NCBI RefSeq assembly: GCF_016745425.1
Contig: NZ_JAERVK010000007.1
Span: 62,001-126,000, forward strand
Length of the DNA stretch: 64,000 bases
Source of the DNA: Candidatus Methylomicrobium oryzae
GTDB taxonomy: Bacteria; Pseudomonadota; Gammaproteobacteria; Methylococcales; Methylomonadaceae
Reading direction: 5' to 3'
The translations under genes and the position numbers were made by a program. The notes under the pieces are model-generated. The model saw nothing but the letters and a program-made list of their open reading frames with translations, had not been told where the DNA came from and made no database searches. Shown piece after piece: positions 1 to 64,000 of this stretch; positions within the stretch are counted from its first letter, which is position 1, and every line of letters begins with the position of its first letter.

Positions 1-1963
<1,963 letters not shown>

Positions 1964-1968
1964 TCATC

Positions 1969-2319
1969 ATGTCGTCAGACTCTACCCCACGGCAAGGAAT
2001 CTTGTCGTTGTCCATTAAGGAAAAAAGCGCGCTGTATATGGCATACATGCCTTTCGTGACCAACGGCGGCCTGTTCATCCCGACCACCCGTAATTATGAA
2101 ATGGGTCAGGAAGTATTCATTTTACTGAGCCTGATGGAAGAAACCGAAAGGCTGCCGATAGCCGGCAGAATCGTTTGGAAAACCCCTCCGGGCAGCGTGT
2201 ACCGCGCCGCCGGCATCGGCGTCCAATTCAGCGACCAGGACGGCGGCATGGTCCGCAACAAGCTCGAAAACTACCTGGCCGGCGCACTCGAATCCGAACG
2301 GCCAACCCATACGATGTAA
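1969..2319 (+). CDS. PilZ domain protein (type IV pilus PilZ-like)
   Basis: A 116-aa protein resembling the PilZ proteins encoded between holB and tatD in many gammaproteobacteria, where they are needed for type IV pilus assembly. A GGAG ribosome binding site ahead of the ATG at 1969 supports this start rather than the upstream in-frame one. The sequence runs FVTNGGLFIPTTRNYEMGQEVFILLSLM, then RIVWKTPPG and GIGVQF, the usual PilZ beta-barrel pattern. The N-terminal RxxxR c-di-GMP-binding motif is not evident, as in the founding PilZ, so nucleotide binding is doubtful. Confidence 0.88.
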   Translation: MSSDSTPRQGILSLSIKEKSALYMAYMPFVTNGGLFIPTTRNYEMGQEVFILLSLMEETERLPIAGRIVWKTPPGSVYRAAGIGVQFSDQDGGMVRNKLENYLAGALESERPTHTM

Positions 2320-2497
2320 TACCCGGGCGCGACTAATTTCTGCACATCGCGCGCCCGATCGCGTAAAATACTTCTCCCTTGCCGGCAGCCGCATCATTGC
2401 CCGCCGGTAATCCGGGAAACAGGCCGGAATTCCGCCTGCCCTCGTTTTCTAATTCAAGCCGTTCCTTATTATCCCGAAAGCTACCACCCGAAGCCTT

Positions 2498-3304
2498 ATG
2501 CTTATCGACTCGCATTGCCATCTCGACCGCATCGACCTCGAACCCTACCGGAACGATTTCTCGGTTTTCCTGAAAGAAGCGGAAAATCAGCGCATCGAAC
2601 ACATGCTCTGCATCTCGATCGACATGGAGGCGTATCCGGCCATGCTCGACCTGGTCAGCCGTTATCCGCAGCTCTCGGCAACGGTCGGCGTCCATCCGAA
2701 TGCGCATGAAGGTTTCGAGCCGAACGTGGAGCAATTAGTCGAGCTGGGCAGTCATCCGAAAGTGATCGGCATCGGGGAAACCGGCCTGGATTATTTCCGC
2801 AGCACCGGCGACCTCGGCTGGCAGCACGAGCGTTTCCGGACGCATATCCGCGCCGCGAAAGCGCTGAACAAGCCGCTGATCGTCCATACCCGCGAAGCGC
2901 GCGAAGATACGCTGCGCATTCTGAAGGAAGAAGGTGCCGAAAGCTGCGGAGGCGTAATCCACTGTTTTACCGAAAACCAGGCATTCGCCGAACGGGCGCT
3001 CGACCTGAACTTTTATATTTCATTCTCCGGCATCGTGACCTTCAACAGCGCGCAGGAAATCAAGGAAGTCGCGAAACAAGTACCGTTTGACCGTTTTCTG
3101 ATCGAAACCGACTCGCCCTATCTGGCGCCAGTGCCGTTCCGGGGCAAGCCAAACTATCCGACCTACGTGCGCTATGTCGCCGAGCAGATCGCCGAATTGC
3201 GCAATACCTCGTTCGAGGAGATCGCCGCCGCCTCGACGAGAAATTTTTATACGCTGTTCAAGTTGAACCAACAATCGGATAAAAAACCACTCCCTGAAAT
3301 TTAA
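2498..3304 (+). CDS. TatD family metal-dependent hydrolase / DNase
   Basis: A 268-aa TatD-type TIM-barrel hydrolase. Metal ligands are visible: the N-terminal DSHCHLD, VGVHPNAHE, GIGETGLDYF, PLIVHTREA, GVIHCFTE and the C-terminal IETDSPYLAP. Family members are 3'-5' exonucleases on damaged DNA or RNA. The location directly after holB-pilZ is standard and is often called ycfH. It could be any of the TatD paralogues. The upstream 180 bases hold no gene. Confidence 0.93.
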   Translation: MLIDSHCHLDRIDLEPYRNDFSVFLKEAENQRIEHMLCISIDMEAYPAMLDLVSRYPQLSATVGVHPNAHEGFEPNVEQLVELGSHPKVIGIGETGLDYFRSTGDLGWQHERFRTHIRAAKALNKPLIVHTREAREDTLRILKEEGAESCGGVIHCFTENQAFAERALDLNFYISFSGIVTFNSAQEIKEVAKQVPFDRFLIETDSPYLAPVPFRGKPNYPTYVRYVAEQIAELRNTSFEEIAAASTRNFYTLFKLNQQSDKKPLPEI

Positions 3305-3308
3305 CCCG

Positions 3309-3387
3309 CGTAGGGTACGCTGTGCGTACCTTTCGGAAGCATGCCTTATCGGAATGCCCTGATAAGGTACGCACAGCGTACCCTACG
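3309..3387. repeat. Perfect 24-bp inverted repeat, REP-like palindrome
   Basis: Bases 3309-3332 and 3364-3387 are exact reverse complements, with the core GGTACGCACAGCGTACC in the right arm. They could form a 24-bp hairpin with a 31-base loop between tatD and nagZ. A shorter relative of one arm lies at 35893-35913, so this looks like a dispersed intergenic palindrome family. No T-run follows, so it is not a classical terminator. Confidence 0.85.
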
Positions 3388-3412
3388 ATTGATCCATCAA
3401 CCCATCCAGACC

Positions 3413-4429
3413 ATGACGACGCATCTTTCACTCGGCCCGGTCATGCTCGATATCGAGGGGCCCACCCTCGCCGCGCATGAAATCGACAAAATCCGCCATC
3501 CGAACACCGGCGCGGTGATCCTGTTCGCGCGCAACTATGACAATCCCGAACAGGTCCGGGCGCTGATCGCGAGTATTCGCAAGGCGCGCGGCGGCGAAAT
3601 CTTGATCGCAGTCGACCAGGAAGGCGGCCGGGTCCAGCGCTTTCAAAACGGCTTCACGCGCCTGCCGCCGGCCGCGCGTTATGCGGAAAAACCGGAACTG
3701 GCCGAAGCGGCCGGCTGGCTGATGGCCAGCGAGCTGCTTGCGGTCGGCGTCGATTTCAGTTTTGCGCCGGTGCTCGATGTCGACTGCGGGATCAGCCAGG
3801 TGATCGGCAACCGCTCGTTTTCGGCCGATTCCGAACGGGCGGCGGAACTGGCCTCAAGATTCAGGAAAGGCATGCAGTCGGCCGGCATGGCCGCGACCGG
3901 CAAACATTTTCCGGGACACGGCGCGGTCGCGCCCGATTCGCATCTGGCGCTGCCGGTCGACGAACGCGGCCTGGACAGCATCCGCGCCAAGGATTTGCTT
4001 CCGTTTAAACGGCTGATCGCCGAAGGGCTCGAAGGCGTGATGCCGGCGCATGTGGTGTTTGCGGCGGCCGACCCGCGGCCGGCCGGTTTTTCGCCGTTCT
4101 GGATACAACAGGTTTTGCGGAAAGAATTACAATTCGACGGCGCGGTCTTCAGCGACGACTTGAGCATGGCCGGCGCCTCCTGGGCCGGGGGTTATCCCGA
4201 GCGCGCCGAGGCGGCGCTCGCCGCCGGCTGCGACATGGTGCTGGTCTGCAACAAACCCGATGCCGCCGAAGAGGTGCTCGAAGCCTTGCCGATCAAAGCC
4301 GACCCGCTCCGGGAACGCCGCCTTGCAGCGATGCGGGGCAAAGCGCAATTTAGCCGCGAAGAATTAATGAATTCGGTACAATGGCGCCAAATTTCAGAAC
4401 AGGTCAATCGAACTTTTCACTCATGCTAG
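3413..4429 (+). CDS. nagZ: Beta-N-acetylhexosaminidase NagZ
   Basis: A 338-aa cytoplasmic family-3 glycosidase that removes GlcNAc from anhydro-muropeptides in cell-wall recycling. It has DQEGGRVQRF (68-77), the family-specific KHFPGHG loop (164-170) whose His takes part in catalysis, and FSDDLSM (246-252) holding the nucleophile Asp. The ATG at 3413 gives the usual ~340-aa length; the longer in-frame extension starts inside the REP palindrome and is unlikely. Its stop overlaps the following hpt start (ATGCTAG), so the two are translationally coupled. Confidence 0.95.
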   Translation: MTTHLSLGPVMLDIEGPTLAAHEIDKIRHPNTGAVILFARNYDNPEQVRALIASIRKARGGEILIAVDQEGGRVQRFQNGFTRLPPAARYAEKPELAEAAGWLMASELLAVGVDFSFAPVLDVDCGISQVIGNRSFSADSERAAELASRFRKGMQSAGMAATGKHFPGHGAVAPDSHLALPVDERGLDSIRAKDLLPFKRLIAEGLEGVMPAHVVFAAADPRPAGFSPFWIQQVLRKELQFDGAVFSDDLSMAGASWAGGYPERAEAALAAGCDMVLVCNKPDAAEEVLEALPIKADPLRERRLAAMRGKAQFSREELMNSVQWRQISEQVNRTFHSC

Positions 4430-4971
4430 ACGAAATTCAACAGGTACAAGAAACGGCCGATTTGCTGTACAGCGAACAGGAAGTCGAAACGGCGCTCGAC
4501 CGGATGGCCGCGCAAATCAACCGGAAGCTGGCAGGCACCAACCCGGTGTTCGTATGCGTGATGCACGGCGGCGTCGTCGCGGCCGGCCGTCTGCTCACGC
4601 GGCTCACCATGCCGCTGACGATCGATGCGGTCAACGCGAGCCGCTACCAGAACAAAACGTCGGGCAGCACGCTTGCATGGACGCTGAAACCCGGCACGCC
4701 CCTGGCGGGCCGGACCGTGCTGATCGTCGACGACATTCTCGACGAAGGCATTACCCTGAAGGCGATCGTCGATTATTGCCTCGAACAAGGAGCAAGAGCC
4801 GTATACACGGCCGTGCTGGCCGACAAAAAACTCGATCACCCCAAACCGATCCGGGCCGATTTCGTCGGCGTCGAAACCGAAAACCGTTATCTGTTCGGTT
4901 ACGGGATGGATTACAAAGGTTATTTGCGCAATGCGGCCGGCATTTATGCCTGCAAGGAAGGCGGCGCATGA
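4423..4971 (+). CDS. hpt: Hypoxanthine-guanine phosphoribosyltransferase
   Basis: A 182-aa purine-salvage enzyme that joins hypoxanthine or guanine to PRPP. It has the PRPP-binding motif VLIVDDILDEGITL and an early CVMHGGVVAAGRLL segment. The start at 4423 lies within the end of nagZ, and the stop overlaps the next start (ATGA). Pairing with a thionucleoside phosphorylase makes sense, because that enzyme can release hypoxanthine for this one to salvage. This nagZ-hpt-phosphorylase order is known in pseudomonads. Confidence 0.93.
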   Translation: MLDEIQQVQETADLLYSEQEVETALDRMAAQINRKLAGTNPVFVCVMHGGVVAAGRLLTRLTMPLTIDAVNASRYQNKTSGSTLAWTLKPGTPLAGRTVLIVDDILDEGITLKAIVDYCLEQGARAVYTAVLADKKLDHPKPIRADFVGVETENRYLFGYGMDYKGYLRNAAGIYACKEGGA

Positions 4972-5705
4972 GCAAGCTTGCGATCATCGGCGGCACCGGC
5001 CTCACGCAACTCGAAGGTTTGAAGATCGTCAGGCGCGATGCGTTGACGACGCCTTACGGCCAGCCGTCAGCCGAATTCCTGACCGGCGACCTTTACGGCC
5101 GCGAAGTGGTTTTTCTGGCCCGGCACGGCAATCCGCATGCGATCCCTCCGCACCAAATCAACTACCGGGCCAACCTCTTCGGGCTCAAGCAGCTCGGGGT
5201 CGAACGGATCGTTGCGGTCGCGGCGGTCGGCGGCATTACGCGGGAAATGGAGCCTGCGCACATTGCGATACCGGATCAGATCATCGATTATACTTACGGC
5301 CGCCACCACACCTTTTTCGAGGGTGAAAACGACCCGGTTACCCATATCGATTTCACCTATCCGTACACACAGAAACTGCGCACAGGACTGATCACGGCGG
5401 CTGCGCAAGCAAATATCCGGGTTTCGCCCCTGGGCACCTACGGCTGCACGCAGGGTCCACGCCTCGAATCTACCGCCGAAATCCGCCGGATGGAACGGGA
5501 CGGCTGCGATGTGGTCGGGATGACCGGTATGCCGGAAGCGGCGCTGGCAAGGGAACTCGGGATCGATTATGCGGCGATGGCGGTCGTTGCGAACTGGGCA
5601 GCCGGAAAGACCGAAGGCGAAATCACAATGGCGGAAATCGAGATGCATCTGCACAAAGGCATGGCGAACGCGGCAGAAATTTTGAAAGCGTTTATTGCAG
5701 CCTGA
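4968..5705 (+). CDS. S-methyl-5'-thioinosine/thioadenosine phosphorylase (MTAP family)
   Basis: A 245-aa purine nucleoside phosphorylase of the MTAP/PNP-II class. It has IIGGTGL at the N-terminus, FLARHGNPHAIPPHQINYRANL (phosphate and base site), TYGCTQGPRLESTAEIRRM and DVVGMTGMPEAALARELGIDYAAMAVVANWAAG. The length and the coupling to hpt match the Pseudomonas aeruginosa methylthioinosine phosphorylase. I therefore favour methylthioinosine as substrate, releasing hypoxanthine, but substrate choice cannot be proved from sequence here. Confidence 0.9.
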   Translation: MSKLAIIGGTGLTQLEGLKIVRRDALTTPYGQPSAEFLTGDLYGREVVFLARHGNPHAIPPHQINYRANLFGLKQLGVERIVAVAAVGGITREMEPAHIAIPDQIIDYTYGRHHTFFEGENDPVTHIDFTYPYTQKLRTGLITAAAQANIRVSPLGTYGCTQGPRLESTAEIRRMERDGCDVVGMTGMPEAALARELGIDYAAMAVVANWAAGKTEGEITMAEIEMHLHKGMANAAEILKAFIAA

Positions 5706-5722
5706 AGCGCCGCCTTTCCGCC

Positions 5723-5749
5723 CGGGTTCCGCACCCTGCGCGGAACCCG
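5723..5749. terminator. 10-bp hairpin after the phosphorylase gene
   Basis: CGGGTTCCGC (5723-5732) pairs perfectly with GCGGAACCCG (5740-5749) across a 7-base loop between two convergent genes. There is no U-run, so it may act as a structural or bidirectional end signal rather than a strict intrinsic terminator. Confidence 0.5.
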
Positions 5750-5777
5750 ATGCCTCGCCCCGGACGGAAACAACCGT

Positions 5778-6104
5778 TCACTGACGGCGCAGATTATACT
5801 TTTTGCGGTAAATGTTCCGGCTGGCCTGATTCTGGCGGCGATTCAGGCGAACCCGCTCTTTCCGCGTGAGGACGCCGTCGGCTTTGGCCTTGTCTTCCAT
5901 GCGCCGGATCTTTTCCTGCTGCGCTTCCAGACGCTGCGCTTCTTTCGAGGTCAATCTGCCCGAGCGGACGCCTTGTTCAATGCGCTGCTGCTGCTTTTCC
6001 TGGCGCCGGTCGACCCGCAGCGTATCGGTACCGGCGTAACCTGCCGGAAGCGCGGCGGTAAAAAGTAAAAACCCGGCAGGTATTAAAGCGGTTAACGGCT
6101 TCAT
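5778..6104 (-). CDS. Small exported basic/charged helical protein
   Basis: A 108-aa protein. An N-terminal signal peptide (MKPLTALIPAGFLLFTAALPAGYAG) precedes a strongly charged helical domain containing RSGRLTSKEAQRLE and DGVLTRKERVRLNRRQN. The two segments look like repeats of an R/DG-x-LT-x-KE pattern that resembles a loose helix-loop-helix pair. Similar short periplasmic proteins occur in many proteobacteria without a known function. It stands alone, convergent with the phosphorylase. Confidence 0.75.
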   Translation of the reverse strand: MKPLTALIPAGFLLFTAALPAGYAGTDTLRVDRRQEKQQQRIEQGVRSGRLTSKEAQRLEAQQEKIRRMEDKAKADGVLTRKERVRLNRRQNQASRNIYRKKYNLRRQ

Positions 6105-6208
6105 TGTCTTTTTCCTCGTGGGACGTTAAACAGAGGATTTACATTCTATCCGGTTTGAACAAAAAACCCATCTCGGGTTCGCTTCACGGGATGAAAATGG
6201 CCGCCATG

Positions 6209-7033
6209 TCACAACGGAGGCTGCGGGGAGCCTGTCGCTTTGATCTCCACCCGATCGCCGACCGCCAATTCGCCGCATTGGTCGTGCAGCGCATTCTGCC
6301 CGAAATAAACCTTGTTCCCCCATTTGCGGGTCCGGTTCAGCGTGACCAGCGGCTCTTTGCCGGTTTCCGCGGTTTCCGGATCGATCGTCGGCACCGCGCA
6401 GCGCGAACAGGGCTTCGGCAGGCGAAAACCGATGGCTCCGATCCGTATTTGGCGCCAGACATCTTCTTCATATTCCGTACAACCTGAAATCACCAGGTTC
6501 GGCCGGAAGCGCGCCATCGGCAGGTTTAAGCCCATTTCCCTGTTCAAAGCGGCCAGTGAATTTTCCGAAACGAGCAAAAACGGAAAACCGTCCGAAAAAG
6601 CAGTTTGATCGGTGGGCAGACCGTAATCCGGGTCGACCGGTCGAATCGACGCGTCCGGCTGGAAGACCAAACGGCAGTCCTGGCCCAGGAAACGGCTGAA
6701 CCAGCGGTCGGCTTCTTTGGAAACGGAACGCGCCAGGCAATGGTCATTCCAGACCGTCGCTTCGATCCACTCGCCGTCCGCAGGAAGCAGCGGCAATGCC
6801 AGATCTTCCATGCCCGGCGCGGACAGGACCAGCCGACTCCCGACCAAGGCCGTTTTGACCAGTGCCATCCGCGGCAGTTTACGCTGACTCAAAAACAGGC
6901 CGTTCTGATCGACCAACATCCACTTTCTGTCATAGGCCAAACCGGTCGGACCGACCGGCCAGCGCTCGACCCGGATACCGGCCAGGGACTTGACAGGATA
7001 AACATAGATTCCGCTCAATCGATAGTCGATCAT
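6209..7033 (-). CDS. MOSC domain protein
   Basis: A 274-aa MOSC (molybdenum-cofactor sulfurase C-terminal-like) protein. The N-terminal beta-barrel begins IYVYPVKSLAGIRVERWPVGPTGLAYDRKWMLVD. The MOSC domain carries FSDGFPFLLVSENSLAALNREMG, MARFRPNLVISG and CSRCAVPTIDPETAETGKEPL, with the conserved cysteine expected to handle sulfur or the cofactor. Family members such as YcbX and mARC reduce N-hydroxylated compounds with Moco. There is no ferredoxin domain here, unlike YcbX. The ATG at 7033 is preferred; one lies four codons upstream. Confidence 0.9.
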   Translation of the reverse strand: MIDYRLSGIYVYPVKSLAGIRVERWPVGPTGLAYDRKWMLVDQNGLFLSQRKLPRMALVKTALVGSRLVLSAPGMEDLALPLLPADGEWIEATVWNDHCLARSVSKEADRWFSRFLGQDCRLVFQPDASIRPVDPDYGLPTDQTAFSDGFPFLLVSENSLAALNREMGLNLPMARFRPNLVISGCTEYEEDVWRQIRIGAIGFRLPKPCSRCAVPTIDPETAETGKEPLVTLNRTRKWGNKVYFGQNALHDQCGELAVGDRVEIKATGSPQPPL

Positions 7034-7085
7034 TTGATTCCGCACTTTGTGTTTTTTTACCTCGACCGGCCAACGCCGTGCCGCG

Positions 7086-7493
7086 TCACTTGAAAGTCAG
7101 TTTTTCTTGGGTCTTCAGCATATAGTCGCCAAGCTCGTTATTATAAGCGGCGAATTTTATCCCGTACTGGCCCACACCCTCAGCTTTTCTGACCACCGTC
7201 GCTTCGATCTCGAAGCGCCTGGCGGTTTCGAACGTCAATAATACGATGATCTTGGAACGTACCGCCAATTTCTCCAGGCTGGCGATCAAGCAGCCCCGGT
7301 TGCTGATATCGAGCAACTCGACCGAAATCTCCTTCCGAAACCGGTGGCCCCCGATCGCGCTAAACCAATTCTGTTTCCGGATATGGACCTTGATGTCCTT
7401 GCGGATATAACGCACGGTCCGGCGCGAGTTGACCACCTGTTCCTTTCCCTTTCGGTCGGAAGTTAAACCCTCGTTGTCACTATTTAGAGTCAT
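7086..7493 (-). CDS. PilZ domain protein, probable c-di-GMP receptor
   Basis: A 135-aa protein with a clear PilZ domain. The arginine-rich RRTVRYIRKD lies before the barrel (RxxxR-type), followed by LLDISNRGCLIAS, the D/NxSxxG motif. Unlike the PilZ protein at 1969, both c-di-GMP contact motifs look present, so nucleotide binding is expected. It lacks any other domain. The partner and target are unknown; it stands between the MOSC gene and the divergent ABC cluster. Confidence 0.88.
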   Translation of the reverse strand: MTLNSDNEGLTSDRKGKEQVVNSRRTVRYIRKDIKVHIRKQNWFSAIGGHRFRKEISVELLDISNRGCLIASLEKLAVRSKIIVLLTFETARRFEIEATVVRKAEGVGQYGIKFAAYNNELGDYMLKTQEKLTFK

Positions 7494-7644
7494 GGCAATA
7501 CTCGATCAAGAATGATTGTCAGGATATCAGTATCGATCTTTATCAGGCAAAATTCAATTGCCGGCCCGCAAGCAGGCGCCGAAAGCTAAATAAAATTCAT
7601 CAAATCCGTTAAAATTGAGTCCTCTGTCATTTAATCGTCGGAAT

Positions 7645-8847
7645 ATGATTGACCTTCTCAAGTCCCTCCTTCGGAACCGGCTGCCTATCGCACTGATCGT
7701 ACTGCAGGTCATGGCGGGTCCGGCCGCCGCGAAAAACAAGCCGATCCCTGTGCCGATCGCCTATCTGACCCAGGAACAGGAAGTCCCGCCGCCGCTGTCG
7801 AACCTGGACCCCTTCATCAAGAACCTGGGGTTGCCCGGCGCGGAGCTCGCGATCGAGGACAATAACACGACCGGACAATTTACCGGGCAAGCGTTCACTT
7901 TGAAAGCCTTTACCGTTCCACTGCAAGGCGATCCGCTGGCCACGTTCAAACAAAACATCGGCGGCAAATACCGTTTTGTGGTCGTGAACCTGCCCGAAAC
8001 CCAGCTGATCAAGCTGGCCGATCTGCCGGAAGCGAAAGACGCTTTATTGTTCGATATCGCCTCCACGGACGACAAACTGCGCAACCAGAACTGCCGGGCA
8101 AACATGCTGCACATCCTGCCGAGCCGGGCCATGCGCGCCGATGCCCTGGCGCAGTATCTGCTCAAAAAACGCTGGACTAAATTGTTCCTGCTGCTGGGCA
8201 ACGATGACGAAGACCGCCTGTACGGCGAGGCGATCAAACGGGCGGCCACCCGTTTCGGACTCGAAATCGTCAGCGAGAAGCCTTGGGAACATACCGCCGA
8301 TGCACGCCGCACCGCGCAGTCCGATGTCCCTGTCCTGACCCAGGCGGACGACGAATACGATGTGCTGATCGTGGCGGACGAACGGGGCGAGTTCGGCGAA
8401 TACCTCGACTACCGCACCTGGCTGCCCCGGCCGATCGCCGGCACGCAAGGCCTGACCGCGACATCCTGGCACCGTACGCACGAACAGTGGGGCGCGGTGC
8501 AGCTGCAAAACCGTTTCAAGGAAAAATACGGCCGCTGGATGGAAGAGATCGACTATGCCGGCTATCTGGCCACCCGCGCCGTCGGCGAAGCGGCAACGCG
8601 CGCCAAATCGAACGAATTGCAGCCGGTCAAAGACTATCTGCTGAGTCCCGCCTTCGCGCTGCAGGGTTATAAAGGCACGCCGCTGTCGTTCCGGGCCTGG
8701 AACGGCCAATTGCGGCAGCCGGTGCTCTTGGCGGCGCCGCGCTCGCTGGTGGCCGTCGCGCCGATCGAAGGCTTTCTGCACCCGAAAACCGAGCTCGACA
8801 CGCTCGGCTACGATCAACCCGAATCTACCTGCCCATTGAACAAATGA
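7645..8847 (+). CDS. ABC transporter substrate-binding protein, PQQ-dependent alcohol dehydrogenase type
   Basis: A 400-aa exported protein with a signal peptide ending near AGPAAA. It resembles branched-chain-amino-acid-like receptors but belongs to the subfamily found beside PQQ alcohol dehydrogenase genes. Typical phrases are PIAYLTQEQEVPPPLSNLDPFIKNLGLPGAELAI early on, a central LHILPSRAMRADALAQYLLKKRW, and TSWHRTHEQWGAVQLQNRFKEKYGRWMEEIDYAGYLATRAVGEA split across the second lobe. It is the first of four tightly packed genes (ATGA overlap with the next). The ligand is unknown. No PQQ dehydrogenase lies in this window. Confidence 0.87.
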   Translation: MIDLLKSLLRNRLPIALIVLQVMAGPAAAKNKPIPVPIAYLTQEQEVPPPLSNLDPFIKNLGLPGAELAIEDNNTTGQFTGQAFTLKAFTVPLQGDPLATFKQNIGGKYRFVVVNLPETQLIKLADLPEAKDALLFDIASTDDKLRNQNCRANMLHILPSRAMRADALAQYLLKKRWTKLFLLLGNDDEDRLYGEAIKRAATRFGLEIVSEKPWEHTADARRTAQSDVPVLTQADDEYDVLIVADERGEFGEYLDYRTWLPRPIAGTQGLTATSWHRTHEQWGAVQLQNRFKEKYGRWMEEIDYAGYLATRAVGEAATRAKSNELQPVKDYLLSPAFALQGYKGTPLSFRAWNGQLRQPVLLAAPRSLVAVAPIEGFLHPKTELDTLGYDQPESTCPLNK

Positions 8848-9812
8848 TTAAAAACACATTGCTCGCCGCGTTGCTGGCCACCCCGTTTATCGGCCCAATC
8901 GCGCATGCCGAAACGCTTTTCGTGACGCTCGAAAAAGACAACGCGCTCGCCGTCGTCGATCCTGTCGAAGGTAAACTGCTCAAGACGGCGCCGGTCGGCC
9001 AGCGTCCGCGCGGAATCGCGCTCAGCCCCGACTTTAAATCAATTTATGTCGCCACCAGCGACGACGATACGATCAAAATTCTCGACGCGGAAACATTGAA
9101 GGAAACCGGCAAGCTGCCGTCCGGCGAAGACCCCGAAACCTTCGCGCTGAATCCGGACGGCACGATGCTGTATGTCTCGAACGAAGACGACAGCATGGTC
9201 ACCGCGATCGACCTCAAGAAACGGAAAGCAGTTAAGCAAATCAAGGTCGGCGTCGAACCGGAAGGCATTACCGCCAGCCCCGACAAAAAATGGGTGATCA
9301 GCGCTTCCGAGACGACCAACATGGTGCACTGGATCGACGCGAAAACGCTGAAACCGGTCAACCACATCCTGGTCGATCCGCGCCCGCGCGCGGTCGTCTT
9401 CACGGCCGACAGTGAACAGCTGTGGGTCACCTCCGAAATGGCCGGCACCCTGACGATTATCGACGTGAAATCGCAGCAAATCGTTAAAAACATCAAATTC
9501 GAAATCCAGGGCGTAACTGCGGACAAGATCCAGCCGGTCGGGATCGTAATCGACAAGGATCGCAAACGCGGCTATGTGGCGCTGGGGCCGGCAAACCGGG
9601 TCGCGGTGATCGACGCACAGAAACTGGAAGCCGAAAATTATCTGCTGGTGGGCCAGCGCGTCTGGAATCTGGCGTTTTCGCCCGACCAGCAGCGTCTGTA
9701 TACGACCAACGGCGTCAGCAACGACATCTCGATCATCGATCTTGTCAGCCAGACCGTCACTAAATCGGTCGGCGTCGGCACTTACCCGTGGGGCGTTGCG
9801 GTCAAACCATGA
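8844..9812 (+). CDS. YVTN-type beta-propeller protein, PQQ-associated
   Basis: A 322-aa exported protein with a signal peptide (ends HAE). It is built of about seven beta-propeller repeats with the YVTN/SNE pattern: LFVTLEKDNALAVVDPVEGK, YVATSDDDTIKILDAETLKETG, YVSNEDDSMVTAIDLKKRK and others. It matches the beta-propeller family associated with PQQ-dependent alcohol catabolism. It overlaps both neighbours by four bases, so it is probably made at the same time as the ABC transporter. Its role is unproved; it could scaffold or sense in the periplasm. Confidence 0.88.
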   Translation: MIKNTLLAALLATPFIGPIAHAETLFVTLEKDNALAVVDPVEGKLLKTAPVGQRPRGIALSPDFKSIYVATSDDDTIKILDAETLKETGKLPSGEDPETFALNPDGTMLYVSNEDDSMVTAIDLKKRKAVKQIKVGVEPEGITASPDKKWVISASETTNMVHWIDAKTLKPVNHILVDPRPRAVVFTADSEQLWVTSEMAGTLTIIDVKSQQIVKNIKFEIQGVTADKIQPVGIVIDKDRKRGYVALGPANRVAVIDAQKLEAENYLLVGQRVWNLAFSPDQQRLYTTNGVSNDISIIDLVSQTVTKSVGVGTYPWGVAVKP

Positions 9813-10543
9813 ACACGAACGCCGCCTTAACCGTCAGTGACGTCAGTTTTTCCTACGGCGCCAAAAAAGCGCTGGACCATGTCGGCTTCGAGATTCCGCC
9901 CGGACACTGCACGATGCTGCTCGGGCCGAACGGCGCAGGCAAAAGCACGCTGTTTTCGCTGATCACCCGCCTCTACGACACGCCGAACGGACAAATCGAA
10001 CTGTGCGGCTACGATATCAAAAAAAGGACCACCCGGGCGCTGGCCAACCTCGGAATCGTTTTTCAGCAAACGACCCTGGATCTGGACCTGACCGTGATGC
10101 AAAACCTGCGCTACCACGCCGCGCTGCACGGGATGAGCCGCAAAGTCGCCGCACAACGCATTCATGAAGAATTGGAAAGGCTCGACATGTTCGAGCGCCG
10201 CTTCGAAAAAGTCCGTCAATTGAACGGCGGCCACCGCCGCCGCGTCGAGATTGCCCGCGCCCTCCTGCACAAGCCGGCGCTGCTGCTGCTCGACGAACCG
10301 ACCGTCGGCCTCGACGTGCCGAGCCGCACATCGATCGTCGACTATGTGCACAGCCTTGCCCGGACCGGTCATATCGCGGTGCTGTGGGCCAGCCACCTGA
10401 TCGACGAAATTTATCCGGACGACCGCCTGATCGTGCTGCACAAAGGCAAAATCAGAGCGGCCGGCAGCGTCGATGAGATCCTCCAAAGCACCGGCACGGC
10501 AATGGTCAAGGACGCTTTTTTCAGACTGACCCAGGGAGACTGA
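9809..10543 (+). CDS. ABC transporter ATP-binding protein (PQQ-alcohol system)
   Basis: A 244-aa ATPase with Walker A GPNGAGKST, Q-loop VFQQTT, Walker B LLLLDEPTVGLD and an H-loop in WASHLIDE. The signature motif is unusual: LNGGHRRRVEIARALL instead of LSGGQ. The start at 9809 overlaps the preceding stop, which excludes the longer upstream reading. It pairs with the permease eight bases downstream. The gene set matches the 'PQQ-dependent alcohol dehydrogenase ABC transporter' group; whether it imports or exports is unknown, though the permease looks like an ABC-2 exporter. Confidence 0.9.
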   Translation: MNTNAALTVSDVSFSYGAKKALDHVGFEIPPGHCTMLLGPNGAGKSTLFSLITRLYDTPNGQIELCGYDIKKRTTRALANLGIVFQQTTLDLDLTVMQNLRYHAALHGMSRKVAAQRIHEELERLDMFERRFEKVRQLNGGHRRRVEIARALLHKPALLLLDEPTVGLDVPSRTSIVDYVHSLARTGHIAVLWASHLIDEIYPDDRLIVLHKGKIRAAGSVDEILQSTGTAMVKDAFFRLTQGD

Positions 10544-10550
10544 AGATACG

Positions 10551-11354
10551 ATGAACATACTGCACTTCTGGCGCGCGCTGTGGGGTATCGTCGGCCGCGA
10601 ACTCCGGCGCTTCGTCACCCAGCGCGAACGGTTCATTTCGGCGCTGGTCAGGCCGCTGATCTGGCTGTTCGTATTCGCCGCCGGCTTCCGGGCCGCGCTC
10701 GGGCTCGCCATCACGCCGCCTTATCAAACCTACATTCTTTACGAAGTCTACATTACGCCGGGCCTGATCGGGATGATCCAGTTGTTCAACGGCATGCAGA
10801 GCTCGCTGTCGATGGTCTACGACCGCGAAATGGGCAGCATGCGCAGCCTGCTGGTCAGCCCGCTGCCTCGCTGGTTTTTACTGGTATCGAAACTGTTGGC
10901 GGGCACCTTCGTGTCGATCCTGCAGGTCTACGTCTTTCTCGCGATTGCCTGGGCTTACAAGATTCATGCACCCTGGCAGGGTTATCTCTGGATCGTCCCG
11001 GCGCTGATCCTGTCCGGCCTGATGCTCGGAGCGCTCGGATTACTGTTGTCGTCCTTCATCAAACAGCTCGAAAACTTTGCCGGCGTGATGAATTTTGTGA
11101 TTTTCCCGATGTTTTTCCTCTCGACTGCGCTCTATCCTTTATGGAAGCTGAAAGAATCGAGCCTGTTGCTGTACCAATTGGCCAAATACAACCCCTTTTC
11201 CCAGGCCGTTGAACTGATCCGCTTTGCCTTATACGGCCAATTCAACCAGGAGGCACTGCTTTATACGCTGACTTCCTTCATTGTCTTTATTACTGCCGCG
11301 ATTATTGGCTATAATCCTTCAAAAGGAATGATGGTAAAAAAAGGCGGCGGTTAG
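10551..11354 (+). CDS. ABC-2 type transporter permease (PedC-like)
   Basis: A 267-aa integral membrane protein with about six hydrophobic segments and the ABC-2 pattern. It shows REMGSMRSLLVSPLPRWFLLVSKLLAG near the middle and FPMFFLSTALYPLW before the last segments. The N-terminus REL-R-x-V-x-R and the LIWLFVFAAGFRA helix are typical of NodJ/DrrB-like exporters and of the permease in PQQ alcohol clusters. It follows the ATPase gene with an eight-base gap. Confidence 0.9.
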   Translation: MNILHFWRALWGIVGRELRRFVTQRERFISALVRPLIWLFVFAAGFRAALGLAITPPYQTYILYEVYITPGLIGMIQLFNGMQSSLSMVYDREMGSMRSLLVSPLPRWFLLVSKLLAGTFVSILQVYVFLAIAWAYKIHAPWQGYLWIVPALILSGLMLGALGLLLSSFIKQLENFAGVMNFVIFPMFFLSTALYPLWKLKESSLLLYQLAKYNPFSQAVELIRFALYGQFNQEALLYTLTSFIVFITAAIIGYNPSKGMMVKKGGG

Positions 11355-11451
11355 ACATTCCTCGGCAGCATGCTCCGCGGCCGGACGAGAATAAAAACTT
11401 CTTACTTTCGCCCGACCGCTGTCAACCCGCCTCCCTCTCTCCGGTGACTAT

Positions 11452-13029
11452 GTGAAAAATTCTTTTTACCTTGTTATTCCCAAACAGGAAAACAATCCGC
11501 AACGCACCAAAGAATACGAGGCCAAGCCCCTTCAGCAGTGGATCAACGAGCTTCCGGCGGCGAATCCGGGCCTGGCGACGCGCCTGGTGCACGATTTGAT
11601 TATCGAATTCAATACCCTGGCGGTTTCGGCCGATCTCCGAATCGCCGCGCTCGAACAGTTGCGTCCCAGTATTCTCGCAATCGAAGAAAATTTGCTCAGC
11701 CGCCTGACCAAAACCGGTTTTCCAAAAGAAGAGAACGACCAAAAAGTCTTCAACGTACTCGTCTCGATCGAAAAGGAACTGACGCTGAGCTACTGGATCG
11801 TGCTGAAGGAAATGTCGCAGAAAACCTTCGGCTGGTTCCAGGGTAAACAATTGCCTCTGACCCTGCATCGCTGCATCAGCGGACTCAGCAACATCGTGAT
11901 CAGCCATTACCTGATGGGCGTACCGATTCCGGACTGGATTTGGATCGACCTGCATTCGCTCTATAAACTCAGCATCAAGCTGAAAAAAGACACGGCCAAG
12001 ATTATCGACGATCCAACCCATCCCTCCGAAAAAAGCAGCCCGGAAGACTGCTACAAACAAATTCTGCTGCTCAGCCTGGCCGCTCCGCACGGACTGATGC
12101 AAAAAGAAGTGCTGCTGGTCTATCACTTCATCAAAACGGTCTGTGAATCGGTGCATATCCAGAACACTCCGGTTTCCGGGCAATCGGCACAATATGTGAT
12201 TCTTACCGACGAAGACCGGTCGCCCTTTCTTTTGAAAGAAGGAGCCCATCGTCCGGATTCCGCCACGCTGTATCTGGACTTCACCAAACTCTATAAAACG
12301 CTCGAACACAAGGCAAGGCTCGCCAACATCGGCGAAGGGCGCTTCAACTCGGTGCTCGCGCTGCAAAACAATCAAATGCCGAGCTTCGATCTCTTGGAAT
12401 ACCTGTTCCACCGCTGGTCCGGCTTCGAGCTGGAAAGCGCTCCGCTATTCGAAGACCGCCTGGACCGCTGCATTACGCTGGGCCTGATCCCTACCTTCGA
12501 ACTCTTGAACGACTCACTGCACCAATCGGAAAGCCAGGCGGAACTGCAGGTCCAGACAGCTTCCGAAAGTCTGCTGACCTGCCGATTCGAACAAACCGGC
12601 ATCTTATCCATTGGCCGCCTGATCAGCATCCGAAAAGCCGACCGCCGGGATAACGCCCTCGTGCTGGGTATTGTCAACCAGATTTTGATCGAGAAAAAGA
12701 CGAACAATCTGCTATTCGGTGTCGAATTTTTGACTTCACAATGCTATGCGGTTACCTATAACCCGCTCGATTCATCCAAAAAAGAAGAATCAATCAAAGC
12801 GCTGCTGTGCGCCGTTACAGAAGCGGACGGCGACAAAAGCTACCTGATTACGGATAACTTTATCCTGAAAGACGGAGATACCGCCCGTATTTACTGGAAA
12901 AACGAAGATTATTCCGTTTCGCTGCACGATCGGAAAAATATCGGCCTGGGCTACTGGCAATTCCTGTGCGTAAAAATAATGGAGAGGCCAAGGGCTTCCA
13001 CCCCGGCAAAAGGCTATGACTTCATCTAG
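11452..13029 (+). CDS. Uncharacterised 525-aa protein, possibly with a C-terminal PilZ-like barrel
   Basis: I do not recognise the family with certainty. The protein is largely helical for the first ~350 residues. These include PLQQWINELPAANPGLATRLVHDLIIEFNTLAVSADLRIAALEQLRP (split motif), a pattern seen in long cytosolic proteins linked to c-di-GMP signalling. The C-terminal ~120 residues are beta-rich and contain LISIRKADRRDNALVLGIVNQ and LLFGVEFLTSQCYAV, which could be a PilZ-like barrel. The start is GTG with a GGTGA element upstream. No partner gene is adjacent, and the following 260 bases are non-coding. Confidence 0.7.
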   Translation: MKNSFYLVIPKQENNPQRTKEYEAKPLQQWINELPAANPGLATRLVHDLIIEFNTLAVSADLRIAALEQLRPSILAIEENLLSRLTKTGFPKEENDQKVFNVLVSIEKELTLSYWIVLKEMSQKTFGWFQGKQLPLTLHRCISGLSNIVISHYLMGVPIPDWIWIDLHSLYKLSIKLKKDTAKIIDDPTHPSEKSSPEDCYKQILLLSLAAPHGLMQKEVLLVYHFIKTVCESVHIQNTPVSGQSAQYVILTDEDRSPFLLKEGAHRPDSATLYLDFTKLYKTLEHKARLANIGEGRFNSVLALQNNQMPSFDLLEYLFHRWSGFELESAPLFEDRLDRCITLGLIPTFELLNDSLHQSESQAELQVQTASESLLTCRFEQTGILSIGRLISIRKADRRDNALVLGIVNQILIEKKTNNLLFGVEFLTSQCYAVTYNPLDSSKKEESIKALLCAVTEADGDKSYLITDNFILKDGDTARIYWKNEDYSVSLHDRKNIGLGYWQFLCVKIMERPRASTPAKGYDFI

Positions 13030-13291
13030 CTTCCTTGTAAAATCCGCCTGGCACAAAAAACACAAACCACTTGAAAAGTTTTTTCATCGTGGTAACTTGT
13101 GCGGTCGAGTGAGCGATTAAAATAGTAGGAAAATAGGTTGCGGCACCATCGGCTAAAACCGCTACACTCCGCGCGTAATGAATTTTAGACAAATGCAGAC
13201 CTTCCGCTCCTGATCAGGGAAAGTCAAAGGCAAGAAGTGTCCGAATTCCTATGCAATTACAATAATAAAATCAATATCGTGAGGATAAGAA

Positions 13292-13774
13292 ATGAGTAAC
13301 GAAGAGAAAACCAAACCATCGTTGGATAACGCAAAAAATCTGCTCGGCAACCTGACTTCGGCCGCGCAGAACCTGAAAGAAACCAAACCGAAAGTATTCT
13401 ACGGCGCGGTCGGCGGTGTCGCCTTACTGATTTTGATTGCGGTATTCAGCGGCGGGGAAAGCCGTCCGACCGTCCAGCAATATAGCAAGAAAGCCCTGGC
13501 CGTCGGCCAGACCTATAGTTTGGTATCCCCGAATAGCTACGACCCTGCCTCCACGATACGTATCGTCCCGGCCCCCGGCACTCTGGCCGCCTACGATGAC
13601 ACCGAAGAAGCGGATCGCACCGGCACTTGTCAACATTTCCCGCAAGGAACCAAAGTCAAAGTGCTGAGACTGCAAGATGCTTTCGATACCGCCAACAGCT
13701 TTGCCGAAGTTTCAATCGAAGGCGGCGAGTGTAACGGTAAAACCGGCTGGGTTTTGTCGATCGACCTGCAATAA
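13292..13774 (+). CDS. Single-pass membrane protein with SH3-like C-terminal domain
   Basis: A 160-aa protein. A charged cytoplasmic N-terminus of ~35 residues is followed by one membrane helix (VFYGAVGGVALLILIAVFS). A ~100-residue outer domain contains GTCQHFPQGTKVKVLRLQDAFDTANSFAEV and GECNGKTGWVLSIDLQ, which looks like a bacterial SH3 fold, with two cysteines able to pair. A GTGAGGAT ribosome binding region precedes the ATG. Function unknown. It is the last host gene before the tRNA cluster and the satellite. Confidence 0.75.
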   Translation: MSNEEKTKPSLDNAKNLLGNLTSAAQNLKETKPKVFYGAVGGVALLILIAVFSGGESRPTVQQYSKKALAVGQTYSLVSPNSYDPASTIRIVPAPGTLAAYDDTEEADRTGTCQHFPQGTKVKVLRLQDAFDTANSFAEVSIEGGECNGKTGWVLSIDLQ

Positions 13775-13798
13775 ATCGATCGGCGCTGTAAAAATTAT

Positions 13799-13826
13799 TT
13801 GACACATGCTGTAAATTCTATATAAT
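13799..13826 (+). promoter_or_regulatory. Consensus sigma-70 promoter for the tRNA genes
   Basis: A perfect TTGACA (13799-13804) and a perfect TATAAT (13821-13826) are separated by 16 bases, ending 18 bases before tRNA-Gly. This is the expected strong promoter for the tRNA-Gly/tRNA-Cys unit. Confidence 0.9.
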
Positions 13827-13844
13827 GTGCGAATAATTTCTAGC

Positions 13845-13919
13845 GCGGGAATAGCTCAGTGGTAGAGCACAACCTTGCCAAGGTTGGGGTCGCGAGTTCG
13901 AATCTCGTTTCCCGCTCCA
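13845..13919 (+). tRNA. tRNA-Gly(GCC)
   Basis: A 75-base cloverleaf with the CCA end encoded. The acceptor stem is GCGGGAA/TTCCCGC. The D arm is GCTC...GAGC, and the anticodon stem-loop CAACC-TTGCCAA-GGTTG carries anticodon GCC. The T arm is GCGAG-TTCGAAT-CTCGT (last pair G-U). An identical second copy lies at 28574-28648, just beyond the integrated element. Confidence 0.97.
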
Positions 13920-13930
13920 AAATATGACAA

Positions 13931-13957
13931 AAAAGCCGCGAAACTCGCGGCTTTTTT
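13931..13957 (+). terminator. Intrinsic terminator-like hairpin after tRNA-Gly
   Basis: GCCGCG (13935-13940) pairs with CGCGGC (13946-13951) around AAACT and is followed by six T. It lies between tRNA-Gly and tRNA-Cys, so it may reduce read-through or serve in processing. Confidence 0.7.
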
Positions 13958-13972
13958 ATTTAGTAAGATCAA

Positions 13973-14046
13973 GGCTGCGTAGCAAAATGGTTATGCAGCG
14001 GCCTGCAAAGCCGTATATACCGGTTCGATTCCGGTCGCAGCCTCCA
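13973..14046 (+). tRNA. tRNA-Cys(GCA), integration target of the satellite
   Basis: A 74-base cloverleaf. The acceptor is GGCTGCG/CGCAGCC. The anticodon stem-loop CGGCC-TGCAAAG-CCGT region carries GCA, the T arm is ACCGG-TTCGATT-CCGGT, and CCA is encoded. Its last 14 bases are repeated at 28548-28561 and form the attachment site of the integrated element, so insertion has preserved a complete tRNA. Confidence 0.96.
14033..14046 (+). other. attL: left 14-bp attachment repeat
   Basis: GGTCGCAGCCTCCA forms the 3' end of tRNA-Cys and is repeated exactly at 28548-28561. The bases on either side of the two copies differ, which defines the core. Confidence 0.9.
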
Positions 14047-14080
14047 TTACTCGATTCAGCGACGTTCGACGAAACACATG

Positions 14081-14114
14081 AAACCCGCAAGCTGCAAGGC
14101 TTAGCGGGTTTTTT
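14081..14114 (+). terminator. Terminator after tRNA-Cys
   Basis: AAACCCGC (14081-14088) pairs with GCGGGTTT (14104-14111), followed by further T residues. It is now inside the element, downstream of tRNA-Cys, and may shield the integrase gene from tRNA transcription. Confidence 0.65.
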
Positions 14115-14142
14115 ATTGTCCAACGAAGTACGGTAGAAAACG

Positions 14143-14199
14143 GGGGTAAGTTGGGGTAACATTTTGGGGTAACCAGTTACCCCCAGAAGGAGTTACCCC
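14143..14199 (+). promoter_or_regulatory. Integrase arm-type repeats, left end
   Basis: Three direct GGGGTAA(C/G) copies (14143, 14153, 14166) and two inverted GTTACCCC copies (14176-14183, 14192-14199) lie between attL and the integrase start. Two more direct copies sit beside attR at 28466 and 28478. The placement fits arm-type binding sites for the integrase or its excisionase, and could also let the integrase repress its own gene. Confidence 0.7.
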
Positions 14200-14201
14200 C
14201 A

Positions 14202-15416
14202 ATGCCTCTCTCCGATACAGCCTGCAAGAACGCCCACAAGAACGACAAAGCCGGCAGCGGCAAGCCGTTCAAGCTATCCGACGAAAAAGGCCTCTTCCTT
14301 TTGCTCCAGCCCCAAGAAGACGGATGGGGTAAGTGGTGGCGCTTCAAATACCGCTTCGAAGGAAAGGAAAAATTGTTATCGCTGGGCACCTACCCGGAGA
14401 CCAGCCTTGCCCAGGCCAGAGAAAAACGCGACGAAGCCCGGAAACAAATCGCCGCCGGCATCGATCCCGGCGAAAACCGGAAAGCCGTTAAAGCCGCCAA
14501 AGCGGAAAGCGCAGCGAACAGTTTCGAAGTAATCGCCCGGGAATGGGGCCTTAAAAAAGTCGATAACTGGGAAGAAAAGAACCACCGCTCCAAACGCATG
14601 CTCGAACGGAATGTTTTCCCCTGGCTTGGCGGCAAACCGATCGCCGAGATCCTGCCGAAAGACATTCTGGCCTGCCTGCGCCGCGTCGAGGACAACGGTA
14701 CCATCGAGACCGCCCATAGAACCTTGCAAATCTGCGGCCAGGTGTTCCGTTACGCGGTCGCCACCGGCCGGGCCGACCGGGACATCACCCACGACCTGAA
14801 AGGCGCCCTACCCCCGGCCAAAGGCGAACACTTCGCCGCGATCACCGAGCCTAAAGAAGCCGCCGAACTCTTGCGCGCGATCGACGGCTATCAGGGATCC
14901 CTACCCGCCGTGTGCGCGTTAAAGCTGGCCCCCTTGGTGTTCGTCCGGCCCGGCGAATTGCGGGCCATGCAATGGCAGGACGTGAATCTAGACACCGCCG
15001 AATGGCGATTCTTCATCACCAAGACCAAAGTCCAGCACATCGTCCCGCTGTCCCGGCAAGCCGTCGCCATTCTGCAGGACCTGTTTCCCCTCACCGGCCG
15101 TGGACGTTACGCGTTCCCTTCCGAGCGCACCCCAAACGGCGACCGCTGCATGAGTGAGAATACGATCAATGCCGCTCTGAAGCGGCTCGGCTACGGCAAA
15201 GACAAAATGACCGGCCACGGCTTCCGGGCAATGGCTCGGACCATCCTGGACGAAGTGCTGGGCGTCAGACCCGACTTTATCGAGCACCAGCTCGCCCATG
15301 CGGTTAGGGATCCGAACGGCCGGGCCTACAACCGGACCGCTCACCTTTCGGAGCGCCACAAGATGATGCAGCAATGGGCCGATTATTTGGACGCGCTGAA
15401 GGCTGGCGAGCTGTAG
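14202..15416 (+). CDS. int: P4-type tyrosine integrase
   Basis: A 404-aa site-specific recombinase. The N-terminal DUF4102-like arm-binding region (GKWWRFKYRFEGKEKLLSLGTYPETSLAQAR) is followed by a SAM-like core-binding domain and the catalytic domain. Catalytic residues are visible: Arg in VRPGELRAMQW, H-x-x-R in HGFRAMARTIL, His in EHQLAHAV and Tyr in GRAYNRTAHL. An AAGGAG site precedes the ATG. The gene sits directly beside attL in tRNA-Cys, as expected for this family, and should drive integration and excision of the 14.5-kb element. Confidence 0.95.
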   Translation: MPLSDTACKNAHKNDKAGSGKPFKLSDEKGLFLLLQPQEDGWGKWWRFKYRFEGKEKLLSLGTYPETSLAQAREKRDEARKQIAAGIDPGENRKAVKAAKAESAANSFEVIAREWGLKKVDNWEEKNHRSKRMLERNVFPWLGGKPIAEILPKDILACLRRVEDNGTIETAHRTLQICGQVFRYAVATGRADRDITHDLKGALPPAKGEHFAAITEPKEAAELLRAIDGYQGSLPAVCALKLAPLVFVRPGELRAMQWQDVNLDTAEWRFFITKTKVQHIVPLSRQAVAILQDLFPLTGRGRYAFPSERTPNGDRCMSENTINAALKRLGYGKDKMTGHGFRAMARTILDEVLGVRPDFIEHQLAHAVRDPNGRAYNRTAHLSERHKMMQQWADYLDALKAGEL

Positions 15417-15440
15417 CCGGGAACGTCCGGCACAAGAAGC

Positions 15441-15863
15441 CGTATTTTTTGAAGCCGAAAAAGAAAAAATCCCGGAGGGAAGCGCGCGCCCAGCGGTCCG
15501 GTGGGAAAATTTTTTTTGGGAAGAAAAACTTTTTTTTCACGTTCCCGATGTTCCCAATGTTCCCGGCTTTGCCTTTGGGCGATCGCGCGCTCACTGCCGG
15601 CGCTGCGCACTCCCTTTTTGGCGGCCCTGAACGAGCCCAGCGGATTCCGATCGCACAGTTTTGCCCGGTAAAATATTTATTTCTGAAGAAAAACTTTGAT
15701 TTCACGTTCCCAATGTTCCCGATGTTCCCGATGTTCCCGCTTTCGCCTTTTGGGCGGCCGAGGGGGAGTAAAGCGGCGCCCGATCGGGAGGCGTTCATCC
15801 AGGAAATATTTTTTTCTGGGAAAAAAACTTCTAAAGCACGTTCCCGATGTTCTCAACGCTCCA
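15441..15863. repeat. Left arm of ~425-bp inverted repeat with iteron clusters
   Basis: This gene-free stretch is an inverted, roughly 85%-identical copy (by eye) of 27972-28395. It contains three clusters of 9-bp units with consensus TTCCC(G/A)ATG, at 15538-15566, 15703-15740 and 15837-15858. Each opens with CACG and is preceded by an A/T-rich tract (AAAACTT type). The GC-rich spacers between clusters are also conserved between arms. The apparent ORFs here read only repeated MFPMFP peptides and are not genes. Confidence 0.88.
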
Positions 15864-15960
15864 CCCTTCTTTTTAACAATAACGATCAATAAGCAGCGCT
15901 GCGCTTTTTTTCTGGAGAAATCATTTTGTTGTTAAGAAAAATTCGCTACCAGCGAACTTT

Positions 15961-15990
15961 TTTACTGAGTAGTTAGTTTTTTGGTATACT
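15961..15990 (+). promoter_or_regulatory. Probable promoter of the retron RNA
   Basis: A TATACT -10 element (15985-15990) is preceded at 18 bases by TTTACT (15961-15966), a four-of-six match to TTGACA. Transcription would begin near 15997-16000, about ten bases before the a1 segment of the retron RNA. Confidence 0.6.
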
Positions 15991-15997
15991 AAAACTG

Positions 15998-16200
15998 TAA
16001 TACGGTAAACAGAGATACCTCGAAGCTTTGTTGAGCTTTGGCTCGCGGTGAGTAGAAGTATGACTCGCTATAACTTTGCGTCGGTCTTGTTCGCCACGCG
16101 TCGACAATCGCGACTGCTGGCACTGACTGCGTACCTGATCGCCGAGGGTGGCGATCAGTCAATTTGTGAGTTACAGGGGGGATGATCGATTTCTCTGTCC
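15998..16200 (+). ncRNA. Retron msr-msd non-coding RNA (candidate)
   Basis: The RNA lies just upstream of the retron genes and has no credible ORF. The a1 segment ACAGAGA (16009-16015) is exactly complementary to a2 TCTCTGT (16192-16198). msr-like hairpins follow: a 7-bp stem at 16021-16027/16034-16040 (one G-U pair) and GTGAGT/ACTCGC (16048-16053/16063-16068). An msd-like part is closed by TAACT (16071-16075) with AGTTA (16169-16173). Its tip is the perfect 9-bp hairpin CTGATCGCC/GGCGATCAG (16135-16143/16150-16158). This is the architecture expected of a template that is partly copied into DNA. The exact ends and the branching G are not resolved. Confidence 0.75.
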
Positions 16201-16215
16201 TAAAAAAAGCGAGGG

Positions 16216-16260
16216 GGAAGCAGAAGGCTTCCACACTAACAATCCCGTTAGTGTTTTTTT
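16216..16260 (+). terminator. Twin hairpin and intrinsic terminator between retron RNA and effector gene
   Basis: GGAAGC/GCTTCC (16216-16221/16227-16232) is followed at once by ACACTAAC/GTTAGTGT (16233-16240/16247-16254) and six T. The T-run directly abuts the AGGAG ribosome binding site (16261-16265) of the next ORF. Most transcription from the retron promoter should stop here, making the downstream genes depend on read-through or another promoter. Confidence 0.8.
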
Positions 16261-16270
16261 AGGAGATTTA

Positions 16271-16489
16271 ATGTTAAAACGTATTACAAATCGATCTGAG
16301 CGTAGTGAAGATGGTGCGGCTGCACGTCAAAAGGCCAAACGTAGACTCGTGATAGTGCTTAAAGCCCTTATACGAGGAATTTTACTTAGACCGTCGACTT
16401 GGCGCATGCTCATAGTTAATTTGCCTGATTTAGGTGAAAAAATTGAGGGTTTCATACAACAGTTATTAGACTTGTTTCCTGACTTCTAA
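16271..16489 (+). CDS. 72-aa basic/amphipathic protein, candidate retron effector
   Basis: A small ORF with an ideal AGGAG site five bases before its ATG. An in-frame ATG at 16148 would read through the msd and terminator and is rejected. The product starts strongly basic (MLKRITNRSERSEDGAAARQ, then KAKRR). It continues with hydrophobic or amphipathic stretches (LVIVLKALIRGILL and MLIVNLPDLGEKIEGFIQQLLDLF). I do not recognise the family. The charge pattern would suit a small membrane-acting or nucleic-acid-acting toxin. It lies between the RNA and the HTH gene, the place where retrons carry accessory proteins. Confidence 0.65.
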   Translation: MLKRITNRSERSEDGAAARQKAKRRLVIVLKALIRGILLRPSTWRMLIVNLPDLGEKIEGFIQQLLDLFPDF

Positions 16490-16524
16490 TCTACGCCCCC
16501 CCCTTCACATTTGAGGGTGTAATT

Positions 16525-16839
16525 ATGATTTCTAAAGCTATTAAATTAATTCGTCAATACCATAATCTAAATCAGGCTCAGCTTGCTTCTAAATTATCCA
16601 TTTCGACTTCGTACCTTTCCGAGATAGAATCAGGTAAAAAGGAACCGTCCTTGGATATATTGCAAAAATACGCTGATTTTTTTAAAGTACCTTTATCATC
16701 GTTGGTTGTTTTCTCTGAAACACTTGACGGATCCCACAGTAAGAGTAAAGCACGAGCTTTTCTCTCCAAAAAAATGTTGAAAGTGTTGGAGTGGATATCA
16801 GACAATGATGACATCAAGGAGATCAAAAACACCCCATAG
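16525..16839 (+). CDS. XRE-family HTH protein of the retron operon
   Basis: A 104-aa protein. Residues 5-60 form a lambda-repressor-like helix-turn-helix (IRQYHNLNQAQLASKLSIST, then SYLSEIESGKKEPSLDILQKYADFF). A ~40-residue basic tail follows. A GAGGGTG site precedes the ATG. It overlaps the reverse transcriptase by 35 bases, so the two are coupled. A stand-alone HTH protein next to the RT is, as I recall, the mark of the type VI class in published retron surveys. It may repress the operon or act as an antitoxin to the 72-aa protein; both are inference. Confidence 0.9.
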   Translation: MISKAIKLIRQYHNLNQAQLASKLSISTSYLSEIESGKKEPSLDILQKYADFFKVPLSSLVVFSETLDGSHSKSKARAFLSKKMLKVLEWISDNDDIKEIKNTP

Positions 16840-17818
16840 ATATGAAATAGAGTTTTCCCCATTATATAGATTATCAAACAAAAAAAAATTAGCAGCATTA
16901 CTTAATGTTGATGTTTCGATAATCTCTTCACCTGATAAATCAAAGCTGTGCTCCCAATACAGGATCTTTGTTGATAAAAAGACAAAGCGCTTCATAACGG
17001 AGCCTATCGGTGACCTCCTTGCTATCCATCAGCGGCTACTAAAATTTTTTAGTAGAATTGCGCCGCCTGAATATATTCACTCAGCCATAAAAAAGCGTTC
17101 ATATTTAACAAATGCAGAAGCACACCGTAAATCTTCAAATATCTTAAAAATAGATATTAAAAAATTTTTTCCTTCAATAAAATTTCAATGTATTTATGGA
17201 TTTTTCTTAAATACTTTAAAGTGTTCTTCAGATATCGCAACAATTCTTGCAAAAATTTGTACAGTTCAAACTAATAATTATGGGACACACCTCCCTACAG
17301 GTAGCTGCATTAGCCCAATCTTGTCATTTTTAGCAAATCAGCAATTGTTTGATTCAATCAAGATTATTTGCGAAAAAGAAAAATGTAAACTAACTCTATA
17401 TGTTGATGATATTACAATTTCAGGGGAAAATGCTTCGCCAGCGCTTTTAACCCTAATTGCAATGGAAATTTTTAAACATGGTTATGGATACCACAAAATT
17501 AAAATTTATAAAGATCAACCAGCAATAATTACTGGTTTAGTTGTATATAATAAGAAAGTATGTTTACCTCATGAGCGTGCAAAAAAAATTAGGGAACTTA
17601 TAGATGCGCTAAAAATTTCTGTTGGCCCTCTTCGACAGAAAATGCTTGCAAGCTTAGTCGGTCGACTATCAGAGGCAGAACATATAGAATCACAATATAA
17701 AGCTAAACGTGTAAGTATTATTTCACAATATCGTAAAGAATGGGATGAAGTGGTAGCTAATAGAAATAGCAAATGTAAAGTATCAAGAAATAAAAAATTA
17801 GCGAAAAATAATACCTAG
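16805..17818 (+). CDS. Retron reverse transcriptase
   Basis: A 337-aa RT with the retron-specific motif NAXXH as NAEAH (103-107) in region X and ITG (242-244) in place of VTG in region Y. The polymerase motifs are ILKIDIKKFFPSI (113-125, catalytic D117), LPTGSCISPILS (163-174) and YVDD (199-202) with both catalytic aspartates. The basic C-terminal tail would bind its RNA. It would reverse-transcribe part of the adjacent RNA into a branched msDNA. Codon use and base composition are much AT-richer than the integrase or primase genes of the same element, which suggests separate acquisition. The start overlaps the HTH gene and has no clear ribosome binding site. Confidence 0.95.
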   Translation: MMTSRRSKTPHRYEIEFSPLYRLSNKKKLAALLNVDVSIISSPDKSKLCSQYRIFVDKKTKRFITEPIGDLLAIHQRLLKFFSRIAPPEYIHSAIKKRSYLTNAEAHRKSSNILKIDIKKFFPSIKFQCIYGFFLNTLKCSSDIATILAKICTVQTNNYGTHLPTGSCISPILSFLANQQLFDSIKIICEKEKCKLTLYVDDITISGENASPALLTLIAMEIFKHGYGYHKIKIYKDQPAIITGLVVYNKKVCLPHERAKKIRELIDALKISVGPLRQKMLASLVGRLSEAEHIESQYKAKRVSIISQYRKEWDEVVANRNSKCKVSRNKKLAKNNT

Positions 17819-17822
17819 ATTT

Positions 17823-18065
17823 TTAACCGAGCAATTGCGCTCTCTCTTCCTGGCTTAAATGATTGAGCAGGTTTTGGGCGATTTGGGCGGTGGTTTTGGC
17901 CGGCGGGTTGAGGTCGTGCTTGAAGCTCATTATGCAAACGAAGGTTGCCTCGCAGGCCGGGTTGGTGCATTTGCAGTACAGGTCGACGACGGTTTTCGCT
18001 TCGGTTAAGTTGTTGCGGGAAGTGATGACGGCTTTTTGAAGGCAGTGCGGGCATTCGATACGCAT
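17823..18065 (-). CDS. Ogr/Delta-like zinc finger transcription activator
   Basis: An 80-aa protein convergent with the retron. It opens MRIECPHC and has a second cysteine pair in CTNPACEATFV, giving C5-x2-C8-x24-C33-x4-C38. This aligns with P2 Ogr and P4 Delta, which have the C-x2-C-x22-C-x4-C pattern and the same NPxCxATF-type ending. Such proteins activate late promoters of P2-type helper phages. Its presence suggests that the element exploits or responds to a P2-like helper. The stop falls five bases beyond the RT stop. Confidence 0.88.
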   Translation of the reverse strand: MRIECPHCLQKAVITSRNNLTEAKTVVDLYCKCTNPACEATFVCIMSFKHDLNPPAKTTAQIAQNLLNHLSQEERAQLLG

Positions 18066-18390
18066 GAGGATCCTTATCCGGTAAAGTCGCGCTATTATGC
18101 CCTACCGCAAAAAAATGTTGCAGAGAATCATCGGTTTGTTATGATTGCCTTACCGGATAGCTCAACTCGAAGGGAGCGAAAACTGGGCACGTCTTCGTCC
18201 TCGTGGCCAGTTTCCGGTTTTTCCTCATTTTCCCTTTTCTTTTTTACCCTCATAGGCCCCAATACTACTGGCGGGCTTAAAAATCCCTTTGTTATAATCC
18301 CAGACTGACCGGATAGCCCGACGGGGCGATAAGCGGGTATCGTCAACCTGTTTCCGGTTAACCCTTCCTGACGGCTTTCACTTGGACGGA
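18066..18390. promoter_or_regulatory. Regulatory region between ogr-like gene and next operon, with shared GACG-loop motif
   Basis: There is no gene here. A hairpin AAACTGG/CCAGTTT (18180-18186/18207-18213) is followed within a few bases by a run of five T and may be a terminator or small-RNA end. A TATAAT box lies at 18293-18298. Fifteen bases on, TAGCCCGACGGGGCGA (18314-18329) folds as GCCC-GACG-GGGC. The same 16 bases recur at 62984-62999 ahead of another small gene in the second element. Confidence 0.55.
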
Positions 18391-18822
18391 GTGAGAACTT
18401 TGCGTATCCCACGAGAAACACCTTTTGAAGAAATTGATGAACAATTGTACTGGGTAAAGAAACATTACTTTGAGAGCGGCGGCAGCATTGAGCATTTAAT
18501 TAACTTAATCGATAGGGTTGATATTAAGTTAACTCCTAAAACAAGAAGATTCATAGCGGGCGTACTGTCAGGCCAGATCAAAGCTAAAGGCAAAGAGCGT
18601 AAGAAATATTTCCATCATCTAAGAATTTATTCTCTGATTTCCGACTTAATATCTAAAGGTATACCGCTTACCTGTGACGATCGATATACCGCCAAGGCTG
18701 ACTTAAATAAAGCCGGCGCAGCAAGGCAAATTGCCGAAATATGGGGAATAAGCGAAGACGCTGCAATAAAGATTTATCAGAGAATGAAGCCAAAACCTGA
18801 AAGTATAGAAGATTATCTTTAG
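18391..18822 (+). CDS. Hypothetical satellite protein, ~143 aa
   Basis: Function unknown. The protein is mostly helical and charged: FEEIDEQLYWVKKHYFESGGSIEHLINLIDRV, then KLTPKTRRFIAGVLSGQIKAKGKERKK. It ends in a possible HTH-like part (GAARQIAEIWGISEDAAIKIYQRM). The start is uncertain: TTG at 18382, GTG at 18391 or TTG at 18400, the last having GGAG (18388-18391) at good spacing. It lies first in the operon leading to AlpA and replication genes. Confidence 0.65.
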   Translation: MRTLRIPRETPFEEIDEQLYWVKKHYFESGGSIEHLINLIDRVDIKLTPKTRRFIAGVLSGQIKAKGKERKKYFHHLRIYSLISDLISKGIPLTCDDRYTAKADLNKAGAARQIAEIWGISEDAAIKIYQRMKPKPESIEDYL

Positions 18823-18924
18823 GCATTATGGACATTTAATAGGGCTTCGTGTCCATGACAAAATAAAAAGCGCCCAATAGGATAGCCATGCATTTAAACG
18901 AACAGACTCTAAGGAGTTCAACGC

Positions 18925-19182
18925 ATGGCTGTCAATACCGAAAAAACTCAGCAAAAACCGCGCAATAAAATTACCTATACGCCGGCACCGTTACCGGAAG
19001 AAGGCTTTGTTCGATTGCCCTCGGTTTTAGCTGTGCTGGGCATTTCAAAGACCACTTTTCTGGATGGCGTCAAGTCCGGGAAATATCCGGAAGGCAAGCT
19101 GTTATCACCCCGGTGCCGTGTCTATCCGGTCTCGGAAATACGCGCCCTGTTGGCTTCCTTGGAAGCAGAGGTTTCCGCATGA
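18925..19182 (+). CDS. AlpA-family DNA-binding regulator
   Basis: An 85-aa protein with the AlpA/excisionase-type winged helix: FVRLPSVLAVLGISKTTFLDGVKSGKYPEGKLLSPRCRVYPVSEIRALLA. AAGGAG precedes the ATG. In P4-like elements such proteins control integrase expression and excision. It is the expected switch gene here and lies upstream of the small ORFs and primase, all on the same strand. Confidence 0.92.
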   Translation: MAVNTEKTQQKPRNKITYTPAPLPEEGFVRLPSVLAVLGISKTTFLDGVKSGKYPEGKLLSPRCRVYPVSEIRALLASLEAEVSA

Positions 19183-19484
19183 ACCTCTTGACGCCCCTTC
19201 CCGCCAGCGCTATGCTGTCCCCGCTTTCGCAAAAAACGAAAGTCGGGTTTCGCAGCCCGGACAACCCAAGCCTTCAAAGGCCACTATTCAAAGTGGTTTT
19301 TTTGTGTCCATCAAAAATACAGGCGGCCTTACGCCGTTTGTCTTCTGTTATGGTGGCGCGTAATGGGCAGCCCCTCAAAAGGCTGGCCGGTTCTTGGGCC
19401 GGTACTGCGAACCTGTTACGCGTCGCCGCCCAACAATTCGCAGTCGTTGGCGGCGGTTTATCCATATACCCAAGAGAAACCGCT
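19183..19484 (+). other. Leader with Ash/Icd-like overlapping frames
   Basis: No firm gene start lies here, but the frames read like the Ash / 'cell division inhibitor Icd-like' proteins annotated in P4-like satellites. One frame has ARNGQPLKRLAGSWAG followed by AVVGGGLSIYPRETAMA; another has VTRRRPTIRSRWRRFIHIPKR. A hairpin GGCCACT-attcaa-AGTGGTT followed by T residues lies near 19280-19300. It may be a regulatory leader, a coding overlap, or both. Confidence 0.4.
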
Positions 19485-19676
19485 ATGGCTACATACGCCC
19501 CAAGTGCGCCCAAGTTACGCCTTACCCCGCGTCAATCCCTGTTCAACCTTATCCAACGCACCGATCACGGCCAGCAGCTGGTCGGCACCGATTTAACCTT
19601 TACCCAAGTCTCAGGCTTACTGGCCGAATTCCCTTCCCTGATCGTGAAGTTTTCCCGGATGGAGGCCTTGTCATGA
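19485..19676 (+). CDS. Small satellite protein (63 aa)
   Basis: A 63-aa ORF (MATYAPSAPKLRLTPRQSLF...SRMEALS), the likely translated part of a longer in-frame ORF. The ATG at 19485 follows a weak AAGAGAAA element. The stop overlaps the next start (ATGA), indicating coupling. The family is not identified. It resembles short proteins encoded ahead of the primase in P4-like elements. Confidence 0.55.
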   Translation: MATYAPSAPKLRLTPRQSLFNLIQRTDHGQQLVGTDLTFTQVSGLLAEFPSLIVKFSRMEALS

Positions 19677-19990
19677 GCACTCCTAACAACACCGGCAATA
19701 ATACCCCGTCAGTCAGTATGACCGATTTTGCGGTCAAACTGAACAATGAGATAACCGCTGTTACAGGGATTTTTTCGTTACTCATCAGAGACTTTTCTAT
19801 GGGTAAACCTGTATCAAAGGAGACGCTTGAACTTCTTGAAAATCATGCTGAAAAAATTATTCTCGTGTCCAAATCGATCCGCGAGAAAGTCAGTCAAGAG
19901 GAAAACTTTCCGGCGCCCAAAAAAAGGCGGAAGCTCACCCGAAAGCAGGTATTAGCAAAAACTAAAGTGATTACCGGGGGGCTAAAATGA
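19673..19990 (+). CDS. Small helical satellite protein (105 aa)
   Basis: A 105-aa protein with a central helical region (TDFAVKLNNEITAVTGIFSLLI, then SKETLELLENHAEKIILVSKSIREKVSQ) and a basic C-terminus (KKRRKLTRKQVLAKTK). It is preceded by GGAGG and overlaps both neighbours by four bases. Function unknown. The tail suggests nucleic-acid or protein contact. Confidence 0.65.
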   Translation: MSTPNNTGNNTPSVSMTDFAVKLNNEITAVTGIFSLLIRDFSMGKPVSKETLELLENHAEKIILVSKSIREKVSQEENFPAPKKRRKLTRKQVLAKTKVITGGLK

Positions 19991-20763
19991 AAGCTCCGAC
20001 CACCCCCGAAAACAAAACCGCTACCGTGTTCCACCCGGCCGTCTTTTCAGGCCGTAATCCCGGCGCCACCGCGGCCGGCCGCCACAAATTAAAACGCCAA
20101 ACCGCCAGCCGCTTGCCGGTCGCGCTGAAATGCGCCTTGGGCGTGTTCAGCCATGCCGAAATCCAGTTCAAGGCCTGTCAGACCGCTTACGCCCAAGGCG
20201 CGCTAAAAGCGGCCGCTTACGAGAAGCTGCGCGATTTAATTTACCTGCTCTACGACGTGTTGGAATCGGCCCTGTGGGAGCTGGGCATTGAAACCGGGAA
20301 CGCGACCTCTCAAGCCGGTTCCGTCCAGCATCCTTTCGAGGCCGTCAGCGCCGCGTTCCTGTCCCTGTCCGAAGCCGCCGACGCGTGCCGGCAGGCCGAT
20401 AAAACCTGCACGCTGGCCGAGGCCGATCTGCGCGCGCTGTTTATGGCCGCCGAACGCGTCCAGGCCGTTTTTTACGACTTCGAAGACGACGATCAGGACA
20501 CGCGGCCCGATCTCGGACACCGCTTCGGGCTGTTCTCCGACACTCCCGACGCGCTGGGTTTAAGCGAGACCGTGGGTTTTATGAGCCAGAAAGCCGATGC
20601 AGTCCTCACGATGCTGGGCAACGCTTTCGCCGAGGCCGACGCGCCGCGGCTCAACGACGACTCGGTGTATTACGCGCTGATGACGGTCAAGCATGAACTG
20701 GCCGACATCAACAGCGTGGTGAAGGCGTTTCATCAGGCCAGCAAAAAGAACCCGCAGGCGTAA
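19987..20763 (+). CDS. Hypothetical helical satellite protein (258 aa)
   Basis: A GC-rich, alanine-rich protein with no recognised domain. It has a ~40-residue basic, disordered start, then a long helical body (LKAAAYEKLRDLIYLLYDVLESALWELG, AFLSLSEAADACRQADKTC). There is a conserved-looking acidic DFEDDDQDTRPDLGHRFG stretch and SETVGFMSQKADAVLTML. It is coupled to the gene before (ATGA). It could be a structural or regulatory satellite protein; I cannot assign a role. Confidence 0.65.
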   Translation: MKAPTTPENKTATVFHPAVFSGRNPGATAAGRHKLKRQTASRLPVALKCALGVFSHAEIQFKACQTAYAQGALKAAAYEKLRDLIYLLYDVLESALWELGIETGNATSQAGSVQHPFEAVSAAFLSLSEAADACRQADKTCTLAEADLRALFMAAERVQAVFYDFEDDDQDTRPDLGHRFGLFSDTPDALGLSETVGFMSQKADAVLTMLGNAFAEADAPRLNDDSVYYALMTVKHELADINSVVKAFHQASKKNPQA

Positions 20764-20871
20764 CGCCGGCGATCGCTCACTCGAGACGCGCCGGCGCAGG
20801 CCCTGCCTGCCCCGTAAGGGCGCTTGCAGCCCGAACCGGCAGGCGGGCCAACCCGGCAAGGACGACGAAAA

Positions 20872-21438
20872 ATGACGATTTTCGAAACTATTATCACGGC
20901 TTTTGTTGCCGAAATGGCAGATTATGGGGCGTTTATCCAGTCCCCTCTACCCGACGGCAAAACCCATGCCTTCAAAACGGACGGCGATCAGCACGGCCAA
21001 AAAAGCGGGATCTACGCCTTGCGCATCGACAGCAAAACGGCGGCTTCCGGCTACTTTGAAGACCTCATCACCGGCCGGGCGTTCTTCTGGACGCTGTCCG
21101 GAGATCCGGGCGATTTCTCGCCGAAATTGTACAAAGTCGTTATGGCGGCGCGGCAACGCCGCAAACAGCAATTCATTCAGCGGCAGCAACAAGCGGCCGG
21201 CCATGCGCAGCGTATTTGGGCGCGGACTAAACCGATCCACGATCTGCGCCAACATCCCGGTTTAAAGCAAAAATCCCTGTTGATGAAATCGGCCCGCCTT
21301 TACCGAAACGCCTTGGTCCTCCGGATTTTTAACGAGATGGGGCAACTGGTCAATTTGCAATTCATCGACCAGCGCGGCCATCACAGCTTTCTGGCCAACG
21401 GCCGGTTGATCGGTGGCTTTTTACCCCTTCAACGCTGA
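20872..21438 (+). CDS. TOPRIM-primase-like N-terminal fragment / DUF7146-like protein
   Basis: A 188-aa protein matching the part of phage and plasmid primases that joins the zinc-binding and TOPRIM domains: DGDQHGQKSGIYALRID, GYFEDLITGRAFFWTLSG, then AQRIWARTKPIHDLRQHPGLKQKS and LVLRIFNEMGQLVNLQFIDQRGHHSFLANGRLIGG. The zinc finger and the C-terminal TOPRIM acidic motifs are absent, so it is unlikely to prime alone. It lies 15 bases before the large primase-helicase and may assist it, or be a remnant. The ATG at 20872 follows AAGGACGACGAAA. Confidence 0.75.
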   Translation: MTIFETIITAFVAEMADYGAFIQSPLPDGKTHAFKTDGDQHGQKSGIYALRIDSKTAASGYFEDLITGRAFFWTLSGDPGDFSPKLYKVVMAARQRRKQQFIQRQQQAAGHAQRIWARTKPIHDLRQHPGLKQKSLLMKSARLYRNALVLRIFNEMGQLVNLQFIDQRGHHSFLANGRLIGGFLPLQR

Positions 21439-21453
21439 GAGGCAAGCAACGTT

Positions 21454-23874
21454 ATGGATGATTCTCAGTCTGCACGATACAAGAGGGCCGCCGGCCAGGC
21501 GCTAAGCCCCGACAACACCCAAGGCTGGCAGGGGACCGATCTGCTGGCGGCTTGCTGTGCCGCCGGGCTGGCGTTGGTCAAAATCCCGGCCGTCGACGGC
21601 AACCCCACCAAAGCGCCGCGCAATCCGGGCTGGAACAAGCCCAGAACCGCACAAAATCTCGCCGGCTACACCGCTGACCCGGCTGTGCTGAAAAACAGCC
21701 AGAACTGCAATTTCGGGCTCTACCACGGCGCAAGCCAGACGCTGGCCCTGGATCTGGACAATGTCCAGTTGGCCGCCCAGGTCTTCGAGGAGGTCGCGGG
21801 TATGCGCCTTTCGGAATGGCTAAACGCGCCGGACCGGGCGGAGATTAAAAGCCCCAAGCCCAATCGCGGCAAAGTGTTGTTCAAGCTGCCTGAGAGCGCC
21901 GGGCCGGTCGGCCTCAAGCAATTCAAGCAGGGCGGCCAGGTCGTTTTCGAACTGCGCTGCGGAAATTGCCAGGACGTGATCTTCGGCCGGCATCCCGACG
22001 GCGGCGCCTACCAGTTCATCGGCGATCCGGCGGCGATCCCGGCGATTCCGGACGTCTTGCTCGACATGCTTGCCCATTGGGACGCCTGGCTGCCTTGTTT
22101 GGCGTCCGCATTGGGCGCCGCCGATCGGCCGGCCAACGTGTCGCCCAACCCGCCGCGGAACAGCGAAAATTTGCCCGGGTCGCGGGATCCCATCAAAGCG
22201 TTTAACGAATCCAGAAGCGTGGCCTCCGTATTGCTGGAAAACGGCTATCAGCCGGCCGGCGGCAAACGCTTCATCCGGCCGGGCAGTTCGTCGAAAGCGC
22301 CGGCGGCCGTGTTGTTGAGCGATTTCCCCGACGGGCTGGAGCGGGTCTATTCGCACGGCGGCGACGTCTTGAACGACGGCTTTGCGCATGATGCGTTCGA
22401 TTGCTTCCGGCTATTGCAATGCGGCGGCGATTGGGCGGCCGCGCTCGCCTGGAATCCGGACATCACTCGACACAATCAGGCATTGTTCCGCGAGCAAAAA
22501 GCCCAACAGAAAGCGAGCGAGAAAGCCGCCACCCAGCCCAAGCCGAACGCCGGGACCGGTAAAGACGAGGCGACGGAACTGCCGGATGGGACGACCCTCA
22601 GCGAAGAGGACGTTAAGTTTTTGAAGCAAATCGATGCCTCCCACGCGCACGTCTTTTTAGGCGGAAGAAATCTCATTGCCAGCTACAAATTCTGCCAAGT
22701 CCAAGGCGCTACCCTTACGTTTGAAAGCCCGCAAGAATTCAACAAGCGCTTCTATCATCAGCGGCTAGTCGGCATCGGCAAACGCAAAAACGCCGGTAAA
22801 GCCTGGCTGGAATGGCCGTCAAAACGCTATTTCCCCAGCGGGACGGGCTTTTTCCCGGACCCGAGCACTTGCCCGAAAGAGGTGTTCAATCTGTTCCAGG
22901 GCTGGAAAGTCCAGCCGATCGAGGGGGATTGTGGCCCGTACCTCTACCATCTGGAGCATATCATGTGCGCCGGCGACGCGGTGGCGTTCAAGTACGTGGT
23001 GCAATGGCTGGCGCATTTGTTTCAGCGCCCCCAGCAAAAACCCAGCGTGGCCATTTTGCTGAAATCCACCCCAGGCACGGGGAAGGGCACGATGGTTGAG
23101 CCCGTGCTGGAAATACTCGGCGTGCACGGCAACAAGACCAATGGCGCCTATGCGATTGCCGGCCGCTTTAACGGCGTGGTCGCCGGCCGGTTGCTCATTT
23201 TTGCCGATGAGGTGGAGTTAACCGACACACACGTGAACGACAAGCTGAAAGGCATCATTTCCGAGCCGACGGTGAACTTGGAACGAAAGGGCCTGGAGAT
23301 CGAGCCCTTGCCGAACTATTGCCGGCTGATCTTCGCCAGCAACCATGCCAAGGTGCTGAATGCGGATATCCGCGAGCGGCGCTATTTGGTACTGGAGCCG
23401 TCGGATGCGCTGGCCCAGGATACCGAGTATTTCACGGCACTGTGGGCGTGGATCAAAAACGAGGGGGCCGCCAAACTGCTGCATTACCTGCTGCAGGTCG
23501 ATATTTCCGACTTCAACCCGTACAAGTGCCCGCAAACCGAAGCCCTGATTGCCGAGAAAATTGAAAACCTCAGCGGCATTCACCGCTTTTTCTTCACCGA
23601 AATTTTGCGTCCGGAGCCTTTCGGCGGACGGGCCCGCATCACGGCCTCCGAATTGATCGATGAATTTATCGCGTGGAGTGCCGAGGATGGGTCAAAAATT
23701 CACAAGGCGGCCGCACGAAATGTCGTCGGCCGAATGATGGCGAGGATGAATATAGAGGTTAGAGGCAGATCGGATCGCGGCCTGGGCAAGTTTTACGACC
23801 TTCCGGACCGGGCGCAGTTGGTACAGCGGTTCGCCGCTTTGCTCGATATTCCGGAAACGCATCTGGCCGAATAA
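21454..23874 (+). CDS. Primase-polymerase / SF3-type helicase replication protein
   Basis: An 806-aa replication initiator. The N-terminal ~210 residues are a bifunctional primase-polymerase (AEP) domain, with LALDLDNV carrying the metal-binding Asp pair and CQDVIFGRHPDGGAYQFIGDP downstream. A linker follows. The C-terminal DUF5906/D5-like helicase has VAILLKSTPGTGKGTMVEPVLEILG (Walker A), GRLLIFADEVEL (Walker B) and YCRLIFASNHAKVLNADIRERRYLVLE (sensor/arginine finger). The layout matches NrS-1-type or P4-alpha-like initiators. An iteron region lies immediately downstream. It should replicate the excised element. Confidence 0.93.
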   Translation: MDDSQSARYKRAAGQALSPDNTQGWQGTDLLAACCAAGLALVKIPAVDGNPTKAPRNPGWNKPRTAQNLAGYTADPAVLKNSQNCNFGLYHGASQTLALDLDNVQLAAQVFEEVAGMRLSEWLNAPDRAEIKSPKPNRGKVLFKLPESAGPVGLKQFKQGGQVVFELRCGNCQDVIFGRHPDGGAYQFIGDPAAIPAIPDVLLDMLAHWDAWLPCLASALGAADRPANVSPNPPRNSENLPGSRDPIKAFNESRSVASVLLENGYQPAGGKRFIRPGSSSKAPAAVLLSDFPDGLERVYSHGGDVLNDGFAHDAFDCFRLLQCGGDWAAALAWNPDITRHNQALFREQKAQQKASEKAATQPKPNAGTGKDEATELPDGTTLSEEDVKFLKQIDASHAHVFLGGRNLIASYKFCQVQGATLTFESPQEFNKRFYHQRLVGIGKRKNAGKAWLEWPSKRYFPSGTGFFPDPSTCPKEVFNLFQGWKVQPIEGDCGPYLYHLEHIMCAGDAVAFKYVVQWLAHLFQRPQQKPSVAILLKSTPGTGKGTMVEPVLEILGVHGNKTNGAYAIAGRFNGVVAGRLLIFADEVELTDTHVNDKLKGIISEPTVNLERKGLEIEPLPNYCRLIFASNHAKVLNADIRERRYLVLEPSDALAQDTEYFTALWAWIKNEGAAKLLHYLLQVDISDFNPYKCPQTEALIAEKIENLSGIHRFFFTEILRPEPFGGRARITASELIDEFIAWSAEDGSKIHKAAARNVVGRMMARMNIEVRGRSDRGLGKFYDLPDRAQLVQRFAALLDIPETHLAE

Positions 23875-23896
23875 CCCGTTTAACCAGGCTGGGCGG

Positions 23897-24251
23897 TGTA
23901 CCAACTGTACCAGTGAAAATTTATCATTTAGAAACAGTAATTTAAGTGGTACAGCAATATTTATTATAACTGTACCGAGATATACCAACTAAACCAAAGG
24001 CGAATTGAATGCGAGTAAAAAACACCGGGTCATGGCATTTTTGCTGTACCACTCGGCAAATCAACTGTACCCCCCTCAAAGCCGCGGATTTACTGGGTTT
24101 TGGTACAGTGGGACAGTTGGTATGCCAGAAAACGCGTTTTTTACGCCACAATTTTTTCAAAATGCAATATTCAACATAATCAGTATGTTACAAATTCTTA
24201 GAATTTTTCCAAACCGGAAAGATACAAAAAAGCCGATTTGCTGTACCACTT
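23897..24251. repeat. CTGTACCA iteron region, probable origin or operator
   Basis: Eight or more copies of (A/C)TGTACC(A) occur in both orientations. Examples are at 23897, 23905, 23946 (inverted), 23969, 24043, 24063, 24101 (inverted) and 24240, with a degenerate copy near 24111-24122. The region is AT-rich and starts just after the helicase gene. P4-type initiators bind similar short iterons at their origin, so I read this as a candidate replication origin or autoregulatory site. Apparent ORFs across it are not convincing. Confidence 0.7.
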
Positions 24252-24344
24252 TGCCCTGCAGCCGATTTTTTAAAACCGAACGCCTTCGCTTTGAAAAAAA
24301 TGGCCGGGCCTGTGCGCTGGTTGGAGAGGTATCTTTTCAGATTT

Positions 24345-24442
24345 GGAAGGATGGCCCGCCTAGCGTGGTTAGGCGGACGGCATCCGGGCGGCCACAGGTC
24401 GCCGACCCGGCATCTTTAACTCATCGACTGAAAGGAGGCACT
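24345..24442 (+). ncRNA. GC-rich structured segment, possible small RNA or leader
   Basis: CCGCCTA/TAGGCGG encloses a seven-base loop within outer pairs GGATG/CATCC (about 24351-24387). A second GC-rich pairing region (GGGCGGC...GCCGACCC) follows, then an AAGGAGG purine run at 24432-24438 without a convincing ORF after it. No known RNA family was recognised. It may be a leader of the 24506 gene or a regulatory RNA. Confidence 0.4.
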
Positions 24443-24505
24443 CACTGATAAATGACGTATTAATTACCGCAAACCCTATTTTCATTCATTACACGGAGTA
24501 AACCC

Positions 24506-24769
24506 ATGAGCGAACAAATGAACAACGAAATTTTATCGGACTGCCGGAGCAGACTGAATAACATTATGGAAAGACTGGTCGACTTTAGCCAAGACAAAGG
24601 CAATGAAACTTTCGACGATATCAAATTCGAATTTGAGTCGTTGCAATGTGAATTTGAGGATTTTTCCTTCGGCTTGGATCCGCAGGGAAAAGATATGCGG
24701 CAGCTTACCGGCAGGATGGAAAAAACCGGAGAACTCTTCAAAAAGATCGATGAGATGCTCCCTCTCTAA
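24506..24769 (+). CDS. Small acidic helical protein (87 aa)
   Basis: An 87-aa protein of unknown function, predicted mostly helical and acidic (NNIMERLVDFSQDKGNETFDDIKFEFESLQCEFEDFSFGL). A CGGAG element precedes the ATG. A strong terminator follows at 24783. Small acidic proteins in phage satellites often bind host or helper proteins, but there is no direct evidence here. Confidence 0.65.
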   Translation: MSEQMNNEILSDCRSRLNNIMERLVDFSQDKGNETFDDIKFEFESLQCEFEDFSFGLDPQGKDMRQLTGRMEKTGELFKKIDEMLPL

Positions 24770-24782
24770 TCCAACCCATCAA

Positions 24783-24817
24783 GCGGCAGGGCGATCCCCT
24801 GCCGCCTTTTCTTTTTT
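24783..24817 (+). terminator. Intrinsic terminator
   Basis: AGCGGCAGGG and CCCTGCCGC pair around a short loop and are followed by a T-rich tract (CTTTTCTTTTTTC). It separates the 24506 gene from the coiled-coil gene. Confidence 0.8.
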
Positions 24818-24838
24818 CTTTTGAAGGAACATCAATCT

Positions 24839-25468
24839 ATGAACGATTTGCACTTAAAAAAACGCGACTACCGGGAAGCGAAAGGCAACACGGAACACTT
24901 CGACGAAAGGCGGCAAGAAAAGCAGGCCGAAATCGCCGAGCTGGAAGACGATCTGGCCTACGCGCGCGAGCAACTGAAGGAACTGCAAGACCGGCTCGCG
25001 GCGGCGCAGCGGGACATGGCGATCGGCCGGCTGTCGGCCGATGGGTTCATGGAACTGAAGCGGGAGATTGCCGAAAAGGAAACCAAAGTGAAGCTGCTCG
25101 GCGAAGCGATCGCCACCCAAAAAGGCGCGCTGGCGCTCATTAATGTGGACTATCAAAAAAACCGCAGAAACCAGCATGAATGGCTCAAGCGCGCCGCGGC
25201 CGATTTAGGCGAACAGTTTGCCGATGAGGTGGTCGCCTTGGCAAGTGCCCGAATTCAGGACCTGGCGCATGCGGTGGTCGCATCCAGCGGGCGAAGCGGC
25301 GGTTTCTCTCTGAGTGAGCGCCAACGCAATCAGGAATTCGTCTACCAGGCGATCGGCCAAGCGCTGTGCCGGCGGGTATTCCCGAACCAGAAAAGACCGA
25401 TCGATTTCATCCCGGATCTGCTTCAAGCCCGGCAGCATATCGGCGAACTGATCGAGCAACAGGGCTGA
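24839..25468 (+). CDS. Coiled-coil satellite protein (209 aa)
   Basis: A 209-aa protein whose residues ~15-115 form a long charged coiled coil (EKQAEIAELEDDLAYAREQLKELQDRLAAAQRDM...EIAEKETKVKLLGEAIA). A helical C-terminal domain of ~90 residues follows. AAGGAAC precedes the ATG at 24839. There is no family match I can name. By position and helical nature it could be compared with P4 Sid-like scaffold modifiers, but that is speculation. Confidence 0.7.
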   Translation: MNDLHLKKRDYREAKGNTEHFDERRQEKQAEIAELEDDLAYAREQLKELQDRLAAAQRDMAIGRLSADGFMELKREIAEKETKVKLLGEAIATQKGALALINVDYQKNRRNQHEWLKRAAADLGEQFADEVVALASARIQDLAHAVVASSGRSGGFSLSERQRNQEFVYQAIGQALCRRVFPNQKRPIDFIPDLLQARQHIGELIEQQG

Positions 25469-25718
25469 TCGCGGTTTACCCATCCTTTAAAACTGATTGC
25501 GGACTGAACTGCCATCGCATTGGCATTGGCAACAGTTCGCTTTCAGTATTTCTTTAAAAATTAAAGCTGGAAAAGGTTCTTTGAAGTCGATTGGCTCAAA
25601 CCGGCCAAAAGCTGTCGATGAAAGTGTTCAAATGAGTGACCGGTCAATCTCGTAAAACTGCCAGTCATAATGCTGGCAGCAGAGGCACAACTTTGATTCA
25701 TTCTATTTATTTACATTG

Positions 25719-26915
25719 TTATATTTGTTGTCTTTCCCAAACTAGATTAAATAAGGTAGCTAGAGTCTCAGCTTTTTTGAACAATTCATCAAAAGTGACT
25801 ATTTCCACATCCTTCATGCTCGTTCGATATAGCTCAAACGAAGTTCTCTTTTCATCATCATCTAGCTCAGCTTCAGAGTTTCCAATTATCACTAAGCACT
25901 TTGGATTAAATACATCCAATTTTTTACCAGATTCCGAAGTTAAATTTTGATAATTCTTGGCTAATTCACGCCTATAATTGAGCACCTGTAAAATAGAGCC
26001 AGATAGCTCTTTTGTCGGATTATAAACGCCATTTCTATATTTTGTTTTGGCAAGCATCTGAGTTGCTGGTGTTTTAATTTCCACCAGAAGTGCATCATTA
26101 GAAGACTGGTTAGCAAATAGGAAATCTACAAGTTTAGCCTTTGAACCTTCAATATTCATCCCGCCTACGTAAGCCCTGTCTTTGAGAAAAACAACTGGCA
26201 CAGAGAATACCTGTGACAATATGTAAGGATTTTCATTAAAGATTACCTGCCAAAACTCCTCCTTGTTACTGTTGTTATTATTCTTATTTGAATGCCATTT
26301 GCGGATTACTTCTATAATACGACCAGCGGAATGCCCCATCCATACGACTTCTTCAAGACTTTCCTTAAATACGCACATTGATCTGCACCTTTCAGCTGCG
26401 CGCATTGCCCAAGCCGCCTTCCTCGCATCATTTTCCTTGATTGCATCTCTAGCAATATCGTTGAAAAATCCAAAACAATAGGCCCACCACTCCAACCCAT
26501 CCTTTTCTTTTTCAAGTCTAGAGAACAACTCGTTAGCGCCTTCTTCCAAATACAAATCCAGTCCATCAAACAAGCCTGCATCTCTAAGGATTTTTTCGCT
26601 GTATTCCTCATTTGCTTGTATGAAAAGGTCTATGTTATCTGGGTTTTTCTCAAGCTCTTCTATGAATATAAGCTTCGCGAACCATGCCAACCCATGTTTG
26701 GTTAAATAGCCGGTTGACTTTAAGGGATTTGCAGAGACTTTTAAAAAACCGGCAGGGAAGACAAAGCGGTCTCCTTTCTCGACCTTAATCCCATGGCCAT
26801 TATCACCAGGTTCCCTTAGCGTAATTTCCCTATTACAAGCACTACATGTCCTGACCACGTAAGGCATACTTAAATCTTCAATATCTTCTAATCCTATGCA
26901 CTGATTACAGGTCAT
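25719..26915 (-). CDS. sduA: Shedu-type anti-phage nuclease (SduA, DUF4263)
   Basis: A 398-aa protein. The C-terminal ~180 residues match the Shedu (DUF4263) PD-(D/E)xK nuclease. They have EEFWQVIFNENPYILSQVF, KAKLVDFLFAN with D264, LLVEIKTP with E279 and K281, and the conserved ELSGSILQVLNYRREL (Q310). The first 30 residues carry two CxxC pairs (3-6 and 24-27), probably a zinc ribbon; a helical region of ~170 residues follows. Shedu is a known single-gene phage defence. It is AT-rich compared with the satellite backbone and on the opposite strand, as expected for cargo near the attR end. Confidence 0.88.
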   Translation of the reverse strand: MTCNQCIGLEDIEDLSMPYVVRTCSACNREITLREPGDNGHGIKVEKGDRFVFPAGFLKVSANPLKSTGYLTKHGLAWFAKLIFIEELEKNPDNIDLFIQANEEYSEKILRDAGLFDGLDLYLEEGANELFSRLEKEKDGLEWWAYCFGFFNDIARDAIKENDARKAAWAMRAAERCRSMCVFKESLEEVVWMGHSAGRIIEVIRKWHSNKNNNNSNKEEFWQVIFNENPYILSQVFSVPVVFLKDRAYVGGMNIEGSKAKLVDFLFANQSSNDALLVEIKTPATQMLAKTKYRNGVYNPTKELSGSILQVLNYRRELAKNYQNLTSESGKKLDVFNPKCLVIIGNSEAELDDDEKRTSFELYRTSMKDVEIVTFDELFKKAETLATLFNLVWERQQI

Positions 26916-26963
26916 ATTAATACTCTTCGAAGACTACTTGGAAAGCAAACGTAGAGCTAACAG

Positions 26964-27260
26964 TTATTGACACCACTGCCGCTCGCAAGGAATACCATCT
27001 TTATTACCATCCATTTTAGTGCCAGGACAGTTGTTTATAAAAAATGTTGCTTCCTCGCACGAAGTCATTTGAGAGCAATGGGTTCTACCATCACACTTAA
27101 ATTGAGAATTGTTTGATGGGATATCAGACTCTGAACTGGCAACATAATCAGTTGTTGTTTCCGATGTATCAAATAGCAATTCTTGTTGATGGGTTCGGTA
27201 TTTTTGGTTGCTATACCAACCCAGCCCTAAAACAATGAGTATTATGATAATTCTATTCAT
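26964..27260 (-). CDS. Membrane-anchored Excalibur-domain protein
   Basis: A 98-aa protein starting MNRIIIILIVLGLGWYSNQ, one membrane segment or uncleaved signal. It ends in an Excalibur calcium-binding motif: CDGRTHCSQMTSCEEATFFINNC, then DGNKDGIPCERQWC. The DxNxDGxxC loop matches the EF-hand-like family, and the cysteines should pair outside the cytoplasm. The ATG at 27260 is favoured because the membrane segment then begins the protein. It lies 48 bases downstream of the Shedu gene on the same strand; a functional link is unproved. Confidence 0.82.
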   Translation of the reverse strand: MNRIIIILIVLGLGWYSNQKYRTHQQELLFDTSETTTDYVASSESDIPSNNSQFKCDGRTHCSQMTSCEEATFFINNCPGTKMDGNKDGIPCERQWCQ

Positions 27261-27311
27261 ACGCCGCTCTCTCTTGCTTGATATTGGCTCTAACGTTAAG
27301 TAAACACGCAT

Positions 27312-27960
27312 TTAGGTGTATAACGCCACTCTGACAATTTGTTAAACTGAATGCTACGGTATTTAATTGTCGATAGCAATCTCTACTACTAACGAAAAAC
27401 ACCCCTCCTAAACAAGGGACCGCATACGGACTTTGAACAGACGTTCAATCAGTAAGTCGTGAGAGACCGAAAAGGGTCGAACTCGGCCTGTCAATGATTG
27501 ATCAATTGTTAAGCCATCGGATAAAGCCCAAGGTTTACTCTCCATCACACCAAACAGCTTAAGACGCCGGCAACACGACCAAATTCACTCCTCCTCGCCC
27601 GCGCGACTTCCGCTAAAAAATACCGCCGCCATCTACTCCCGCCACGAACAAGCCGCTCTTTCATTATATAAGCCTTTGTAATTGTAGGCTATTTTCTAAA
27701 TTTCAATACTGAACAAACGGCCGCTTTGGATGAATACCGCGGGGTGTTTGCCAGTAAATGAATTCTGTTTTTGTGCAGCCGTATTCCTCAGCTCATAAGC
27801 TGAGCCTTTGTTTTATAAGACTTTTTTAAAAACCATCGAATAAATTCGAAATTCACCACCTTTCAGACAACAACTTATAAACCACTGTTTTTTCTAAATA
27901 AATAATCTTAGGGATGGCAATCTAATGGCAATTTATGGCGGTTTCTGGCAGCGTCTCTGT
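27312..27960. other. Gene-free AT-rich stretch in the satellite
   Basis: About 650 bases without a credible ORF on either strand. It probably holds the promoter for the 26964/25719 genes at its left end. I see no clear repeats here. It leads into the right inverted arm at 27972. Confidence 0.6.
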
Positions 27961-27971
27961 TAATGATGAAT

Positions 27972-28395
27972 GGCTGGACTGGTGGAACATTGGGAACATC
28001 GGGAACGTGCTTCGGAAGTTTTTCTCCCAGAAAAAAATTTTTCCCGGATGAACACCTCCCGATCGGGCGCCGCTTTACTCCCCCTCAACCGCCAAACAAG
28101 GCGAACACGGGAACATTGGGAACATTGGGAACGTGATTCAGAAGTTTTTTCCCTGAAATAAAAATTTTGCCCGGCGACCGCCGGCGATCGGGATCCGCTG
28201 GACTCGCTCAGGGCCGCCAAAAAGGGAGTGCGCAGCGCCGGCAGCGAGCGCGATCGCCCAAACGGCGAAGCCGGGAACATTGGGAACATCGGGAACGTGA
28301 AAAAAAAGTTTTTCTTCCGGAAAAAAAATTTTCCGCCAAGCCGCCGGGTAATCTTATCTCCGGGATTTTTCTTTTTCTGGCTTCAAAAAATGCGG
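27972..28395. repeat. Right arm of ~425-bp inverted repeat with iteron clusters
   Basis: This is the inverted counterpart of 15441-15863. Iteron clusters, read as GGGAACAT(C/T), lie at 27982-28009, 28108-28135 and 28272-28299, each ending GGGAACGTG. A stray unit lies at 28402-28416. Long shared blocks between clusters (for example the GGCGCCGCTTTACTCCCC and GGCCGCCAAAAAGGGAGTGC segments) show common ancestry. Together the arms bracket almost the whole element except the integrase. Confidence 0.88.
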
Positions 28396-28465
28396 TTTTT
28401 ATTTCCCGATGTTCCTTGACCTTCTTTGAATCATCCCTTAAAATAGCCCCTCTTTTGCTGAGGCA

Positions 28466-28485
28466 GGGGTAACTTTTGGGGTAAC
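28466..28485 (+). promoter_or_regulatory. Integrase arm-type repeats, right end
   Basis: Two direct GGGGTAAC copies (28466-28473, 28478-28485) about 65 bases inside attR match those beside attL. They support the element boundaries and act as probable integrase binding sites. Confidence 0.7.
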
Positions 28486-28547
28486 TCGAAAGTCCTATTT
28501 CTCTGAAACTCAGCAATTTAAAGACTTTCAAAGGATGTTGCGGTAGT

Positions 28548-28561
28548 GGTCGCAGCCTCCA
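28548..28561 (+). other. attR: right 14-bp attachment repeat
   Basis: An exact copy of GGTCGCAGCCTCCA, without the remaining tRNA-Cys sequence. It marks the right end of the element, 13 bases before the second tRNA-Gly. Confidence 0.88.
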
Positions 28562-28573
28562 CATCGTACCCAT

Positions 28574-28648
28574 GCGGGAATAGCTCAGTGGTAGAGCACA
28601 ACCTTGCCAAGGTTGGGGTCGCGAGTTCGAATCTCGTTTCCCGCTCCA
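28574..28648 (+). tRNA. tRNA-Gly(GCC), second copy
   Basis: Identical over all 75 bases to 13845-13919. After excision of the element the chromosome would read tRNA-Gly, tRNA-Cys, tRNA-Gly, so this copy is probably part of the original tRNA cluster, now cut off from its promoter by 14.5 kb. Whether the element supplies transcription is unknown. Confidence 0.97.
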
Positions 28649-28663
28649 AAATACAGTAAGAAT

Positions 28664-28686
28664 GCCGCGGAACCCGCGGCTTTTTT
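28664..28686 (+). terminator. Terminator after second tRNA-Gly
   Basis: GCCGCGG (28664-28670) pairs with CCGCGGC (28674-28680) and is followed by six T. It resembles the hairpin after the first tRNA-Gly. Confidence 0.75.
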
Positions 28687-28825
28687 ATATCAAAAAACAA
28701 ATAAAGTGTCGCGCAATCTTAAAGGCTTGGAGGCGTTCGGCATTATCCCTCCCCTTCGAAATCCGCCGCAACCGGCCGAAAACCCGAGCCGAATACGCCA
28801 CCTATAGCCGACACCGCCAGTGCGG

Positions 28826-31045
28826 TTATTGGGATTTTTCCGCATTTTTCCGGAGCTCCGCAGTATCCTGCAGTTTGAGACGGGTCTGCTCCGGCAAGCC
28901 GGCCAAGCCTGCGCAGGGTTTCCGTACCTCAAGCGCTTTGAGCAGGGCCGCCGCCAGTCCGAAATCCGGATTATCCTCCGTCGAGTTGTTGAAAGCCCGC
29001 CTCGCGATGCCGGTTGCAATTGCCGGATCCGAACAAGCCAGGTCGATCAGTTTAGGGTGCAGCACTTTGGTGCGATAAACATCCAGCTGCGCCGGACTAT
29101 TGTATTTGCATCCCAACAAGACGCGGTGATCGCTGTAACAATTTGTCCGGCTGGCCGCTTTGCCCGGCGACAAACCGGTGCCGACATTCCTCATCCGTTT
29201 CTGCAGGGCACTGAATTTTTCATCATCGAGTAACGGTTTCAGCATCTCTTCCAGGCTGCGCTGTTGCTGTGCATCCCTCTCCAGCGAGACATGGTCGGCG
29301 ATAAAGATGCCGTCGAGATTGGCGGCAGACCAATCGCTCCCCTGCAGTTGCGTTTCCCGCAGCTCCGCCCCCTGCAGATCGGCCAAAACCAGGTCTACGC
29401 CCTGCAGTTCCGCGTAAACCAGATCCGCGCCTTGCAAATTCGCCTTGCGCAGCGTAGCGCCCTGCAGTTTCGCGCCTCTCAGGTCGGCGCCCTGCAGTTT
29501 TGCCCCGCGCAGATCCACGCCCTGCAGGTTCGCTCCGCGCAGGTCCGCACTCTGCAGGCTTGTCCAACTCAGGTCGGCTCCCTGGAGATCGGCGCCCCGC
29601 AGGTCCGCGCCCTGCAGATCCGCTTCGACCAGAACCGCGCTTTGTAGTTGCGTGCCTCCCAGGATCGCCCCCTGCAGCTGCGTCTTGTCCCAGCCGGCTA
29701 CGCCCTGGAGCTTTGCTCTCAGCAGCACCGCGCCCTGCAGCTGGACATGCCGAATGTCCGCCTTGGGTAATTGGGCTCCCTGCAAATTGGCGAAGCGCAG
29801 ATCGCGCTTTTGCAGGTTAAGGCCGTCGAACTCCTTGAAGGCTGCATCGCGGATTGCCTTGTTCGGGTCCGTTGCACGCGTCAGCAGGGACAAAGAGACT
29901 TCTTTCGGTACCAGGCGTCTTTCTATCAGATTCAGATTGCGCGAAAAAAAGCTCAAGTCGAACCACGCACAGGGCCCCAGCATCACCTGAAGAATCGAAG
30001 CTTCGGTTTTTTCGGCCTGTTCCAGCGAAGTGCAGGATATGGCCCCCTGTTTATGCACCGCGACGCTCAGCCAGGTTTCGGGCACTTTCCGGATCAGCCA
30101 GTCTTCGAAATACTCGGGCTCCTGCTCCGGAGAGCCGTTTCCAGGATCGCTGCTCGCCGGGCTGTAATAGGCTTGGACGGTCATCCTGCCGGGTATCACG
30201 GCAACCAGGCTCAACAAGACCACCAGCGGCACCGACACCATCAGAATGATCATTCCCTTGGGTTCGGTGCCGGTTTGCTGAACCGGCCGCAGGGCGACTT
30301 CGCGCAGATGCCGGTTCGGCCAGCGCCGCTGGATCGCCCGGACCAGCCGGTTCCATCCCAGTTCGCACAAATAGTGGAGCGAGGCCGGCCAATACCCGAA
30401 CAGCTTGAAGGCGAAGTTTTGCCACCATTCCCCTGCCCGGTCCTGCGGCGACGCAATCAGCGGCCAGAGCGCGATCAGCATGACAGCGTCGACCCAGACC
30501 GCGAGCCGCTGGGACCAGCTGATCGCCTCGTCGTGAAACGGCAGAAAACGGATTTGCGCGGCCAACAGCATGAATAAAGGCAAGGCGATGATCGTAATGC
30601 CGACGATCAGGGACAGCAGCCAGCGGATCAGCCAGACATTGGACCTCCCGACGATTAAATGCGTAAAAGGAAAGATGAACAGGCGGTCGCGGATTTGCTG
30701 CCCGGCCGAAGTATTCGGCAAATCGCGGTCCAGATTCCAGAGCTTGCAGGAAAGCAGCTCCAGCTGCATCAGCAGATTGAAATGCAGCAGCACGACCATC
30801 CACGGCGCGAACGAATAAAAAGCCGTCAGCGGCAATTCCACATCCAGAATCGGCAGCTTGACCGGACTGATCCGGAGCAGATCCTCGTGCGTGGTCCCCC
30901 AGACGATCACGCCGAGATAAGCGGCGAACGCGATGAACGCGACATGCAGCGCCGCCACCGTCTGCGAAGCGGAATTGGCCGAGTCCAGCAGTTTCTCTAT
31001 GTGCGGAGAATTTTCGGGGCTGGGAGGCAATGCAGGGCTGGTCAT
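28826..31045 (-). CDS. Multi-pass membrane protein with pentapeptide-repeat domain
   Basis: A 739-aa protein. The first ~300 residues contain about six membrane segments (VAFIAFAAYLGVIVWG, AFYSFAPWMVVLLHFNLL, WLLSLIVGITIIALPLFMLLAA, MIILMVSVPLVVLLSLVAVIP and others). Residues ~410-590 are A(D/N)LQG pentapeptide repeats (GADLRGADLQGADLSWTSLQSADLRGANLQ), forming a right-handed quadrilateral helix. An ~110-residue tail with three cysteines follows. The repeats lie on the cytosolic or periplasmic face next to the membrane domain. Function unknown. It stands alone after the tRNA-Gly terminator. Confidence 0.88.
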   Translation of the reverse strand: MTSPALPPSPENSPHIEKLLDSANSASQTVAALHVAFIAFAAYLGVIVWGTTHEDLLRISPVKLPILDVELPLTAFYSFAPWMVVLLHFNLLMQLELLSCKLWNLDRDLPNTSAGQQIRDRLFIFPFTHLIVGRSNVWLIRWLLSLIVGITIIALPLFMLLAAQIRFLPFHDEAISWSQRLAVWVDAVMLIALWPLIASPQDRAGEWWQNFAFKLFGYWPASLHYLCELGWNRLVRAIQRRWPNRHLREVALRPVQQTGTEPKGMIILMVSVPLVVLLSLVAVIPGRMTVQAYYSPASSDPGNGSPEQEPEYFEDWLIRKVPETWLSVAVHKQGAISCTSLEQAEKTEASILQVMLGPCAWFDLSFFSRNLNLIERRLVPKEVSLSLLTRATDPNKAIRDAAFKEFDGLNLQKRDLRFANLQGAQLPKADIRHVQLQGAVLLRAKLQGVAGWDKTQLQGAILGGTQLQSAVLVEADLQGADLRGADLQGADLSWTSLQSADLRGANLQGVDLRGAKLQGADLRGAKLQGATLRKANLQGADLVYAELQGVDLVLADLQGAELRETQLQGSDWSAANLDGIFIADHVSLERDAQQQRSLEEMLKPLLDDEKFSALQKRMRNVGTGLSPGKAASRTNCYSDHRVLLGCKYNSPAQLDVYRTKVLHPKLIDLACSDPAIATGIARRAFNNSTEDNPDFGLAAALLKALEVRKPCAGLAGLPEQTRLKLQDTAELRKNAEKSQ

Positions 31046-31127
31046 GGCGGCGAATGCGAAAGGCGGCGTAATAGGTTTTGAGTGTCAATGTCCCGAATCG
31101 ATCCTTCGGGTTTGGCTTGAATGCCCG

Positions 31128-33173
31128 CTATGTTACCGGAGGCACGACGACTCGTGAACAGACGGTGCCGATTTCGCGGTAAACGGCTTCGGGCTTCGCT
31201 TCATAACGGCGGGAAAAATGAAACGGCACCAATTGTTTGACGTCGGCCCGGGTCGCAATCTCGCCGCAGGCCCTCGCGGTCAAATGGCCGGTCCGGCGCG
31301 CCTGCTCGACATCGTCCTCAAGAAAGGAGGCCTCGCAGAACAGAAAGTCGGCCTTGCGCGCCAAACGGCTCAGCGCCTCGCGATTGGCCGGCGTGTCGGC
31401 CAGATCGGTGGCATAGACCAGTTTCTCGCCGGGCGCAACGGTCAACAGGCGCTCTGCCAGTTCGTTCGCCGGTCGGCAGCTGTCATCGGGCAAACGGATC
31501 GCTGCTTCAGTAGCGCCTGCTGCGATCAGCCGCTTCAACTCGTTGAGCCAGGGGCCGGACTTAAATCCCCAGGAGGCGACCGCCTGCTTGTCGACATTGA
31601 ATTTGGCCTTGCTTTCGAACGCATAAGCCTGCACCGGCGTGCCGTGGTCCAGCGTGGCCGTGCGAACGCTGAACAGCGGTTCGTCCACAATCAGCCCTTC
31701 GGAAACGGGCAAGTCGGGAAGCTCCGCGCAATCCCGGCAGCCTGCCTGAATCCGGGCTCGCCGCAGCCGATCGCAATGGATTTCCGCAACCTCGAAGCGC
31801 GGCCCGGTATCGCCGATGCGGTCCCAGAGAATGCCGTCGACCATGCCTTTGATATGGCCGATCAAGCCCGGCGGCCCGAAAAGCCGGCAACTCGGAAAAT
31901 TCCCGAAACGGGAACGCAACAGCCACAGGAAGCCGCCGATATGATCGATATGGGCGTGGCTGATGAACACATCGCTGACTTGATGGACGGTCCGGGTGGG
32001 CAATCGGCCCGATTCCCCCAGATCGAACAGCAGGCTGCGCTGTTGCTGTTGCATCCGAAGATGCAGCAACGGGTCGCCGAAGACCCCGTTGATCAGCGTG
32101 GCATACAGGCCGCGCAATTTGACTGCCGGCCGCGGTCCACCGCCGTAATCGGGCGTCGGATACGGCATCGCGTCCGGCGGCGGCAAAAATTGCAGGTTGC
32201 CCGAACCGAACGGCGCCGCGCTGACGAGCAATCCGTTCTTATCGCTATGGGCATCGCGCACCAGCAAGGTTCCGGAAATCGCAGCCGGCATAGGCAACCG
32301 GATTCGAAGCTCCTTCTCCTTCAGCGCGATGATCTCGCCAAAGCCGACCGTGCGGCCGTTTTCGATAAAAGCACACTGGCGCCCCGCCCACACTTCCGGC
32401 ACATCCGTCGGGGGAGGCGTGCCGGTCAGTCCCAATTCGTCGAGACGGACGTTGATCTCTTCGGCGGTAGAAAGATAAGCTCGCCACAGTCCGGTTCTCT
32501 TGTGCGTACGGCTCTTTTTACCGGGATAGCGGGCTTCCGGATGCGCATGAACCGGCAAAAGATGGATGCCGAGCGCCCCCAGCTCATCAATCAAAGTCGG
32601 CGCTTTCGAGCGGCGGTTCAGCATCAGTACCGTATCGATGCCCAGAAGCTCGACCATCCCGCTCAGCAATTCCGCGCCTGCAATGCCCCGGCTTACGCCG
32701 GGAGCATCGATCAGCATCAGGCCCGGCGGAGCCTCTTGGATCAACCTGCGCACCGCCGCCAACAGAGGCAGGCGAAAACGGCCCGCATCCAGCGTACAGA
32801 GCGCTTCGAAAGCCAATACCTGCCAGCCTGATTCCCGCCACTTCCCCAGGGATACGGTGCCCGGCAAACCGAAGCCGGGCGATCCGGGATCAGCAGTGAC
32901 GGTGAAGCTGTCCAGCCCTCTTCCGGTCAGTTCGCGCGCCAGTTCGGCAGTCAAGGTGGACTTGCCGATTCCGGTCTCGCCATACAATAAAACTCTTTTC
33001 CCGCCGGCTAGCAGTCGTTCGGCAAGGTTGGCAGGCGAATAAGACAACCAGGGAATAGGCACGGGAAATCCCACGAAAGAAAAAGAAATCTGGAAACCAT
33101 AGCATTCACTGTGTGAATTGGACTCGCCTGGGAATCGAACGTGCAAGAAGGTATCCGATGCTGATCGATGCAA
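31128..33173 (-). CDS. Fusion of Clp1/Nol9-like polynucleotide kinase and RNase Z-like nuclease
   Basis: A 681-aa two-domain protein. The N-terminal part is a Clp1/Grc3/NOL9-type P-loop kinase: GETGIGKST (65-73), TADPGSPGFGLPGTVSLG (93-110, the metal/GQ-like motif) and LMLIDAPGV (Walker B), then a beta-rich module. The C-terminal part is a metallo-beta-lactamase of the RNase Z type with HAHIDHIGG (406-414), YATDLADT, FCEASF and HLTARACGEIA. It could phosphorylate and cut RNA ends in one protein. The true start may be downstream, for example GTG at 33062, since no ribosome binding site is clear at 33173. Neighbours give no further clue. Confidence 0.85.
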   Translation of the reverse strand: MHRSASDTFLHVRFPGESNSHSECYGFQISFSFVGFPVPIPWLSYSPANLAERLLAGGKRVLLYGETGIGKSTLTAELARELTGRGLDSFTVTADPGSPGFGLPGTVSLGKWRESGWQVLAFEALCTLDAGRFRLPLLAAVRRLIQEAPPGLMLIDAPGVSRGIAGAELLSGMVELLGIDTVLMLNRRSKAPTLIDELGALGIHLLPVHAHPEARYPGKKSRTHKRTGLWRAYLSTAEEINVRLDELGLTGTPPPTDVPEVWAGRQCAFIENGRTVGFGEIIALKEKELRIRLPMPAAISGTLLVRDAHSDKNGLLVSAAPFGSGNLQFLPPPDAMPYPTPDYGGGPRPAVKLRGLYATLINGVFGDPLLHLRMQQQQRSLLFDLGESGRLPTRTVHQVSDVFISHAHIDHIGGFLWLLRSRFGNFPSCRLFGPPGLIGHIKGMVDGILWDRIGDTGPRFEVAEIHCDRLRRARIQAGCRDCAELPDLPVSEGLIVDEPLFSVRTATLDHGTPVQAYAFESKAKFNVDKQAVASWGFKSGPWLNELKRLIAAGATEAAIRLPDDSCRPANELAERLLTVAPGEKLVYATDLADTPANREALSRLARKADFLFCEASFLEDDVEQARRTGHLTARACGEIATRADVKQLVPFHFSRRYEAKPEAVYREIGTVCSRVVVPPVT

Positions 33174-33240
33174 AGAGTCCAGGTTAATGATCAGGCACCT
33201 CGGAAGATTGTATAGGTAAATACCCGCCGAAATTTCCTAT

Positions 33241-33670
33241 TTTCTACAGGATGTCTCGCGGATTGCCAAAGAGATCGGCAAAGAATTAGGCCAGCCCTTT
33301 TAAGCTGAGCCAGAACCGCGACGTCTGGATCGGCGCCAGCATAGGCATCCCCCTGCTCCAACAGCACGGAGACAGCATCGATATGCTGATGGATCATGCC
33401 GATAAGCCCTCGTATCAGGCCAAAGATCAAGGACGCGGCGGCTTCGCTTATTTTTCCGAAGACCTTACCATCGCGACTCAGGAACGCATCGAGCTGGAAA
33501 CCCGGCTGCGCAACGCGATCGAACAGCAGGAACTGTGCATGTACTACCAACCGCAAACCGATACAGCGGACTGATTGTCGGCGCCGAAGCTTTGGCGCGC
33601 GGGCAGAACTCGGACCAAGAACTCATAGTACTGATCTTCTGGCGAAAGAGCGCCCGGCACTGAACGCAGC
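33241..33670 (+). pseudogene. Decayed GGDEF-EAL gene fragment
   Basis: Fragments of a c-di-GMP enzyme survive in shifting frames. A piece reading SRIAKEIGKELGQPF is followed, after a frame change, by LSQNRDVWIGASIGI. Then comes DMLMDHADKPSYQAKDQGRGGFAYFSEDLT...LETRLRNAIEQQELCMYYQPQTD, the end of a GGDEF domain plus the start of EAL. After another frame change LIVGAEALAR (EAL motif region) is readable. No start, active GGDEF motif or EAL ending remains, so it is not functional. The following ~350 bases show no gene. Confidence 0.8.
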
Positions 33671-34025
33671 CGATTCGGCAGCCATTACGCCCTTTAATAT
33701 TTCGGTGCCATAGCATAATCCGATTTCCGGCGGAAACGGAATTTCGTCTTACCGTCGGTACGGCGTAAGCCATTTCCACGATCCGGCAACCGGCCGGTGA
33801 ATCTCCGGGAATCGTTTTTCGAACACGCCGACGTAAGGCAATTCTTTTCACAAAATTACCGCAGAGAATCAAGCGATGCGGTTTTTTTGCCTCGCAGGTG
33901 AGGGTTTTTCACTGCTCAAACGTCTTAGTAAAGATAATGAGCCCTGATGCCCTCATGCCGACACAGTTTAGGCTTTAGGAAAAAGACTTTTCAGGTCACA
34001 GCCCTTTATTTTTCAGGTATTTTTT

Positions 34026-34292
34026 ATGAAGACGAAAAGGAGTACAGCCGCAAAAAATTCGCCTCCGCTCGATTCGCCATTTCCGTCGGCCCGCTATTTT
34101 CAGATTCATTTTCAATATCTGCAGGAAATCATCGGCGATTTACGCGTTCAGGTGGAAAAAGCCAATCGGCAAATTGCCGAATTACAGGTCCAGCTACACC
34201 TTCAACAATCCGCCTACAACCCCTCGCAAAACGATTACGGTAAAGAAACGGAAAATTATTTCGAGCGCCGGGTAATTGAAGACCGGCAATGA
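34026..34292 (+). CDS. Small coiled-coil protein (88 aa), uncertain
   Basis: An 88-aa ORF with a helical, coiled-coil-like centre (YFQIHFQYLQEIIGDLRVQVEKANRQIAELQVQLHLQQ). There is no clear ribosome binding site. It ends 31 bases before the efflux lipoprotein start and may be its operon partner. It could be chance; codon use is only partly host-like. Confidence 0.5.
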   Translation: MKTKRSTAAKNSPPLDSPFPSARYFQIHFQYLQEIIGDLRVQVEKANRQIAELQVQLHLQQSAYNPSQNDYGKETENYFERRVIEDRQ

Positions 34293-34323
34293 AACAAAGC
34301 CAATCCTCCTTTTAATTGTTACC

Positions 34324-35727
34324 ATGATTTTCGAAAAGGAAGCCGCTCGACGCGAACGCCGTTTACACCGTTTGAAATCCACCCTTGCCGCGCTCTGCGG
34401 CCTGCTGCTGCCGGGATGCATGACGCCGCCCGAACGCGAGCGGCTGACTTCGCTGCCGCCGCTCCCGGCCCAATGGTCTGCCGAACGGCATCGGCAGGGC
34501 GCCGCTTCGGACCATTGGCTGGAGACATTTGAGGATCCCCGGCTCACGCAGGCGGTGAACGCCGCCCTCGACGGCAACTTCGATCTGCGCGCGGCTGCGG
34601 CGCGCGTCGAGGCGGCGCGGGCGCGAATGCGCATCGACGGTGCCGGGCGCTGGCCCCAATTGGCTTTCGAAGCCGGTTACCGGCGCGGCGATCCGGGAGC
34701 GGGAGAGGCGGTAACCGGCGCATTCGAGGCGCTTTTCGATCTGTCGTGGGAACTGGATGTCTGGGGCCGCATTCGTGCCGCGCAGCTGGCTTCGGGGCAG
34801 GAAGCCGAAGCCACCCTGTCCGATTGGCAGGCCGCGCGCCTATCGTTGGCCGCGCGCACCGCGCAGAACTTTATCGAACTGACCGAAGCCCATGCGCAAG
34901 TCCGGGTCGCCGAACAATCGATGCACGACCGCCGCACGTTGGTCGAACTGTTACGCGGGCGCTTCCGGCGCGGCCTGACCCACGCCCTGGACCTACGCCT
35001 GGCCCTGACCGATCTGGCGAACGCCGAAGCCCAGCTTGCCGAACAACGCACCCGCGTGCAAAATCTGACCCGCTCGTTGCAGGTCTTCTTGGGCCGCTAC
35101 CCGGACGGACACTTTACCGTCGGCGAAGCGCTGCCGGCGCTGCCGAAAGCGGTGCCGGCCGGCATCCCTTCGGCTCTCGTCGAACGGCGTCCCGACCTCA
35201 ATGCCGCCTTCGAGCGCCTCTGCGCGGTCGATAAACGCTTGGAAAGCGCCCGCAAGGCTTTACTGCCCCGCTTTGCGCTGACCGCAAGCGGCGGCACCGG
35301 CAGCGCCGCGTTGAGTGAATTGATCGATCCGCGCGCGGCGGCCTGGCATCTGGCGCTCGGCCTCGTGCAGCCGATTTTCACCGGCGGGAGGCTGCGCGGC
35401 GAAATTCAATTGCAGGAAGCGCGCGCCGAGGAAGCGCTGAACGGCTACCGGAGCATCGCGTTGAATGCATTCCGCGAAGTCGAACAGACCCTGGCCGCCG
35501 AAGACCGTTTGCGCGAACAGGAACAAGCCCTGGAGGAAGCGGTCCGGCAAACCGACGCCAGCCGTAAGCTCGCAATCTATTCCTATCAGCACGGGCTGAT
35601 CGAAATTCTGACGCTGCTGGACAGCTACCGTAGCACCTTGAATGCGCAAAGCGCGCACTTGACCGCACGCCGACAATTGCTGAACAACCGGATCGATCTG
35701 TATCTGGCGTTGGGCGGCGGATTTTAA
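34324..35727 (+). CDS. RND efflux outer-membrane lipoprotein (NodT/OprM family)
   Basis: A ~467-aa TolC-like outer-membrane channel. It has a signal with lipobox LLPGC, then ASDHWLETFEDPRLTQAVNAALDGNFDLRAAAARVEAARA and the FDLSWELDVWGRIR motif typical of NodT proteins. A second OEP repeat contains AWHLALGLVQPIFTGGRLRGEIQLQEARAEEAL. The ATG at 34324 is favoured; a TTG at 34276 overlaps the upstream ORF. No adjacent RND pump or membrane-fusion gene is seen, so its partner must lie elsewhere or be lost with the decayed region upstream. Confidence 0.9.
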   Translation: MIFEKEAARRERRLHRLKSTLAALCGLLLPGCMTPPERERLTSLPPLPAQWSAERHRQGAASDHWLETFEDPRLTQAVNAALDGNFDLRAAAARVEAARARMRIDGAGRWPQLAFEAGYRRGDPGAGEAVTGAFEALFDLSWELDVWGRIRAAQLASGQEAEATLSDWQAARLSLAARTAQNFIELTEAHAQVRVAEQSMHDRRTLVELLRGRFRRGLTHALDLRLALTDLANAEAQLAEQRTRVQNLTRSLQVFLGRYPDGHFTVGEALPALPKAVPAGIPSALVERRPDLNAAFERLCAVDKRLESARKALLPRFALTASGGTGSAALSELIDPRAAAWHLALGLVQPIFTGGRLRGEIQLQEARAEEALNGYRSIALNAFREVEQTLAAEDRLREQEQALEEAVRQTDASRKLAIYSYQHGLIEILTLLDSYRSTLNAQSAHLTARRQLLNNRIDLYLALGGGF

Positions 35728-35892
35728 ACCGTAATTCTTTATGTTGCACGAACTGTCCGGCGCGATCCGTTCCCGGGCGCAGGCGATCAAAAATCCGCCC
35801 TCGGTAGGTTGGGCTGACGTCAGGAAGCCCAGCAGGATAGCCTTGGTAAGCTGTTGATTTCCGCTTTGCACAGCCCGACGATTCTTAAAAAT

Positions 35893-35913
35893 GGTATGCA
35901 TAGCATACCCTAC
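35893..35913. repeat. REP-like palindrome, relative of 3309-3387
   Basis: GGTATGC-ATA-GCATACC followed by CTAC resembles one arm of the large palindrome at 3309-3387 with several C/T changes. It lies just before the ribosome binding site of the next gene. Confidence 0.65.
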
Positions 35914-35939
35914 AACGATGACTTGACAGGAGAAAACCG

Positions 35940-36287
35940 ATGACCCAAACCCCTCTTCGATTGCTGAGCCTTATCTTGGCGACACCTTTGTGCGTAAGCG
36001 CCGGCATCCTCGTAAACGGCAAATGGTCGCTCGCCAACTGCGGCAACAAGCCCGAGGTGCCGGCGATAGATCAAACTAACGTCGAAGCCTTCAATCAAAG
36101 CGTCGCGAAGATCAATGCCTGGCAACAGCAGGCCAAGGTGTATTACGAATGCCTGGTCAAGGAAGCGAACGCGGACAACGCGGTCATCGCCGACACCGCC
36201 AACGCGGCGCAAGCCGAATACCGCGCCACGGTCGAAAGCATCGGCAAGCAAGCCGAAGCCGCCAAAAAGAAACTCGAAAAAAAATAA
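35940..36287 (+). CDS. Small exported helical protein (115 aa)
   Basis: A 115-aa protein with a signal peptide (ends near VSAG) and a helical mature part: IDQTNVEAFNQSVAKINAWQQQAKVYYECLVKEAN, then a lysine/alanine-rich tail. It has two cysteines, one in the N-terminal LANCGNK and one in YECLVKEA, which could pair in the periplasm. AGGAG precedes the ATG. Family not recognised. Confidence 0.75.
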   Translation: MTQTPLRLLSLILATPLCVSAGILVNGKWSLANCGNKPEVPAIDQTNVEAFNQSVAKINAWQQQAKVYYECLVKEANADNAVIADTANAAQAEYRATVESIGKQAEAAKKKLEKK

Positions 36288-36315
36288 GGATTTCGCCATA
36301 AACCACTTCCTTGAA

Positions 36316-36404
36316 AAAGGAGGGATTCAAAGCAAGTTTTGAACGCCAGGGCTTGGTTTTACTGTGGCGCCCAGGGATCCAAAGCTTGCTTTGGGCAATA
36401 AACA
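36316..36404. repeat. Imperfect inverted repeat upstream of tonB
   Basis: CAAAGCAAG (36328-36336) and CTTGCTTTG (36385-36393) are exact inverses; pairing continues imperfectly for about 25 bases. It lies in the ~300-base gap before tonB and may be a REP-like element. No gene or clear promoter was seen in the rest of the gap. Confidence 0.55.
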
Positions 36405-36584
36405 AAAGTCATTTTGGCCCCATCCTAAGACCGAAAACCATCGGATTTCCTTCTCGAATCGGAGGCTGATGTGGCAAATGCCGCATTTTTACGCACAGAG
36501 GTGGGGAATTTTGCGCTCTGAAACGTCTTATTTCGAAGAAGCCAAACTCAAAAACGATTTCATACGCTACGGAAAAAAATTCTC

Positions 36585-37373
36585 ATGCAATTCTTCAACA
36601 GCCGGCATGGCGGACCGTCAACACCGGATTTCGTGTATCCGGGCGGGACGAGCTCCCATCCGTTATCTTCCTGGCAAGCGCTGCTCAATCGCCTGCGCCG
36701 TGAAAAACGACCCGGCTATCTGTTCGGCGAAATCGTGCTCGCGGTTTTTCTGCTGCACGTGTTGGCGCTGCACTGGCTGTTCGCACCGTCCGAACCGATT
36801 GCCCAAGCCAAACCGTTGGTGATGGAAGTCTCGCTGGTCGCCGCGCCGAAACAGGAGCCCCATGCAGCGCCGCCCGCGCCGCCGAAACCGCCGGAGCCGC
36901 CCAAACCGAAGCCGAAGAAAAAAACCGTTGCAAAGAAAAAGCCGGTCATGAAAAAACCGTTGCCGAAAGAGGCGGTGGCTTTACCCAAGCCTGCGGAAGC
37001 GGAAGCCGAAGCCGAGGCAGCCGAAACCCCGCCGACACCCCCCGCTCCGCCTGCGCCGGCAAAATCTGCCGCCCCGCCCGCGGAAACCTTTACCGAAGCG
37101 AATTTCCGCGCCAATTACGGTTTCAACCCGAAACCGGAATATCCGCGCCTGGCCCGCAACCGCGGCTGGCAAGGCCAAGTCTTGCTGAAGGTGCAGGTAT
37201 CCGCCGAAGGCCTCAGCGACACTGTCGACGTTTATCGCAGCAGCGGCCATGACATCCTCGACGAGGCGGCGGCCATCGCGGTCAAAAAGTGGAAATTCAT
37301 TCCGGCAATGCTCGGCAGCACGCCGGTCGCCAGTGCGGTAATCGTGCCGATCATTTTTACGTTAAACAATTGA
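36585..37373 (+). CDS. tonB: TonB energy-transducing protein
   Basis: A 262-aa inner-membrane protein that carries proton-motive energy to outer-membrane receptors. After a cytoplasmic ~45 residues comes one membrane helix (FGEIVLAVFLLHVLALHWLF), including the helix face expected to touch ExbB-ExbD. A Pro/Lys/Glu-rich periplasm-spanning region follows (PPKPPEPPKPKPKKK...). The C-terminal TonB domain has YPRLARNRGWQGQVLLKVQVSAEG and SSGHDILDEAAAIAVKKWKFIPA. It heads a tonB-exbB-exbD operon, with AGGAG ahead of exbB. Confidence 0.93.
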   Translation: MQFFNSRHGGPSTPDFVYPGGTSSHPLSSWQALLNRLRREKRPGYLFGEIVLAVFLLHVLALHWLFAPSEPIAQAKPLVMEVSLVAAPKQEPHAAPPAPPKPPEPPKPKPKKKTVAKKKPVMKKPLPKEAVALPKPAEAEAEAEAAETPPTPPAPPAPAKSAAPPAETFTEANFRANYGFNPKPEYPRLARNRGWQGQVLLKVQVSAEGLSDTVDVYRSSGHDILDEAAAIAVKKWKFIPAMLGSTPVASAVIVPIIFTLNN

Positions 37374-37387
37374 TAGCAGGAGATTCA

Positions 37388-38050
37388 ATGCCCCATCATA
37401 TCGCCCCGACCGTCATCGTCGACGGCACCCTTTACACTTTGCTGGCGTTTTCGATCGCCACCTGGTCGCTGATCGTATTCAAGATTTGGCAGTTCGCCCG
37501 CCACGGCTACCAGAACCGGCGCTTCACCGACGCGTTTTGGGAAGCCTCCGACCTCGAAAGCGCAAAAGCGCTGCCGATCATGGCAGCCCGCGGACCGCAG
37601 GCACGCATTGCCCAGCGCGGCTTCGGCTGGCTCAACGAAATGCAGGCGACTTCCGGCCGGATGCTCAAATTCCACGGCTCGCCGGAAGAACTGCTCGGCC
37701 AGGCCCTGCGCATCCAAACCCAGAAAGAACAACACGCGCTCGAAAGCGGCCTGACGCTGCTCGCCAGCATCGGCAGCACGGCGCCGTTCGTGGGCCTGTT
37801 CGGCACCGTACTCGGCATCATGCACGCCTTGCACGAAATCAGCCAAAGCGGCTCGGCGAGCCTGGACGTAGTGGCGGGGCCGATCGGCGACGCGCTGATC
37901 GCAACCGCGATCGGCATTGCGGTCGCGGTGCCGGCGGTACTGGCCTATAACTTTTTCGGGCGGCGCGCCAAACAACACCGGCAGGCGCTGGACCATTTCG
38001 CCGGCAGCTTTCTGCATCTGGTGTTCAACACCGGGGCCAAACAAGGATAA
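37388..38050 (+). CDS. exbB: ExbB / MotA-TolQ-type proton channel protein
   Basis: A 220-aa protein with three membrane helices. The core MotA/TolQ/ExbB domain is GLTLLASIGSTAPFVGLFGTVLGIMHALHEIS, then GPIGDALIATAIGIAVAVPAVLAYNFF. The ATG at 37388 has a good AGGAG upstream. It forms the pentameric channel around ExbD that powers TonB. Confidence 0.94.
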   Translation: MPHHIAPTVIVDGTLYTLLAFSIATWSLIVFKIWQFARHGYQNRRFTDAFWEASDLESAKALPIMAARGPQARIAQRGFGWLNEMQATSGRMLKFHGSPEELLGQALRIQTQKEQHALESGLTLLASIGSTAPFVGLFGTVLGIMHALHEISQSGSASLDVVAGPIGDALIATAIGIAVAVPAVLAYNFFGRRAKQHRQALDHFAGSFLHLVFNTGAKQG

Positions 38051-38056
38051 TGCGTC

Positions 38057-38470
38057 ATGGCCTTCAATACGCAATCTTCCGAAGAACAGGACGCGATCAG
38101 CGAGATCAACGTTACGCCGCTGGTCGATGTGATGCTGGTACTGGTGATTATCCTGCTGGTTACCGCACCGTTGCTGACCCAATCGGTCAAAGTCAATCTG
38201 CCGAAAACGGCCGAAACGACGCCGGACGAGAAAGACCCGCCGCTGCAACTCGTCATCGACGCGCAGGGGCTGGTCACGCTGAACAAGAAGCCGCTCGCCG
38301 ACCTCGCCGCGCTCGAAGCCGAACTGACCGCCGAACTCCGGCACAACCCGGAGACGGCCGTCCATCTCTACGCCGACCAGGGCGTGATCTACTCGAAAGT
38401 CGCGGAAGTGATGGCCGCCGCCCAACATGCCGGCATTACCAAACTGGCATTCGTGACGGTAGAGCGGTAA
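38057..38470 (+). CDS. exbD: ExbD / TolR-type protein
   Basis: A 137-aa protein with one N-terminal membrane helix (INVTPLVDVMLVLVIILLVTAPLL). The essential proton-carrying Asp lies in LVDVMLV. A periplasmic domain has KPLADLAALEAELTA and VHLYADQGVIYSKVAEVMAAAQHAGITKLAFVT. It follows exbB by six bases. Its stop codon region (GAGCGGTAAG) is duplicated on the far side of the 264-bp element at 38472. Confidence 0.94.
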   Translation: MAFNTQSSEEQDAISEINVTPLVDVMLVLVIILLVTAPLLTQSVKVNLPKTAETTPDEKDPPLQLVIDAQGLVTLNKKPLADLAALEAELTAELRHNPETAVHLYADQGVIYSKVAEVMAAAQHAGITKLAFVTVER

Positions 38471-38471
38471 G

Positions 38472-38735
38472 GCAATGCCGTTAAGTTAAGGCGTCATACC
38501 GGCAGGGATGTGTTCTGTCGTTGCCATCCCTGGCTTCCGGATTCGGCAACTGCTCCTTGCGTTGCCCGCGATCGCTTGTTCCCGACGTGATCTACCTTCC
38601 CCATCCATGGAGGCGTCGATCGCTTGTTCCCGACGCGATCTACCTCGCCCTTCCTTGGGCTCGTACCTCCTGTGTCCCTACAGTCGTCCGGCAATCCCAG
38701 CCGGAACGACGAGTTTCTCCTAACTTAACGGCATT
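38472..38735. repeat. 264-bp MITE-like element with terminal inverted repeats and 10-bp flank duplication
   Basis: AATGCCGTTAAGTTA (38474-38488) is exactly inverted at 38721-38735. The flanks carry the direct repeat GAGCGGTAAG (38462-38471 and 38736-38745), which looks like a target duplication that includes the exbD stop. Inside are two tandem ~28-base units sharing CGCTTGTTCCCGACG (about 38569-38596 and 38617-38645). No transposase is encoded; the weak ORFs here are repeat translations. Confidence 0.8.
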
Positions 38736-39096
38736 GAGCGGTAAGATGGGGGGCTTTCTTCCGCGAAAACGCAACGGGATCGTGGCCGAAACATTGAAGA
38801 GGTTGAATTGAGCCGGATTGAAGCTATGATTGATTCAAATACCCAATCCCGTTTCCACCGATATGATCGATCCCATCGCCGGATATTCGAAACAGCCCGT
38901 CTTGCGCATTTCGAAAGGTCAATCTGAAAAAAGAGGTTCGGCTCTCGGCCTATGCGGAGTTAAATCATCACCCGGCCAGCTTAATAAAGCCGTCCGCCCT
39001 TGTAGCCGGTCAACCCATGGAATCGAGGACGTTGTCGAGCTAAATCCGTATTCTTTTCGTCAATTTTAACGCTCTTAAAGAGCAGGGAGACCTCGC

Positions 39097-41538
39097 GTGG
39101 CATTATTCGGCAATAAAGCAGTCCAGTCGCGTATCGACGAAGCAGTCAAGATTCTCGATAGAATGACCGACGGCGATTTTTCCGCCCCTATCGATACTGA
39201 AGGCCACGATGTCGTAGCGCCGTTGATGCTGGCCTTGCAGAAAAACAGGCAAACGCTGGAGCGGCGCCAGGCGGAAAACCGCGGCGCCAACGATCTTGGC
39301 GCCGAACAGACGACCCGCTTCGAACAGGCTTTCGATCAATTGATCGCAGGCATCCGGCGCGGCCAATTGTCTTCGCGCCTGGACCCGGAAGCGTTCCCTC
39401 CCGAGACGCTGCGCGCAACGGCGGAGCGCGTCAACCAGCTTATCGAACTGCTGACAAAACCGCTTGAAACGACCAGAGTCTACCTGGAAGAAATCGGCCA
39501 AGGCAACGTCCCTTCCAAGATTGCCGAGGCGTACGAAGGCGACTTCAACGCCGTCAAAAATGCGCTGAACGGTGCGGGCGAGACCGTCACACGGTTGCTC
39601 ACGCGCCAAAGCGCGCTCGACAACACCAGTACCGGCGTCATGCTGGTAGACAACGAACGCAAGATCACCTACGCGAACCAGGCCGTCAAGCAAATGCTCA
39701 AATCCGCCGAGGCAGGGATTCGCGAACAGTTGCCGGGCTTTAGCGCCGACCGCCTGATCGGCGTCTGCATCGACAGCTTCCATAAAAAACCGGCGCATCA
39801 GGCGGAACTGCTCGACCGGCTGAACAGTGCGCATAATGCCAGATTTAAACTCGGCGGCCGCATCTTGCAGGTGATCGCCAACCCTATCATCGACGCCAGC
39901 GGCGAGCGCCTGGGCAGCGTAGCCGAATGGCTGGATCTGACCAATGAGCTGGCGCTACGCGATAAAGAACAGCAACTCGCCGTCGAAAACACACGCATCC
40001 GTATCGCCCTGGATAACGTCACCACCAATGTGATGATCGCCGACAGTGAAGGCCGCATCATTTATCTGAACAAATCGATTGTGGATATGCTGACCCGCGC
40101 CGAGGCCGACATTCGCCAAGTCTTGCCCCAATTCAAGGTTTCCCAACTGCTGGGCACGAATATGGATCAGTTCCATCGGCAGCCGTCCCGGCAACAGCAA
40201 CTGCTAACCGCGCTCTCCGGCACGCATCATGCGCAAATTAAAGTGGGAGCTCGCACTTTCGTTTTGAACGCAAACCCTGTCACCAACGAAAAAAACGAAC
40301 GCTTAGGGTCGGTGGTCGAATGGAGGGACCGTACCGATGAAGTAGCTGTCGAGCAGGAAATCGCCGACATCGTCAATGCCGCCGGCCGGGGCGATTTCAG
40401 CCAGCGCATCGAGCTGGCCAACAAACAAGGTTTTTTCCGCAATTTAGGGGACGACATGAATCGGCTAATGCAAACCAGCAGCGCAGGCCTGAATGAAGTG
40501 CTGCGCGTACTGGATGCAGTGGCGGAGGGCGACCTGACCGAAACGATCTCCAACGACTATCAAGGATTATTGGGACAATTGAAGGCGGACTCCAATACTA
40601 CGGTGGAGCGCCTGTCGCAACTGGTGCTGGACATCAAAGCCGTGGTGAATGCCGTCCACACTGCCGCACGGAAAATTTATACGGGCAATGCCGAACTGTC
40701 GCAACACACGAAGGAACAGACGGCCAGCCTGGAACAAACCGCCTCCAGCATGGAGCAGCTCGCCTCTGCCGTCAAGCACAATGCCGACAATGCGCAACAG
40801 GCCAACCGCATGGCGTTGGCGGCCTCGAACGTCGCCGTCAAGGGCGGCAAAGTGGTGCAGCAAGTGGTGGACACGATGAGCGCCATCAACGAAAGCTCGC
40901 ACAAGATCGTGGACATCATCAGCGTAATCGACGGGATTGCTTTACAGACCAATATATTGGCGCTCAATGCCGCGGTGGAGGCAGCACGTGCCGGTGAACA
41001 AGGCCGTGGATTTGCGGTCGTGGCCAGCGAAGTGCGCAACCTGGCGCAGCGGTCGGCGGCGGCGGCCAAGGAAATCAAAGGACTGATCAGCGATTCGGTG
41101 GAAAAGGTGGAGGACGGCAGCCAACTGGTCGGCGAAGCCGGAAAGACCATGGAGGAAATCGTGAATTCGGTGAAGCAGGTCACCGACATTATGGCGTTAA
41201 TTGCAGCCGCCTCCGCCAAACAAACCTCCGGCATCGAACAAGTGAATACGGCGATAGCCCAGATGGACGAAGCGACCCAGCAGAATGCCGCGCTGGTGGA
41301 ACAGGCCGCGGTCGCCGCCGATTCCCTGGAGGAACAAGCTGACCGGCTGACCGAAGCGATGCGGCAGTTCCGCCTCGATCCCTCCATCGCCCCTCTCTCC
41401 GCGGCAGCCCCTAAGACGTTCGGGCAGAAACCGGCGCGGCACCTGGCGCATAACCAACCGGGAGTGCCGCAAAAAAGCGATGCATCCGGCTTATCCCTGG
41501 CCGGCTCACCCAGCGGCGCAGAATGGACTGAGTTTTAA
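39097..41538 (+). CDS. Soluble methyl-accepting chemotaxis protein with tandem PAS domains
   Basis: An 813-aa chemoreceptor without membrane segments. A HAMP-like N-terminal region is followed by two PAS domains, each with a near-repeated core ([17 protein letters not shown] and [17 protein letters not shown]). Then comes a HAMP-like segment ([20 protein letters not shown]). The signalling domain has the hairpin [42 protein letters not shown]. The C-terminus EWTEF fits the xWxxF pentapeptide that docks CheR/CheB. The start is GTG with AGGGAG upstream. It may sense redox or a cytosolic ligand through PAS; no cofactor residue is certain. Confidence 0.93.
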
Positions 41539-41653
41539 CGGCGCAACCTTACGATTCCTTTTCTTGATTCGGAGCGGCGTTACCGCACTCAGTCGCCGTC
41601 GACGCCGCTCCTACCGTCCTTACTTCGATCCGTTCGGTCCGAAGCGGTTTCGC

Positions 41654-42970
41654 TTATTCCTCGAAATGATTGACGATCACCCGGCCGCCCGAAATCACCA
41701 GATCCGGATTTTCCAACAGCTTGAAGCGCTCGAACGGATTACCCTTGACCGCAATCAGATCGGCCGGCGCATTCGGCAATAAAGTGCCCAACAACGGATC
41801 ACCCAGATGTTCGCCGGCTTTGGAGGTAACGGCTTTGAATACGTTCAGCACGTCGGCGAAATCGATCGATTGGCCGCCGGTCAAATGCAGCATCAGGTGC
41901 ATCTCTTCGCCGTTGATGCCCCAGGGTACGTTATCGTGCCCGATTTCCGAACCGTATAACAAGCCGGCGCACTGCCCCGGCGTTGCCGTCTCGCACTCCG
42001 CTATTTTGGCGGCCAGTTGCGCCGTATTGGAGTGGACGCCCATACCGTCTTTTACGCAGGACGAAAGCGTGTCGATGGTCGTCACGAAGATCAGCCCCGG
42101 CGTATTGGCGGCCTGTTGCAGCAGTTCCGGTCTGATCGCGGCGCAGGGCATGTGCGCAAACTCGTCGATGCCGGCATTCAAGGCGCGTTCAAAGCCCGTA
42201 TCCTCGCCGGCGTGAACGATCACGCGTTTGTTCAGGGCATGCGCCTTGACCACAATCGCATTCACGATATCCTGGGAAAGCATGGCCCAGGGCGCCGCAG
42301 GGACGGGATTTTCGCCGTGCGGCATCATCCAGGGAGCGCCGGGTTCGCCGCCGGGTTCCAGCGCAATCTTGATCGCGGCCGCACCGCCGTCGCTCAGTTG
42401 CTGTACCGCATTTTCCGCTTCGGCGGCGGAGGCTACGGGATAGCCGATTTTATCCAGTCCGCCCTCGCCTCCGAAGACGTTCAACGGATAGCCGCCGGGC
42501 GCCTGGAGGATGGGGCCCGCACTCAACAGCCGCAACTGGCCTTCGCCGCCGGACGGAGGCAGCAAAGGGCCGCCGGTATCCTGAACCGTGGTGATGCCGT
42601 TCCGCAAAACCGTTATTTTAGGCACATTCTGGAAAGTGATATGCGCATGCGACTCGATGAAACCCGGCAAAATCGTCGCCTCTCCCAAAAGGTCTTTACG
42701 GGCGCAGCGCCTTTTTAACTCGACCATGGGACCGATCTGGGCGACTTTTTCCTTTTTCAGCAACACGCCCCATCCTTCATGCAGCTCGAAGCCGTCGAAT
42801 AGCCGGTCTGCCGTCACGATCCGGCATTTGGCCAATTTGGGTAATTTGCCGGTTTCCGAAGAACCGTCGTGTTCGCCTTCATGGGCGTAAGCTTGAAGGC
42901 TGCCGCCTATCCATAAGAGCAGGACAATAGTCAAACGAAGCAATTGATAGAATCCCCTGTTGTTTTTCAT
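41654..42970 (-). CDS. Exported amidohydrolase-family protein
   Basis: A 438-aa protein with a signal peptide (LLRLTIVLLLWIGGSLQAYAHE) and an amidohydrolase TIM barrel. Metal-site elements are ILPGFIESHAHI, a likely lysine in AAIKIALEPGGEP, RVIVHAGED, IDEFAHMPCAA and the C-terminal ADLIAVKGNPFERFKLLENPDLVISGGRVI. The ATG at 42970 begins directly at the signal peptide. It could be an imidazolonepropionase-like or prolidase-like metal hydrolase; substrate unknown. The His-rich HEGEHDG mature start may bind metal. Confidence 0.88.
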   Translation of the reverse strand: MKNNRGFYQLLRLTIVLLLWIGGSLQAYAHEGEHDGSSETGKLPKLAKCRIVTADRLFDGFELHEGWGVLLKKEKVAQIGPMVELKRRCARKDLLGEATILPGFIESHAHITFQNVPKITVLRNGITTVQDTGGPLLPPSGGEGQLRLLSAGPILQAPGGYPLNVFGGEGGLDKIGYPVASAAEAENAVQQLSDGGAAAIKIALEPGGEPGAPWMMPHGENPVPAAPWAMLSQDIVNAIVVKAHALNKRVIVHAGEDTGFERALNAGIDEFAHMPCAAIRPELLQQAANTPGLIFVTTIDTLSSCVKDGMGVHSNTAQLAAKIAECETATPGQCAGLLYGSEIGHDNVPWGINGEEMHLMLHLTGGQSIDFADVLNVFKAVTSKAGEHLGDPLLGTLLPNAPADLIAVKGNPFERFKLLENPDLVISGGRVIVNHFEE

Positions 42971-43703
42971 CTGGCGTTCCAAGTTCTTGTATGTATGGGT
43001 TGTATTTTGTAGAGGGCGCGGATCTGCCGACGCCCCGTGCGCCGGCACCGGATCCGGATCCGGATCCGGAAATGATTGAAATGGCCTGGCATGAAAGCGC
43101 CCAGAGAGTCAGCAATATCCAAGCCAAAGCGATTCCGTCATTTCGATTCAACTTGGCAATCCTGCTTTCAGGCGAAAAAAAGCTGGCGAATAGGCTTTGG
43201 CACAGGTCGTTGACGATAGAACGGATACCGCCGCAGACCATCGCTTACCGGCTGATCTCAATAAAAACTATGTCATCTGCCACATCGGTTTTGCGCCATA
43301 TCGCACGGCACGGCTTTGAAGCGGTAGCGGAAAATTTTCGCGCCTTTGCACCGGGGATAAGCCTCCATGCCCTACCGGCACCCAAAAATGCCGGAAAACC
43401 GCACGCAGAGCCGCTATTTCCCTTCCCGGCCAGACGGCCGCCATCGCCCGGCAGAGCAGCGTTTTGCTGCCGCGAAATGGCTGGCCCCGCGGGCTATTGA
43501 TCACGTAAGCCTACTCCCATCACAAATGCGGTTCCCTGATTTGAGTCGCCATGTCGATTATGATTAAATTATTACTTGCGTTGCATCGATTGACTCTGCG
43601 TTTTCGTCCTTGTCGAATAACACTGACAGATAGAGTCGAATCTAACCTGCTTTCGAGTTGTATCACTCCCTAAATAAAATCAAAAATACTTCAGGAGATG
43701 AGC
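42971..43703. other. Long intergenic region between divergent genes
   Basis: About 730 bases with no convincing gene. Weak ORFs on both strands have no ribosome binding sites and odd composition. A GGATCC-type hexamer repeats three times around 43049-43072. An AGGAG site near 43693 belongs to the FecR-domain gene. Promoters for both neighbours must lie here but none is clear. Confidence 0.55.
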
Positions 43704-44159
43704 ATGCCATTACCCTCTTGCCGGGTCTTAATCCTAGCCCTGTTACTGTCGTCGTGCGCATTTAGAAGCTGGGGCGCAGATTCGGATGTCGTCGGTTACG
43801 TCAAAATCGCGCATGGCAAGGCTTTCGTATCGACCCGGCAAATCGCCGTCGACGCCCAACCCGGAACTCCCCTCTACCAGGGCAGCACGCTGACCACCGG
43901 AAGCGACGGCAGCCTGGGCGTTACCTTGAAAGACAACACGGTCATGTCGTTCGGGCCCGACACCGAAGTCAGCATCGACGACTATCTCTACAAACCGGCG
44001 CAGGATCGTTTAAAGCTCGCCGCCCGCATTGTCAAAGGCACTTTGCATTACATCTCCGGCGTCATCGCCAAACTCAAACCGGAAGCGGTCTCGATCAACA
44101 CGCCAACCGGTATCATAGGCGTTAGAGGCACGCGTTTCGCCGTCAAAGTCGAGGACTGA
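43704..44159 (+). CDS. FecR-domain exported protein
   Basis: A 151-aa exported protein with a signal peptide or lipobox (LLLSSCAF) and a FecR domain: VGYVKIAHGKAFV, GSTLTTGSDGSLGVTLKDNTVMSFGPDTEVSIDDYLY, then IVKGTLHYISG and INTPTGIIGVRGTRFAVKV. The start at 43704 is set by AGGAG at 43693-43697; the ATG at 43698 is too close. It begins a five-gene signalling cluster. FecR proteins beside OmpA-like and CHASE2-cyclase genes recur in proteobacteria. Confidence 0.9.
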   Translation: MPLPSCRVLILALLLSSCAFRSWGADSDVVGYVKIAHGKAFVSTRQIAVDAQPGTPLYQGSTLTTGSDGSLGVTLKDNTVMSFGPDTEVSIDDYLYKPAQDRLKLAARIVKGTLHYISGVIAKLKPEAVSINTPTGIIGVRGTRFAVKVED

Positions 44160-44164
44160 AACAG

Positions 44165-44767
44165 ATGACCACGTACTCAGCGCACCCGCTCCGTTCAACG
44201 CTCCCCCTCGTGCTAAGCCTCTTTATGGCGGCCTGTTCGCAATCGTACGTCGTACTGCTCGCCGAAGACGACGGCCGCGTCGGCCAGGTTTCGGTGACCA
44301 CACCCGCCGGCACGACCTTGCTCGACAAAGCTTCGGAAGGCATCGAAATCAGCGGCCAACCCGGCAAAACATTTGCCGTCGATCCGCAGCGGCTCGAGCG
44401 CGATTTCGGCGCCGCCCTGGCTTCGGCGCCCAGAAAACCCGTATCGTTCGATCTGTACTTCAACAAAGGCGGAACCGAACTTACTGCCGCCTCTGCGGCG
44501 GATATTCCGAAATTTTTTGACGAAATCAAGCAGCGTCCGGCCCCCGACATTTCGGTCATCGGCCATACCGACACCGCTGGCAGCGCCGAAGACAACGAGC
44601 GGCTGAGCCTGAACAGAGCCAAAGCAACCGCCGAACTGTTGAAAAAAAATCTGCCGCAGGTCATCAACATCACCATCGATTCACACGGCGAAAAAAACTT
44701 ATTGGTCCCAACCCCCGATAACTCCGCCGAACCGCGCAATCGGCGCGTAGAAATCACGGTCAGATAA
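44165..44767 (+). CDS. OmpA-family lipoprotein
   Basis: A 200-aa lipoprotein (lipobox MAAC) with a C-terminal OmpA/MotB peptidoglycan-binding domain: PVSFDLYFNKGGTELTAASAADIPKFFDEI, ISVIGHTDTAGSAEDNERLSLNRAKATAELL and EPRNRRVEITVR. It would anchor to the wall and pair with the FecR-domain protein encoded five bases upstream. Confidence 0.92.
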   Translation: MTTYSAHPLRSTLPLVLSLFMAACSQSYVVLLAEDDGRVGQVSVTTPAGTTLLDKASEGIEISGQPGKTFAVDPQRLERDFGAALASAPRKPVSFDLYFNKGGTELTAASAADIPKFFDEIKQRPAPDISVIGHTDTAGSAEDNERLSLNRAKATAELLKKNLPQVINITIDSHGEKNLLVPTPDNSAEPRNRRVEITVR

Positions 44768-44785
44768 TTCGACACATCTTGTCAT

Positions 44786-46990
44786 ATGCCGTCATCGATG
44801 CACTCGAACCTTCAACCCAATCGCGCCTCTTCTTCCAGGCGCCCTGCCGTCCTGCATTGTGCCGAGGCCGGCCGCGCGCATCGCCTGCAACAAACGCCCT
44901 CTATCGCCGAACTCGCTCTCGACTTCACCGTGCTCGGCCAGCCCGAGCAAATCTTCACGGCCTTATTAGACAAACATTACGACCTGGTCTTGATCGATAC
45001 CGATAACATGCCGAATGCCGCCGTAGACTTGGTCGTCTCGATAAGAAAGCACTTTCCGGCCCGGGCGTTGCCTATATTGATCGGACACGGCCCGGCCGCG
45101 CGTGCGCAACGCAATGCCGCACTCGCCGCGGGCGCGACCGACTGGTTCTGCACCGCAAGCGACGATGAAGACATCGCGCAGAGAATCCAGCACTGCCTAC
45201 GCCTTGGCCACGTACTGCACACCAACAACCATCTGCAAGATCTTTTGGAAGCGGAAATCCGGAAACGCACCTCGAAATTGGACATGCTGATCGAAAGCGG
45301 TTTGATGATGTCGATGGAGAAGAACCGCTCCAAATTATTGCGGCACATTCTGGTCGAAGGGCAACGCTTGCTGAACTGCGACGGCGGCACGATGTATTTG
45401 ATGACCGAAGCCAAAACCTTACGTTTTGCCGAAAGAACCCGCGACGATTACCTGCCGTTTACCGAAATCGCGCTCTATGACGCCGCCACCGGCCGCCCGA
45501 ACGACACCTATGCGTCCACTTATGCCGCCCTGCACAATAAAATCGTCGTCATTGACGACGTCTATCGCGAGCAACGCTTCGATTGCAGCGGCACTCGCGA
45601 TTTCGATGCGCGCAGCGGTTACCACACGACCTCTTTGCTCACCGTACCGATGGCGCCGCGCGGCGGCAAAGTGATCGGCATCCTGCAATTTTTCAATGTC
45701 AAATCGGCCGCAACCGGCGAATTCCTCCCTTTTGCCGCCGACACGGTCGAACTGGTCGAAGCGTTGGCCGCGCAAGCCGCCGTCGCCCTGGATAATTTGC
45801 AGTTGGTGAAAAGCCAGAAAGACGCTACCGAAAACATCATTCGGATTATCGCCAACGCCTTGGACAGCAAAAGCCCGCATACCGGCCATCATTGCGTACG
45901 CGTCCCGAAACTGGCATTCATGCTCGCCGAAGCCGCCTGCCTAGAAACGGAAGGTCCCCTGGCCGAATTCAATTTCGCTTCCGACGACGAATGGTTCGAG
46001 TTCCGGGTCGGCGCATGGCTGCACGATTGCGGCAAGATCACCACACCGGAATACGTGATCGAAAAAGCCACCAAACTGGACATGCTCTATAACCGCATCC
46101 ACGAAATCCGCTTGCGTTTCGAAGTGTTGCTGCGCGATGCCGAAATCGCAAGCCTTAAAGCATGCCTGCAAGGTGAAGACCCTGAAGACATGCAAACCCG
46201 CTTCGCACAACAAAAGGCCGAATTGCTCGACGATTTCGCCTTTCTCGCCGACTGCAACGTCGGCAAAGAAACGATGGACGACGCCAACGTCGGACGGATT
46301 AACCGGATAGCACAAAAAATATGGCTGCGCCATTTCGACGATCGCCTGGGCCTGTCGCGCGAAGAACAACTGCGCCGGCAAAACGAAACCCCGCGCTCGT
46401 TGCCGGTCGAAGAGCGTTTGTTGAGCGACAAGCCCCATCATGTCATCCCGAGGCCCTTCCCGAAACAGGACGAAAGCCGGTTCGGCATCAAAATGGACGT
46501 CCCCGAACATTTGTATAATTTCGGCGAGATCTATAACCTGAGTATCCGAAAAGGCACCTTGACTCCCGAAGATCGTTACAAAATCAACGAACACATTATC
46601 GAAACGATCAAAATGCTCGGACAAATGCCGTTTCCGGATACATTGAAGCGCGTTCCGGAATATGCGACCACTCATCATGAAACCCTGGACGGATGCGGCT
46701 ATCCTCGTAAACTCACCGCCGCCGAGCTATCGATTCCGGCCCGCATCATGGCCATCGCCGACATTTTCGAGGCGCTGACCTCGGCCGACCGTCCCTATAA
46801 AAGGCCTTACAAGCTATCGGAAGCCGTGCATATTCTGTACAACATGAAGCAGAAACAGCAGATCGACCCCGACTTGTTCGAATTATTTTTACGCTCCGGC
46901 ACATACCGCAAATTTGCCGAACAATTTCTGGCGCCCGAACAAATCGATGAAATCGACATCCAGGTTTTTCTGCATCCGGCAACCGACTGA
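44786..46990 (+). CDS. Response-regulator-like GAF HD-GYP protein
   Basis: A 734-aa protein. Residues ~25-150 resemble a receiver domain (LVLIDTDNMPNAAVDLVVSIRKHFPARALPILIGHG). A coiled coil and a GAF domain follow (~175-340). The HD-GYP phosphodiesterase has LHDCGKITTPEYV (metal HD), then a ~200-residue insertion, and HHETLDGCGYPRKL with AIADIFEALTSADRPYK. It should cleave c-di-GMP. It is followed by a second HD-type nucleotide enzyme and a cyclase, so c-di-GMP and a cyclic mononucleotide could meet here. Confidence 0.92.
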   Translation: MPSSMHSNLQPNRASSSRRPAVLHCAEAGRAHRLQQTPSIAELALDFTVLGQPEQIFTALLDKHYDLVLIDTDNMPNAAVDLVVSIRKHFPARALPILIGHGPAARAQRNAALAAGATDWFCTASDDEDIAQRIQHCLRLGHVLHTNNHLQDLLEAEIRKRTSKLDMLIESGLMMSMEKNRSKLLRHILVEGQRLLNCDGGTMYLMTEAKTLRFAERTRDDYLPFTEIALYDAATGRPNDTYASTYAALHNKIVVIDDVYREQRFDCSGTRDFDARSGYHTTSLLTVPMAPRGGKVIGILQFFNVKSAATGEFLPFAADTVELVEALAAQAAVALDNLQLVKSQKDATENIIRIIANALDSKSPHTGHHCVRVPKLAFMLAEAACLETEGPLAEFNFASDDEWFEFRVGAWLHDCGKITTPEYVIEKATKLDMLYNRIHEIRLRFEVLLRDAEIASLKACLQGEDPEDMQTRFAQQKAELLDDFAFLADCNVGKETMDDANVGRINRIAQKIWLRHFDDRLGLSREEQLRRQNETPRSLPVEERLLSDKPHHVIPRPFPKQDESRFGIKMDVPEHLYNFGEIYNLSIRKGTLTPEDRYKINEHIIETIKMLGQMPFPDTLKRVPEYATTHHETLDGCGYPRKLTAAELSIPARIMAIADIFEALTSADRPYKRPYKLSEAVHILYNMKQKQQIDPDLFELFLRSGTYRKFAEQFLAPEQIDEIDIQVFLHPATD

Positions 46991-47005
46991 GTAAGGAAAA
47001 AGCTT

Positions 47006-47860
47006 TTGAACACCGCGCGCCCCCCTTTCCGCATCGACTCCAGCCAAAGCATCGATGAGGCCGCGGTCGAAATCGTGCAGCTTTTCCGGTCGATCGGCCA
47101 TTTGCCGAATAAAGTCGGCCTGGTTTTCCAAACGCTCGCCGCCTGCCTCGCCCTCGCGCCAAACAATGCCTACATGCAAGCCGGCTTGCGCCTCGCCGAA
47201 GCCATCGACGGCGACGACCCGTGCTTCGATCTGCCCTACCATAATAGGCAACACGTTTGCGAGGTCATGTTGTGCTGCCGTTACCTCGCCCTGGCGCTTG
47301 ACCTCGCCCCGCAGGCCACGCTCGAAATCATTCTGGCCGCCCTGTTCCATGACTATCGGCACGACGGCAATAGCTGCAACCCTATTCCTTTCCGGCTCGA
47401 ACGCCATTCGATTAACCAGGCACAACCGTATCTACTGGCCGCCGGCCTTAACCCAACGCAATGCCGCAAGCTGACGGCGCTGGTCTTGGCCACTCAGCCA
47501 ACCGCCGGGCTGCCGGTTGCCCTGGCCTATTACCACCACCATTGCCGGCAAGGACCGCGTCCTGAAGCGCCTGCCTATGCGCCGGAGCTGACCGAATTGG
47601 ACAACATCGACAACGCCACGCATGCATTGATCCTTTGCTTGGCCGACGTATTGCCTTCGCTCGGCCTCACGATCGAGCATGCCTTGCATTTACAGGAGAA
47701 ACTCGCGCAAGAATGGGGCAAACCGTTGGGTATCGAAGACAAAGTGCGCTTCATCGAGCATACGCAACACCTTTTTATACTCTGCGACCGCTTCATCCCC
47801 AACGTAATGCGTCTCAAGAACCACTTATTGAGCATCCGTCATGGCGGTAGCGCCGATTAA
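47006..47860 (+). CDS. Class I-like cyclic nucleotide phosphodiesterase
   Basis: A 284-aa HD-fold protein. YHNRQHVCEV (78-87) matches the Y-H-N-x-x-H start of class I (mammalian-type) PDEs. LFHDYRHDGNSCNP (114-127) closely matches their HDxxHxxxxN motif, with one extra residue before the Asn. Later helical parts carry NIDNATHALILCLADVLPSLG with the usual Asp. It starts with TTG after AAGGAAAA and overlaps the cyclase gene by 20 bases. cAMP or cGMP hydrolysis is therefore the likely role, opposing the adjacent cyclase. Confidence 0.8.
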   Translation: MNTARPPFRIDSSQSIDEAAVEIVQLFRSIGHLPNKVGLVFQTLAACLALAPNNAYMQAGLRLAEAIDGDDPCFDLPYHNRQHVCEVMLCCRYLALALDLAPQATLEIILAALFHDYRHDGNSCNPIPFRLERHSINQAQPYLLAAGLNPTQCRKLTALVLATQPTAGLPVALAYYHHHCRQGPRPEAPAYAPELTELDNIDNATHALILCLADVLPSLGLTIEHALHLQEKLAQEWGKPLGIEDKVRFIEHTQHLFILCDRFIPNVMRLKNHLLSIRHGGSAD

Positions 47861-49982
47861 CACGCGCGCCAGCGTTTGGGCGACGCTGTTAACCGTCTTA
47901 TGCGCAGCGGCTTTGCAAGCGGCCGACCCCATCCCTGCGCAAATCGTGCGCAACGCCACGTTCGACCAATTTCAACGCCTGAAACCGCGCGCCTACCAAA
48001 CCTCGCCGATCAAAATCATCGATATCGACGATGCCAGCCTGAACAAGCTCGGCCAATGGCCTTGGCCGCGCACGCGCATCGCCGAATTGATCGGCCTGTT
48101 GAAAACGGCCAGGCCGCAGGCGATCGCCTTCGACATCCTGTTCGCAGAAGCGGACCGTACTTCCCCGCAAGCGATGCTGAAGTTCTGGCCGGTTTCCGAG
48201 AGCCTTCGCCAAGCCCTCGCGCACTTGCCCGACCATGACCGGGTGTTGGCCGATGCGCTCAAAGGCAGCGGCGTCGTACTCGGCTTTACTTCCGCCGGCC
48301 CAAACCCTGCCGACGCGAACCCGCTGCCGATCCGGGCCCGCTTCATCGAACTGGGCAACCCGCTCGCAACCGAACGCTTGCCGTACATTGACGGCATCCT
48401 GGCGCCTCTGTCGGCGCTCGCCGCGGCGGCTGCCGGCAACGGTGCATTGAACTTCACCCCCGACGCCGACGGAGTCATCCGCAAAATTCCGCTGCTCTTG
48501 AATAACCGCGGCCAAATCGTCCCCACCCTCGCCGCCGAAACGCTACGCATTGCGCAGCGAACGCAAAACGTCACGCTCGTTGCCGAAAGCGAAAACAGCG
48601 GCGACATCGGCGCCATCCGGATCGGCAAGATCGTCCTGCCGACCACGGCGCGAGGAGAAATCTGGCTGCATTACACGCCGCCGGAACCGGCGCGCTCGCT
48701 TCCGGCCTGGAAAATTTTGGCCGGCCACGTGCCGCCTGCCGACTTGCAAAACGCGATCCTGCTGGTCGGCACGTCCGCACAAGGCTTGATGGATTTGCGC
48801 TTCAGCCCGCTCGGCCATATCCTGCCCGGCATCGACATCCACGCGCAAGCGCTCGAGCAAATGTTGAGCGGCCAATATTTGCTGCGGCCGTCCTGGTCCA
48901 GCGCTTTGGAACTGGGGATCGCAATCGCATGCAGCCTGGGCATCGGCCTGTTCACTTTGAATACCCGCGCATTGCGCTCTTTCGGCCTGTTTTTGCTCGC
49001 ACTCGCTGCGCTGTGGTTCGGCGCTTGGCAGGCGTATGCCGCCCACCGCCTGTTGATCGACCCGACGCTGCCCAGCGTCGTTGTACTGTGGACATTCATG
49101 ACCGCCGGCATCTGCCGGCACCTTTACAGCGAGCGCCGGCAGCGCTGGGTCAAAGCGGCCTTCGCGCGCTACATTTCACCGAACCGGGTCGAACATCTGC
49201 TCGCGCATCCGGAAGCGCTCGAACTCGGCGGCCGCCGCCGGACATGCAGCTTCGTGTTCAGCGACCTGGCCGATTTTACGGGCTTGATGGAAAGCATGGA
49301 ACCCGAAGCGGCGGTAAGTTCGTTGAACCGCTATCTGGACGAGCTGATCGCGATCGCGTTTACCCACCACGGCACCTTGGACCGTATCGTAGGCGACTCG
49401 GTCGCAATCATGTTTTCCGCGCCCATAGAGCAGCCGGACCACCAACGCCGCGCCCTACACTGCGCGCTCGCGATGCAGCGCTTCGCCGAACGCTACCGGA
49501 AAGCGCTCAACGCCCAAAACATAGCGTTCGGCCAAACCCGCTTCGGCGTGCATACGGGCGAAGTGATCGTCGGCAATTTCGGCGGCAGCACAATCTTCGA
49601 TTACCGCGCGCTCGGCGATCCGGTCAACACCGCCTCCCGGCTCGAAGGCGCCAACAAATATCTGGGTACTACGGTCTGCGTATCGGAAGCCACCTGGTCC
49701 GGCTGCCGCGACATTCCTGCCCGCCCGATCGGAAGCTTGCGCGTGAAAGGAAAATCCATCCCGTTACAGGTTTACGAGCCGTTAGCGGACGGCCGGCTCC
49801 ATCGCGCGCCGCAACAAGACTACGAAGCCGCTTACCGCTTGTTGGATTCAGGAGGGGCGGAGGCATTTACCGCATTTCAACGCTTGAACGCGGCTTATCC
49901 GGACGATGCGCTGGTCGCCTTCCATCTGCAGCGTCTACAGGCGAACCGAAGCGGCGATTTGATCGAATTGAGCGAAAAATGA
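47841..49982 (+). CDS. CHASE2-domain adenylate/guanylate cyclase
   Basis: A 713-aa membrane protein. An N-terminal signal/anchor is followed by a periplasmic CHASE2 sensor (IKIIDIDDASLNKLGQWPWPRTRIAELIGLL...GIDIHAQALEQML) and three membrane helices (~350-430). The class III cyclase domain has CSFVFSDLADFTGLMESM (metal Asp), LDRIVGDSVAIMFSAP (second metal Asp, R at the usual Lys position), FGVHTGEVIVGNFG and YRALGDPVNTASRLEGAN (catalytic Asn). Activity is likely; the substrate is not certain because the Lys-to-Arg change lies in the purine pocket. Confidence 0.92.
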   Translation: MAVAPINTRASVWATLLTVLCAAALQAADPIPAQIVRNATFDQFQRLKPRAYQTSPIKIIDIDDASLNKLGQWPWPRTRIAELIGLLKTARPQAIAFDILFAEADRTSPQAMLKFWPVSESLRQALAHLPDHDRVLADALKGSGVVLGFTSAGPNPADANPLPIRARFIELGNPLATERLPYIDGILAPLSALAAAAAGNGALNFTPDADGVIRKIPLLLNNRGQIVPTLAAETLRIAQRTQNVTLVAESENSGDIGAIRIGKIVLPTTARGEIWLHYTPPEPARSLPAWKILAGHVPPADLQNAILLVGTSAQGLMDLRFSPLGHILPGIDIHAQALEQMLSGQYLLRPSWSSALELGIAIACSLGIGLFTLNTRALRSFGLFLLALAALWFGAWQAYAAHRLLIDPTLPSVVVLWTFMTAGICRHLYSERRQRWVKAAFARYISPNRVEHLLAHPEALELGGRRRTCSFVFSDLADFTGLMESMEPEAAVSSLNRYLDELIAIAFTHHGTLDRIVGDSVAIMFSAPIEQPDHQRRALHCALAMQRFAERYRKALNAQNIAFGQTRFGVHTGEVIVGNFGGSTIFDYRALGDPVNTASRLEGANKYLGTTVCVSEATWSGCRDIPARPIGSLRVKGKSIPLQVYEPLADGRLHRAPQQDYEAAYRLLDSGGAEAFTAFQRLNAAYPDDALVAFHLQRLQANRSGDLIELSEK

Positions 49983-50091
49983 CGAGGCGCGTCGGCTACC
50001 CCGAAGCGTTCCAATTATTCCCAATTTTTTATGGCAACAGAATGGGTATTGGCTTTGCTCTGCTCATGATAAAGCCGGGAGGCGCGCGATT

Positions 50092-50577
50092 TTACCGTTC
50101 TATCGCGTGTCCTTCTTGAACGTCTTGTTGGATATCGATGCGAAAACTAAAGCCATGGCGCTCGAAATCCAGTGACTCGTAGAAAGCATGTGCGCGAGTG
50201 CGTTTTAAGTTTGACGACAGCACCGCCTTATAACAACCCTTTTTGGCGGCGAGCCGGACTGCATGGCGCATCATTTTCCTCCCGATGCCTTGCCCCTGAA
50301 AAAAGGGGTCGACGGCAACATCTTCGATGATTGCCGAGGGAGCGCCTTGGTGTCCTAAGTTGTCCATAATGAGCAGCGCAAATGTGCCCACGATACGGCT
50401 ATCTTGGACTGCGACATAAATTTTGTAATCCGGATAGCGCGCCATGCGCTCAAAGATGCACTCCGCTTCGGATGCTGTAAGCACTGTTCCATCGTCAAGG
50501 TCGGGCTGGGCATAGAGCTGCAGCACCTCGGGTAAGTCCGACTTCGAGGCTTCGCGAAAACGGAGTGCGCTATTCAT
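50092..50577 (-). CDS. GNAT-family N-acetyltransferase
   Basis: A 161-aa acetyltransferase with the acetyl-CoA motif VDPFFQGQGIGRKMMRHAVRLAAKKGC and the GNAT ending RTRAHAFYESLDFERHG. AGGAG precedes the ATG at 50577; the longer reading starts in the neighbouring IS end and is rejected. The substrate is unknown. Confidence 0.9.
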   Translation of the reverse strand: MNSALRFREASKSDLPEVLQLYAQPDLDDGTVLTASEAECIFERMARYPDYKIYVAVQDSRIVGTFALLIMDNLGHQGAPSAIIEDVAVDPFFQGQGIGRKMMRHAVRLAAKKGCYKAVLSSNLKRTRAHAFYESLDFERHGFSFRIDIQQDVQEGHAIER

Positions 50578-50654
50578 TTCTTGTCTCCTATAAGGCCTAG
50601 CACAAAAGTAAGGGGAGCGCGACGAGGGGAACGTCCCTTTGACCGTTTTGTTAG

Positions 50655-51503
50655 ATAGTGTCGTCATAAGATAGAAGCCCACAGGGCGATACAGCGGATT
50701 TGTACAGCGGCCAAAAACGAAGCGGTGTGCTTGGCATAACGGGTCGCAATGCCTCGCCAGCGCTTGAGATGCAAGAACGCGTTTTCCACCTAATGCCGAA
50801 GTTTGTAGAGATCGCGATCGTAGTCGCGGGATTCCTTGCGATTTCGGCGCGGCGGAATGACGACCGTCATCTGATTTGCTTCGGCTTGGGCCACGATGGC
50901 ATCGCTATCGTAGCCTTTGTCGGCCAATCAATGCTGAGCGTCCACGCCTTCGATCAAGGTTGCAGCTTGCGAACAATCCGCTGTGGTACCTGCCGTAATA
51001 AGGATTCTGACCGGCATACCATGCGCATCCACGGCCAGATGTATCTTACTGTTGAGCCCCCTTTTGTGACTGCCATGTCCTGATTGCCGCCTTGCGCGCC
51101 GGCCGCATGCGGATGAACTTTGATGTGGCTGGCATCGATCATCAACCATTCATAGTCGGGCTCGGTCACCAGCTGTTCCAGCAGCGACTCCCAGACACCG
51201 TGGTCTCGCCAACGGCAAAACCGGCGATGGGTGTTTTTCCAATCGCCATAGTCGGGCGGCAAATCCCGCCACGGCGCCCCGGTGCGTAAAATCCAGAAGA
51301 CCGCATTGATGAACAAGCGGTTATCACGGGCCTTGCCGCCCCAGGCCCCTGCACGGCCGGGCAGATGGGGCTCCAGCAAGCTCCACACCCGATCGGAAAG
51401 GTCGTGGCGGCGGTGGGCAGGTGGGGACATGGTTCTTTAATCTCATCAGCAACTACGATCCCCGCATTATACCTGATAAAGACTCATCTTATGACGACGC
51501 TAT
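50655..51503 (-). mobile_element. IS5-family (IS427-like) insertion sequence, decayed
   Basis: Inverted ends match over about 17 bases (core GTCGTCATAAGAT at 50660-50672; its inverse ATCTTATGACGAC at 51486-51498). The enclosed ~850 bp encode an IS5-type transposase in broken frames on the minus strand. Short AT-rich flanks give no clear long target duplication. Confidence 0.85.
50668..51430 (-). pseudogene. IS5-family transposase, frameshifted and interrupted
   Basis: The first frame (51430-50954) reads HDLSDRVWSLLEPHLPGRAG...GAPWRDLPPDYGDWKNTHRRFCRW...WLMIDASHIKVHPHAAGAQGGNQDM. It then leaves frame at an AAAAGGGGG run near 51057. The correct second frame continues GLNSKIHLAVDAHGMPVRILITAGTTADCSQAATLIEGVDAQH, where a stop occurs. 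ADKGYDSD and RRNRKESRDYDRDLYKLRH-stop-VENAF follow. The run could be a programmed -1 frameshift as in some IS5 relatives, but the two extra stops make it non-functional. Confidence 0.85.
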
Positions 51504-51786
51504 GTAGAAAAACGGAAACTTAGGCTGGCCCGTTGCAAAAATGCCATGCCACGCCGGGCAATGCGGCAGACTTTTAAAGGAGTAAAAACTGTGCCATATC
51601 ACACACCGGCTTTTTGCCGTCCGCGGCGTTTCCGCAGCCAACGGATATCCTCGTTACAAACAACACCGGGCAGCTCAGGCCGGCCGGAAACACCAGCACG
51701 CAGCCCGGGCAGCTAAAAGCCAGGCCCGAATGTTATCTGTAGGCCTCCGCCGAATCGCTGAGGTTCCGTTTCCGATCTTTTCCGCC
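51504..51786. other. Short gene-free stretch beyond the IS
   Basis: No ORF with a credible start lies between the IS end and the flavin reductase stop. It has mixed composition and no clear repeats or terminator. Confidence 0.5.
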
Positions 51787-52329
51787 TCAGACCCCCGCCG
51801 GAAGTTTCGCGCGCATCATTTCCCTCCGGTCCAATTTGTAGCCGTCGACGATGAAGGTGCCGTCCCCGACGGCGTGGAGAGTGCGCTTTTCTTCCCATGA
51901 TTGATCAAAGTACGCGGCAATCCCTTCAAGCACAACGATATGGTGCATTTCGACGATATCGATCACTTTACACTCAATATTTGCCAGGCATTCCTTGATC
52001 AGTGGCGCTTCGACATGCTTTCCCTGGAGGGGCGTCAGTCCGAACTTCTCAAATTTGTCCGTATCGGCGCCCGAACAGGTTCCCACCCCAACGACCTGAT
52101 CAATCAGATCCACGGTAGGAATAGCCATGACACATTCTTTGGAATTCCGAAGTGCGCTATAAGAATAGTTCCAAGAACCCGTCGTGATGGCAAATCTCGG
52201 CGTAAAATCCATCACCATGGTCCAGGAAATGGTCATGAGATTATGCTTCCCGCCCTTATGGGTCGTAATGAAGACAACTGGACCCGGTTCCAGCAACGTG
52301 AAGGCTTTATTGATCGGCATCGTTTTCAT
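51787..52329 (-). CDS. Flavin reductase-like (FMN-binding) protein
   Basis: A 180-aa protein of the flavin reductase / split-barrel FMN family. It has PGPVVFITTHKGGKHNLMTISWTMVMDFTPRFAITTG, then GVGTCSGADTDKFEKFGLTPLQGKHVEAPLIKECLANIEC. The ATG at 52329 has a GGGGGA site upstream. It starts within 130 bases of the truncated PAS region of the histidine kinase gene. It is likely cytosolic and NAD(P)H-dependent; partner oxygenase unknown. Confidence 0.9.
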   Translation of the reverse strand: MKTMPINKAFTLLEPGPVVFITTHKGGKHNLMTISWTMVMDFTPRFAITTGSWNYSYSALRNSKECVMAIPTVDLIDQVVGVGTCSGADTDKFEKFGLTPLQGKHVEAPLIKECLANIECKVIDIVEMHHIVVLEGIAAYFDQSWEEKRTLHAVGDGTFIVDGYKLDRREMMRAKLPAGV

Positions 52330-52456
52330 GGTCCCCCGCCTACGGTTCGTCTGATAAGGTATGAGAAAGTTTATCCCGTTACGGATGTTCACAATCTCTA
52401 ATCTCATCCTGAATGAGACCGCACCATGCATTGCCTGGGTTCCCGGGAGAACGGGG

Positions 52457-53035
52457 TTACGTCTTCTCTGCCGCGCGCAATGCCGTTTCGGTGCGTTTTT
52501 TATCCGTGACGTCGATACAAAATTCGCTGATCGTTCCATCGCCAAGGTCCCGGCCGGCAAAGAGCAGCCAGCGCCGTGTGCCGTCCTTGCAAAAGTACTC
52601 CTTCTCGTACGGACCGATCTTGCCGGTTTTGTCCAGGCTTTCCAATTGGGCTTCACTCTCGTCCATGTATTCAGGCGGCGTCATATGGCGCCAGGTAAGT
52701 GCCCGGGTTTCGATGTCTTGCCGGGTGTAGCCGGTCAAATTCAGGAAGGATTCGTTCGCATCGATTACCGTCCCGGTCTGGTCGAAGAAAATCACGCCGA
52801 CAGTCTCGATTTCGAGCATGCGGCGCAGACGCTCTTCGTTTTGGCGCAACACGTCCAGCGCACGCCGGCGTTCGAGTACGTCCGTAACCTGACGGGCGAG
52901 GACGTCAAGGAGAGCGAAGTCACGCTCGCTCGGGGTATGCGGCTGACGCCAGTGCGTGGAAATCATGCCGATGACCCGCCCTTCGCGCGTGATCAGCGGT
53001 GTGGATTGGACGGCGAGGATGCCGCTCAGCAAGTA
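52457..53035 (-). pseudogene. C-terminal PAS portion of the hybrid kinase, cut off by an in-frame stop
   Basis: It continues the 53036 ORF in the same frame after one TAA codon (EDLR-stop-YLLSGILAVQSTPLITREGRVIGMISTHW). It holds the end of a GAF domain and a PAS domain (VGVIFFDQTGTVIDANESFLNLTGYTRQDIETRALTWRHM...CIDVTDKKR). It ends ALRAAEKT-stop, where relatives usually run into a further kinase part. Read alone it would start at an internal Met without a good ribosome binding site. Confidence 0.75.
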
Positions 53036-55795
53036 TTAACGAAGATCTTCCGTGCCTTGCAGAAAATCGGCGGTGCGTACATCCGGCACGATGATGCGTT
53101 TGCCGTGTCGGAGGGCTGAGCCGCAACTCGTGGCGGTTCTGATCGAGACGGTCCGCCAATACTGGGCCGACTCCGGATTGAAATTACGCCACGTGAGAAG
53201 TCGCAGCGCGCTGCGTTCGGCGTCGAGCATTTGAAGGCTGCCGAAATCCGCGCGCATGATCGCCATCGCCGCGTCGAGGATCTGCTCGTAAAGTCTTTCG
53301 TTGTTTTCATCTTCGATGAGCGCGCTGCTGATTTTTTGCAGTTGTTTCGCATCTTCCAGTTCGCGAGCGAGCTGCGCCCGGCTTTCACTCAAGGCTTGCT
53401 TGGCTAAGATGGCGTCTTCCAGCACGTTAAGCGCGGCGCGGCGTGCATCGCGTTCCTCAAGCGCTTTTTTGTTTGCCTGCCGCATCTGCATCAGCGTGAG
53501 AAACGCGTCGACGCGGGTGAGCAGTTCGCGCGCGTTGAACGGCTTGATGAGATAATCGTCCGCGCCTGCCTGCAATCCTTCGACGCGCGCTTCTTCTCCG
53601 GCGCGTGCGGACAGCATGATGACGGGCGTGTCGCGGGTGCGGGTATCGGCGCGCAATTCGCTGAGCAGTCCGAAACCGTCGAGATGGGGCATCATCACGT
53701 CGGCCAACACCAAATCGGGCGGATTTTCGCGCGCTGCGGCCAGCGCCATGCGGCCGTCCGCCACCGCTTGGACCTGGTAGTGCGCAGATAACAAGCCGGA
53801 GACGTAATGCCGCATATCGGCGTTGTCGTCGGCGACGAGGATGCGCGGAGTTTGGCCCTTTTTACCTATGATTGTCGGGTATGGCGCGGGTGAGATCTTG
53901 TCGGCAACCACCGGAACGGCGGCGATCACGTCGCCTGGGTCAGCGTCCGGCAGCCACCGCAGAGCCTCCTCGACGAAGGGATTGTTTCCGGCGGGAACAG
54001 CAACGGCGGGGTCGCCTTCGACATCGTTGACTTGGTCCGCCGGCAGATGGGCGCGCCCGAACGGCAGTTTGACCGTGAACGTCGTGCCGCGTCCGGGTTC
54101 GCTTTCCGCCGTGATGTACCCCCCATGCAGTTTGACGAGTTCCTGAACCAGCGCGAGTCCGATGCCGCTGCCTTCGTGCGTTCGCCCGACCACGTGTTCG
54201 ACGCGATGAAAACGCTCGAAAATGCGCGGCATCTCTTCGGCGGCGATACCGATGCCGGTGTCACGCACCGTCAGAACCGCGCAAGGGCCTGCCGCACGCA
54301 TACCGACTTCGATCTCACCCTGAAGCGTAAATTTGAAGGCGTTGGAGATGAGATTCAAGACAATTTTTTCCCACATCTCGCGGTCGACATACACCCGTTC
54401 GGGCAGTACTTTACTGGTCACGATGAGACTCATTCCGGCGTGCTCGATGGCCGCGCGGAACACGCTGGCCAGATCCGTCGTGTGCGTAGCGAGATCGGTC
54501 GGCTGGTAGGTCGCCCGGACTCGCCCGGCCTCGATCCGGGAAAAGTCCAATAGCGTATTGACGAGCCGCAACAGCCGCAACCCGTTGCGATGGACGATCG
54601 TAAGCAGTCCTTTCGCCGACGGCGCAATCTCTGCATCGTTATGCGCGAGCAGTTCTTCCACGGGACCCAACATCAGCGTCAGCGGCGTCCGAAACTCATG
54701 GCTCACATTTGAGAAAAAGACCGTCTTGGCGCGATTGATCTCGGCAAGCGCCTCCGCGCGTTTGCGCTCTTCCTCGTAAGCTCGCGCGCTGGTCAATGCG
54801 TTCGTCACGCCGTCGCGAAGCGATTGATAAAACGTTCGATACGGCGCATCCAGCTCGCGGCGTGGACTCACGCCGGCCACCAGCAGTGCCAACGGATGCT
54901 TGAACCCGGAGGCGTGAATCGGCAACACAAAGGCTTGGCGCACGGATTCGGGATACGGCGGACACACGAGCGGCGGCTCGAACCGCGTGTCGAGTTCGTG
55001 CTCTTCGACGATTTGATGTTCTCTCGCCGCCTTTGCGAGCTGCCAAATCTGCGCCTCATCGTCGAGTCCCATAACGGACGGAGCGGCGACAGAGTCCGGT
55101 GCCAAGCCCGAAATCCCGGCCAGACGCGCAATTGTCCCTTCCGACTCAAGCAGGTACAGCAGCGCAAACGGCACATCGAGCGCATCATCGGCGAGCGATT
55201 GGGCAATGACCCGTCCGGATTCGGCGGTGGTTCTGGCTTCAGCCGTATCGTCGGCTAAGTCACGCACGACTTGGAGCCGTCGTTCGGCGAGCGTTTGCTG
55301 CGTCATCTCCGTGACCGGATGAAACACCCCGCCGATATTACCCATTTCGTCCCGAATCGGCGAAAGCGAAAAAGTGAAAAATGTTTCTTCCAGATACCCG
55401 TTGCGGTCAAGAAACATGCGTCGGTTGACGAGAAAATCGGTCTGCCCGCGGCTGGCGTTTTCAAACGGACCGCCGATCGCGTCCCACGCCGAAAACCAGC
55501 ATTCTTTGTAATCCTGCCCCATTGAATGGGGGTGCTTATCACCGCAAATGGGCCAGTAGCCGTCGTTATAGATTTGGACGCGCCCCGGCCCCCAAATGAT
55601 GTTAATCGGAAAGTTGGAATTGAGCGCGAGGCTGACCGTTGTCCGCAACGCGGGTGACCAGCCTTCGATCGAACCCAGCGGTGTTTTGGACCAGTCCTTT
55701 TCCCGAATCAGCTTGCCCATCTCGCCGCCCCCGGCGAGGAAATCGAACACCGCGTCCTGGGCGCCCTGCCGGCTCTTTTCGCGCTTCTTCGTCAT
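53036..55795 (-). CDS. PAS-GAF hybrid histidine kinase with receiver domain
   Basis: A 919-aa sensor kinase. The N-terminal PAS-like domain (LGSIEGWSPALRTTVSLALNSNFPINIIWG) is followed by GAF and a HisKA H-box FFSNVSHEFRTPLTLMLGPVEELLAH. The HATPase has NLISNAFKFT, DTGIGI and GSGIGLALVQELV. The receiver is RILVADDNADMRHYVSGLL with DLVLADVMMPHLDGFG and a late Lys. The start of a second GAF comes before the premature TAA at 53036-53038. It overlaps the upstream gene by four bases (ATGA), so the two signalling proteins are co-translated. Confidence 0.9.
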   Translation of the reverse strand: MTKKREKSRQGAQDAVFDFLAGGGEMGKLIREKDWSKTPLGSIEGWSPALRTTVSLALNSNFPINIIWGPGRVQIYNDGYWPICGDKHPHSMGQDYKECWFSAWDAIGGPFENASRGQTDFLVNRRMFLDRNGYLEETFFTFSLSPIRDEMGNIGGVFHPVTEMTQQTLAERRLQVVRDLADDTAEARTTAESGRVIAQSLADDALDVPFALLYLLESEGTIARLAGISGLAPDSVAAPSVMGLDDEAQIWQLAKAAREHQIVEEHELDTRFEPPLVCPPYPESVRQAFVLPIHASGFKHPLALLVAGVSPRRELDAPYRTFYQSLRDGVTNALTSARAYEEERKRAEALAEINRAKTVFFSNVSHEFRTPLTLMLGPVEELLAHNDAEIAPSAKGLLTIVHRNGLRLLRLVNTLLDFSRIEAGRVRATYQPTDLATHTTDLASVFRAAIEHAGMSLIVTSKVLPERVYVDREMWEKIVLNLISNAFKFTLQGEIEVGMRAAGPCAVLTVRDTGIGIAAEEMPRIFERFHRVEHVVGRTHEGSGIGLALVQELVKLHGGYITAESEPGRGTTFTVKLPFGRAHLPADQVNDVEGDPAVAVPAGNNPFVEEALRWLPDADPGDVIAAVPVVADKISPAPYPTIIGKKGQTPRILVADDNADMRHYVSGLLSAHYQVQAVADGRMALAAARENPPDLVLADVMMPHLDGFGLLSELRADTRTRDTPVIMLSARAGEEARVEGLQAGADDYLIKPFNARELLTRVDAFLTLMQMRQANKKALEERDARRAALNVLEDAILAKQALSESRAQLARELEDAKQLQKISSALIEDENNERLYEQILDAAMAIMRADFGSLQMLDAERSALRLLTWRNFNPESAQYWRTVSIRTATSCGSALRHGKRIIVPDVRTADFLQGTEDLR

Positions 55796-56620
55796 TGGTG
55801 TTCATCTCCGTCTTTGGGAAGCTCAAATTCCAACGGGTAGCGCTGTTCGCCATCCAGCCGTCTCGACAAGTCGTTGACTTCCTTTTTCAATTCAATCATG
55901 CGTAATTCACGTCCGACGACGAGACTGTTGAATCTCGTCAACTCGTCCAGACTCCGGCGCAAACGTTCCTCGGCGCGGGCGCGTTCAATCGCCGCCCAAA
56001 TTCTTTCGGCCGCTTCCTGCAGAATGGCTATCTCGTCCGGCCTCCATTGGCGAGGGCTGCCGTGATGAATGGCGAAAGCGGCAAGCCAGTGCCCCGCTTT
56101 GACAAACGGAATGCAGACGATCGAAACGATCTTGAGCGCTGCGAAAGACGCTAATTCGGCTTCGCTGTAACCGGATTGGTTTCTGATGTCCTCAACGACG
56201 AGCGTTTCTCCGCGCTGCAGAATTTTCACCGCGTTGCTGAAGCGGCGCATCGGAAATTCGCCGCTCAGTTTCGGAAATCCCCCTCGCGCATAGCTGTCGG
56301 CGATAATCATGGTTTCGTTGTCGATTTCGCCATACTGCACGCAATCCACTTTGAGATGCTCGCCGACGACGCGCATCGCCGCCTGTTGAATTTCAATCGG
56401 ATCCGACAATGGACGTAACGCGTCGTTCAATTTCAGGAGAAATTCCTGCCGTTCTTCGTCGCGTTTTCTTTCCGTGATGTCAATGCTCACGCCGACGTGA
56501 CCGAGATACGCGCCGTTTATGCCGAACAGCGGCTGCGCATGATTGTCGAACCATCGCCACTCGCCGTCGTAGCGGCGGATACGGTTCTGATTGTTCCAGG
56601 CGCGCCGCTCATGCCCGCCG
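55792..56620 (-). pseudogene. GAF/PAS C-terminal portion of the CheB-CheR fusion, beyond a frameshift
   Basis: It restores the reading frame lost near 56615: HERRAWNNQNRIRRYDGEW...PLFGINGAYLGHVGVSIDITERKRDEERQEFLLKLNDAL completes the last PAS. A GAF domain follows (ALKIVSIVCIPFVKAGHWLAAFAIHHG), with the C-terminal ...VVGRELRMIELKKEVNDLSRRL helix usual at the end of such sensors. As a separate ORF it could start at 56490, but no ribosome binding site is evident. Confidence 0.75.
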
Positions 56621-59600
56621 CCAGATAGTCGGCGACGTAGGCGTCTCGATCGTCCGGGTGAACGAGCGTGTGCCAGCCGATGCCGCGGATCGCTTCGGCG
56701 AACATGCCGACGAAATCGAGGAAATGCTGGTTGACGGAAACATTTTCGCCCTGGGCATCGTTATACCAGATGAGCGCGGGAGCAGCGTTTGACAATGTGC
56801 GGAATTTCTCTTCCGAATTACGCAGCGCCTCCTCGGACCGCTTGCGCTCGGTGATGTCGTTGAACAGGACGCCGACGCGGTGAAGCGCCGGGTCTCCGAT
56901 GCGGAAGGCGTAAACATCATAAAAACGTCCGAGTGCTTTGGCCTCGTTTTCAAAACGCATCGGCTCGCCCGTCTGGGCAATCCGCCCGTAAATCTCGAAC
57001 CAGTGTGCTTCGTGCTGCGGCGCGATTTCGCGCATCAACCGGCCGGCGGCGTTGGCGATACCGGTTTGTCGCTCGAATGACGGGCTGACTTGCAAATAAC
57101 GGTAATCCACCGGGCGCTCGTGTTCATCGAACAACACCTCAATCGTGCAGAAGCCTTCGTCTATCGACTCGAATAGCGTGCGGTATTGCTCTTCCGATTT
57201 GCGCAAAGCCTCCTCGCTCTCTTTCAGCGCCGCCTCGGCCCGCTTGCGCTCGGTGATGTCGGTGAAGGTCATCGCGGCACCATTGGCGGTTTGAGTCGGG
57301 TCGAGGTAGGGCCGAATCCGGCGCAAAAACCAGCGGCCGTCCCGATTAACCACCTCCCCCTCCGAAGGCTCGCCCGTACGCATCACGGCGTGTACCTCGC
57401 CAATAAAATGCGGGTCGTTGAATTTCGGCACAAAATCGGTGATCTCCCGTCCGATATCGGCGGGTCGAAGCGGAAACAGGGCGTTGATCGCCGCGGTGAA
57501 CCAGCGGATACGTAAGCTATCATCCAGGAACAACGCCATCACTTCGCCACTGCTGAGCATGTTGCTCTGCGTTTCCAATTCCTCGATTTTGGCGCGCAGC
57601 TGCGCATTGACTTTGCCGACTTCTTCATTGCTGAAGTTCAGTTGATCATTGACGGTCCTGAGTTCTTCATTCAATGCCCGCAGTTCTTCACGTGAGCTTT
57701 CCAACTCTTCGATCGTAAACTGGAACCCATCGCTCCGCTTCTCAGCCGCTTCTCCCTGGGAGGTTATTGCCGGTTGGGGCTTTCGTCCCTCCTGGGCGCC
57801 GGAGGCAAGCGGTGTCGGCACGAACGAAATCAGCAGGCGGGAGCCTTTCTCATCCTCCGCGTCATTTTGGAGCGGGGTAATCCGCAGGCTGAATGGATGC
57901 TCTCCCGGTGCGCTGCCCTGAAGCCGATCCACGGTCACGGTCCGGCGCTTCGCGATGGTATCCTCGGCCGCGATGAGCAGATCGGCCACCAGCGCCGGTT
58001 GCACGACCTGCAGTAAGTTCAGCGTCGGTTCGCCCGGCGGCAGACGCAGGAAAGCGCGGGTGTCGCCGTAAACGCGCAGAATGTTGAATTGATCGTCGAT
58101 CAGCACGGACGGCAGGTCGAACCTTTCCACCAGCGCCCGATGCGCATATTCGTCTGCAGCGGCTGTGTTCAACCTCACGTGCTGCGGGCGTCCCCGGTAT
58201 TTCGGCGAACGGGTTTCGCTGTCTAGGGCAGGACCGGTTTTCCGGTAGATGCACCACGGTCGTGACACGACCTCGAAACCACTGTGCTTCGGAGGCAGGG
58301 CTTCTCCCCGCCCGAGGAAAAGATAGCCGCCCAGACGCAAGCTACCCTGTAGCAGCGTCAGCACCTGCTGCTGTGCGGAAGGCTCCAGATAGATCAAGAG
58401 GTTGCGGCAGGTGACCAGGTCCAGATCCGAAAACGGCGGGTCCGCGAGCAAATGTTGCGGCACGAACACCAGTTTCTCCCGGAGATGCTTTTTGACCCGA
58501 TACTTGCCTGCATCGCCATCGAAGAAGCGTGCTAGGCGTTCCGGCGAGAGCGTCTCGACGGCCTTGGCGGAAAAAACGCCGCGGCCGGCGCGGGCGACAA
58601 TGTCCGGCGACACGTCGGTCGCAAAGAGCTGGAAATCGGTCGACATGTCCCACTGCTCGGCCTGTTCGGCCAGCAGCATCGCAACCGAATAGGCTTCTTC
58701 GCCGGAGGAACACGCCGGTGTCCAGACCCGGAGCGGGCGGCCGCCGTCATGGTTCAGGACCAAAGGCGCAATCACCTCCCGAGCCAGTACCTCCCAGGCG
58801 TCGGGGTCGCGAAAGAATTCGGTGACATAAATGGGAATATTCCTGATCAGCGATTCCCGTTCGGAAGGATTAGCGCGCAAGAGCTCCGCATAGTCGCGAA
58901 AGCAGTCGATGTGGCAAGTATGCATGCGTTGCTGAATACGCCAAAGCAGCGGCGTCAGCTTATAGCCGCTCAAATCGAAGCCGGCCTGGCGGCAGATAAG
59001 GTTCACTATCTCCGCGATTTTTTCACTCTCTGCGCAATTGGATTTTGGACGGGGATAGGAAGGCGAGAGGCAGGCCAGCAATTCGGCAGCGATCGCTTCG
59101 ATCGGCAAAATATGGCTCGCTGCCCCTGCCGCAATCGCCGCAAGCGGCATGCCATCATGCTGCGCAGTCAGAGGATCCTGCACGAAGACCAGGCCGCCCG
59201 CCTGCCGGACCCGTATTGCGCCGGCCGCGCCGTCGCTGCCGCTGCCCGAAAGCACGACCGCCAGGGCTTGCGTGCCTTGTTCGGCGGCCAGGCTTTCGAA
59301 GAAGGTATCGATGGTGTCGATGCCGGGGCGGACACTGCCGGAAAACGGACGGCTGCGTAAGCGGCCTTCTTCCAAGGCCAGGATCTCACCCGGCGCAATG
59401 ACATAGACGTGATCGGCTTCCACGGTCATGCCGTCCCGGGCCTCGCAGACGGGCAGAACGGTGGCTTTTTGCAGCAGCTCGACCAGTCGGCTCGGCTGTT
59501 CGGGGAGCAGGTGCTGGATGACCGCAAACGCCAGACCGGTCCGATGCGGCAATGCCTTGAACAAGCGTTGCAGCGCTTCGATGCCGCCGGCCGAGGCACC

Positions 59601-59693
59601 GATGCCGGCGACGGGGAAGTCCGGTGCTTGCCGCCGAGTATTATCGGCCGCGGTCAGTGGAGCCTCGGAAGTCATATTAAGGCTGCTACCCAT
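56517..59693 (-). CDS. CheB-CheR-PAS chemotaxis-like signalling protein, frameshifted near its 3' end
   Basis: A 1058-aa ORF. The CheB methylesterase domain (GIGASAGGIEALQRLFKAL, FAVIQHLLP, VVLSGSGSDGAAG) has the Ser-His-Asp triad. The CheR methyltransferase has IYVTEFFRDPDAW, VWTPACSSGEEAYSVAMLL, ATDVSPDIV and TCRNLLIYL. A coiled coil (EELESSREELRALNEELRTVNDQL) and three PAS domains follow. The reading frame breaks in the last PAS, near 56615 in a GGCGGCGGGC run, giving the non-homologous end APGTIRTVSAATTASGDG. Such fusions act in chemosensory-like pathways; here they are coupled to the hybrid kinase. Confidence 0.9.
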   Translation of the reverse strand: MGSSLNMTSEAPLTAADNTRRQAPDFPVAGIGASAGGIEALQRLFKALPHRTGLAFAVIQHLLPEQPSRLVELLQKATVLPVCEARDGMTVEADHVYVIAPGEILALEEGRLRSRPFSGSVRPGIDTIDTFFESLAAEQGTQALAVVLSGSGSDGAAGAIRVRQAGGLVFVQDPLTAQHDGMPLAAIAAGAASHILPIEAIAAELLACLSPSYPRPKSNCAESEKIAEIVNLICRQAGFDLSGYKLTPLLWRIQQRMHTCHIDCFRDYAELLRANPSERESLIRNIPIYVTEFFRDPDAWEVLAREVIAPLVLNHDGGRPLRVWTPACSSGEEAYSVAMLLAEQAEQWDMSTDFQLFATDVSPDIVARAGRGVFSAKAVETLSPERLARFFDGDAGKYRVKKHLREKLVFVPQHLLADPPFSDLDLVTCRNLLIYLEPSAQQQVLTLLQGSLRLGGYLFLGRGEALPPKHSGFEVVSRPWCIYRKTGPALDSETRSPKYRGRPQHVRLNTAAADEYAHRALVERFDLPSVLIDDQFNILRVYGDTRAFLRLPPGEPTLNLLQVVQPALVADLLIAAEDTIAKRRTVTVDRLQGSAPGEHPFSLRITPLQNDAEDEKGSRLLISFVPTPLASGAQEGRKPQPAITSQGEAAEKRSDGFQFTIEELESSREELRALNEELRTVNDQLNFSNEEVGKVNAQLRAKIEELETQSNMLSSGEVMALFLDDSLRIRWFTAAINALFPLRPADIGREITDFVPKFNDPHFIGEVHAVMRTGEPSEGEVVNRDGRWFLRRIRPYLDPTQTANGAAMTFTDITERKRAEAALKESEEALRKSEEQYRTLFESIDEGFCTIEVLFDEHERPVDYRYLQVSPSFERQTGIANAAGRLMREIAPQHEAHWFEIYGRIAQTGEPMRFENEAKALGRFYDVYAFRIGDPALHRVGVLFNDITERKRSEEALRNSEEKFRTLSNAAPALIWYNDAQGENVSVNQHFLDFVGMFAEAIRGIGWHTLVHPDDRDAYVADYLAAGMSGAPGTIRTVSAATTASGDGSTIMRSRCSA

Positions 59694-59739
59694 TGCAAAC
59701 TGCCCATCGGGTTCCTCTGAGTATCCTCATGGAGCATGA

Positions 59740-60298
59740 GAGCGACTCGGAGCTACCCAGGGGCTGAAGATTTTTATCGTGAAGTATTTCTTAACTAATT
59801 ACAAATATTAGCGCTTCGGGCGGAAAATCGCCCTTCGCTAAAGAAGGTCAATGAGAATCTCCTTCAAGAAGATAGGTTGCGGCTGAACTCCTATCCGCAT
59901 TAGGCATCACGATTAATTAAATAGTTCTGAATATCTACCTTAAAAAGAGTAGTTACCCTAAGCCGATGAGCGGCAAGGATCTTTTTCGGTCTACCATCCA
60001 TAGTGTAGCGATTGGCGGGTTATAATTTTGATGGCTGTCGTTGGCTGCGATAAATTTCACCGGCTGCAAGGAATCGAATTGAGACGATCAAAATTTAATA
60101 TTCCTTTTGCCGTATATCCGGCGCAGTGAATAGAAGCCTTAGTATCACAAGGAGAGCGATCGGGCCGCCAAAAACCTAAGTTCTTTAGGGGGCGTTAAAC
60201 TTGCTATGTATTCCCTAAATTTGTCTACAAAATGCCTATAATTTTTTTGCAGGCAAAAAAAAGGACTTGTGATTTCTCACAAATCCTTGATTTATTTA
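59740..60298. other. Intergenic region before the second element
   Basis: About 560 AT-rich bases with no credible ORF. GGGCG-GAAAAT-CGCCC forms a small hairpin near 59818. There is no clear promoter for the minus-strand CheB-CheR gene. Confidence 0.5.
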
Positions 60299-60346
60299 GT
60301 AGCGGGGGCTGGATTTGAACCAACGACCTTCGGGTTATGAGCCCGA
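60299..60346 (-). other. 3' half of initiator tRNA-fMet: attachment site of second element
   Basis: Read on the minus strand, the complete anticodon stem-loop TCGGG-CTCATAA-CCCGA, the variable region, the T arm and the CCCCCGC 3' acceptor strand of initiator tRNA are present. The 5' half is replaced by unrelated AT-rich DNA. This fits an att site left by integration into a tRNA-fMet gene, with the intact gene at the other end outside the window. Confidence 0.8.
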
Positions 60347-60533
60347 ACAACTATCATATTATTGCCGTTGACTGACGTTTATTAAAAATATTATTACTAC
60401 TATTTTCAGCAATTTATTATCACTCACCAAGAGTCACAAATTCCCCAATATTGACAAATATTGACCAAATCGGGTTACATATGGGTTACACGAAACCCAT
60501 GTAACTTACTCAACCGAACTTCGGGGGTGGTCA

Positions 60534-61844
60534 ATGTCGAAGCTCAAATTCACCTCAGGCCGTATAAACGAGTTCGTCTGCCCGCCAGACAAGCATCAGG
60601 TTTTCATTTGGGACAGCGAATCACCCGGCTTAGGCTTACGCGCCACCAAAGGCGCTAAATCTTATATCTACCAAGGCAAACTCAACGGCAAGGCCATCAG
60701 GGTTACAATCGGCGATCCGAAGACCTGGAGCATCAAAGACGCCCAGGCCGAAGCACGTCGCCTGCAAACCCTGATCGATGAAGGCAGCGATCCGCGCCAG
60801 ATCAAGGCAGAAAAAATCGCTCAAGCCGAGGCAGCGCGGGAGCAGGCCAAAGCCGAAGCGATGCGCAACAGCATCATGGTGCAATCGGTTTGGGATGAAT
60901 ACCTAAACCACCACCAATGCTATTGGGGCGACCGTCATTTCAAGGATCATCAAAACCTTTCGCAAGCCGGCGGCCTGCCCAAAAAGCGCGGCAACGGCGT
61001 TACCGTGCAAGGCGTTCTCTATCCCCTGCTCCAAATGCGCATGGTCGACGTCAGCGCCAGCGTTCTGAGCGATTGGCAAAAGCAGGAAGCCCAAACCCGC
61101 GCCAACAATGCCCGGCAAGGCTTCGAGCTGTTCCGGGCATTCTGGCGCTGGTGCGGCCAGCATAAGGATTATGCCGCTCTAATCGATGCCCAGGCGGTCG
61201 AGAATCAAGACCTCCGGAAGAAAGTTCCGAACCGGAAAACCAAAAAATTCGACGTGCTGCAGCGGGCTCACCTGGCGGAATGGTTCGGCGCGATCCGCGG
61301 CCTCAGCAATCCGGTGATCAGTGCCTACCTGCAAGGCTTATTACTGACCGGTGCCCGGCGTGAAGAATTGGGCGAGCTGAAATGGTCCGACGTGGATTTC
61401 AAACTGGGCGCCATGTGGATCAAGGACAAGGTGGACGCCGAAGGCCGGATGATTCCTTTAACCCCCTACTTGGCCAGTCTGATAAAAGCCCTGCCCCGCC
61501 GCAACGAGTGGGTATTCTCGAGCCCCACAGCCGCTGACGGCAAGCTGGCTGAGCCGCGCATTGCCCATACCCGGGCACTGGTAGCGGCCGGTCTCGATCA
61601 CGTTACCCTGCACGGCTTACGGCGCACCTTCGCCAGCTTGGCCGAATGGGTGGAAATGCCGGTCGGCGTCGTGGCGCAGATCATGGGACACGCACCCAAC
61701 GCCACCGCCGAACGCCATTACAAGAGCCGGCCGCTTGAATTACTGGCCATCTGGCATGGCAAATATGAAGCATGGATTTTGGAACAAGCCGGCGTGGAGT
61801 TTGCGCAGGCCGATCAGGCGCAGGGTTTGCGCGTTGTTAAATAA
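60534..61844 (+). CDS. int: P4-type tyrosine integrase of the second element
   Basis: A 436-aa integrase. The N-terminal DUF4102 domain (DKHQVFIWDSESPGLGLRATKGAKSYIYQGKL) is followed by a core-binding domain. The catalytic domain has Arg in LTGARREELGELKW, H-x-x-R in HGLRRTFASLAEW, GH in IMGHAPN and Tyr in ERHYKSRPLELL. The start at 60534 follows a GGGGGTGG run. It is only distantly similar to the integrase at 14202 and beside a different tRNA, so this is an independent element. Confidence 0.94.
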   Translation: MSKLKFTSGRINEFVCPPDKHQVFIWDSESPGLGLRATKGAKSYIYQGKLNGKAIRVTIGDPKTWSIKDAQAEARRLQTLIDEGSDPRQIKAEKIAQAEAAREQAKAEAMRNSIMVQSVWDEYLNHHQCYWGDRHFKDHQNLSQAGGLPKKRGNGVTVQGVLYPLLQMRMVDVSASVLSDWQKQEAQTRANNARQGFELFRAFWRWCGQHKDYAALIDAQAVENQDLRKKVPNRKTKKFDVLQRAHLAEWFGAIRGLSNPVISAYLQGLLLTGARREELGELKWSDVDFKLGAMWIKDKVDAEGRMIPLTPYLASLIKALPRRNEWVFSSPTAADGKLAEPRIAHTRALVAAGLDHVTLHGLRRTFASLAEWVEMPVGVVAQIMGHAPNATAERHYKSRPLELLAIWHGKYEAWILEQAGVEFAQADQAQGLRVVK

Positions 61845-61864
61845 CTTAAATCAGGGGATAAATC

Positions 61865-62305
61865 ATGAGCGATAAAAAAATTAAGTTTGACCTGTCCGAA
61901 GACGGAGAGCTTCCTTTCATCAGCGGGAAAACGGGATTTGCTGACATCCTTTCGATTGGAGCATTAGCACACACCAAAAAGCGCGTTTATGAGCCCAATC
62001 GCGCCACCCTCCAATACCAAACCGACGAAGCCGGAATGGAGGGGATCATTCACACCACTGAACGGGCTTTAGAAACAATAAACGATATCGTCAATATTCT
62101 GGGGCTGCTGCTTGTTGGCGATCCAAACACCATTAACGAGCATGATATAAATAAAGCCGGCTGGTCTTTTGTGGCGCTCAGCGAATTGTCGGCGGCGCTC
62201 ATCTTTGAAATGAATGAAATGCAATTTGCACAAAAAGGCCTTGCCGACGAAAAGGCAAAGCCCCACGCCGCTACAGTAACAGAGCTTAAAAAAGGGCGGC
62301 ATTGA
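61865..62305 (+). CDS. Hypothetical protein (146 aa)
   Basis: An acidic 146-aa cytosolic protein of unknown family. Recognisable parts are a disordered start (MSDKKIKFDLSEDGELPFISGKTGF) and a helical centre (GIIHTTERALETINDIVNILGLLLVGDPN). A second helical part is WSFVALSELSAALIFEMNEMQFAQKG. An AGGGGATAA element precedes the ATG, 20 bases after the integrase. Confidence 0.7.
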   Translation: MSDKKIKFDLSEDGELPFISGKTGFADILSIGALAHTKKRVYEPNRATLQYQTDEAGMEGIIHTTERALETINDIVNILGLLLVGDPNTINEHDINKAGWSFVALSELSAALIFEMNEMQFAQKGLADEKAKPHAATVTELKKGRH

Positions 62306-62384
62306 TCAAGTTACAGCGGTTTTTCCCTGCGGCTGATGTAAAAAGCAGTATTGCAACCTGTAAAGCCTAAAGATACACTAAATC

Positions 62385-62663
62385 ATGATCAAGAGCTTTC
62401 GCCATAAAGGAATTCAGCAGTTCTTTGAATCTGGTTCGAAAGCCGGGATTCAAGCAGAACACGCCGGCAAGCTGGCGCGGCAATTGATGGTGCTGAATGC
62501 GGCGAAATGTCCGCAGGAAATGGACGTGCCAGGCTGGCGGCTGCATCCGCTCAAAGGCGAGCTGGCCGATCATTGGGCCGTGAAGGTCAACGGCAATTGG
62601 CGGCTCACGTTCGCTTTCGAAAGCGAGGACGCGGTTCTTGTTGATTATCAGGATTATCATTGA
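62385..62663 (+). CDS. higB: HigB/RelE-type toxin
   Basis: A 92-aa toxin of the RelE/HigB mRNA-interferase family: MIKSFRHKGIQQFFESGSKAGI at the start, ARQLMVLNAAKCPQEMDVPGWRLHPLKGELADHWAVKVNGNWRLTFAFE with the catalytic basic residues, and DYQDYH at the end. Gene order toxin-antitoxin (HigBA) and the 9-base gap to the HTH antitoxin are typical. It would stabilise the element. Confidence 0.93.
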   Translation: MIKSFRHKGIQQFFESGSKAGIQAEHAGKLARQLMVLNAAKCPQEMDVPGWRLHPLKGELADHWAVKVNGNWRLTFAFESEDAVLVDYQDYH

Positions 62664-62672
62664 GGTGTACAG

Positions 62673-62969
62673 ATGACGATGTTCAACCCGCCCCATCCGG
62701 GCAGTATTTTGAAGGAAGACGTGCTTCCCGAGCTGGGCATCAGCGTGACCGAAGCGGCACAGCAATTGGGCGTATCCCGCGTGGCACTGTCCCGGTTGAT
62801 TAACGGCAAAGCCGGCATCAGCGCCGACATGGCGATCCGGCTGGAAGCCTGGATGAAAGGACCGACCGCCGAAAGCTGGGTGCGCATGCAGGCCGAATAT
62901 GATTTGTGGCAGGCCAGACAAAAACCGAAGCCAGACGTGACGCCGATCGATAGACCAAAGGCGGCATAA
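62673..62969 (+). CDS. higA: HigA-type antitoxin
   Basis: A 98-aa HTH antitoxin: [57 protein letters not shown], followed by a tail ([21 protein letters not shown]). It should neutralise HigB and repress the operon. Confidence 0.94.
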
Positions 62970-62983
62970 CCTTTTGCCGCGCC

Positions 62984-63066
62984 TAGCCCGACGGGGCGAA
63001 CGCCGGATTCCTTCAACCGGCTGGCGCGGCATCCCAATTGAAGGATTGACGTCTTGAAGGAGGCGC
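62984..63066 (+). promoter_or_regulatory. Leader with GCCC-GACG-GGGC hairpin shared with the first element
   Basis: TAGCCCGACGGGGCGA (62984-62999) is identical to 18314-18329. It is followed by a second GC-rich pairing (CGCC...GGCG) and then GAAGGAGG before the ATG at 63067. Both copies stand about 65-85 bases ahead of a small gene in an integrative element. Confidence 0.5.
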
Positions 63067-63630
63067 ATGAAAAAGATAAAAAAGAAGGAATGGACACTAA
63101 CGCTTTGTGATGGCAATGGGGCACCTAAACTTGTTGGCGACATGGTTGCTCATTGCGAAATTAATGGAGAGCTTTTATCACTGGGTACGATGTCCCATAA
63201 CGGCAAATACATTGGAACTATCCAAACCAAATCATCTAATTTTTTACACAAAGACAAAAAACCTAAAACTCCAACTAAATCATTTGCATACGAACTTGCT
63301 CATCGTTTGGCAGTTGCTCACTTTACAAATAGAAGGGTAAACAAGGCTGATGAAATGGTCATGGAGCATTTTAATATTTCTGACAGTAAATCAATGAGAG
63401 CCGCCAGAAATAATAAAAATAAACCCCAACTCCCCGATTGGTCAGAGCTCCATCTTGTTGGGGGCACTTTGAAAAATAGCTGCATTGCCCTATTGGAGCA
63501 GCCAGAAAATTTAAAAATACATGGCGATTCCATTGAATATGACGGCAAAGGTATTGCCTGGATTGGTGCTTCAAACGAACTTATTCTGGGTGGCCTTTCT
63601 ATCAAAGGCGAGTTAGGCGCGGCGAGCTAA
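63067..63630 (+). CDS. Hypothetical protein (187 aa)
   Basis: A lysine-rich, AT-rich 187-aa protein with no recognised domain. Strong GGAGG ribosome binding site. It has a beta-like start (KKEWTLTLCDGNGAPKLVGDMVAHCEINGELLSLG) and a possible helical centre (FAYELAHRLAVAHFTNRRVNKADEMVMEHFN). Its base composition is unlike the integrase, indicating separate origin. It is cargo of the second element. Confidence 0.7.
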   Translation: MKKIKKKEWTLTLCDGNGAPKLVGDMVAHCEINGELLSLGTMSHNGKYIGTIQTKSSNFLHKDKKPKTPTKSFAYELAHRLAVAHFTNRRVNKADEMVMEHFNISDSKSMRAARNNKNKPQLPDWSELHLVGGTLKNSCIALLEQPENLKIHGDSIEYDGKGIAWIGASNELILGGLSIKGELGAAS

Positions 63631-63988
63631 TTGCAGACTTCTCAATCAAAAAATTCACCACGGAAAAATAACTTTATCACGTAATATTTCCCCGGAAATA
63701 TAAAATCAATTCTCAATATCTCCATTAGCAAGGGAAGAATTGATAAATATAGTAGGAATCTCTTTCATAACTTTGAGATAGATTCCTTATAAATTATTAC
63801 CCACCACTGGACCAAGTAACAAGCCCAACGGTCACAACAGACCAAGCGGCTTTTTATTTGAACCGCAAACCGCAAACTCTCCGCAAACATGCCTGCCTGG
63901 AAAACGGCCCTATCCGCCCATCCGCATTAATGGCCGGCTGGCCTGGCGCGTGGCCGACATCAAAAAACTTGTCGGGGGTGCTGCATGA
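63631..63988 (+). other. Gap with the end of an AlpA-like/HTH ORF
   Basis: Most of this stretch is AT-rich and gene-free. From about 63858 a frame reads ...PYPPIRINGRLAWRVADIKKLVGGAA and stops at 63986-63988. This looks like the C-terminal part of an AlpA-type DNA-binding protein, but I cannot place a start, so it may be degraded or begin with a rare codon. Confidence 0.45.
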
Positions 63989-64000
63989 AGCCTACCTTCA
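63985..64000 (+). CDS. Start of next gene (partial)
   Basis: The ATG at 63985 overlaps the preceding stop (ATGA) and opens MKPTF before the window ends. It is identified only by this coupled start. Confidence 0.35.

Follow-up and report, generated by a model that had tools for sequence, protein, structure and literature searches.

The fusion gene described here lies in the window, the whole 64,000-nucleotide stretch of DNA that was analysed, where positions 31128-33173 of the minus strand form one intact frame of 681 codons counted from a TTG.

31128..33173, minus strand: whole fusion gene (TTG listed as start; GTG at 33074 or 33062 likelier)

Profile searches of the two halves, as proposed in an earlier sequence-only reading of the locus that had called this a kinase-nuclease fusion, identify an N-terminal CLP1_P domain followed in the same frame by a C-terminal Lactamase_B_2 domain (Pfam), the latter half also matching PRK02126, and the predicted arrangement is retained in many families. 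Most orthologues align an ATG near residues 34-38 and orthologue conservation begins only at about residue 40, so that the true start is probably the GTG at 33074 or 33062; the N-terminal-most residues of the window protein find no counterpart in the orthologues. The aligned set of fusions (n = 29) consists of the window protein and 28 others, 44-73% identical to it, and all 29 match both CLP1_P and Lactamase_B_2 (Pfam, E ≤ 0.001). Among named relatives, M. luteus, M. marinus and two Methylobacter sp. share 67-73% identity with the window protein, which places the source genome near Methylobacter. The frame of one fusion, from G535, runs to 1060 aa, its 408 extra N-terminal residues having no Pfam match and being taken as open frame 5′ of the start. 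A search of the window's own genome with the fusion protein (E ≤ 0.001) returned a single match, the protein itself. Both active sites are conserved, with the P-loop Lys, one Walker B Asp, two lid Arg and every RNase Z metal ligand invariant across the 29 fusions. Retention of the entire architecture in many families excludes chance or artefact, and it is confirmed that this methane-oxidising bacterium encodes a single protein uniting an RNase Z-like metallo-beta-lactamase (MBL) half with a half of the Clp1/Grc3 type, RNA-end kinases known best from humans, yeast and archaea.

No conserved gene neighbourhood was seen across 24 fusion loci; two protein families turn up repeatedly, in 5 and 4 loci and at no fixed position, and other shared neighbours occur in 2-3 loci each; the simple gene caller used for this survey overlooked the fusion itself in L114 and L116. 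In the window, positions 28829-31045 of the same strand encode a 739-aa protein with a pentapeptide-repeat region, a neighbour that the other fusion loci surveyed do not share. Further away, an integrative element (14047-28548) lies between tRNA-Cys and a tRNA-Gly; it is missing from the sister genome G094, where its flanks are nearly contiguous, and carries the following genes.

14202-15413: tyrosine integrase
16805-17815: type VI-like retron reverse transcriptase
21454-23871: Prim-Pol/DUF5906 protein
25722-26915, minus strand: Shedu SduA protein

The Clp1/Grc3-type half

The N-terminal half comprises the P-loop domain with its motifs and a C-terminal domain of its own.

32469..32981, minus strand: CLP1_P P-loop kinase domain, residues 65-235 (Pfam; matched in all 29 fusions)
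32955..32981, minus strand: Walker A GETGIGKST, residues 65-73 (G65, G68, G70 and K71 invariant in the 29 fusions)
32859..32891, minus strand: DPGSPGFGLPG, residues 95-105, at the Clp1 DxDxGQ site (D95, P96 and G97 invariant)
32697..32708, minus strand: DAPG, residues 156-159, at the Clp1 NTxG clasp site (D156, P158 and G159 invariant)
32484..32510, minus strand: lid-like segment, residues 222-230 (R222, R226, T227 and W230 invariant)
32241..32456, minus strand: C-terminal domain resembling that of Clp1, residues about 240-311 (from the alignment with stand-alone Clp1, whose C-terminal portion it matches)

The CLP1_P match scores 51.3 bits (cut-off 26.6) and takes in model positions 1-187 of 188. 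Comparison of the fusion profile with that of stand-alone bacterial Clp1 gives a probability of 98.9 and an E of 1.6e-17, the 254 aligned columns taking in the C-terminal domain. When the 29 fusions were searched as a profile against the PDB, C. elegans Clp1 was matched across the entire P-loop domain; the total scores of Midasin chains are higher, but come from 38-residue stretches at Walker A, where the remaining P-loop proteins of the 60 matches listed also align for the most part. The profile of stand-alone Clp1 finds Clp1, NOL9 and GRC3 in the PDB and nothing else (E ≤ 0.01). AlphaFold models, made with five close sequences as input, are too poor to interpret (pLDDT 49.8 for the full length, 54.8 for the N-terminal half); used for ranking only, the weak N-half model places Clp1/Grc3 entries at all of Foldseek ranks 1-18, with TM 0.40 or less. 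The grouping first read from the sequence is therefore upheld by the full-domain CLP1_P match, by profile-profile and PDB searches and by Foldseek, which group this half with Clp1/Grc3 and not with unrelated P-loop GTPases.

Like the Clp1/Nol9/Grc3 kinases, including the bacterial Ts-Clp1, the fusion possesses a full-length P-loop domain, lid arginines and a C-terminal domain, while it differs from them in altered Walker B and clasp motifs and in the attached MBL nuclease. Its Walker A conforms to the GxxGxGKS/T of these kinases and the lid arginines R222 and R226 are invariant. At Walker B, for which we take DxDxGQ to be the definition in Clp1/Grc3 kinases, the fusions read xADPGS, retaining the second D and losing the Q, whose position is S in 23 of the 29. 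Five stand-alone bacterial Clp1 proteins align D[AT]D[VI]GQKD[IL]GPP at this site. Of the two stretches that the sequence-only reading had quoted as signatures of the group, GETGIGKST thus stands, whereas DPGSPGFGLPG is present but is not the textbook Clp1 motif. The clasp (NTxG/TxGW) is also changed, to DAPG in the window protein and DxPG throughout the 29 fusions; the clasp NT and the Walker B Q, both found in all five aligned stand-alone proteins, are missing from the fused kinase. These replacements are themselves conserved, which indicates a site under selection, perhaps with altered chemistry. Since the Walker B and clasp signatures are changed, we class the N-terminal half as a diverged Clp1-group homologue with a predicted kinase function, rather than as a proven kinase, and the same two alterations make kinase activity the weakest link of the function proposed below.

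The altered motifs could also mean that the Clp1 half has given up RNA phosphorylation and serves the nuclease as a switch or loading module powered by NTP. The change from DxDxGQ to an xADPGS-like sequence and from NTxG to DxPG throughout the 29 fusions would suit such a module, DxPG presumably resembling the switch motif of MeaB/ParA-type NTPases, and weak MeaB matches are found in 12 of the 29. Yet K71, D95, R222 and R226 are invariant, and the MeaB match in the window protein spans residues 59-102 alone as against 65-235 for CLP1_P; we consider this explanation rather unlikely.

The RNase Z-like half

31155..32108, minus strand: RNase Z-like metallo-beta-lactamase half, PRK02126-like, residues 356-673 (profile matches)
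31941..31958, minus strand: HAHIDH metal-binding motif, residues 406-411 (alignment)
31644..31646, minus strand: metal ligand H510 (alignment)
31533..31556, minus strand: GPWLNELK, residues 540-547, at the site of the RNase Z flexible-arm GP motif (alignment)
31404..31406, minus strand: bridging metal ligand D590 (alignment)
31278..31289, minus strand: GHLT, residues 629-632, at the site of the RNase Z HST loop, with H630 (alignment)
31203..31220, minus strand: HFSRRY, residues 652-657, with ligand H652 (alignment)

The C-terminal half scores 55.4 bits against Lactamase_B_2 (Pfam; cut-off 27) and 281 bits, over residues 356-673 and nearly the full model, against PRK02126 'ribonuclease Z' (NCBIfam NF002558), whose cut-off is 315. 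A second fusion, L104, also falls under that cut-off (288 bits), while the three stand-alone relatives tested all exceed it (424-464 bits). In the tree described below the fusion is likewise separated from the stand-alone proteins, and its MBL half appears to form a group related to PRK02126 rather than a member of it. Against the RNase Z equivalog TIGR02651 it reaches 108 of the 293 bits needed; judged by this score, the MBL half is not RNase Z proper. It nevertheless resembles RNase Z/ELAC1 in its active site. Aligned to chains 1y44 and 2cbn, which we take to be B. subtilis and E. coli RNase Z, it has in place the metal ligands, the GP segment (the 'flexible arm', as we understand the term) and the HST- and HFSRRY-like motifs. 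The two-metal site, with ligand identities that we assume for RNase Z, is complete in the window protein, and H406, H408, D410, H411, H510, D590, H630 and H652 are invariant in the 29 fusions; the HAHIDH motif and RNase Z-like ending noticed earlier are thus part of a full set of ligands, where gaps on full alignment would have told against the assignment. The N-terminal motif and the PxKxRN loop, presumably features of RNase Z, are not recognisable by eye in the MBL half.

The conserved ligands and the GP and HST-like motifs are what would be expected if the protein served tRNA or stable-RNA processing, with the MBL half cutting the 3′ trailers of precursors and the kinase tagging 5′-OH by-products, as a formal counterpart of Las1-Grc3. 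In Grc3-Las1, too, a Clp1-type kinase is coupled to an RNase; the nuclease of the fusion is of an unrelated fold and sits in one chain rather than two, and the likeness is one of analogy only. All 29 fusion genomes are without an RNase Z match over the TIGR02651 cut-off, which would agree with a processing role, but such matches are equally missing from 21 genomes of the window's family without the fusion (the 20 listed without a match in the order survey and G094, a part of the family's genomes), so that the fusion is not replacing a lost RNase Z there, and many of the 50 genomes hold weaker RNase Z-like matches of 35-64 bits. Given also that the three tRNA genes in the window all encode CCA, that the gene is deleted in G094 and that the N-terminal motif and PxKxRN loop were not seen by eye, a processing role is unlikely.

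It is far more improbable that the MBL half hydrolyses a small cyclic-nucleotide or oligonucleotide signal instead of RNA, as a weak match to NF041851, a cyclic-nucleotide-degrading phosphodiesterase (40 bits; cut-off 400), might indicate: the PRK02126 and RNase Z profiles score far better, the GP segment of RNase Z is present, and the attached Clp1-type domain and the association with RtcB described below point elsewhere. A role in a defence system was rejected, the sole PADLOC match being mad8 at 16 bits.

Distribution and origin of the fusion

The distribution survey that the sequence-only reading had suggested found the full-length fusion in 14/369 genomes of the class, from 13 families (best three candidates per genome scored); two further genomes have it interrupted by contig ends, giving 16 fusion genomes in the class counts. 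In the order the full fusion is present in 11/201 genomes, 10 of them in the window's family (best five candidates per genome scored). Stand-alone genes in the class were surveyed with the best eight candidates per genome, and with all these limits second copies or weak cases may escape. A Clp1 match (E ≤ 1e-6) was found in at least 3 of 398 genomes sampled from the phylum, an undercount since the window's own genome was missed at this threshold; all three are fusions, two of them from another class.

In a tree of MBL halves, 31 fusion rows lie on one side of a branch and 30 stand-alone PRK02126-type rows on the other, with branch support of 100/100 and presence in 100% of 200 bootstrap trees. 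L071, which lacks Clp1, was counted as stand-alone, and L059 and L060, which are cut by contig ends, were labelled as fusions by hand. A single fusion branch in an unrooted tree fits one fusion event, without proving it. The fusions from the other class, L124 169-2115 and L126 169-2115 (genomes G610 and G697), nest among those of the class, with some forks poorly supported, and this placement suggests horizontal transfer. Searches for records covering 80% of the query returned none among 72,556 plasmids and none among 50,697 phages; viral contigs gave two short MBL matches. The sister genome G094 has lost the fusion by deletion: two scraps matching residues 302-329 and 616-667 remain (L132 7068-7384), adjoining the retained pentapeptide gene, which makes the fusion dispensable in at least one lineage.

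Separate genes for the two halves are also found. A possible precursor of the fusion is suggested by G371, in which about 80 nt separate the end of a Clp1 gene from a PRK02126 gene that follows it in the same orientation; this Clp1 has both DxDxGQ and NTxG. Within the class sample, stand-alone PRK02126 occurs in 3/4 genomes with stand-alone Clp1 and in 14/348 others (p = 4e-4), two of the three genomes with both belonging to one genus. The remaining Clp1 genome, G531, has a completeness of 82% and a weak MBL match (54 bits), and was retained in this count as a Clp1 genome without MBL. One family (f6) has PRK02126 in 4/5 genomes with Clp1 and in 5/5 without, so it adds no support for the link. 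Most genomes with stand-alone PRK02126 have no Clp1 (14/17 in the class and 14/18 in the order, G003 being counted in both), and the nuclease therefore probably has its own role, to which the kinase was added.

We found no description of a Clp1-MBL fusion in titles and abstract openings of the open-access papers listed, nor any paper there with the term PRK02126; the architecture may stand uncommented in domain databases. One bacterial Clp1, that of Thermus, phosphorylates RNA 5′ ends, and a 2019 survey places Clp1 in 0.9% of complete bacterial genomes (PMC6777427). The Discussion and two Results sections of that paper propose no bacterial role for Clp1, and the words lactamase, RNase Z and fusion do not appear in its main text (PMC6777427).

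Co-occurrence with long RtcB and a predicted role at RNA ends

A new observation of this analysis is that PRK02126-type genes, fused or not, go with long but not with short RtcB. Long RtcB (≥ 540 bits; short about 390-450 bits, the gap having been chosen after the scores were seen) is present in 25/33 carriers of PRK02126-type genes against 46/334 non-carriers in the class sample (p = 1e-13, a count that ignores kinship among genomes that are not independent), whereas short RtcB is no more linked to carriers (4/33) than to non-carriers (37/334). These class counts leave out G262, for its contig-edge fragment, and G531, for its weak MBL match. The association extends to fusion genomes (11/16) and stand-alone PRK02126 genomes (14/17), and the carriers with long RtcB span 21 of 26 families, one contig-split gene being counted. 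In the window's family long RtcB accompanies the fusion in 10/10 genomes against 3/21 without it, or by genus 5/5 against 1/9, and across the 50 genomes searched any RtcB was found in 27/29 fusion genomes and 6/21 genomes of that family without the fusion. Conversely, 5 of the 16 class fusion genomes have no long RtcB, two of these matching no RtcB at all, and G094 has lost the fusion and retained long RtcB. No neighbourhood shared by the fusion and RtcB was seen (24 fusion loci, 20 long-RtcB loci), so the association is one of presence and absence.

The fusion probably rewrites the ends of broken RNA. With slightly less than even confidence, we propose a two-headed RNA-end enzyme, a Clp1-type 5′-OH kinase joined to an RNase Z-like phosphodiesterase/nuclease and working beside RtcB. 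The N-terminal half, with its own C-terminal domain, would be a Clp1-family 5′-OH polynucleotide kinase, and the C-terminal half an RNase Z-like two-metal phosphodiesterase/nuclease generating 3′-OH ends. At a single RNA break, both heads together would convert 5′-OH and 2′,3′-cyclic (or 3′-) phosphate ends, such as metal-independent RNases and ribotoxins leave, into 5′-P and 3′-OH, and would divert the RNA from re-joining to maturation, decay or re-tailing. As the 5′-OH and 2′,3′-cyclic or 3′-P ends are the substrates of RtcB, the enzyme would act beside it. RNase Z proper yields 5′-P/3′-OH ends, which need no kinase, and this counts against such end conversion. The RNase Z relative ELAC1 reportedly repairs cleaved tRNAs and acts on 2′,3′-cyclic-phosphate ends. 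The bacterial Pnkp1-Rnl-Hen1 complex, like the proposed enzyme, contains a kinase. That complex repairs ribotoxin-cleaved RNA (PMC4411300), but the domains of the fusion differ, and the 5′-P/3′-OH RNA ligase PF09414, over its cut-off in just 4/29 fusion genomes (2/21 without the fusion), is mostly missing, so that heal-and-seal repair is not supported and is less likely. The broader suggestion of a part in RNA repair, made when the locus was first read, gains support from the long-RtcB association.

RtcB ligates 2′,3′-cyclic-P or 3′-P ends to 5′-OH ends and is activated by archease (PMC3973293). In animals, 5′ phosphorylation by CLP1 takes away the RTCB substrate, in what is discussed as competition with RTCB; CNP does likewise at the other end by removing 2′,3′>P, and CLP1 and CNP, as separate proteins, are proposed to remove both RtcB substrates (PMC13247085). 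It is conceivable, though somewhat doubtful, that in Gammaproteobacteria archease-type RtcB has a so far unrecognised partner in the PRK02126-type MBLs, and that the Clp1-PRK02126 fusion counteracts RtcB in one chain, phosphorylating the 5′-OH and cleaving the phosphodiester of the 2′,3′-phosphate and so stripping both RtcB substrates; if so, it would decide whether broken RNA is re-joined or goes to maturation or decay. The fusion, the G371 adjacency and the modest co-occurrence connect bacterial Clp1 with a single nuclease family, which is in turn associated with long RtcB. These links would give one protein definite substrates and a partner, and would place the competition between 5′ phosphorylation and RtcB ligation in a bacterium.

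Long RtcB is regularly accompanied by archease, which lies on the same strand within 500 bp in all 20 loci examined (18 from fusion genomes and two from genomes of the window's family without the fusion); the next most frequent shared neighbour is one further protein family, present in 9 of the 20. The window's genome itself encodes two RtcB proteins, a short one (G000 C2:25986-27116) and a long one (G000 C10, L172) with an archease, the latter confirmed by Pfam.
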